28,070 bases of DNA from a virus: positions 1 to 28,070 of the IMG/VR virus record IMGVR_UViG_3300042884_001137; one strand, written 5' to 3'. This document shows positions 1 to 28,070 of this stretch, in pieces. How positions within the stretch are numbered: the stretch's first letter is position 1; every line of letters begins with the position of its first letter. Position numbers and translations under genes: made by a program. The notes beneath the pieces were generated by a model, which worked only from the letters and a program-made list of their open reading frames with translations, searched no databases and was not told the DNA's origin.

Positions 1-562
1 CCCCAAGCCCAACGCCGGGCCGAAGGACAATGCTGCCGCCGCCTGCGCCCTGCCCGGCGTACAGATTGATATTTCCGCCCTGGTAGGGCGTGGAGTCTCC
101 GCCGGTCAGAGTGATGCCGCCCCCGGTATCGCCAGGGGAATTGCCCGCCTTGGCGGAAAGGCTGCCGCCCTTCAGGTTGGTAGCGTTGCCGCACGTCAAG
201 GAAATGTCGCCGCCGTAGCTGATCCCGTTGCCGGACATGAACAGCAAGCGCCCACCGGAGTCGTTACCCGAAACGGCGGAGGTTAAAACGCCCGAAGAAT
301 AATACTTGGTGGTGCCAAACTTGGTCGCCAGGCTGATCATGGTCGCTGGGGAAGCGGTCTGATCCAGCCCGGCTAAAACCACTTGCTCAACGGTGGAATC
401 CTTGAGGGGCGTTGTCCCGGCCGCCTCGGTGTACGCTTTGAGAAGGTCCGTTTTGAGCGGAGTACCTGGGGCGCTGGGCAGTTGCCCGCCTGAATCGCCT
501 GTGGGGCCCTTCAGGGAAACCCAGGAAGCGCCGTCATAAAATAAAACATCTTCGGTCGCCAT
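1..562 (-). CDS. Tail fibre protein, glycine-rich, N-terminal part (runs off the window)
   Basis: The frame is open from ATG at 562 to base 1, giving 187 codons with the C-terminus outside the window. It starts MATEDVLFYDGASWVSLKGP, the same short N-terminal module found at the starts of the genes at 2113 and 2783. After residue ~105 the protein becomes rich in Gly, Ser and Thr with repeated GG pairs (for example GGDISLTCGN, GGGITLTGGD, GGNI, GGGSIVL), a pattern typical of beta-helical or beta-stacked fibre shafts. By family knowledge such proteins form trimeric receptor-contacting fibres; the shared N-terminus suggests attachment to the same tail-tip socket as its neighbours. It starts 4 bases after the stop of the gene at 566-982. 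The role as a fibre is inferred from composition and position; no receptor-binding domain is visible in this part. Confidence 0.75.
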   Translation of the reverse strand, partial: MATEDVLFYDGASWVSLKGPTGDSGGQLPSAPGTPLKTDLLKAYTEAAGTTPLKDSTVEQVVLAGLDQTASPATMISLATKFGTTKYYSSGVLTSAVSGNDSGGRLLFMSGNGISYGGDISLTCGNATNLKGGSLSAKAGNSPGDTGGGITLTGGDSTPYQGGNINLYAGQGAGGGSIVLRPGVGLG

Positions 563-565
563 TGA

Positions 566-982
566 TTACGCCCTTGGGGTGATCGTGAAAGAAATGGTTT
601 TGCGTTCTTTCCCGGAGCCCTGGTACAGGTCTTCCAGGGTACAGTTCAGCTTGCCGTAACCGTTAAAGGCCCAGGTCTTGTTGAAGACCCGGCCAACGTA
701 ACCGTCCCGTGGCATTTCGGCGCACCGGAACATATAGGCATCAAGGTCGGGATCGGGCGGGAACCCGTCCTTCACGGTGAACTGCACCTCATAGTTGGGC
801 AGGTAGACAATATCCACGCCGTACAGGTAGGGCGGCTCGGGTGCCGCATCCGGCCAGACCTGAACCCAGCCGGTGCCGTTGAAAACGGAAACCTTCACGG
901 GAGTCTTCCAGATCCCGCCCTGAATCACGCCTTTGGGCGTTGCCGGTTTCCACAAGCCGCCGGAAAGGGCCTTGAATGCCAT
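566..982 (-). CDS. Small tail/fibre-associated protein, unknown function
   Basis: The 138-residue product starts at ATG 982, three bases after the stop of the upstream fibre gene, so the genes are translationally close. The N-terminus (MAFKALSGGLWKPATPKG) and the repeated G-x-W-K-x-P element (GGLWKPATP, GGIWKTPV) are followed by F-N-G-T-G-W-V-Q-V-W, a short aromatic strand motif often seen in phage tail and prophage surface proteins. The C-terminal half (KTWAFNGYGKLNCTLEDLY, then a Thr-rich end) looks like an all-beta domain. Placement between two fibre genes suggests a fibre chaperone, a fibre tip or an accessory head-on-fibre protein. I do not recognise the family, and function is not assigned. 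Confidence 0.7.
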   Translation of the reverse strand: MAFKALSGGLWKPATPKGVIQGGIWKTPVKVSVFNGTGWVQVWPDAAPEPPYLYGVDIVYLPNYEVQFTVKDGFPPDPDLDAYMFRCAEMPRDGYVGRVFNKTWAFNGYGKLNCTLEDLYQGSGKERKTISFTITPRA

Positions 983-985
983 CGA

Positions 986-2113
986 TTAAACCTCGATCCA
1001 GAGGTCGCCCACCTTGCGCCCCGTGGTGGCGGGAGCCGTAGCGCCCACCGCCGTTACGGTATTCGTGTTGCCCGTTGGGGCCGCCGCCAACGTATCGTCC
1101 ACATACTTTTTGTTGGTCAACTGGGCAGCGGTGGACGGGACTTGAGAACTCTCGGGCAAATACTGGAAGGTGCAAACGCCCGTGGCATTGTCGATGCGGT
1201 AGCCGTTTTTCCCGCTTGGCATTTGAACACGGAAGTTTCCCGCCGTGTCGTAGTACATATAAACATCGGTGCCGTTGAAACCGCTGGGCGATGCGGTTGC
1301 GGTGAACCGGATGGGGCCCGTCATCGCCCCGCCCCGGGTGTCCAGGTAGGTCCCCGTCACGGTCGCTAGCCGGTTATCCACATACTGCTTTGTGGCCGCC
1401 TGGAGGTTCGCAACCGGATCGGCGGGGAGGTTGATGGGCCCCGTCATCGTGCCGCCGGTCAAATTGAGCTTTTTGGCGTCCTGGGCATCCACATAGCCCT
1501 TATGGGTCGCATGGGTTGCAACCAGGGGGTCAGCGGATGGCAAGCCGATGTTGCCCGTCATCGTGCCGCCGGTCAAAGGCAGGTAGGTTCCCGCCCCGGT
1601 CTTTCCGTCAACGTACTGTTTCGTGGCGGCGTGGAGGTTCGCCGTTGGGTCGCCTGGCAGATTGATGGGCTTGGCGGAATCTACCGTGTTGATGCCGAAG
1701 GTCAGCAGGCTGGTGGTGTTGTAACGCACCGTTAGGCCGGCGGTGTTGCCGATCAAATTGAACCCAGACGCCGTTTGAACGGCGTTGATGCTGTCCGGCA
1801 CCCGGATGGTGCCCGTCATCGTTCCGCCCGCCAGGGGCAGATAAGCGCCAGTACCGCCGCCGCTGACGGAAATGGTTCCATCAGCGGCAACGGTCACGCC
1901 TGACCCGATCTTTACCCCGCCCAGGACGGTTGCCGATGCAATGGGCAGGGATTGCGCCGCACCCACATACAAAAGGCCATCCGTTCCTAGCTTGGCCGTA
2001 TTCCCGGCATCGGTTGAAACCTGGGTGGGGCCGGCAGGGCCTTGCGGTCCAGTCGGTCCCGACAGGCTCACCCATGAGGTCCCGGTGAAATACAGCAGAT
2101 CGGGATCAGCCAT
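986..2113 (-). CDS. Tail fibre protein with TMTG repeats
   Basis: The 375-residue product starts at ATG 2113 (MADPDLLYFTGTSWVSLSGP); a longer in-frame start at 2143 would run into the preceding gene and is not needed. After the shared N-terminal module and a short Gly-Pro stretch come four copies of a fibre repeat, YLPL-x-GGTMTG (third copy LNLTGGTMTG, fourth degenerate as GGAMTG). They are spaced with D-P-x-A-N-L-x-A-A-T-K-Q-Y-V-D elements. These repeats are well known in phage tail fibres and side fibres, where they build a trimeric shaft. The C-terminus ends VGDLWIEV, like the GD-aromatic-W ends of the neighbouring genes. It overlaps nothing and begins right after the stop of the collagen-like gene. 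The role in receptor binding is inferred from the family. Confidence 0.88.
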   Translation of the reverse strand: MADPDLLYFTGTSWVSLSGPTGPQGPAGPTQVSTDAGNTAKLGTDGLLYVGAAQSLPIASATVLGGVKIGSGVTVAADGTISVSGGGTGAYLPLAGGTMTGTIRVPDSINAVQTASGFNLIGNTAGLTVRYNTTSLLTFGINTVDSAKPINLPGDPTANLHAATKQYVDGKTGAGTYLPLTGGTMTGNIGLPSADPLVATHATHKGYVDAQDAKKLNLTGGTMTGPINLPADPVANLQAATKQYVDNRLATVTGTYLDTRGGAMTGPIRFTATASPSGFNGTDVYMYYDTAGNFRVQMPSGKNGYRIDNATGVCTFQYLPESSQVPSTAAQLTNKKYVDDTLAAAPTGNTNTVTAVGATAPATTGRKVGDLWIEV

Positions 2114-2114
2114 T

Positions 2115-2783
2115 TTAGATACTTCCCTTAATCCAGAAGTCACCTTTCACGGGTGTCGCCGGGGTGTCCATCTGGGGCCCGTAGACGTTGATGGAGGTGC
2201 CATCGGCACCGGCAGGGCCTGCGGGGCCCTCGGGACCGGCGGGGCCAGTCTCGCCTTGAAGGCCCTGGGGGCCTTCCGCACCTGGCAAGCCCTGGTCACC
2301 CTTGGGGCCAGGTTCGCCGGGCAAGCCCTGCGGGCCCTGGATACCCTGCGGGCCCTGGACGGGGCCGGCGTCTTTCCAGGAACTGGTGGCTTCGTCGTAG
2401 ACAAAACCACGGGCCGGGGCAGGCTCCGAAACAACGTACAGGTCACCTTGGGTACTGGTGGCCGGCAGTTCGGCTTGGGTTTGAACCGTAGCCAGATACC
2501 GGATGCCGATACCCTGGGTGCCCATCGGGCCTTCAGGGCCAACGGGGCCGGCTGGGCCCTCGGGCCCGGCAGGGCCTTCCAGGCCGGCCAGCCACTCCGC
2601 TTCGGTGCCGGTGTAGCCACCGTCCACGGCGGATTGGTAAGCGGACTTGCCATCCGCACCAGCGGGGCCGGCGGGCCCGGTTTCGCCGGCAGGCCCCTGG
2701 GCCCCATCTGCGCCAGCGGGGCCGGCTGGGCCTTTCAGGTCCACCCACTTTGTGCCATCCCAGAATAAGACTGTTTCGTCCAT
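2115..2783 (-). CDS. Collagen-like tail fibre protein
   Basis: The 222-residue product has two blocks of Gly-X-Y triplets (about residues 18-45 and 69-87, then a longer block from about 143 to 200). They are dominated by GPAGPAG and GPQGLQG units, so a collagen triple helix is expected. Between the first two blocks is the element GKSAYQSAVDGGYTGTEAEW, which recurs in phage and bacterial collagen-like fibres. The N-terminus MDETVLFWDGTKWVDLKGP is the same module as in the genes at 562 and 2113. The C-terminus reads PVKGDFWIKGSI, again a GD-F-W motif. Collagen-like fibres usually act as flexible trimeric stalks. The repeats make the DNA repetitive, so copy number could vary between relatives. 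The stop (2115-2117) sits one base before the ATG of the next gene. Confidence 0.88.
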   Translation of the reverse strand: MDETVLFWDGTKWVDLKGPAGPAGADGAQGPAGETGPAGPAGADGKSAYQSAVDGGYTGTEAEWLAGLEGPAGPEGPAGPVGPEGPMGTQGIGIRYLATVQTQAELPATSTQGDLYVVSEPAPARGFVYDEATSSWKDAGPVQGPQGIQGPQGLPGEPGPKGDQGLPGAEGPQGLQGETGPAGPEGPAGPAGADGTSINVYGPQMDTPATPVKGDFWIKGSI

Positions 2784-2798
2784 CGCTACCCTTTCAGG

Positions 2799-3416
2799 TC
2801 AGGAGTTCTCAGAACCAGAAACCATCTGCCACCGCCCATCCTTCAAGGTCAGGTAGGTGTTCGGTGCGGTGGGCGGAACCCAGTAGTCACCAGGCTTCGG
2901 GGCCGGCGGTTGGTCTGGGGTGTAATAGATCGTCGTTAGGTCCGCTTCGGTGAGGATTCGCTTAGGCGTCCCGGCCGGCTCCTGGATTGCCGGTTTCCCA
3001 TCCCCGTTGGCCAGGACCTGGACGCCGGAAGCCATCAGCCAGGAAGCCGGCTCGATAGTCTGGCCCTTGATCTCCGCCAAAACGTCAACGTCCGTCCCGC
3101 CGCCCCCCTGGGGGGTTGCCCAGATAACTGACGTTCCGTTGGTGGCAACGGTCAGGACCTTGGCGGCTTCGGCAGCGGTGTACGGCGGCAATTCGTTGGG
3201 AATGGCCGGAAGGTTTTTCCAGGTCCGGGTTTTGCCATCGGTGCCGATGGTTAAAACCTGGTTGGCGCTCCCGCCTGGATACTGAAGGGCCAGGATTTGG
3301 CCGATGGAGGAGCGCCCGGAAGGCCCGCCCGTTGGCGTGGCCGGCAGATAGTCGGAAGCCGCCGGGGCCCGGTCCGCCAATTCATCAATACGAAGCGGGG
3401 TAATTTCTTCTGCCAT
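2799..3416 (-). CDS. Putative tail fibre / tail-tip adaptor protein
   Basis: The 205-residue product is started at ATG 3416 (MAEEITPLRIDELADRAPAA). The frame stays open upstream to 3725, but that stretch runs through the proposed promoter at 3455-3468 and over the end of the upstream gene, so the longer start is rejected. The sequence holds two similar beta elements, NQVLTIGTDGKTRTW and AKVLTVATNGTSVIW, each followed by Pro or Gly-rich loops; this looks like an internal duplication of a fibre domain. The C-terminal part has PKPGDYWVPP and TYLTLKDGRWQMV, resembling the GD-aromatic-W ends of the downstream fibre genes. It is the first gene of the fibre cassette and lies 38 bases downstream of the promoter candidate. 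The exact role is inferred from context only. Confidence 0.75.
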   Translation of the reverse strand: MAEEITPLRIDELADRAPAASDYLPATPTGGPSGRSSIGQILALQYPGGSANQVLTIGTDGKTRTWKNLPAIPNELPPYTAAEAAKVLTVATNGTSVIWATPQGGGGTDVDVLAEIKGQTIEPASWLMASGVQVLANGDGKPAIQEPAGTPKRILTEADLTTIYYTPDQPPAPKPGDYWVPPTAPNTYLTLKDGRWQMVSGSENS

Positions 3417-3437
3417 GATGCTTGCCCGGTGCCATTT

Positions 3438-3456
3438 CAAGGGGTTACTACCCTTG
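3438..3456 (-). promoter_or_regulatory. Hairpin in the fibre-cassette leader
   Basis: On the minus strand the bases read CAAGGGTAGTAACCCCTTG, a 6-base-pair inverted repeat (CAAGGG/CCCTTG) around a 7-base loop. It begins two bases inside the conserved word at 3455-3468, so it would lie at or near the 5' end of an mRNA started there. A 5'-terminal hairpin commonly protects mRNA from decay; that role is inferred. The other two promoter copies do not show an equivalent hairpin. Confidence 0.35.
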
Positions 3457-3468
3457 TATATGGCACTA
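3449..3468 (-). promoter_or_regulatory. Candidate phage late promoter, copy 1 (fibre cassette)
   Basis: The minus strand carries TAGTGCCATATACA at 3468-3455, then A and GGGTA. The same 14-base word occurs at 12232-12245 and 25777-25790, always in the direction of transcription and always just ahead of a gene block. Here the distance to the ATG of the fibre-cassette gene (3416) is 38 bases. The word is AT-rich in a GC-rich region, as expected of a promoter -10 element (CATATA). I infer it is read by the sigma-like protein encoded at 25788-26348. A repeated operator or other binding site is an alternative. Confidence 0.6.
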
Positions 3469-3570
3469 GCGGGCGTATTCTTCGCAGTCGTGGCAATCCA
3501 TCTCGGTCCCGGGGCGCTCGTAAAAGCTGCAAGTGCCGTGCAAACTGCACGCATAGGCCTTGCGGGTGCT
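3466..3570 (-). other. In-frame 34-codon continuation of the cysteine-repeat gene after UGA
   Basis: Directly after the TGA at 3571-3573 the same frame stays open for 34 codons to a TAG at 3466-3468. The sequence contains RKAYACSLHGTCSFYE and MDCHDCEEYAR, that is AC-x-x-HG-x-C and C-x-x-C-x-x-Y. This looks like the second half of a cysteine-rich domain whose first half (PCIHRGEEIPDTGFT) ends the protein before the UGA. No ATG or GTG precedes the cysteine motif; only a TTG (HGTC preceded by Leu) could start a separate 25-residue peptide. Possible readings are a nonsense mutation, a sequence error, UGA recoding, or an independent mini-gene. The TAG stop is the first three bases of the promoter word. 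Confidence 0.45.
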
Positions 3571-5742
3571 TCAAGTGAACCCGGTGTCCGGGATCTCCTC
3601 CCCTCGGTGAATGCAGGGAAGCCAGAAGCGTTCCTGGTTTCCCCAGGGGGCCGGGCTGGACCGCATTTGAACAACCGGCGCAGACTTGAGCGGGGCCGGG
3701 TCCACCAGGGTAATGCAGCTTTCAAAACAAACGGTCTGATTTAGATACGGCCCGGAAAGGACCGATGGCGGCGCTGTCTCCGCCTGGATGCAGCCCCGGG
3801 AGCCGTCAGCGGCGGCGGCGCACCAGTACGGGATACCCGTGGGCTCGGACAGTCCGCAGGTTGCGGCGCATTCTTCCAGGGTGGAGTATTTCCCGCCCTG
3901 GGTGTTGGCTGGGGGCCCGTTGGGATCGCCCCAGGCGATGCAAGTGAAATTGCCCGTACCGTTGGCCTTGGCCGGGTTGGTTTCCGGAACGCAGTAATAA
4001 CCCTGGTGGGGGTTTTCCGGCTGTTCGCAGGCGTTCGTGCAATCGGCCAGGAAGGTGAAGAACTGGAACCCGCTGGCTTCGGCGTCCGCCTGGCTCATTT
4101 GAACACATTGGCCCGCCTGGCAAACGTAGACGGTGGCGGGCGGTGGCGGCTGGCAAAGGCCCTGGCATTCGTTCATCGACTGGAACGGGCCCGTAGACCC
4201 TGGCGGCTGGGTGGCGGACTGCTGACAAGCGCCATCAATGCACCACCAGGGCGGCGTGGGCGGTAGCGCCTGGCAATTGCCCTGGCATTCGGCCTGGGTG
4301 TTGAACGGCCCGCCGGTCGCCCCCTGGGGAACCGTTGAGGATTGAACGCAAGCGCCGTTGACGCAGTACCACTTGGATTCAGGCGGCGGCGGCTGGCACC
4401 CGGCTTCGCATTCGGCTTTGGTGTCCCAGGGGCCCCCGGTCGCCCCGGTCGGCGCGCTGTCGTATTCCCCGCAAGCGCCATTGACGCAGTACCACTTTTT
4501 GGGCGGCGGCGGGGCGCATTGTGAGCCCTCACATTGGGCCATATTGTCGAAAGGGCCATCCGTGGCGTTCGGCGGCCTGGTGTTCGCCTGAATACAAGTG
4601 CCATCCACGCAGTACCAGACCCAACGGTCCGGCGAAGGTGGGGCCGGGTCTGGCACGCATTCATCCGGCAAAATCCCAGGGTTGGGAAAAGCCAGGGCGT
4701 ACAACCTGGCGGACCGGAACACGGGGGTTCCGAAATTCACGGTCCAGATGGTCGGCCCAAATTCCTGGGTGACCGTCCAGGTTCCTTCCACCCAGGTGCC
4801 GGAAATGTCCTTGGTGAAAATCTTGGTGGGCCCATCGCCCCACCGCTTCATCAGCAGGCCGCCGCCTATTTGAACTTGCTGCTCCACTTCCAGGGGAGGG
4901 TTTCCGGCGTAGCCGTATTCCTCAGCAAAATCTGGATCGCTGTTCACATAGGTCCGGTGGCCGATGTTGCTCAGGGTTATGCGGTCGCAATTACACCAGG
5001 GTTGGTACTGCCCCAGGGGCGTTTTCCCGCCGCAGGGCTGTTGGCTTTTCCCCATCTGGGACAGGCCTGGCACCGCCCCGGTGTCGGCCACTTCAGCCCG
5101 AAAACAGGTGTAATAGTGGTTCCCGTCCCACATGGCGCAGAGTTCAGTACCGCACCCCACGATTAAGGGCCTGGTGCCCAGGACCATGGACAAATGGGTT
5201 ACCGGGTCCCCGATCCCGCCGGATGCGGCGTTGGGAGTGATCTCGATTTTCCCGGATTTGAAAATACGGTGCCGCCTGGGATCGGTGATCCCCTGGGGGT
5301 TGTCTTCCTCCATCGTCTTGGAAAACGTGGTCCAAATCTCAAGCTGGCGGGTCGCCGGATTCAGCCAGCGGATGGAACCTTCCACCTTCACCGTGGTTTT
5401 TCCCAGGACCGTCAGGGTGCAATCCACCCGCCAGGTTCCACCCCAGGAAAATTCCCCGCCCGCTATCCACTCATTCGGGTTGGGCTCCGCATCGGGCCCG
5501 GGGTTTCGACAAGCAAAACGATAGCGCCCGGGAAGGTAGGCACCGTTCAGCCAGTACGAGTAATCCCCCAGGATGCCCGTTTCAGATCCCTGGCATCCTT
5601 CCCCACGGTACAGATTGAACATGATTTCCCCGCTAGCCTGGGGCCAGCCCAAGCCGCAAAGGGAACAATCAAGATTGATCGGAATCGTCGGGGGAATGTC
5701 CCCGCAAACATCACGGGCAACCTTAACCGGGGGAAAACTCAT
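3571..5742 (-). CDS. Large cysteine-repeat tail-tip protein
   Basis: The 723-residue product starts at ATG 5742, overlapping the stop of the upstream gene as ATGA. Residues 1 to about 365 form a Trp- and Gly-rich region with scattered Cys pairs (LDCSLCGLGW near residue 24), probably beta-rich. From about residue 375 to 680 there are about seven tandem modules of 35-45 residues of the type W-Y-C-V-N-G-A-C, then x(10-14)-GATGGP[FW], then A-E-C-x-x-x-C. They are separated by proline-rich linkers such as CQPPPPESK. The four cysteines per module suggest disulfide-bonded mini-domains exposed outside the cell. The C-terminus PCIHRGEEIPDTGFT looks like half of another Cys domain cut by the stop codon (see 3466-3570). 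Similar modules occur, as far as I recall, in planctomycete proteins. A host-binding role is inferred from its place before the fibres. Confidence 0.85.
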   Translation of the reverse strand: MSFPPVKVARDVCGDIPPTIPINLDCSLCGLGWPQASGEIMFNLYRGEGCQGSETGILGDYSYWLNGAYLPGRYRFACRNPGPDAEPNPNEWIAGGEFSWGGTWRVDCTLTVLGKTTVKVEGSIRWLNPATRQLEIWTTFSKTMEEDNPQGITDPRRHRIFKSGKIEITPNAASGGIGDPVTHLSMVLGTRPLIVGCGTELCAMWDGNHYYTCFRAEVADTGAVPGLSQMGKSQQPCGGKTPLGQYQPWCNCDRITLSNIGHRTYVNSDPDFAEEYGYAGNPPLEVEQQVQIGGGLLMKRWGDGPTKIFTKDISGTWVEGTWTVTQEFGPTIWTVNFGTPVFRSARLYALAFPNPGILPDECVPDPAPPSPDRWVWYCVDGTCIQANTRPPNATDGPFDNMAQCEGSQCAPPPPKKWYCVNGACGEYDSAPTGATGGPWDTKAECEAGCQPPPPESKWYCVNGACVQSSTVPQGATGGPFNTQAECQGNCQALPPTPPWWCIDGACQQSATQPPGSTGPFQSMNECQGLCQPPPPATVYVCQAGQCVQMSQADAEASGFQFFTFLADCTNACEQPENPHQGYYCVPETNPAKANGTGNFTCIAWGDPNGPPANTQGGKYSTLEECAATCGLSEPTGIPYWCAAAADGSRGCIQAETAPPSVLSGPYLNQTVCFESCITLVDPAPLKSAPVVQMRSSPAPWGNQERFWLPCIHRGEEIPDTGFT
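3712..4621 (-). repeat. Tandem cysteine-module repeat region
   Basis: This stretch inside the gene at 3571-5742 encodes about seven diverged tandem modules. The three central ones are the most alike and share KWYCVNGAC or WWCIDGAC starts and ECQGNC/ECQGLC/ECEAGC ends. At DNA level the words for 'acgcagtacca' and 'cctggcattc' recur at module spacing of roughly 130 bases. The last two modules (about 3712-4010) are longer and more degenerate. The pattern suggests expansion by unequal exchange. Confidence 0.75.
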
Positions 5743-6905
5743 GGGGTGGCATAAACCTGAAAGCTACTCAGGTTGAAATCAACGGGCACCGTTTGCCCTT
5801 CAACCTGGAACATCACGCTAGAACGCCAATACTCGGTGGCACCCATGTACCAGGTATAGAAATACTCATTGCAGGGGTTGTTATTCGCCTGCATTGGCCG
5901 ATTGATGAACCAATGCCGGATGCCGCCAATCCTGGGGCTATCCATGGCATCCCCCACCATGAACACGCTGGTTTCAATGAACATGAATTGCCAGGTGGGG
6001 TTTACCACCGGGGTTTTCCCGGTGATCGGGTCCGGCTTTTCAAAATAGTTTTCGGGCAAGTACCCGTTGGCGGCGCAGTTGTCCGCCTCATCCGGCAGCA
6101 AAACCCCACAGTCCGGATTGGCCTGGCAGGGGAAAACATTGCACCGCTTCAAGGGTTTTCGGATCACCCCGCTACCGGCAACGTGCAAGAGGGAAAGGCC
6201 CACATAGCTGCCCAGGCGGATGGAATACCCTGGGTCCCGGTAGGCGGTCACCGGGGAACAAAACCAGTAATGAATCTGGGGTTTTTGCCCGCACCGTTCA
6301 AAATGCGTGGTGGCCAATAGTGGTTCATCCACGCCCTTGTTTGTCCAAATGCAGTTGGCCGGATGCAACGGGGCCAGCCAGTCGGGGCCCTGCTTTAAGG
6401 GCTTATTGGAGTCGGTCAGGACCCACTCGCCCCGGCCCTGGTAACTGTTGTTCGGCGTGCCCTTGAGCCGCCGCCGCACCTCGATGGCGCTATGGCCGGA
6501 CACGATGGCGGGCCCCTGGGCGTACCAAAAACGCTGCGGGTAGACCGGCCGTTTTTGCCAGGGGGCCAGGTCGGCCGATTTGAAAAAGACCTCTTCGCCC
6601 TGGTGCTTTATCCGGACCTCTCCGCCGGTTTTCCCGTAGGGTTTCCCGTAGGGCGTGGCCCCCGATGGCAACGAGAACAAGGGGATTTCCCCGGTGCCCT
6701 CAGCCGCCTGGGGATGCCGCCTGGCACAAGAGTACATCCCGCCAATGTCGTTCAAATTCATGTTGCCCGCACCGTATGGGTTTGCCATCACGGTATGGAT
6801 GCAAAATTCCCGGAAGGGCGTGCATTTCAGAACGGAGGCGTCCCGATCCCTGGGCACTTCCAGGCATTGGCCAGACAGAGGCAGGGTATAGCCGGCTGAA
6901 CCCAT
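5739..6905 (-). CDS. Cysteine-rich tail-tip / baseplate-region protein, unknown family
   Basis: The 388-residue product is started at ATG 6905 (MGSAGYTLPLSGQCLEVPRD), where TAATG couples it to the stop of the upstream gene; a longer start at 6941 would overlap that gene. It contains about a dozen cysteines spread along its length (for example LKCTPFREFC, RRCNVFPCQANPDC, NNPCNEYFYTWYMG) and many aromatic residues, so an all-beta, possibly disulfide-stabilised fold is likely. A short tandem PYGKPYGK occurs near residue 85-95 and corresponds to a 12-base tandem duplication. It is followed with ATGA overlap by the cysteine-repeat protein, so the two may form one tail-tip assembly. I do not recognise the family. 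Confidence 0.75.
   Translation of the reverse strand: MGSAGYTLPLSGQCLEVPRDRDASVLKCTPFREFCIHTVMANPYGAGNMNLNDIGGMYSCARRHPQAAEGTGEIPLFSLPSGATPYGKPYGKTGGEVRIKHQGEEVFFKSADLAPWQKRPVYPQRFWYAQGPAIVSGHSAIEVRRRLKGTPNNSYQGRGEWVLTDSNKPLKQGPDWLAPLHPANCIWTNKGVDEPLLATTHFERCGQKPQIHYWFCSPVTAYRDPGYSIRLGSYVGLSLLHVAGSGVIRKPLKRCNVFPCQANPDCGVLLPDEADNCAANGYLPENYFEKPDPITGKTPVVNPTWQFMFIETSVFMVGDAMDSPRIGGIRHWFINRPMQANNNPCNEYFYTWYMGATEYWRSSVMFQVEGQTVPVDFNLSSFQVYATP
6630..6653 (-). repeat. 12-base tandem duplication
   Basis: The plus-strand word tttcccgtaggg is present twice in direct tandem, in frame inside the gene at 5739-6905, and encodes the peptide repeat PYGK-PYGK. It is a small in-frame duplication, probably from replication slippage. 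Confidence 0.8.
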
Positions 6906-7369
6906 TACTCTTGGACCCAAATACGAAAGTCGGCTTCGCAAATGTCGCTGCCGATCACGCCCGAAAGTTCAAATGTCACTTTGCCCAGGGGCGGGTCTGT
7001 CATCACGCAAGCGCCAGTCTTAGACTTCTCGGTCAACGAACCACCCACCCGCCAGCGGGTCAGGTCGGCGCTATTCTGGTCAATCTTTGTGGATAAAGGC
7101 GGCTTGTTTTCGTTCATCGAAAGCAAAATGCCAAACTCGCCGTTAGACCAGCCGTAATTGAACGAGCAAGCGCCCATCCTGGTCATTACGCCCTCATACG
7201 GGCCCTTCCCCAGGTAATTGCAATCCACCCCGGGCAGAATGCTCCGGAAGCCCTCCACCCGAAAATTGAACTCGTTGGGCAACTCCCGGAAACCCCAGCA
7301 TTGATTATAAAACGGCGTCCCAGGATCGGACGGGTAAACCTCGGAACACTTCTGCCGAACCTCGGTCAT
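6905..7369 (-). CDS. Tail-tip region protein, unknown family
   Basis: The 154-residue product starts at ATG 7369, overlapping the stop of the upstream gene as ATGA, and ends in TAATG with the next gene. Such double coupling suggests stoichiometric co-translation of the three genes between 5739 and 7749. It has five or six cysteines (RQKCSEVY, YNQCWGF, GVDCNYLG, MGACSFNYG, TGACVMTD, DICEADF), again unusual for cytoplasmic phage proteins and shared with the two genes downstream. The C-terminal half, KVTFELSGVIGSDICEADFRIWV, looks like the last strands of a beta-sandwich. No catalytic motif is visible. I infer a structural part of the distal tail. Confidence 0.7.
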   Translation of the reverse strand: MTEVRQKCSEVYPSDPGTPFYNQCWGFRELPNEFNFRVEGFRSILPGVDCNYLGKGPYEGVMTRMGACSFNYGWSNGEFGILLSMNENKPPLSTKIDQNSADLTRWRVGGSLTEKSKTGACVMTDPPLGKVTFELSGVIGSDICEADFRIWVQE

Positions 7370-7749
7370 GCGTACACCACCACCAATTCACCCCCGGAGC
7401 ATTGGACGGAATCGACGCCACCGCCGCCGCTCCCGCCTCCGCCGGATTTCACAAACTGGTAAACCGGGGTGCCGCCTGGCAGCCCATGAAATCGCATCAA
7501 TACTTTTGCGCCCACCGTGGCCTTACTGCCATCAATGGCGTAGGCGGCCCCCACTTCCAGGGTGCCGGAAATCTGCGGCAGGTTGTCGTCTTTCTGGCTG
7601 TTCTGGTAGATCGAACACGGGGCCAGGCGTACCCAGGCGTGGGGAAAACCCTTGCAGCCGGCGGCGTCCGCCCGCTCATCACCAATGGCGGTAATCTCGG
7701 CGGTGAACCACTCGGATTCAACCTCATTCCCGATAACGGGGGTTCCCAT
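7366..7749 (-). CDS. Small tail-tip protein with glycine linker and C-terminal strand
   Basis: The 127-residue product starts at ATG 7749, three bases after the stop of the upstream gene. Residues about 1-100 look like a compact beta domain (EWFTAEITAIG, AHAWVRL-like strands, VGAKVLMRFHGLPGGTPVYQF). A linker of nine residues, GGGGSGGGG, follows at about residue 105-113, and then comes a short tail, VDSVQCSGGELVVVYA. The final hydrophobic segment (ELVVVYA) could be a strand donated to a neighbouring subunit. The flexible linker suggests the tail docks onto a partner, perhaps the cysteine-rich protein encoded next. Family unknown; the tail-tip role comes from position. Confidence 0.7.
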   Translation of the reverse strand: MGTPVIGNEVESEWFTAEITAIGDERADAAGCKGFPHAWVRLAPCSIYQNSQKDDNLPQISGTLEVGAAYAIDGSKATVGAKVLMRFHGLPGGTPVYQFVKSGGGGSGGGGVDSVQCSGGELVVVYA

Positions 7750-7751
7750 TG

Positions 7752-8876
7752 TCAGGGGCCCTTGTAAGTGAAAAGCGCCTTCATGTTGAACGAATCATAA
7801 AGTGGCCTGCCCTGTTTAACATCCGCATTGTTGCAGGCGTACACCCAGCGCATCAGCCCAACGTGGGGCAGCCGGTTATGGTTGTCCAAAACGTAAGAAT
7901 TATTCATGGCACCGGCCCCGCCCAGGTCGGGCAATAACCCACGCTGGTCTTTGGGTATGGTGAACTCTGAAAACTCGAAAGTAATATCGACGTACTTGGA
8001 GTTCCAATAACTGTTGGTCAGGCTTTCCCGGGTGGCCGGGTCCACGCTGAAGGGCGGATAGGGGCCAGGATTTGGGGAAAACTTGATCCCTTCCAGGAGT
8101 AGGCTTCCATTCTCCTGGCCGAAGAAATCGGACGCCGGCAAGGGCCAGGCGTCGAAATTCACTTTGCCCCTGCCCAACTTCAGGTGTTCAGAACGAACCA
8201 TCATGTTTGGGACCATGAACCATTTCACAATCATTTTGTTTCGGTTCACCAGCATTTTCGGGCCGCCTGCGTTGGTCGGCGTCACCTGCTGAGGGCTGGC
8301 CTTCAGGCTCCTGGAATGCAGGAAATAGCTGCCCATCTGGGCCACCAGGTATTCGCTACTGGGCTCAAAATCGACGGTACAAAAACGCAGATACTCGGCG
8401 TAATCGTCGAACTGGACTTCAACGCCCGCCTCATTGAAATAGGCCTGGCGCTCCACCAGACGGTGGGTTTGCTCATCCGTTAGCACCAGGTAAGGGCGTG
8501 GTTCAAATTGAACGGTGAGCTTATACACCCGGTAACCTTCCCGGCGTTCGGGTAAGGTTTTGTCGGTGCTGCCAAACCCTGGGAAAATGAACTTATCCCC
8601 ACGATCCCAGCCATTGGCCCCCAGGCCCTGGATGGTGTTGATCCGGCTGGCGTAAAGCCAGGGGTAATCCGGGTGGGACATTGGGACGGTACGTTTTAGG
8701 CTCCCGTTTGCGTTGATAGCCGCCTGGCCCAAAATCACTTCAAGCATCTTGGGGAGGTCGCCCCGGGATACTTCAAACTCCATGGTGGCGCTGCCGCCAT
8801 CCTGGCCAAACCCGGCCGTTGTCGGGGAAACCTCGGCAATCTGCTCATGCAGTTCCGGAATCAGCTTGTGGGCCAT
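7752..8876 (-). CDS. Distal-tail / baseplate-type protein (position only)
   Basis: The 374-residue product starts at ATG 8876 (MAHKLIPELHEQIAEV), with GAGGTGA placed 3-9 bases upstream as ribosome site and overlapping the tape-measure stop. It follows the tape-measure gene directly, which in siphophages is the place of the distal tail protein or tail hub. The sequence is rich in aromatics and beta-type segments (YRVYKLTVQFEPRPYLVL, YVDITFEFSEFTIP) and has no transmembrane segment. Its length is in the range of distal-tail proteins, but I see no signature that proves homology. A perfect 13-base palindrome, GTTCAAATTGAAC, lies within the gene at 8501-8513. Confidence 0.75.
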   Translation of the reverse strand: MAHKLIPELHEQIAEVSPTTAGFGQDGGSATMEFEVSRGDLPKMLEVILGQAAINANGSLKRTVPMSHPDYPWLYASRINTIQGLGANGWDRGDKFIFPGFGSTDKTLPERREGYRVYKLTVQFEPRPYLVLTDEQTHRLVERQAYFNEAGVEVQFDDYAEYLRFCTVDFEPSSEYLVAQMGSYFLHSRSLKASPQQVTPTNAGGPKMLVNRNKMIVKWFMVPNMMVRSEHLKLGRGKVNFDAWPLPASDFFGQENGSLLLEGIKFSPNPGPYPPFSVDPATRESLTNSYWNSKYVDITFEFSEFTIPKDQRGLLPDLGGAGAMNNSYVLDNHNRLPHVGLMRWVYACNNADVKQGRPLYDSFNMKALFTYKGP

Positions 8877-8879
8877 GCG

Positions 8880-10562
8880 TCACCTCAAACCCGGGGCTGG
8901 CTTATTCCCATCGAATTTGGGTTGCGCCTGTTTGTTTTGCCCGTTCACCAGTTGATCAATGCCATCGGCCATCCTGGCGGTGTTTTCGGCCGTTCGCATA
9001 TCCGGGCTCATGCCGGTTGCAAATACGGCGCTGGCCATGTTCCGCCCCAGGTCGCCAATGCTGGACCAGGTGGAGCCCTTCGTTGCTGCGTTGGCGGAAG
9101 CGCCCGGGGTGATCGTCTGGGGCTTGATCGCCTGGGTTAATGGCTTCGCCCCAATGGCACCATCCAGGGCAATGGCCGCCATCATCATCCATGACCGTAT
9201 GTAATTGATCACTTCCAGGATGGTATCGGCCAAAAACTTCAGGCCGGCAATCAGCGGCGGGATGATGAAATTGATGATCGGCATGGCCAGGGCGACAAGC
9301 GCCGCCACCAGTTCAGCCAGGGCGGGCAATAGCGGGGTGATCGCCTCCACCACCCCCTGGAACAAAACCACCACCGCATTCAGGACCGGCATGAACGCAT
9401 CAAACAAAATCATGGTGGTTTGGCTGAGGGCGGCGATCAGCATACTCAGCGGGTCGGCCATTGCCACCAGGAGCCCGGCGAACAGCGGCAAAACCTGGGT
9501 GGCCAAACTCATAAGGTGGTCTGCAAACTGCTGGGCCACCGGCATGAAAACATCGACCACGGGCACCAGGGCATCACCGAACAGCCGAACGATGGGGATA
9601 AGCGCCCCCATGATCGGCACCAGGGCCCGCCCTATGACTGCGTTCAAATTGGCAAAGGCGGTGTTTAGCTGGCCCATCATCGCCGGGTTAAGGGCGTCGA
9701 TAAACGGCGCTATCGCCCCCTGAAGACTGTTCAGGGGATTCAAGGCGGACTGAATCAAACCAAGGGTTGGGCCGGCCAGCATGGAACCGATCCCGGAAAT
9801 GCCGGCGCTCATCGCCGCCCCAACCTTGCCGGGAAGGGCAAGCATTCCTTGGACGAATTGAACAGCCAGCTTCACGGTGGAATTCGCCAGGCTGGCGAAG
9901 GTGGTGGCCAGGCGGTAGGCAACGGAAATGAGAGCGCCGATCACCTGGGTAACCAAGCTGGCCAGGGCCCGGAAAACTTCCCCCAGGATTCGGCCATAGG
10001 CCCCCAACATGGAAAAGCCCCGGGAAAGGCCCTGGATACCCTGGCCAATGAATCGACTAACGGAGGGCAATAGCCTGGAAAACTGGCCCCCCAGGTAACC
10101 GGCGGTCACCTGGACGCCCCGCAAGGTGTTCCCAAAAAAGTTGCCGGCGGCGCTTGCCAGTTCCTGGGCAACGGCGCTTTGCCCCACGCCGGCCGTTAAT
10201 CGCACCATTCCGGCGGTGAGGTCAGAAAGGCCCTTGGTTGCAACGCCGGCCACTTCCCCCAGGTTCTTGACCGTTTGCCCCATCATCTCGGTGATCGGCC
10301 CAAGCGCCTGCATTCCTGGAAGCGCCTGGCTGAATGCTGAGAATCCGTCAACGGTGGCGGTTATCGTGCCCCCCAGTTCCGCCAGGGGCTCAATCATAGA
10401 TGCGAAGGCGTCCGTTAGTTGGCCATAAAGGCCCCGGGACGCCTGTTCGGCCTGCTCCTGGGCACCGGCCAGGCGTCCCAGTTCCTTGGCGGCCTGGGCG
10501 GCGGCGTCCGCCAGGTCTGCGAAGGTAGAAGACACCTTGTTGATAGCCTGGTCACCCGCCAT
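8880..10562 (-). CDS. Tape measure protein
   Basis: The 560-residue product starts at ATG 10562, overlapping the stop of the second chaperone frame by 11 bases. The N-terminal ~60 residues are helical and rich in Ala, Gln and Glu (AAQAAKELGRLAGAQEQAEQ). The middle (about 165-260) and especially the segment around residues 345-465 is a run of strongly hydrophobic, Gly/Ala/Leu-rich helices (for example LPLFAGLLVAMADPLSML, AELVAALVALAMPIINFI), typical of tape measures that insert into the host membrane on DNA ejection. No lysozyme or peptidase domain is visible. With the usual ~1.5 angstrom per residue, 560 residues would give a tail of roughly 80-85 nm; that number is inference. Its position after the G/GT chaperone pair is diagnostic. 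Confidence 0.88.
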   Translation of the reverse strand: MAGDQAINKVSSTFADLADAAAQAAKELGRLAGAQEQAEQASRGLYGQLTDAFASMIEPLAELGGTITATVDGFSAFSQALPGMQALGPITEMMGQTVKNLGEVAGVATKGLSDLTAGMVRLTAGVGQSAVAQELASAAGNFFGNTLRGVQVTAGYLGGQFSRLLPSVSRFIGQGIQGLSRGFSMLGAYGRILGEVFRALASLVTQVIGALISVAYRLATTFASLANSTVKLAVQFVQGMLALPGKVGAAMSAGISGIGSMLAGPTLGLIQSALNPLNSLQGAIAPFIDALNPAMMGQLNTAFANLNAVIGRALVPIMGALIPIVRLFGDALVPVVDVFMPVAQQFADHLMSLATQVLPLFAGLLVAMADPLSMLIAALSQTTMILFDAFMPVLNAVVVLFQGVVEAITPLLPALAELVAALVALAMPIINFIIPPLIAGLKFLADTILEVINYIRSWMMMAAIALDGAIGAKPLTQAIKPQTITPGASANAATKGSTWSSIGDLGRNMASAVFATGMSPDMRTAENTARMADGIDQLVNGQNKQAQPKFDGNKPAPGLR

Positions 10563-10830
10563 TGGATTCCCCGTAAACTTTGCGGTAAGCCGCCTCCGGA
10601 CTCATCCCCATTACCACCTGAAGAAAGTTCAATTCCTCCGCCCGCTCATCCACCGGGCCCGGATATGGCAGGGGCCTGGGCACGCCCTTTTCATTCCTTG
10701 GGCGGTTGTAAAAACAAACCACCTGCCGGGGCGTCAGCTTGGCCACTTCGTCAGGACGTAGGCACCAGGGTTCTTCCAGGAGGTTGGCAACGATCTGGGG
10801 CCAATGCGGCAAGCCTACGTCCTCACCTGG
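10552..10830 (-). CDS. Tail assembly chaperone, T frame (made by -1 frameshift)
   Basis: The frame ends at TGA 10552-10554 and is open upstream beyond the end of the first chaperone. Read as a -1 continuation from the slippery site at 10830-10836 it adds 92 residues (PGEDVGLPHWPQIVANLLEE...) to the G protein, giving a 233-residue G-T fusion. As an independent gene it would have only a TTG start at 10812. The segment RPDEVAKLTPRQVVCFYNRP and the C-terminal LQVVMGMSPEAAYRKVYG look like short helical regions. By the lambda paradigm the minor GT product bridges the tape measure and the tail tube protein during tail assembly. The gene overlaps the tape-measure start. Confidence 0.75.
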   Translation of the reverse strand, partial: PGEDVGLPHWPQIVANLLEEPWCLRPDEVAKLTPRQVVCFYNRPRNEKGVPRPLPYPGPVDERAEELNFLQVVMGMSPEAAYRKVYGESNGG

Positions 10831-11252
10831 TTTCCCTCCTGGTCGCCATCCCCCTCGGGCATCGACCTATCAACCATCATTTTCACGGCTTCCATTAGGG
10901 AATCTTGGTCGTTTTCCATCAAGTGAATCGCTTCCGCCTCGGGAATGCGGCAAGCAATACTAACCAGCTTGACCAGCCCGGGAACGGTTCGCATGGCGTT
11001 GTTCGCTGCGGGGCCCCCGAAGGCGTAATGGCCCTTTTGGATCTTGTCCACCATATCCCTGGCAAGGTCCCCGAAGATTTCGGGCGGCACCACGTCAAGC
11101 ATCTGACGCAACGATTCCCGGGCCCGGCCCTCAAGCCATCCCTCAAACAGAGACATATCACGCAGGGTGAGCCGGTGAATTTGATACGTCTTTCCATCTT
11201 TGGATTTGAACTCCATGCTTCCGGCCAGCGAATCACCCAACGTCCTCAGCAT
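10815..11252 (-). CDS. Tail assembly chaperone, G frame
   Basis: The 145-residue product starts at ATG 11252 with a strong ribosome site, GGAGGTGCGGAATG. It lies between the tail-tube genes and the tape measure, the standard site of the lambda gpG-type chaperone. The sequence is mainly helical; RLTLRDMSLFEGWLEGRARE and LVKLVSIACRIPEAEAIHLM are consistent with the small helical tail-chaperone class. The C-terminal end is acidic and hydrophilic (MPEGDGDQEGNQVRT) and carries the slippery site. The main product is expected to be this short form, with a minority extended into the next frame. Function assignment rests on gene order plus the frameshift signal. Confidence 0.8.
   Translation of the reverse strand: MLRTLGDSLAGSMEFKSKDGKTYQIHRLTLRDMSLFEGWLEGRARESLRQMLDVVPPEIFGDLARDMVDKIQKGHYAFGGPAANNAMRTVPGLVKLVSIACRIPEAEAIHLMENDQDSLMEAVKMMVDRSMPEGDGDQEGNQVRT
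10830..10836 (-). promoter_or_regulatory. Programmed -1 ribosomal frameshift site GGGAAAC
   Basis: In the zero frame of the first chaperone the codons read GAG GGA AAC CAG, so the heptamer is G GGA AAC, a perfect X-XXY-YYZ slippery sequence close to the G GGA AAG of lambda G-T. The zero frame stops five codons after it at TAG (10815-10817), while the -1 frame is open before and after. Position, phase and gene order all fit the known tail-chaperone frameshift. Confidence 0.8.
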
Positions 11253-11267
11253 TCCGCACCTCCGCAG

Positions 11268-11771
11268 TTAAAAAGCAGCAACGTCAAAGTCTCCATGGAA
11301 GTCGCCTTTCAGGAACCACCTGAAAACGCCCCGCACGGTTTGAACAAAGTTGATTTCGGAAACCAGGATGGTGCCGGTGATGAACCCGTGCGCCTGGCTT
11401 CCGTTCAGGTGAAATAGTTGAACCTTGGCCAGGTTGCCGGCCCTGGGCATCAGCAAAGGCCCGGCGTAGAAGCCTTCCATGGTGACGGAGCCCCGCCGGA
11501 TACCGCCGAAGATTTGATGGGGGGTGACGCCGTGCATGGCGTCCCGCTTGGCGGTGTCAGTCTCATCCCCTGGGGGGTATTCCCCCAGGTCGGGGTTTTC
11601 CGGGTCCTGGCGTGGGGTGTAGGTCGCATCTAAATCCCCCTCCCAATCCCCATGGGAATGAGTGGTGAGGGATTCAATACTTTTGGCCGTGCTGCCGTAC
11701 TGGTAGTTATCGGCAGTTAAATAAATCTGCCCATACTTAACTTTGGCTTTACGGCCGGTGTAATACGACAC
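11268..11771 (-). CDS. Second tail-tube-like or tail accessory protein
   Basis: The 167-residue product starts at ATG 11771 (MSYYTGRKAKVKYGQIYLTA). It directly follows the main tail-tube candidate and has a similar plan: a first strand motif (KVKYGQIYLTADNY), a polar loop (HSHGDWEGDLDATYTPRQD), then FGGIRRGSVTMEGFYAGP and a long C-terminal beta segment (FITGTILVSEINFVQTVRGV). Tail-tube proteins share such a fold with about 150-250 residues. It could be a second tube subunit, a tube initiator or a minor tail protein. The ribosome site of the chaperone gene overlaps the region just after its TAA stop. The assignment is by position and appearance, not by a firm signature. Confidence 0.65.
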   Translation of the reverse strand: MSYYTGRKAKVKYGQIYLTADNYQYGSTAKSIESLTTHSHGDWEGDLDATYTPRQDPENPDLGEYPPGDETDTAKRDAMHGVTPHQIFGGIRRGSVTMEGFYAGPLLMPRAGNLAKVQLFHLNGSQAHGFITGTILVSEINFVQTVRGVFRWFLKGDFHGDFDVAAF

Positions 11772-11786
11772 AAGGGGCGGCCTCCG

Positions 11787-12194
11787 TTACGCTGCAACGG
11801 CGGGCTCTTCGGCCTTGGCCGCCGGGATGCCTACCACCTTGCCAGATATGTTGATGGTCGCTTTCCCCTTCACTTCGGTTTGAACCTTCACGTTCAGCAC
11901 CAGGCAGCTACGCACGGCGGAATATTGCTGGTTTACCCCGAAGCAGATTTCGTAGATTTCGCCAATGACGGGGGCCACGCCACGATACGGCCCGCTGGTG
12001 GACCAGGTTCCTTCCACCAATCCTGGCTCATATTCGGCCCGGACAATGCCACCATCAACCGGAGAACGCACGCTGCACCAGTTGGTAACGTCGATGGGCT
12101 CGGTGGATTCATCCAGTTCCCAGGAGTCCATACAAGCCGGCTGGCCGTTGAACGTGATATATGCGTATTTGCCGGTAATGTAGGTGTTTGCCAT
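11787..12194 (-). CDS. Major tail (tube) protein
   Basis: The 135-residue product starts at ATG 12194 (MANTYITGKYAYITFNGQPA). The pattern of an N-terminal strand, the polar segment CMDSWELDESTEPIDVTNW, a glycine-rich turn region (VEGTWSTSGPYRGVAPVIGE) and a final beta segment (KVQTEVKGKATINISGKVVG) is the familiar layout of small tail-tube proteins. These stack as hexameric rings around the tape measure. The C-terminus is Ala-Glu rich and disordered. It is preceded by a copy of the promoter word 37 bases upstream of the ATG, which would suit a protein needed in very many copies. It is 15 bases upstream of the second tube-like gene. Confidence 0.78.
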   Translation of the reverse strand: MANTYITGKYAYITFNGQPACMDSWELDESTEPIDVTNWCSVRSPVDGGIVRAEYEPGLVEGTWSTSGPYRGVAPVIGEIYEICFGVNQQYSAVRSCLVLNVKVQTEVKGKATINISGKVVGIPAAKAEEPAVAA

Positions 12195-12208
12195 GACTGC
12201 CCCGTCTG

Positions 12209-12649
12209 CTATTTTCTTGTGGCCCCTACCCTGTATATGGCACTAAATGTTGAAACCTGGACGTTCTGGTCCATGCTGGACTGGACAAACGGCCCGCCCG
12301 TATTGACTTCCCAATCAACGGTGGAACCGTCCGGCAGGTCCAGGGGGGCGAAAACCAGGTTCCGGATTTGCTGCCGCCAGGCCAGCCAATCAAAATCAAT
12401 GTTCAAATCACGGTTGCACGCCATGTAACAGGCGATGTTCACCCGGTAACCCCAGGTGACTTCGTTGCAAAAAGTTTCCAGGGCCATGTCTTCCCCGCTG
12501 TCATCCGGGGCAATGATCACCAGGGGCAGCGGGTCGCCCTCCACCATCTGGGTGCGGCGGCGTAAACAGACGGTTGGGTTTCCCGCCACGTTGGCCACCA
12601 TCTTGGCTTCCAGGGCCTGGAGAATGTCGCCCCATTCAGAATTCACCAT
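12209..12649 (-). CDS. Tail-terminator / neck protein candidate
   Basis: The 146-residue product is started at ATG 12649 (MVNSEWGDILQALEAKMVAN), with GAGG five bases upstream and the stop of the preceding gene just before it; the open frame further upstream overlaps that gene and is Pro/Arg-rich shadow. Helical N-terminus, then PLPLVIIAPDDSGED, a Cys-containing core (FCNEVTWGYRVNIACYMACN) and a C-terminal strand set (VQVSTFSAIYRVGATRK) recall tail-terminator proteins, which cap the tube and join it to the head. It sits one gene upstream of the tube protein, the expected site. The last codons (SAIYR) coincide with promoter copy 2, so the promoter word is inside coding sequence here. Confidence 0.65.
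   Translation of the reverse strand: MVNSEWGDILQALEAKMVANVAGNPTVCLRRRTQMVEGDPLPLVIIAPDDSGEDMALETFCNEVTWGYRVNIACYMACNRDLNIDFDWLAWRQQIRNLVFAPLDLPDGSTVDWEVNTGGPFVQSSMDQNVQVSTFSAIYRVGATRK
12227..12245 (-). promoter_or_regulatory. Candidate phage late promoter, copy 2 (tail tube)
   Basis: The minus strand reads TAGTGCCATATACA at 12245-12232 followed directly by GGGTA at 12231-12227. It is identical over 14 bases to the copies at 3455-3468 and 25777-25790. The word lies within the last codons of the upstream gene, where it reads AGT-GCC-ATA-TAC, and 37 bases ahead of the major tail protein ATG. Spacing to the start codon is nearly the same as for copy 1 (38 bases). Confidence 0.6.
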
Positions 12650-12656
12650 TTGAACC

Positions 12657-13148
12657 TCACTTGGACCAATAAAGGACGCAGGCGTTACGGTCGCCGTTGG
12701 GGGTGGCGTACAGGATTGCGGGCGCTTGCCCGTCCGGGGTTTTCCCCCAGGCCATGGGGCTCCCGGTCGTGGGCTGGGGCGTTGGCTTCTGGGGTAGCCA
12801 AAGCTGGTACTGGGGTTTGCCGGCTTCCATCTCGCAAACAAGCCGCCACCTGGTTCCCCAGGTTTGTTGGTTGCAAGAGCCGACAAACCATTTTTGCCCG
12901 TATGGGTCAAGAATGTAGCTGTTTATATGGGGGACCAGTCCGTTCAAACGGTTCCGGAATAGGTGCCAGGTGCAATACTGGCGGAAGCCTAGCGCCCCGT
13001 CCCCTAGCTCCACCTGGACGGTGTCCACCTCCTCCTGGAGCCCGGTAGTTACCACGCTCCTCCCATCCGGCAAAAACAAGGTTACATCCTGTTGGTTGTC
13101 GAACAGGTTGTAATCTTCGGAAACGTCTAGGGTAGGTCCCGCCGGCAT
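12657..13148 (-). CDS. Head-tail connector (stopper-type) candidate
   Basis: The 163-residue product starts at ATG 13148 (MPAGPTLDVSEDYNLFDNQQ), with GAGGGG at 8-13 bases upstream. The protein looks beta-rich: DVTLFLPDGRSVVTTG, LDPYGQKWFVGSCNQQTWGT and RWRLVCEMEAG. It shares the position and approximate length of head-tail stopper proteins, which act between the portal ring and the tail terminator. The C-terminal part is rich in Pro and Gly (PTPQPTTGSPMAWG), then a short strand ACVLYWSK. It ends inside the ribosome site of the next gene. I am not certain of the family. Confidence 0.65.
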   Translation of the reverse strand: MPAGPTLDVSEDYNLFDNQQDVTLFLPDGRSVVTTGLQEEVDTVQVELGDGALGFRQYCTWHLFRNRLNGLVPHINSYILDPYGQKWFVGSCNQQTWGTRWRLVCEMEAGKPQYQLWLPQKPTPQPTTGSPMAWGKTPDGQAPAILYATPNGDRNACVLYWSK

Positions 13149-13158
13149 ATCGCACCCC

Positions 13159-13380
13159 TCAAATCACAATGGATCGAATCTCTTGCGGGCAATAGGAGCG
13201 CATGAGTTTGTTCAAACCCTCAAGCTGTTCCAGCATGGCTTTTCGCCAGGCCACCCGGTCCACGCTTTGCCCGCCCACCGAATAGCTCGGGAGCGGGTTT
13301 TTCGAGTCTTCCAGCAGGGCGGCCAGGATGTTGGCTTGCTGCTGTTTGATGTTCTCAAGAATCTCGGCATAGGTCGCCAT
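13159..13380 (-). CDS. Small helical head-completion-like protein
   Basis: The 73-residue product is started at ATG 13380, which shares one base with the TAA of the giant gene (TAATG), so it is translationally coupled. The plan is helix (TYAEILENIKQQQANILAAL), a turn with PLPSYSVGGQSVDRVAW, then a second helix (RKAMLEQLEGLNKLMRSY). Small two-helix proteins with a central S-Y-x-V-G-G type hairpin recall the gpW-type head-completion proteins, and the position upstream of the connector gene fits. The similarity is to general architecture only. The in-frame start further upstream at 13401 overlaps the giant gene and is not preferred. Confidence 0.6.
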   Translation of the reverse strand: MATYAEILENIKQQQANILAALLEDSKNPLPSYSVGGQSVDRVAWRKAMLEQLEGLNKLMRSYCPQEIRSIVI

Positions 13381-16300
13381 TATGCTTCCCTCGTCAACCA
13401 TTCCACCAGGTTGCCAACTGCGGCTTGCCTGGACTCCTGGGCCGCCTTCGGCCGGTAGGTGGTGTTTTCCGGCGTCTTCACTTTGAGAATGTAACCCTGG
13501 TCGAACCGATTCCCGGTGACCTCACTTTTTTCCCGCAAGGAATACAAGGTGGTTTCCTGGGGCCCGCCCATGCGGCGCTTCTGGTCCGCTTCGCTTCGCA
13601 GGGAGTTGAGAACGAACGCCGGAACGTCCTTGACCTCATACATCCCGCCGCCCAGGTTACGGGCCCGCTGGAGCAGACTTTTATAAACCTGGTCCCGCTT
13701 GGCCTCGGGCGTGCCCTTGTAGGCCTTCAGCCTGGCCCGCTCCAGGCCGGCAAGAATCCTTTCCTGGTGCCCCCTGTCCATTTCGGCTTCGGCCTTTTCC
13801 CGCACTTCGGCCGGGTCGTCCTGGATGCCGTAGGCCTGGGGATTCCGCAGGTATTCTTTCATTAACTGATGATGTTGCCGGGCCCGCAGAATGGCCCCTA
13901 GCTTCGTTTCATCGCCAACCTTGAAGGCGTTGCCCCGAAGGTCCCGGGTGTACCAGGGGCCCCGATTGCCGTGCCGGAAAACAGCGTGTTCCGGGTCGTA
14001 GCTGTCCAATCGCTCCTGAGTGACGCCCCGGGTATAGCTGGGCTTTGCGGGCGATTTGCTCACCCGCCCCGTTGGGTCCACCACCTCCCCGGCTTCCACC
14101 TTGGCCCGGTAGTCGGCTTGGGCCTTGGCATAGTCGGCCATGCCGCTATTCAGCCGGTCGGTAAGGGCATCCCTGGACCGCCCCGAAACCCTACCGTTCG
14201 GACTCAGGGGCCCATGGTCTGCGCCTGGGTCCTTGATTTTGTTGGCCTTCAGGTACTGTTCAAAATTCTGGGCAACTGGCGGCGGGGCGCTCGGGCCCTG
14301 GGCGGCGTCAACCTTTTTCAACCTGGACGGGTGAACCACCTTGGTATTCCCGCCTGGCATTTGAATGACGTGGTAACCTTCGTACCCTGGCAGCGTTGAG
14401 GGCCCCTTAATGGTGGCTCTTTCCTCGCCGGTCCCGGTCGGGTTGTTCCAATCGACAACATCGCCGGCCTTGAAGTCGCCGGGCCCGCCTGCCGCCTGGC
14501 CTTCGGGGAAACGCTTGGCCATGATCCGCTTGATGATTTCGTGCCCGTGGGCCATATCGGTGCCCTTCCCGCCAGGGTTGACGCCCAGGGGAACCCCGTG
14601 GTCAGTTGCAATCGACCGCAAGGCCATGTCGCCTTTTCGGTCCATCACGTCCGTTAGAACGCCCTTGAGTTCCTCGGGAGTCTTTGCGCGCTGGGCCCGA
14701 ACGCTGAGAAGGTGGCCCGGGGTGCTGCGGGTGATCGGGCCCCACAAATCATCGAAGTTATCCCGGCGGGCCTTCACCTTGGCCGCAAGGTCTACCAGGG
14801 CTTTGAACCCATCGGGGTTTGCCTTGGCCCAGTCCTCATGGGTGGAAATGAACGCCTGGGTTTTGGCGGCCCAATCGTCCGCCCCCCTGGGGGAATCCGG
14901 GTGGCCTTCATCCAGGCCCTTTTGAACATCCGCCAGGCGCATCATCAACCGTTGAGCGTTCACCGTTGCCTGGTCCGCCCCGGTGATTTCGTTGCGCTCC
15001 TGGTTCCTGTCCACCATCCGCTGGAAGTCCGATTTCGGGGCTTCCGGCTGGGCCCGCTTGGCGTCCTGGTCGGCCAGTTCCTGGCGCACGTCCTCAAGGG
15101 ATCGGACGGGCTCCAGGTCGGCGGCGTTGGCCTTGCCGATATGCTTGCTGCTGTTCGGGTGTTCGACGATGACATTGTCACCGCTACCGTATGCCCGCCC
15201 GATAGTCCCGTCTTTCATCCGGACGATGGAACCGAAGTAGCTGGATTTCTTCGGGGTTTGGGGCTGGGCCGGTTGGGCCGGGGCCTCCTCCTCATCCTTG
15301 GCGGCGTACCGCTCGGCCTGCTCGGCGTAGTGCTGCCGGCGCTTTTCCTTTGCGGCATCGGCCTTCGCCTGGTCCAGTTCCGGATAGTGGTGCAAAAAGT
15401 TCTCCGGAACATCGGTGATCCCGTGTTCCGCCAGGCCCTTTTTGATTTCGTCCAAAAGCATCCTTTTGGAAGACGCCTTATCCTCAGCCCAAAATTTAAG
15501 TTTTTTGTCCTGGACCTCCTGGGCCGCCGCCTCCGCCTTGGCCATTTCCTTTTCGGGCCCTTCAAAGCGCCCTGGAAGGTGCGGGGAACCGTGAGCCTTG
15601 GCCCCAGCCAAAGCCGCCTCATGGGAAAAGCCCTTTGCCCGCAGGGCCTTGAAGGCCTCGCCCTGGTAGTAGTCGTTCACGCCGCTGGGCACATACCCGC
15701 TACGGTCGCCAACGGTCAATTCCCGGTGAATCCTCGCCAGGCGGTCCCCTTCGTTGAATAGCCGCCCGGAAGTCTTTTCCAGCCATGAGGCCTTGTCTTT
15801 TTCCTTCTGCGCCTTGGCCCTTTCGGCGTTGGCGCTTTTCGTCACCTGGGGGAAAATCTTTTCCGCCCCGGCGATCATCTCCGCCTTTGGCTTCCGGGTC
15901 AGGAAATGCAAACCAAGGTTGCGGAGAGTGTTTTCAACCTGCTCTTTGGGCAGCTTTCTGAGGGCGTCCAGGGCGGCGGCGTGGTCGTCCGCTTCCAGGT
16001 GTTCGGCCGGCGTCTTTTGAACAGCCGCCTTGGCCGGTGCCGCCGCCTGGGCGGGCTTGGGTGCGGGTGCCATGCCATCCCCGAACAGGTCGGGGCCTGC
16101 CGCCTGGGCCGGCTTCGCTGGCTCCGCCTGGGGGGCGCTCATCACCTTATCCAGGTCGGGGCTTTCCCCACGGCTCCACGGGGTTGGCGGCTTGGACGGT
16201 CCTTCGGCCGGGGCGTTGAACACGCCATCCAGGTCGGGGTTTTCCCGGTCGGCTTTCGCCTGGGCGGGCTTCGCCTGGGGGGCCGGTTCGGAATTGAACA

Positions 16301-19300
16301 CGTCATCCAGGTCTTGGTTTGCCCTGTCGCCGGTCGGCTGGGCCGCCTGGGCCTGGGGCGCTGGGGCCGGCTCGGCTTCCGCCTGGGGCTTGGCCTTTGC
16401 GCCAGGGATGCCCCAATAGTTCAAAACATGATCCGGAACATCCTGGCCATCCTGGATGGCTTTGCGAATGGCGTTGTAGCTGTTGTTCAGGGCAATCGAG
16501 GTGTCCCGGCGCTTTCCTGGCGGCAGCTTGGAATAGGCGGCATCAATCTCGGGATTATCCAGGGGGTGGCCGTAGTCGCCCCTCAAAAACGCCGGTTCGT
16601 CGTATTTGCCCTGGAGGGATTCCCCATGCCTTTTGAGCATATCCACCAGGGGCCCGGTATCCCCGGACAACTCGCCGGCCACCAGTTCCATCGGCGTCAG
16701 GTGGTGCGCCCCCAAGCCTAGCTTGTCCTCATACTGCTTCCTGGCGGTGGCTGCCGTTTTCATCCCCTGGTTTTCGTAGCCCTTCCAGGTGCCGGCGTAC
16801 TCGTACCCGGCCCCCTTGGCGGCATCGTCAAGCGCCTGGATTGTCCGGTCAATGGCGTCGATCTTGCGCCGCACGCCGGCCATGGAAGCGGGATCCTCCT
16901 GGTCGCTCGGCTTGACGCCCAGACTCGTTTGAAGGCGGTATTTCTCCTTCTCAAGCTGATCCCGTTTCCACTTGGCGTTCAGGTGGAGAAACTTCCCGGA
17001 CTCATCGTGCTGGTTGGCTACAGTCCGCTGAATGTCCTCCTGGTCCTGGCCCTTGATCGTGCGCCCGGTCAGATTGTGCATTACCTGGCGGAGTTGATGG
17101 CTGTTCAAATCGTCGGGGTTCTCATCCATCAGCTTCGCCAGGGCGGCGGAAACCTTGGCGTACTCTTTGTGCGCCTGGGCCTTCAGGCTGGGGCTCTTTT
17201 GGGTGTACCCGTTGGCGATCACCTTCAGCCGGCCCGCCAGCTTGGTCATGCGGGTGGCCGGCGGTAGGGCGCTGTCATCGACCTGGGGCGGTGGCGTGGG
17301 CTCCGCTGGCCTGGGGGTAGGCGTGCCCTGGAAGTGCTGCCGCAGACTGACGGGAACCTCCATGCTTCCATCAATGCCATGCTGATAGGCTTCCGGGCTG
17401 AGTTCCTTCAGTTGCTGGGCGTACTGGCCGGCCTTGCTCGGGCTGTCTTGCATGAAGGAAATAGCCGCCCGCAGCTTTTTATCTGGGTGGCCGGCCTGGT
17501 CCAGGGAAGACTTGAACGGGTCGAACGCTTCCGCCTGGGCCTTTTCCGTCTGGGGCTCGGGCTCACCCACCGCAGGCGCTTCGGCAGGGCCGGCCGCCTG
17601 CATTTTGTCGATATGAGGCTGCCAGCGTTGCTTCAGGCTGTCCATCCTGAACTCGGGTGTCCCCATCTGGATTTTTCGGCGGGCCCGGATTTTCTCCGCA
17701 TTCTCAGGAGTCACCTGGATAGCCTTGCGGCTTGCCCCGCCTAGCTGGTGGTCTGACGCCGCCAGTTCCCGCAACCAATCCAGGCGCTTTTGGGCGTGTT
17801 CGGCAATGGTCGGGTCCATGGCCCCGGCCGTGTTGTACAACTCGTCATGCAACTCGGCGGCCTTGTTGTGGTTGAACCTGGCGTTAGCGCCCTTGCCGGT
17901 GATCACCTTGGCCAAGAGCCCGCCGTACTGGTTCACCCTGGCCCCAGATGGCAGCTTGTCTTCGCCGCCCAATTCGCCTGGGGGAGTTTCCCGCATGGCC
18001 ATGCGTAACATCCGGAAATTTGGCGTCTCGCCGCCGTCCAGGTAATCGTCCTGGCCCATTTTCTCCGGGGGCGTGAGTTCAAAACGGCCAGTTTTCAAAC
18101 CCTTTTCCCATTCCCGGGCGGCCAGGGGCGTTCGGACCGTGCCGGACTTGCTGACAGTCGGGAAGGCGGGTTTACCCGTGCTTGCCGCCTGGGGCACTTC
18201 CGCCTGGGGCGCTGGTGCCGGCGTAGGTTCTGCCGCCAACGGAACGGGGGCGGGCGGTGCGGAGGAAGCCTGTTCCCCCGCCCCGCTGGCCGGCAGATTC
18301 GCAAGTTTTTTACGGGTGTTCCAGAGTTGCAGCCGAATCCGGTTATAGTCCCGGGAATTCTTCGGCATACCGGCCAAAACAGAGGATAGGCGGCCGATCT
18401 CGTCTTCGATTGACTGACGCCCCGCCTTGGTCAGGCTGGGGCGCTTGGCCCTTTTCCCGGGGGCTTCCGGGGCGATTACTGGCGGGGCGCTTGGGCCTTC
18501 TTGATTTCCTCCGACAGCCTGGGCCACATTTGGGCTTTCTGGCGCAGTTCCACCAGGGCTTGCCGCTGCCGGTCGTTCATCGGCTCCTGGCCCCGTAGCG
18601 CCTCCTCCAGTTGATCCAGGTTGAAGCTGTCCAACCTCATCTGGCGATCCGCCGATAAGCCCGGCTGCGTGGTCACGGGAAATTTGGCCGGATCGGTATA
18701 GATCGAGGATTCCATTTTTAGCCCTCTTTTTCAGTTCTTCCGGGTCGTGAACCTGGCTTCCAAGGTATTCTATCTGTTCTTTCGGGTCTTGAATGTCTTT
18801 TGCAAGACCTTTTCCTAAATTGTTGTTGTAAACCGTTATGGGCTTACCGGATGCGGCCATCTCTTTTGCCGCCTCTAGTGCGGCTTTCCTGGCCTTTATG
18901 TTCGCATCCATGGCGTAATTCAAATCGACGGGCCGGCCCTTCTCGGGCTCGGGGCCCTGCTTGCCGCCGTCTTCCCAGGCCTTGTACTCCTTCGCCCCTT
19001 CCAGGAAACGGGGCACAATGCCCTTTTCCCAGGCGTCCCAGGGGTGACGGTCCACGAAGTGGAATTCGGGTTCAAAACCGGCCTGGCGGGCCTGGTCCAT
19101 GGCGGCTTTCGCCCCGTATGGCCCATCCCATTCGGCGCTCACCTGGTCCAGAATGAGCGGGTAATCGGTCATCTGCATTTGTTTGGAAACGGCGGTGGTT
19201 TTCCCGGAGCCTCCGCCGCCGGCCATGATGGCCATTTTGCCGTTACCCACGCCCTTGAGTTCGTGCTTGAGTTCGTGCAGCAAGCGGGCGTTGAGGTAGT

Positions 19301-22300
19301 TGGCGGCGGTGTGGTTGACGTGCTGATTCAGGCCGGTATACCCCGGCATGAAATCCCGCCAATCGTCGATATTCAAATTGGCGTGCGTCAGCTTTCCATT
19401 CGCATCAAAAGCGCCCTTTTTCTGCAAATACTTGTGCCGCAAGTCCTCATAGTTGTCCCTGGCGTAGGCCTGGAATTCGGCTTCCTGTTGTTTTTCCTCG
19501 GGCGTGAGGCCACCCATCGACCAGAACTTATACCCGGTCGCCTGGTGGAACTCGGGGATTTCCTTGGACGGTTGCCAGGTGCCGGCCTTGGGCTGCCCGG
19601 GGGCGCTGGCCTGGGGTTGTTGCGCCAGGTCTTCCCCCTGCCCCTGGGTGCGCCCGTCCCGCAGGGATTCGCTAGGCTCCCGCTTGGGTTTTTCCGCCTG
19701 GTACGGATCGCCTTCATGGGCGTTCCGGAATTCATCCAGGGCCCGAACCTCACCATGCGCCTTGGCTGCCCTGGCCTTGGCGATTTGTGCCCGGCTCTTG
19801 AGGTAATCGCTAGCCCGCTTTTTGGCGAACTGCTCGTTTCGGCCGAAGTCCATTTCCTTCCCGGTTTCCGGGTCGGTCAATTTGAACACGCCGTTTGCAT
19901 CCTTCTGGGGCAGGGTGCTTTGGGCGTTGAGGATCTTTTTCAATCCGTCGATATGTTTGCCGTATTCCTCAACGGCCTTGTTAATGCGTTCGTCGTGTTC
20001 CTTTTGGCTGGCCGGAACCTTGAAACCACGGGGCGGTTTGTAATCGGGGTTGGCGAACTTTTTGGCCGCCTTCGCCTCCACCTTCTCCACGCCCTTGTTT
20101 GCAGCCGCAAGCGCCGCCTCATTCTCCGGGGCAAGCTCATGCTCACCCAAGCCAACTTCCTGGAACCCGTCCAGGGTGTCGGCGTCCATCAGCCCATCTT
20201 TGTTCCTGGCCCCCTTCAGGGCCACGAAGTGATTCCCCTCGGTGTCCATGCGGACCTTCAAGAGGCCCTCATCTTCCAGGGATCGGCGCGCCTCCCCGCC
20301 AACGATGGCGTCCAAGTCCTTCTTGGTCATCCAGCCCTTATGGTCCTTGAGGGCCCTGAGCGCCATTTCCTTGGCCTGGGCCGGGTCGCCCTGGAATTGG
20401 GGCCCGGAGTTCTTGGACATTCCCAAGGCGTCATCCACCACGCTGCCGCTATCGTCCAGGGCGGGCGGCGCTGCGGGCGCTTCATCCTTCGGGACCGGCA
20501 GGTTGCCGGGAGAGAACAGGCTGCCGAACATTTCCCCGGTGCCGTCCGTTTTGGCCTGCTGTTTCTGGTCCAGCCAGTCCAAACCTTTCGCCGCCTGGTC
20601 GGATACCGTCTCCTGGGGGGCCTGCTTTTCGGCGTCCACGGCAACCTTATTGCCGAACAGGTCCGTCATCATCTCGGGGCCGGCAAAGTTCCTTTTCACC
20701 GGGTTGCCGAACAGGTCCAGGCCCGGGGGCGGTGCCGGGGTGGCCCCGGTGCCCTCGGCCTCGGTGCGGTCCACCTGGCTGAAGGCGGGCCCGTTATTCA
20801 ACTCGGCGGAATCGAGCTTACGCCCCACGCCTTCAACGTCATCCAGGCCCCTTTGGTCGGCCGGTGCCGCCTTTTCCGGCTCCGGTGCGGGTGCCGGGTC
20901 GTCAAACCCAAACATGGAAGGAGTCTGGTCATTGCCCTTGTCGCTGAAGGTCTTTTCCAGGTCGGCGTCCATTTCCTCCTGGGACCGCAGGGGCTCGGGC
21001 ACCGTGCGCCCCTCGGGCGGGGCGTCCGGCATTTGAACAAGCTGGCCCTCATTCGGATCCTTGCCGAATATCTGCGCCACCAGGTCGGGATGAACGGCCC
21101 AGTTTTTCCACCGCTCCACTTCGCCCTGGAGTCGGGAAACCTCACTCTTGACCGCCTCGGGATCGTCCACATTGATGCCCATTTCCCGGGCAATGTCGGG
21201 GCGCTTGGCTGCCCCCTGGGCGGCGGTGATCCTGGCGGCCAGGGCCCGGCGGATGCCGCCGGCCTTGCTGGCGTTTTCGGCCATCTCCTTGATGGCGCTG
21301 TCATCGTTGCCGAACAGTTCGCCTTGATCCTGGTCCGCCTTGCGCCTGGCGCTCAACGCCTTGTACGCCTGAAGGTAATCCCCGATGGTTTCGGCGGACT
21401 TGTTTTCCCCGGCCAGCTTCAATCCCAGGGGCTGGAGCTTTTCGTCGTTCGGGGCATGGCGGGCAATGGCTGCCGCCTGCTTGTCGTTGATCGCCTTCCC
21501 CTTGAGGGCGGCCAGAAGGGTTTCGGTCGCCCCCTGGGCAATGTCCCAACCGTCCTTGCCCTTGGCCCTGGCCAGGAGCCCTTTCATCTGGGCCTGGTCC
21601 TTGGTCAGGCCCTTGTTCGATTGGAAGTAGCTGGCGTAGTCGGCCACGCTACCGTTTCCGTCTCTGATGTTCAGTTCGGCATCCAGGGCCTTGGCCTGTT
21701 CCAGGCTGAACCCATCGGCCTCCCGGTAAACCTGGACGGGCACTTCCCCCACGCCGTTACGCTTGGCATGGGCCAGGCGGTGGCGTCCGGAAATAACCTC
21801 CATCGTCCCGTCTTTGCCTTCCCATATCTGAAGGGGCCCGCTTCCCCGGTGGTCGTAATGGCCCTCCAGGGGCTCCACTTCGCCGGTCGCCTCATCTGCG
21901 CCCGCCTTGAACTGCTTCACCCGGGCCTGGGCCAGAATCTTGTTCGGGTCCATGTAGGTGATGCGGGGGGCGGCGGTTTCCCTGGCGTTGGCCTTGGACG
22001 GGTTGACGGGGGCGTCCGGAACGTGGAAGCCCTTGGACCGAAGGAATTCCCGGGCCTGGTTGATCTTCTCCTGGTCGGCCTCGGGCCCCTCCTGGTAGGC
22101 GTTGCGCTTCGCCGGCTCGGGCGGAGTCTCGGGGCGAACAGCCGGCGGGGTGGATGGGCCCCCCTGGGCGGATTTCTTGCCGCTGTCCAGGTTGTTCAAA
22201 TTCTTGCCGGTGAGTTCAGCCGGGCCCTTGGAAATGTCACCAGCCTTGTTGATGAAAACATGGACGCCATTGTCCAGGGTGACCCAACGGCCGTTGGGAT

Positions 22301-22376
22301 CATCCTTCTCGGCGGTCTGCTCCAGGACCCGCCGTAATGCCGCCCGTGCCATCTCAACATGGTTTTTGCTGGTCAT
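13380..22376 (-). CDS. Giant polyvalent protein with ParB-like and zeta-toxin-like domains
   Basis: The product is about 2,998 residues from ATG 22376 (MTSKNHVEMARAALRRVL), with GGGTGG just upstream; an earlier start at 22511 lies before the terminator and is rejected. A first small domain (residues 28-60) reads RWVTLDNGVHVFINKAGDIS. A ParB/sulfiredoxin-like nuclease domain spans about 138-245, with its signature GRHRLAHAKRNG at 197-208. A P-loop kinase domain of zeta-toxin type spans about 990-1215, with Walker A GGGGSGKTT at 1053-1061. Two SH3-like segments lie near 2,380-2,425 and 2,633-2,688. Long Pro/Ala/Gln linkers separate the domains, and DLFGN-type and PDLDxVF-type short motifs recur. 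Large multi-domain 'polyvalent' proteins of phages are thought to enter the host with the DNA and act against host functions. The location between capsid and neck genes fits a virion-borne protein. Residues 1,221-1,300 overlap another frame (18476-18715). Confidence 0.85.
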   Translation of the reverse strand: MTSKNHVEMARAALRRVLEQTAEKDDPNGRWVTLDNGVHVFINKAGDISKGPAELTGKNLNNLDSGKKSAQGGPSTPPAVRPETPPEPAKRNAYQEGPEADQEKINQAREFLRSKGFHVPDAPVNPSKANARETAAPRITYMDPNKILAQARVKQFKAGADEATGEVEPLEGHYDHRGSGPLQIWEGKDGTMEVISGRHRLAHAKRNGVGEVPVQVYREADGFSLEQAKALDAELNIRDGNGSVADYASYFQSNKGLTKDQAQMKGLLARAKGKDGWDIAQGATETLLAALKGKAINDKQAAAIARHAPNDEKLQPLGLKLAGENKSAETIGDYLQAYKALSARRKADQDQGELFGNDDSAIKEMAENASKAGGIRRALAARITAAQGAAKRPDIAREMGINVDDPEAVKSEVSRLQGEVERWKNWAVHPDLVAQIFGKDPNEGQLVQMPDAPPEGRTVPEPLRSQEEMDADLEKTFSDKGNDQTPSMFGFDDPAPAPEPEKAAPADQRGLDDVEGVGRKLDSAELNNGPAFSQVDRTEAEGTGATPAPPPGLDLFGNPVKRNFAGPEMMTDLFGNKVAVDAEKQAPQETVSDQAAKGLDWLDQKQQAKTDGTGEMFGSLFSPGNLPVPKDEAPAAPPALDDSGSVVDDALGMSKNSGPQFQGDPAQAKEMALRALKDHKGWMTKKDLDAIVGGEARRSLEDEGLLKVRMDTEGNHFVALKGARNKDGLMDADTLDGFQEVGLGEHELAPENEAALAAANKGVEKVEAKAAKKFANPDYKPPRGFKVPASQKEHDERINKAVEEYGKHIDGLKKILNAQSTLPQKDANGVFKLTDPETGKEMDFGRNEQFAKKRASDYLKSRAQIAKARAAKAHGEVRALDEFRNAHEGDPYQAEKPKREPSESLRDGRTQGQGEDLAQQPQASAPGQPKAGTWQPSKEIPEFHQATGYKFWSMGGLTPEEKQQEAEFQAYARDNYEDLRHKYLQKKGAFDANGKLTHANLNIDDWRDFMPGYTGLNQHVNHTAANYLNARLLHELKHELKGVGNGKMAIMAGGGGSGKTTAVSKQMQMTDYPLILDQVSAEWDGPYGAKAAMDQARQAGFEPEFHFVDRHPWDAWEKGIVPRFLEGAKEYKAWEDGGKQGPEPEKGRPVDLNYAMDANIKARKAALEAAKEMAASGKPITVYNNNLGKGLAKDIQDPKEQIEYLGSQVHDPEELKKRAKNGILDLYRSGQISRDHAAGLIGGSPDEVGQLQPGSTGGGATGPGADERPAAASPGGTAPESPNVAQAVGGNQEGPSAPPVIAPEAPGKRAKRPSLTKAGRQSIEDEIGRLSSVLAGMPKNSRDYNRIRLQLWNTRKKLANLPASGAGEQASSAPPAPVPLAAEPTPAPAPQAEVPQAASTGKPAFPTVSKSGTVRTPLAAREWEKGLKTGRFELTPPEKMGQDDYLDGGETPNFRMLRMAMRETPPGELGGEDKLPSGARVNQYGGLLAKVITGKGANARFNHNKAAELHDELYNTAGAMDPTIAEHAQKRLDWLRELAASDHQLGGASRKAIQVTPENAEKIRARRKIQMGTPEFRMDSLKQRWQPHIDKMQAAGPAEAPAVGEPEPQTEKAQAEAFDPFKSSLDQAGHPDKKLRAAISFMQDSPSKAGQYAQQLKELSPEAYQHGIDGSMEVPVSLRQHFQGTPTPRPAEPTPPPQVDDSALPPATRMTKLAGRLKVIANGYTQKSPSLKAQAHKEYAKVSAALAKLMDENPDDLNSHQLRQVMHNLTGRTIKGQDQEDIQRTVANQHDESGKFLHLNAKWKRDQLEKEKYRLQTSLGVKPSDQEDPASMAGVRRKIDAIDRTIQALDDAAKGAGYEYAGTWKGYENQGMKTAATARKQYEDKLGLGAHHLTPMELVAGELSGDTGPLVDMLKRHGESLQGKYDEPAFLRGDYGHPLDNPEIDAAYSKLPPGKRRDTSIALNNSYNAIRKAIQDGQDVPDHVLNYWGIPGAKAKPQAEAEPAPAPQAQAAQPTGDRANQDLDDVFNSEPAPQAKPAQAKADRENPDLDGVFNAPAEGPSKPPTPWSRGESPDLDKVMSAPQAEPAKPAQAAGPDLFGDGMAPAPKPAQAAAPAKAAVQKTPAEHLEADDHAAALDALRKLPKEQVENTLRNLGLHFLTRKPKAEMIAGAEKIFPQVTKSANAERAKAQKEKDKASWLEKTSGRLFNEGDRLARIHRELTVGDRSGYVPSGVNDYYQGEAFKALRAKGFSHEAALAGAKAHGSPHLPGRFEGPEKEMAKAEAAAQEVQDKKLKFWAEDKASSKRMLLDEIKKGLAEHGITDVPENFLHHYPELDQAKADAAKEKRRQHYAEQAERYAAKDEEEAPAQPAQPQTPKKSSYFGSIVRMKDGTIGRAYGSGDNVIVEHPNSSKHIGKANAADLEPVRSLEDVRQELADQDAKRAQPEAPKSDFQRMVDRNQERNEITGADQATVNAQRLMMRLADVQKGLDEGHPDSPRGADDWAAKTQAFISTHEDWAKANPDGFKALVDLAAKVKARRDNFDDLWGPITRSTPGHLLSVRAQRAKTPEELKGVLTDVMDRKGDMALRSIATDHGVPLGVNPGGKGTDMAHGHEIIKRIMAKRFPEGQAAGGPGDFKAGDVVDWNNPTGTGEERATIKGPSTLPGYEGYHVIQMPGGNTKVVHPSRLKKVDAAQGPSAPPPVAQNFEQYLKANKIKDPGADHGPLSPNGRVSGRSRDALTDRLNSGMADYAKAQADYRAKVEAGEVVDPTGRVSKSPAKPSYTRGVTQERLDSYDPEHAVFRHGNRGPWYTRDLRGNAFKVGDETKLGAILRARQHHQLMKEYLRNPQAYGIQDDPAEVREKAEAEMDRGHQERILAGLERARLKAYKGTPEAKRDQVYKSLLQRARNLGGGMYEVKDVPAFVLNSLRSEADQKRRMGGPQETTLYSLREKSEVTGNRFDQGYILKVKTPENTTYRPKAAQESRQAAVGNLVEWLTREA
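18476..18715 (-). CDS. Nested gene in another frame of the giant gene
   Basis: A 79-residue frame begins at ATG 18715 and ends at TAA 18476-18478, in the +1 frame relative to the giant gene. It has a plausible ribosome site, AAGAGGGCTAAAAATG. The product (MESSIYTDPAKFPVTTQPGL, then a charged helical region EEALRGQEPMNDRQRQALVE and RLSEEIKKAQAPRQ) looks like a real folded protein, whereas the giant frame here encodes a low-complexity linker (GSTGGGATGPGADERP). By hand count the third codon position is about 79% G or C in the nested frame and about 40% in the giant frame, so the nested frame has the local codon style. It may be an independent protein or the remnant of a gene over which the giant frame was fused. 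Function unknown. Confidence 0.6.
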   Translation of the reverse strand: MESSIYTDPAKFPVTTQPGLSADRQMRLDSFNLDQLEEALRGQEPMNDRQRQALVELRQKAQMWPRLSEEIKKAQAPRQ

Positions 22377-22396
22377 ATTCCACCCATCCTGGAAAG

Positions 22397-22431
22397 AAAA
22401 AACCCCGCCAACGGGTAGACCGTGGGCGGGG
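22397..22431 (-). terminator. Intrinsic terminator after the capsid genes
   Basis: On the minus strand the stem CCCCGCC pairs with GGCGGGG; inside it ACGG pairs with CCGT around a small loop, and TTTTTT follows at once. This is a textbook rho-independent terminator. It lies 24 bases after the stop of the gene at 22456-22713 and only 20 bases before the ATG of the giant gene. It should end most transcripts from the capsid block, leaving the giant gene to read-through or antitermination. Confidence 0.88.
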
Positions 22432-22455
22432 CAAATGTCACCTAGCCTGGCCGGC

Positions 22456-22713
22456 TCACCCCTGGTCGGCCTCGGCTTCCGGCTCGGCTTCGATATGTTC
22501 AAACACTTCAAACTCCTGGCTGGACATGATCACGCCCGCCAGGCGCTTGTACCCCTCCACCGCTTCCGCCTGGGAAGGCGCTGAAATGATGTAGGTGACG
22601 GCTGGGGTAGGTAACCCAACCTTGAACAGTCTGCCGCCACTCCCAACCACCAGGTCCGGCTTAACCTCGGGCCTGGCTTGTTCTGGTTTGGGTGCCGCCG
22701 CTTTCTTCGCCAT
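22456..22713 (-). CDS. Small Lys/Ala- and Pro-rich protein, unknown
   Basis: The 85-residue product is started at ATG 22713 (MAKKAAAPKPEQARPEVKPD) because GGAGG lies 8 bases upstream; an earlier GTG at 22728 and ATG at 22719 are less well placed. The N-terminal 25 residues are basic and Pro/Ala-rich, probably disordered. A small alpha-beta segment follows (VGSGGRLFKVGLPTPAVTYI, then SQAEAVEGYKRLAGVIMSSQ), and the tail is acidic (FEHIEAEPEAEADQG). It lies between capsid and terminator, a site where some phages place head-completion or decoration proteins. The segment TYIISAPSQAEAVEGYKRLA resembles short domains found in many phage hypothetical proteins. No function is assigned. Confidence 0.7.
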   Translation of the reverse strand: MAKKAAAPKPEQARPEVKPDLVVGSGGRLFKVGLPTPAVTYIISAPSQAEAVEGYKRLAGVIMSSQEFEVFEHIEAEPEAEADQG

Positions 22714-22752
22714 GTCCATTGCCTCCACTCAATGGGTGCCCCCTGGGGGGCG

Positions 22753-22870
22753 TTACTTAGAAACCCTGGACCAATAAAGGGGGGCGTCATCCCGCACACC
22801 GTTGGGCGTGTCGTAGATGAGCGGGCTAACCTTACGGTTCCCCCCCGGAGTCCCGTAAAGTGACGGGCAA
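22753..22870 (-). pseudogene. Possible mini-gene after the capsid gene, broken at a G7 run
   Basis: The 160-base gap between the capsid gene and the next gene is not empty. A TTG at 22870 opens MPVTLRDSGG and reaches a stop at 22832-22834, but skipping one G of the seven-G run (22840-22846) leads into a well-formed tail, NRKVSPLIYDTPNGVRDD then APLYWSRVSK, with TAA at 22753-22755. The joined product would have 38 residues. The same downstream frame is also the direct in-frame continuation of the capsid gene after its TGA, 40 codons long. A sequencing error, a slippage mutation, or translation through the capsid stop are all possible. The peptide repeats a Y-x-T-P-x-G motif (LYGTPGG when read from the capsid frame, IYDTPNG). 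Confidence 0.4.
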
Positions 22871-22875
22871 TCCCT

Positions 22876-24063
22876 TCAGGCGTCCTCGCTGGTGGCGTAA
22901 ACCACATAGCGGGGATCGGTGATGCCGGCCACGCCCATGTAAGACGCCTTAACGGCCAAAACTATGTCGTTGTGGAAATCCAGCGGGTTGTTCGCCGGGG
23001 CCTCAACAACCTGGAGGGGCTTCGCTTCCCTCCAGCAGAACGCCTTTTTGAAGTCGCCCAGGATGACAATGTCATTCGCCTGCTCGGGCGTCTTGCCGGC
23101 CTCGTTGGTCATCATGCGGTAGGCGTTGGCCGTGGACATGATGGCGTAGGTGCGATCCAGCGGGTTGGGGCTCACCTCGGTGATGGGCAGGCCGGTATCG
23201 GCAAACCCTGGAACAGTCTGGCGCACCTCGGTGGCGTGCAAGATGTTCTTGGCGGTGTACCTGGTGGCAGGCATCACCAGCATATCTTTCGGCTCAACCA
23301 TGATCGGCTTACGCAAAACCGGATCAAGGATGTTCACGAACATTTGTTCCAGCGTGTTGATGCTGGTCCAGTCCGTCAGCTTGAACCCGGTGAGCTTGTT
23401 CACCCAGTTTCCGCTGGTGTTGTAGGTCTGGTAAACGGACCCGTTCCAGTTGTGGGTGTTCACCAGGCCATAGACCACCCGCAAGATCGACTCTTCACGG
23501 GTCAGGCCCAGGATGGTTGCCACAGACTTGGCCGAATCCAGGATTTGGCCGGTCAGGTCTGAGAAGATGGCTTCCATCGTCACGGAGCAAATACGCCCGA
23601 TCTTTTCGACCGATGGGTATTTGATGTACTGACCTTTGAAGGAGGTCTGGGGGTAGGGCATACCCTGTTGAACAATGTCGCCCATATCGACAACATCGGA
23701 CAGGTAGGGCACGGTCTGCTCACCCAGGTTCCCGTTCGTGACGGGAATGGTGGTGGTCAGGGTGTCGCCCAGCCAGGAAACCAGCTTGTACTTTTCCCGG
23801 ATCTCATTCACCAGCAACTGGCCGGTAATGTCCTGGAAACCGCTGGTATCAACGGCCTCGGCGCTTTCAGTCACCCGCCCGGAGCGAACGGCCCGGGTAA
23901 GGTGTTCGGCCCATCCGCTGCCCATGTAGGACTCAGCCAGGCGGCGCAGGCTGATCCGCCTGGGATCAACCTTCCTTTCCCGGATGGCCTCGGTAAGGAC
24001 CTTGGCGGTAGTTGCCCGCCCGTGGGACTCGGTAATTTTCTTGAGCTTGAGTTCAAAAGACAT
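22876..24063 (-). CDS. Major capsid protein (HK97-type fold expected)
   Basis: The 395-residue product starts at ATG 24063 with GGAGA about 10 bases upstream. It follows protease and decoration genes, the standard order. The N-terminal ~75 residues are charged and helical (ATTAKVLTEAIRERKVDPRR, RRLAESYMGSGWAEHLTRAV), as in capsid proteins with a delta domain or long N-arm. The core has features of this class: DITGQLLVNEIREKYKLVSW, YIKYPSVEKIGRICSVTMEA, a VEPKDMLVMPATRYTAKNIL segment and a C-terminal domain ending DPRYVVYATSEDA. It should be the most abundant virion protein and sits in the first operon downstream of promoter copy 3. Assignment by length, order and general look; close relatives not named. 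Confidence 0.85.
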   Translation of the reverse strand: MSFELKLKKITESHGRATTAKVLTEAIRERKVDPRRISLRRLAESYMGSGWAEHLTRAVRSGRVTESAEAVDTSGFQDITGQLLVNEIREKYKLVSWLGDTLTTTIPVTNGNLGEQTVPYLSDVVDMGDIVQQGMPYPQTSFKGQYIKYPSVEKIGRICSVTMEAIFSDLTGQILDSAKSVATILGLTREESILRVVYGLVNTHNWNGSVYQTYNTSGNWVNKLTGFKLTDWTSINTLEQMFVNILDPVLRKPIMVEPKDMLVMPATRYTAKNILHATEVRQTVPGFADTGLPITEVSPNPLDRTYAIMSTANAYRMMTNEAGKTPEQANDIVILGDFKKAFCWREAKPLQVVEAPANNPLDFHNDIVLAVKASYMGVAGITDPRYVVYATSEDA

Positions 24064-24101
24064 TTCTGGAATCTCCAGGGGTAGGGAACTACTTGTTCAA
24101 A

Positions 24102-24584
24102 TCACTTGGCCGACAGAAGGCCCAGGTTCTGGGAAACCAACCGAATGCGAACGTGGGTTTCGGTGGCGGGCTTTTCCAGCACGCAGTACCCAACGGCGGT
24201 GGTGGCATCGGCGGCGATCACCACTTCCTGGGTGGCAACCTTGCCGTCCACCAGCTTGAAACCAAGCAGTTGGCCGGTGTTCACCGCCACGGCGCAGGGG
24301 ATTTCCCAAATGCCATCGGTGTCGATCCGAACCCGGTTCTTCCGGGAGTTGCCCCGGATTTGCTCCACCCCGGCCGCCTTGGCCTGGCCTGAAATCCCCG
24401 CAAAGACTGCGGCGGCTTCCGCCTCGGTGGCGAAGTTGGAAACGGGCACCACTTCCCCGGAAGCGGCGTCGATTCCCACCAGGTCGCCAATCTTGAGGGC
24501 GGTATCGGTGGCAACCTTGGAGTCCACGGGCCAGGTTTCCCCGGTGATGAAACGGGTTTCGGGGGTCAATGCGGTCTGGGGCAT
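24102..24584 (-). CDS. Capsid decoration-like protein
   Basis: The 160-residue product starts at ATG 24584, preceded by GGAG about 9 bases upstream. It lies between protease and major capsid protein, where decoration or cement proteins are found in many siphophages. The sequence has a short N-terminal arm (MPQTALTPETRFITGETWPV). It then has a beta domain with the segments KIGDLVGIDAASGEVVPVSN, AVFAGISGQAKAAG, IWEIPCAVAVNTGQLLGFKL and AVGYCVLEKPATETHVRIRL. This layout (ALKIGDLVG, then V.AG.A...A, then G......A..V..G, then G.......G..VRV.L) is like the DUF2190-type capsid decoration proteins. It would bind the outside of the capsid after expansion. The family match is from memory. Confidence 0.75.
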   Translation of the reverse strand: MPQTALTPETRFITGETWPVDSKVATDTALKIGDLVGIDAASGEVVPVSNFATEAEAAAVFAGISGQAKAAGVEQIRGNSRKNRVRIDTDGIWEIPCAVAVNTGQLLGFKLVDGKVATQEVVIAADATTAVGYCVLEKPATETHVRIRLVSQNLGLLSAK

Positions 24585-24589
24585 CGGTC

Positions 24590-25771
24590 TTACTCCGTCA
24601 GGGATTTAACAAGGGCGGAAATGTCGTTCTGAGCCACGGGGCCCGTACTACGGGGGCGGCTTTCCCGGACCAGAATTCGGCGCTGGTCGCTGATGATCTT
24701 GTTCCAACTGGCCTTGTTGCTGGACGCCAGGTGGTTGATGAGACTTTCGGTGATGGCATAGCCTGGCAGCTTGGCTTTGTGGGCCGCCGCCTTCGCTTCC
24801 AGCACCGTTTTCCGCCGGCTTTCCCGGATAATCATGCGGTCCAGTTTGGACAACAGGGCGTGATAATACGGGTCGTTGGTTGCCCGCAGGGCCTCTTCGG
24901 CCTTCATCGCCATGGCCTCTTCGTCGCCATCGGGCTCGGGCATTGCGCCCATGTCGCCTTCCAGGCCCTCCATGCCACCAGGAGCGGGAAGGCCCATGGC
25001 GGTGGCGATGGCTGCCAGCTTTTCGTCTGCGCTCATGGCGGGATCGGCCAGGATGCCGGCCACGGCATCGGCTCCGCCACCATCGGCTGGCGCAGCGGGG
25101 GGCAATCCGGCCCCCAGGTCGCCGCCCATCATGTCGCCGCCCATATCGCCACCCAGGCCGGCCAGGTCGCCGCCCAGGTCGCCGCCCATGTCGGGCGGGG
25201 GCATATCTCCGCCCATGTCAGGCGGCGGGAGTTCTTCGTCGATATTGTTCAAACCCATTGGGGCGGACTCCTGGACACGTTGCAGACTTTCCAGCAGGCC
25301 GGTAGTGGTCGCCGGGTCTGCCACCAAATCAACGCTTTCAACCCGGAAAATCTCCGCCACCCGGTCAGGGTTGCCGAAGTTTCCTTCCACGATCTTGGCC
25401 TCTGCGTTGTGGCTCAAACCAACGGCCCTGGGATCGTTGGTGGCCCACCAGCGGAAAGACTCAGCCAGGGGATGGTGGGGGTTAAATGTCAGGTCGCCGT
25501 ACAGCCCATCGGCCCTGGCCCGTACATTTGCCAGGCGTCCGAAACGCTCGTTGTACTGGCGATCCATCTGGCCCTTTTTGGGATGGTCCAGATTCACGGG
25601 GGCCCCTTCGTAAAGGTGCGCCGCCTTTTGGATCACTTGGATCGGGTATTCCCTACCGTTCCTGGACTTGGTGCCCAGGATCTTTACCCCTTCGACCAGG
25701 CAACCGTTCTTCACGGGGCCCTTATCCAGGGGGCGGTAGGAATCTTCCAGAAGGTTGACGATACGTTCCAT
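24590..25771 (-). CDS. Prohead protease with C-terminal scaffold-like region
   Basis: The 393-residue product is started at ATG 25771 (MERIVNLLEDSYRPLDKGPV); a TTG at 25798 would put the upstream gene's stop and the promoter inside the coding region and is rejected. Residues 1-165 match the herpesvirus/T4-gp21-like prohead protease type: KSRNGREYP near 35-43, VNLDHP at 59-64, VGLSHNAEAK at 117-126 and VDLVADPAT at 147-155. His63 and Ser120 are the best catalytic candidates. Residues 180-220 are MGGD/LGGD repeats with PPPDMGGD, and the rest to about 290 is Gly/Asp/Ala-rich. The C-terminal 100 residues are basic and helical. This suggests a protease-scaffold fusion that is self-cleaved in head maturation. 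The proposed promoter lies only five bases before the ATG. Confidence 0.85.
   Translation of the reverse strand: MERIVNLLEDSYRPLDKGPVKNGCLVEGVKILGTKSRNGREYPIQVIQKAAHLYEGAPVNLDHPKKGQMDRQYNERFGRLANVRARADGLYGDLTFNPHHPLAESFRWWATNDPRAVGLSHNAEAKIVEGNFGNPDRVAEIFRVESVDLVADPATTTGLLESLQRVQESAPMGLNNIDEELPPPDMGGDMPPPDMGGDLGGDLAGLGGDMGGDMMGGDLGAGLPPAAPADGGGADAVAGILADPAMSADEKLAAIATAMGLPAPGGMEGLEGDMGAMPEPDGDEEAMAMKAEEALRATNDPYYHALLSKLDRMIIRESRRKTVLEAKAAAHKAKLPGYAITESLINHLASSNKASWNKIISDQRRILVRESRPRSTGPVAQNDISALVKSLTE
25112..25228 (-). repeat. MGGD/LGGD-coding short repeat
   Basis: Within the protease gene the plus-strand word 'gtcgccgcccat' and variants recur about ten times at short spacing. They encode PPPDMGGD twice and then a series of MGGD, LGGD and GGDL units. 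The block is acidic and flexible and forms the link between protease and the C-terminal helical part. Unit number may vary between relatives. Confidence 0.75.
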
Positions 25772-25790
25772 ACCCGTGTATATGGCACTA
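25771..25790 (-). promoter_or_regulatory. Candidate phage late promoter, copy 3 (capsid operon)
   Basis: The minus strand reads TAGTGCCATATACA at 25790-25777, then C and GGGTA, whose last A is the A of the protease ATG. Its first three bases are the TAG stop of the sigma-like gene. The word is identical to the copies ahead of the tail-tube gene and the fibre cassette. Because only five bases separate it from the ATG, transcripts from it would be leaderless or nearly so for the protease, but normal for the decoration and capsid genes. Confidence 0.6.
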
Positions 25791-26348
25791 GTTTTCAAAA
25801 ACTATGAACCAGGCGATAGCGTCCCCCAGGATTTGGAGAACGTCCCCGATCAACATCCCTTGAAGGCGTGCGATCTTGGACGCCTTGAAACCGTTGAACA
25901 CGGCCATTTCAACCACGTCTGAAACGTGTTCGGGCTTGTCCGCCAGGTAGCTGGAAAGGGCTTCGCCGCCGCCTTCCTTCTCCACCAGTCCGGAAAAGAA
26001 TTCGTCGGAGGGGTTTACCCCGGAGTCTTCAAAGTGCTTTTGCCAGGTCCTGGCGCTTCCCCAGACCATGCGGGAAATGTGGCCCCTGGCGAACAGCGCG
26101 CAATAGGTGCAAAGGTTGGAACCCTTGCCTGGGTCCCACTTCCTTTTTCCATGAAAGAACCCAAGCCACCCTGTTTGAACAATGTCCTCCAGGGGGATTC
26201 GTTTACCCTGGGCTTTCGCCCGGCGGTATGCAGCGGTGGCCAGGTTCAGGATTAGGCCACGGTATTCCTCATAGGCCTGTTCATCCGTCAGCACCCGGAT
26301 ACGGGGGCTTTTCCGGGCTTTCTTCCGTTTGGGCGCTTTCGCCACCAT
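25788..26348 (-). CDS. Sigma-70-like RNA polymerase sigma factor
   Basis: The 186-residue product is started at ATG 26348 (MVAKAPKRKKARKSPRIRVL), with AAGGGG about 8 bases upstream; it overlaps the portal C-terminus by 68 bases. After a basic N-terminus, residues about 30-100 show sigma region 2. The pieces are YRGLILNLATAAYRRAKAQ, then IPLEDIVQTGWLGFFHGKRK, then WDPGKGSNLCTYCALFARGH, where the usual pattern is 'LEDLVQEGxLGLLxAxxKFDPxxGxxFxTYAxxxIRGxI'. The C-terminal part (DVVEMAVFNGFKASKIARLQ, then GMLIGDVLQILGDAI) resembles a region 4 helix-turn-helix. The protein lacks room for a full region 1 and 3, as in small phage or ECF-like sigma factors. I infer it redirects host RNA polymerase to the three TAGTGCCATATACA sites. 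A position inside the head module is unusual. Confidence 0.78.
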   Translation of the reverse strand: MVAKAPKRKKARKSPRIRVLTDEQAYEEYRGLILNLATAAYRRAKAQGKRIPLEDIVQTGWLGFFHGKRKWDPGKGSNLCTYCALFARGHISRMVWGSARTWQKHFEDSGVNPSDEFFSGLVEKEGGGEALSSYLADKPEHVSDVVEMAVFNGFKASKIARLQGMLIGDVLQILGDAIAWFIVFEN

Positions 26349-27867
26349 CCACCACCCCTTGGGGCGGCTTTCCACCAGGCGCAGGGCCCTGGGGCAATCC
26401 GCCTTGGCCTGGGGGGGCTAGCGGGTTGTTCATTTGCTCTTTTTGCTGCTTCTGGCGCTCCTGGTCTATCTGCGCCTGTTCCTTTTTGTCATCGACGCCA
26501 ATGTCGGCCCGGACGGTGGCCAGGCTGATGGCACCCATGTCCATATAGGCTTTGTGCGTGTTCGCCTCAGCCGCCTTGTCACGGGCCTGGATGGTGGGCG
26601 GCAAAACCTGGATGGAAATCTGTTGAAGCAAATCGGGATCAATCAAACCCATTTCGGCGGCGTGGGAAAGCTGCTTCCAGGCTAGCGCCCTTTCGGGCCT
26701 GGTGCGCCTGGTGCCCAGGGCCCCCATCAGCATATTTTGGAACCGTTCAAATGACTTGGTGGCCGGGGCCTCCGCCGTCAAGCTGCTAGCGTAGTTCGCC
26801 CCGCCGGCATCGGCGCTCATCATAATTTCTGACAAACCGAACCGTCCGGCAATCGCCCGCAGATTCACTTTCAGGATTTCAATCAAGTCATTCGCACCCG
26901 CCGCCAGGCTGGGGAATTCGTATTTCACGTTACCGCTGGCGGTCAAAACCGTACCGTAGCCGAACCGTTCCACGGTCTGCTGGCGTCCGGTCCATTTGTC
27001 GGTGATGGAGCCATCGCCGGCAGACTTGACCAGTTCTTCCACGGCCTGGGGCGGGGCGTCATCGACGGTGCGAATCATGCCGATCTTTGCCCGGGTTTTC
27101 GCCAGGGCGATCATGCTGGCAAGCACGTCCTCAGCCGCCCGGAGGTTGGTTTCAACGGCCATGATGGTCGGCAAGCCCCGCTTGGAGTTGCTTTCCACGT
27201 TGTTCCGCAGGTGGATGATTTCTTCCGCTGGCACCAGTTCGGGGGTTAGGCTGATCCAGGGCCTTTCGATCACCCAATACCCAATGCGCTCTTGCATATC
27301 CTCGGGGTGGCATTTGATGCCGAAGGAATCTTCGGGGCTGGCGCTGGTGTCGCTGGGGGCCCGGATTAGCTCGGGCTCAATGAACCGGATTTGAATGATG
27401 CCGTTTTCCCCTGGGAACACTCGTAAGAATGCTTCCCCCTCAACGTGGAGCCGGTAGACGATTTCCGCTTCCACTTCGGATAGCCGGTTATGTTCAACGA
27501 ACAGGTCTAGAATGTCCTGGACTTGCTCCAAAACCTGGTCCGACAAGCCACGTTCCCGCCTGGCCACCGCCTTGTATTTGAACCCGGTGCCCACCACATA
27601 GGCTTTGCAGGCGTTCAATGCGGCGATGGCATATTCGTTGTTCCTGGCGATCATCCGGCAGCGGTCCCGGATCTGCTTCAGTTGAAACCAGTTGATGGCA
27701 ACGGGGAGGATTTCACCCGTAAGGCGGTTGTCACGGCGTGCCAGGGCTGGCCCTGCGGCATCAGCGAAACCATACGGTCCGATTTCGCTGAAGTAATCCC
27801 GGGGATCTGCCCACCCGCTGGAATCCGGGAAAAGCTGGCCGCCCGAAATGCTGTCCATGCTGCTCAT
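26281..27867 (-). CDS. Portal protein (lambda type)
   Basis: The 528-residue product is started at ATG 27867 (MSSMDSISGGQLFPDSSGWA), two bases after the terminase stop; an upstream in-frame start overlaps the terminase gene and is rejected. Signs of the lambda-type portal family are the N-terminal NWFQLKQIRDRCRMIARNNE and YAIAALNACKAYVVGTGF, the segment LHVEGEAFLRVFPGENGIIQ, then VPAEEIIHLRNNVESNSKRG with LPTIMAVETNLRAAEDVLAS. Near residue 345-395 come RAIAGRFGLSEIMMSADAGG and ANYASSLTAEAP, and a helical C-terminal part follows (AHEAD-like region, QIDQERQKQQKEQMN). The final ~40 residues are Pro/Gly-rich. It forms the dodecameric ring for DNA passage and the site of terminase docking. Its 3' end is overlapped by the sigma-like gene. 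Confidence 0.88.
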   Translation of the reverse strand: MSSMDSISGGQLFPDSSGWADPRDYFSEIGPYGFADAAGPALARRDNRLTGEILPVAINWFQLKQIRDRCRMIARNNEYAIAALNACKAYVVGTGFKYKAVARRERGLSDQVLEQVQDILDLFVEHNRLSEVEAEIVYRLHVEGEAFLRVFPGENGIIQIRFIEPELIRAPSDTSASPEDSFGIKCHPEDMQERIGYWVIERPWISLTPELVPAEEIIHLRNNVESNSKRGLPTIMAVETNLRAAEDVLASMIALAKTRAKIGMIRTVDDAPPQAVEELVKSAGDGSITDKWTGRQQTVERFGYGTVLTASGNVKYEFPSLAAGANDLIEILKVNLRAIAGRFGLSEIMMSADAGGANYASSLTAEAPATKSFERFQNMLMGALGTRRTRPERALAWKQLSHAAEMGLIDPDLLQQISIQVLPPTIQARDKAAEANTHKAYMDMGAISLATVRADIGVDDKKEQAQIDQERQKQQKEQMNNPLAPPGQGGLPQGPAPGGKPPQGVVDGGESAQTEESPEKPPYPGADG

Positions 27868-27869
27868 TG

Positions 27870-28070
27870 TCACATTCTCCCGGTAACGCTTTCGACCCAC
27901 CCGGAACCCTTCAGCATACAAGCCAGATTGAAGCTATCCGCCAGGTCGGGGGATGCCCGGAGGCGCTTTTTAGTGCTGGCCTTGGCTTCCACTACTCGCC
28001 TTTGCAGGGCGTCCAGGGTGAAGACTGGCTGGCGGAGTTCGCCCATGAGTTGGGCCCGAATATCTTCCGG
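27870..28070 (-). CDS. Large terminase subunit, C-terminal end (partial)
   Basis: The last 66 codons are in the window, ending at TGA 27870-27872. The piece RRVVEAKASTKKRLRASPDL followed by ADSFNLACMLKG matches the end of large terminase nuclease domains, in which a basic helix is followed by 'SPDxADAxxLA'; the Asp of PDLAD belongs to the nuclease active-site region in that family. Its place immediately before the portal gene is standard. The ATPase and most of the nuclease domain lie outside the window, so packaging type cannot be told. Confidence 0.75.
   Translation of the reverse strand, partial: PEDIRAQLMGELRQPVFTLDALQRRVVEAKASTKKRLRASPDLADSFNLACMLKGSGWVESVTGRM

Follow-up and report, generated by a model that had tools for sequence, protein, structure and literature searches.

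A phage represented by a 28,070-nt stretch of IMG/VR record IMGVR_UViG_3300042884_001137 (the whole stretch is called the window here) very probably starts its late transcription with a sigma factor of its own, acting at single-element promoters that include the promoter of its own operon and so forming a positive-feedback late switch. The start signal would be a 14-nt word, TAGTGCCATATACA, and to judge from sequence comparison with related phages its reader is almost certainly the phage's own sigma factor. The initial annotation had proposed a phage sigma factor with a dedicated late regulon, and this is still the best reading: the sigma factor is detected by HMM, its homologues are syntenic in related phages, and an equivalent word stands before their late genes at fixed distances from start codons. 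The features of the window that bear on this reading are the following.

26281 to 27921 (start codon not refined), minus strand: portal protein, upstream of and overlapping the sigma factor gene (Pfam Phage_portal_2, E = 5.8e-25)
25788 to 26348, minus strand: sigma factor gene (186-amino-acid product), with region 2 at about residues 22 to 96 and a helical, region-4-like C-terminal half
25777 to 25790, minus strand: predicted late promoter 1, an exact copy of TAGTGCCATATACA before the protease gene; its TAG is the stop codon of the sigma factor gene
25771 to 25775, minus strand: GGGTA, predicted discriminator and +1 A, the latter being the A of the protease ATG
24590 to 25771, minus strand: prohead protease-like gene, first after promoter 1 (PHROG 29592, function unknown, E = 1.8e-9; weak match to PHROG 15531, head maturation protease, E = 0.008; gene order)
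24102 to 24584, minus strand: decoration/cement-like protein (Pfam Phage_cement_2, E = 3.7e-4, below the curated cutoff)
22876 to 24063, minus strand: major capsid protein (Pfam Phage_capsid_4, E = 2.7e-11)
12232 to 12245, minus strand: predicted late promoter 2, an exact copy followed by GGGTA at 12227 to 12231, before the tail-tube-like gene
11787 to 12194, minus strand: putative tail-tube-like protein, first gene after promoter 2, assigned through a chain of homology and itself matching no family
3455 to 3468, minus strand: predicted late promoter 3, an exact copy followed by A and GGGTA at 3449 to 3453, before the fiber block
2799 to 3416, minus strand: open reading frame (ORF) in the fiber region, first gene after promoter 3, matching no family

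The sigma factor and its family

By homology, the product of 25788 to 26348 is a genuine sigma-70 region-2 protein. Its match to Pfam Sigma70_r2 (E = 1.6e-6) exceeds the curated cutoff and it also matches PHROG 351, "RNA polymerase sigma factor", in agreement with the region 2 recognized in the initial annotation. Sigma70_r2 is present in all 12 of the homologues that we collected, and a profile built from these 12 matched FliA, RpoS, and SigA in the PDB with E values from 3e-15 to about 1e-13. The AlphaFold model of the window protein (pLDDT of 79 overall, above 90 over residues 21 to 70 and lower beyond) contains a confidently predicted sigma-2 domain, its C-terminal half is helical, and its top match among the solved structures of the PDB is sigma-28. 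The region-4-like end that had also been proposed fares less evenly. No Pfam HMM detects region 4 in the window protein, and Sigma70_r4 is found in 2 of the 12 homologues with E values of up to 0.1 (best 2.4e-4); however, the C-terminal half is modeled as helical, and the homologue in G012 is modeled with a four-helix C-terminal domain in a structure that matches sigma factors, sigma-32 first.

A tblastn search of 50,697 phage records (E of 0.01) with the window sigma factor and its G007 homologue returned no kin from cultured phages, and the nearest cultured terminases are only about 26% identical. On these two grounds we file the sigma factors, as far as their sequences tell, as a new family without cultured members. 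Three genome matches (L056 to L058) were rejected as bacterial or prophage relatives; their sequences resemble common sigma factors of bacteria or pieces of such proteins, and the word is missing from their neighborhoods.

A recurrent word before late genes

As the initial annotation had it, the window holds exactly three copies of TAGTGCCATATACA, each on the minus (coding) strand, and GGGTA follows them after 1, 0, and 1 base (promoters 3, 2, and 1, respectively). No further match with up to three mismatches exists in the whole window, and an exact-word scan of IMG/VR returned sister contigs of the window phage only. The blocks of genes after the copies are of the kinds claimed, i.e., protease, tail tube, and fibers. 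The tail-tube-like gene is homologous (27% identity) to the gene at 30282 to 30644 of G007, which is in turn homologous to the gene at 12546 to 12953 of G012, a weak match to major tail protein (E of 0.015 to 0.02). In the fiber block, the gene at 986 to 2143, downstream of the ORF at 2799 to 3416, has tail fiber PHROG matches. Between the capsid and tail genes lies a minus-strand ORF of 3,043 amino acids (13380 to 22511), exceptionally long for a phage genome of about 45 kb, with no Pfam match and with partial homologues of 760 to 2,298 amino acids in relatives.

The sister contig G003, which is 99.6% identical to the window phage over a 10.4-kb overlap, reaches 17 kb further upstream and contains a fourth site, TGGTGCCAAATACA. 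This site lies directly after a strong terminator-like hairpin and ahead of the operon with the packaging genes, portal, and sigma factor; it also occurs in G004, an independent contig. It differs from the other three sites at two positions and carries GCCAAATA instead of GCCATATA. In the resulting composite of about 45 kb, GCCATATA has three coding-strand copies and a single copy on the opposite strand, and GTCATTTA, the corresponding word of most relatives, is absent. Only three to four sites are known in the window phage. Because the fourth copy opens the operon that contains the sigma factor gene, the sigma factor probably feeds back on its own synthesis. Two other genes of this upstream region (G003, L013) deserve mention: one at 10889 to 11866, immediately before the terminator that separates it from the late operon, encodes a DUF932 protein (Pfam E = 1e-36; PHROG 1221), and one at 12948 to 13859 in the packaging operon, with no Pfam or PHROG match, resembles by eye a papain-like cysteine peptidase.

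Searches with the portal, capsid, sigma factor, and terminase gathered about 10 further lineages. The terminases of the sigma-carrying relatives are 42 to 74% identical to that of the window phage, and their sigma factors are 21 to 33% identical to the window protein in the alignment (34% in one separate comparison). The mapped relatives share the order terminase, portal, sigma, and protease, usually followed by decoration and capsid genes, and a sigma homologue sits at the portal-protease junction in every one of them. At the sigma-protease junction, most relatives carry TGTCATTTA where the window phage has TGCCATATA; in relatives the position of promoter 1 is occupied by TGTCATTTA(C/T), and promoter 1 aligns without gaps with TGTCATTTATAAGGGCATG of G011. 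Relatives have an equivalent word both at the start of the homologous protease gene and in the vicinity of the tail tube. The junction lacks the word in G016 and in the L075 lineage, and L084, a locus with a distant terminase, has neither sigma factor nor word.

The statistics of the word in relatives are far from random expectation. Eight dereplicated genomes (253 kb) contain 44 copies of GTCATTTA on the coding strand and 1 on the opposite strand versus 2.86 expected under a second-order Markov model (Poisson P of about 3e-36 for enrichment and P of about 3e-12 for strand bias), and among all 8-mers with at least eight copies in these genomes GTCATTTA has the highest ratio of observed to expected counts. 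Sense/antisense counts on whole contigs, without dereplication, are 8/0, 8/1, 4/0, 6/0, 7/0, 7/0, and 6/1. The words are largely exclusive to their lineages, other words being found 0 to 2 times per strand elsewhere. Against the promoter reading, a small number of GTCATTTA copies in relatives are intragenic. Scattering of copies over random positions or strands, named in the initial annotation as counting against a regulon, is seen neither in the window phage nor in its relatives. We found no open-access paper that links GTCATTTA to a phage. In four lineages, a GTCATTTA copy lies within a coding region shortly before the tail-tube gene (positions 30144 of G007, 18473 of G009, 35692 of G015, and 26754 of G017 on reoriented contigs); this conserved copy may be a true internal promoter or may partly reflect coding constraint.

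Predicted promoter anatomy and start sites

The consensus of the aligned sites is (G/T)GTCATTTA(T/C)(T/A). Upstream of it, the aligned sites contain no position of high information and no k-mer clearly beyond the null that could represent a -35 element; by this alignment, the word stands alone as a -10-like element, with no -35. Two-element sigma-70 promoters were also considered and were no more frequent than chance in the window and G003.

Counted from the first base of the word, the first start codons fall into two classes, 13 to 15 nt without a Shine-Dalgarno sequence or 24 to 30 nt with one. The first class holds 16 of 66 sites, and random positions give 2% for 13 to 15 nt and 4% for 24 to 30 nt; the 66 sites include near-identical relatives, so P values for these classes overstate independence. 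The protease ATG lies 13 to 15 nt from the word, without a Shine-Dalgarno sequence, in ten lineages including the window phage, and the same class holds a second gene, portal, in G012, G014, and G020. In G020, the sigma factor gene and the next site are about 490 nt apart, and the site still lies 14 nt before the following ATG. At promoters 2 and 3 of the window, GCCATATA begins 47 and 48 nt upstream of the ATG, respectively, without a clear Shine-Dalgarno sequence.

Based on these two classes, transcription is predicted to start 13 to 15 nt from the first base of the word, on the A of GGGTA in the window phage, and a leaderless mRNA is expected for the protease. GGGTA is then probably the discriminator together with the initiating A. 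A start at this distance fits the 6- to 8-bp spacing of phiEco32 gp36 promoters (PMC8948821).

In the mechanism that we propose, the small sigma factor, composed of sigma-2 and a divergent sigma-4-like end, would take over the host RNA polymerase core and direct it to a -10-like box without a -35, which would be (T)GCCATATAC in the window phage and GTCATTTA(T/C) or ATCATTTA in relatives. Transcription would begin 13 to 15 nt from the first G/A of the box. The boxes would front the packaging operon that includes the sigma factor gene, the protease/capsid block, the tail tube, and the fibers, such that the sigma factor, once made, would drive its own operon along with the virion genes as a positive-feedback late switch. 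The first sigma molecules could come from weak read-through of the terminator or from a host-type promoter, both of which are possible.

Evolution of the word and the sigma factor

Terminase large subunit (TerL) and portal trees place the window phage next to G011 and within the lineages that use GTCATTTA (portal support of 100/99, TerL weaker). Since both trees nest the window phage among GTCATTTA users, GCCATATA is, by phylogeny, derived, and all sites of the window lineage changed together from GTCATTTA, with GCCAAATA at the fourth. A second clade uses ATCATTTA, represented by G021 and, at single sites, by L075, L079, and L080. Around region 2.3/2.4, the sigma factor reads LFARGHISR in the window phage, mostly LWVRGA or LWVKGS in the GTCATTTA phages, and AWIWG(A/S) in the ATCATTTA phages. 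These differences in word and sigma factor fit coevolution; the independent changes are few, and common descent alone could give such covariation. We lean, with some reserve, toward a history in which a minimal sigma factor and a -10-only promoter of about 9 bp coevolved in a family without cultured members, every site of a genome being rewritten in concert on at least two occasions (GTCATTTA to GCCATATA and GTCATTTA/ATCATTTA) and the predicted leaderless protease mRNA being kept throughout. If true, the family would offer a natural series from which to learn how residues of sigma region 2 determine promoter specificity.

Alternative explanations

The word could be a real promoter element that is read by a host alternative sigma factor or an unrecognized phage factor, with the phage sigma factor serving other genes. 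Motif statistics do not identify the reader of a motif, and the first sigma molecules must in any case originate from another promoter. We nevertheless regard this as unlikely: sigma factor and word co-occur in all mapped relatives and are both missing from L084, the lineage with the altered word is also altered in region 2.3/2.4 (LFARGH in place of LWVRGA/LWVKGS), and the genes tested include no other transcription factor by family match and no recognized phage RNA polymerase.

Considerably less probable is a nonpromoter element such as an RNA processing site, a translation enhancer, or the operator of a regulator. The strand bias and closeness to start codons would suit an RNA element as well, but a protease ATG only 13 to 15 nt from the word and without a Shine-Dalgarno sequence, a fourth site immediately behind a terminator-like hairpin, where transcription has to begin anew, the lack of a palindrome, and a change of word that tracks a sigma gene all argue for a promoter.

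The initial annotation called the triple 14-mer very unlikely to arise by chance, which holds with the relatives in view and is too strong for copy number alone. Words of at least 14 nt in three copies were reached in 2 of 150 order-3 Markov sequences, and the window has a second triple word, the 15-mer TGGGCGGCGACCTGG (25114 to 25188, minus strand), which is a local coding repeat inside the protease gene. Shuffles and Markov simulation are thus insufficient to exclude chance; copy number is moderate evidence, and the decisive evidence is comparative. The probability of chance or shared coding constraint is negligible, since the three words stand at the starts of blocks whose contexts are unrelated and relatives have an equivalent word where the homologous protease gene starts and close to the tail tube.

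Comparison with known sigma factors

The reading of a phage-encoded sigma factor acting at single-element late promoters has precedents. In SPO1, the phage sigma factors gp28 and gp33-34 redirect host polymerase to phage-specific promoters, which are two-element and belong to a middle/late cascade. The role proposed here is the same, and the search of phage records revealed no relation in sequence.

The closest parallel is phiEco32 gp36, a small middle/late sigma factor whose tAATGTAtA promoters have a single element and no -35, with transcription starting 6 to 8 bp after the element; its sites precede virion gene blocks, and the related phage 7-11 has a different motif at similar genome positions (PMC8948821). 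The window phage likewise combines a small sigma factor with one conserved element before late genes, no -35, and sites before virion blocks. However, the element of phiEco32 has another sequence and gp36 lacks region-4 homology, whereas relatives of the window phage keep a sigma-4-like end. phiEco32 also uses gp79, of which no equivalent is known in the window phage. No sequence kinship with gp36 was found by tblastn of phage records, the sole basis of that comparison.

Less close is T4 gp55, also a very small, diverged sigma-2 protein that serves a single-box late promoter, the T4 box being TATAAATA. In T4, sigma-2 and sigma-4 functions are split over gp55 and gp33, and the gp45 sliding clamp is needed (PMC2988020). 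In contrast, a single protein of the window phage combines both sigma halves, and it is not known to depend on a clamp. Among bacterial proteins, the group-3 sigma factors (FliA/sigma-28 and RpoH/sigma-32) are the best profile and fold matches of the phage family. The -10 box of sigma-32, of the CCCCATnT type, resembles GCCATATA/GTCATTTA. Group-3 sigma factors use a -35 and have region 3, whereas the phage protein lacks the length for a complete region 3, and no -35 was found.

Only a small number of phage sigma factors have target words that are known, and all of them belong to isolated, cultured phages. About 10 lineages of one uncultured family would add matching pairs of sigma factor and promoter that cover three types of word, with sites that can be recognized in the sequence by itself and with exactly predicted starts of transcription, permitting direct tests of joint change in sigma and promoter specificity and of leaderless late virion mRNAs. 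The word and its start-codon spacing also provide a simple rule for marking late operons in uncultured phages.

A second over-represented word

A different word, TTTGAACA, is also strongly over-represented, with 8 + 9 copies in the window and 14 + 7 in G003 versus about 0.15 expected per strand. Copies within genes number 15 in the window and 12 in G003 versus about 1 after synonymous codon shuffling. The word is nearly absent from the main relatives and has 3 + 4 copies in the L075 lineage. We rejected it as a second promoter since it is found on both strands and mostly within genes; it looks like a dispersed host-type word involved in uptake, recombination, or architecture.
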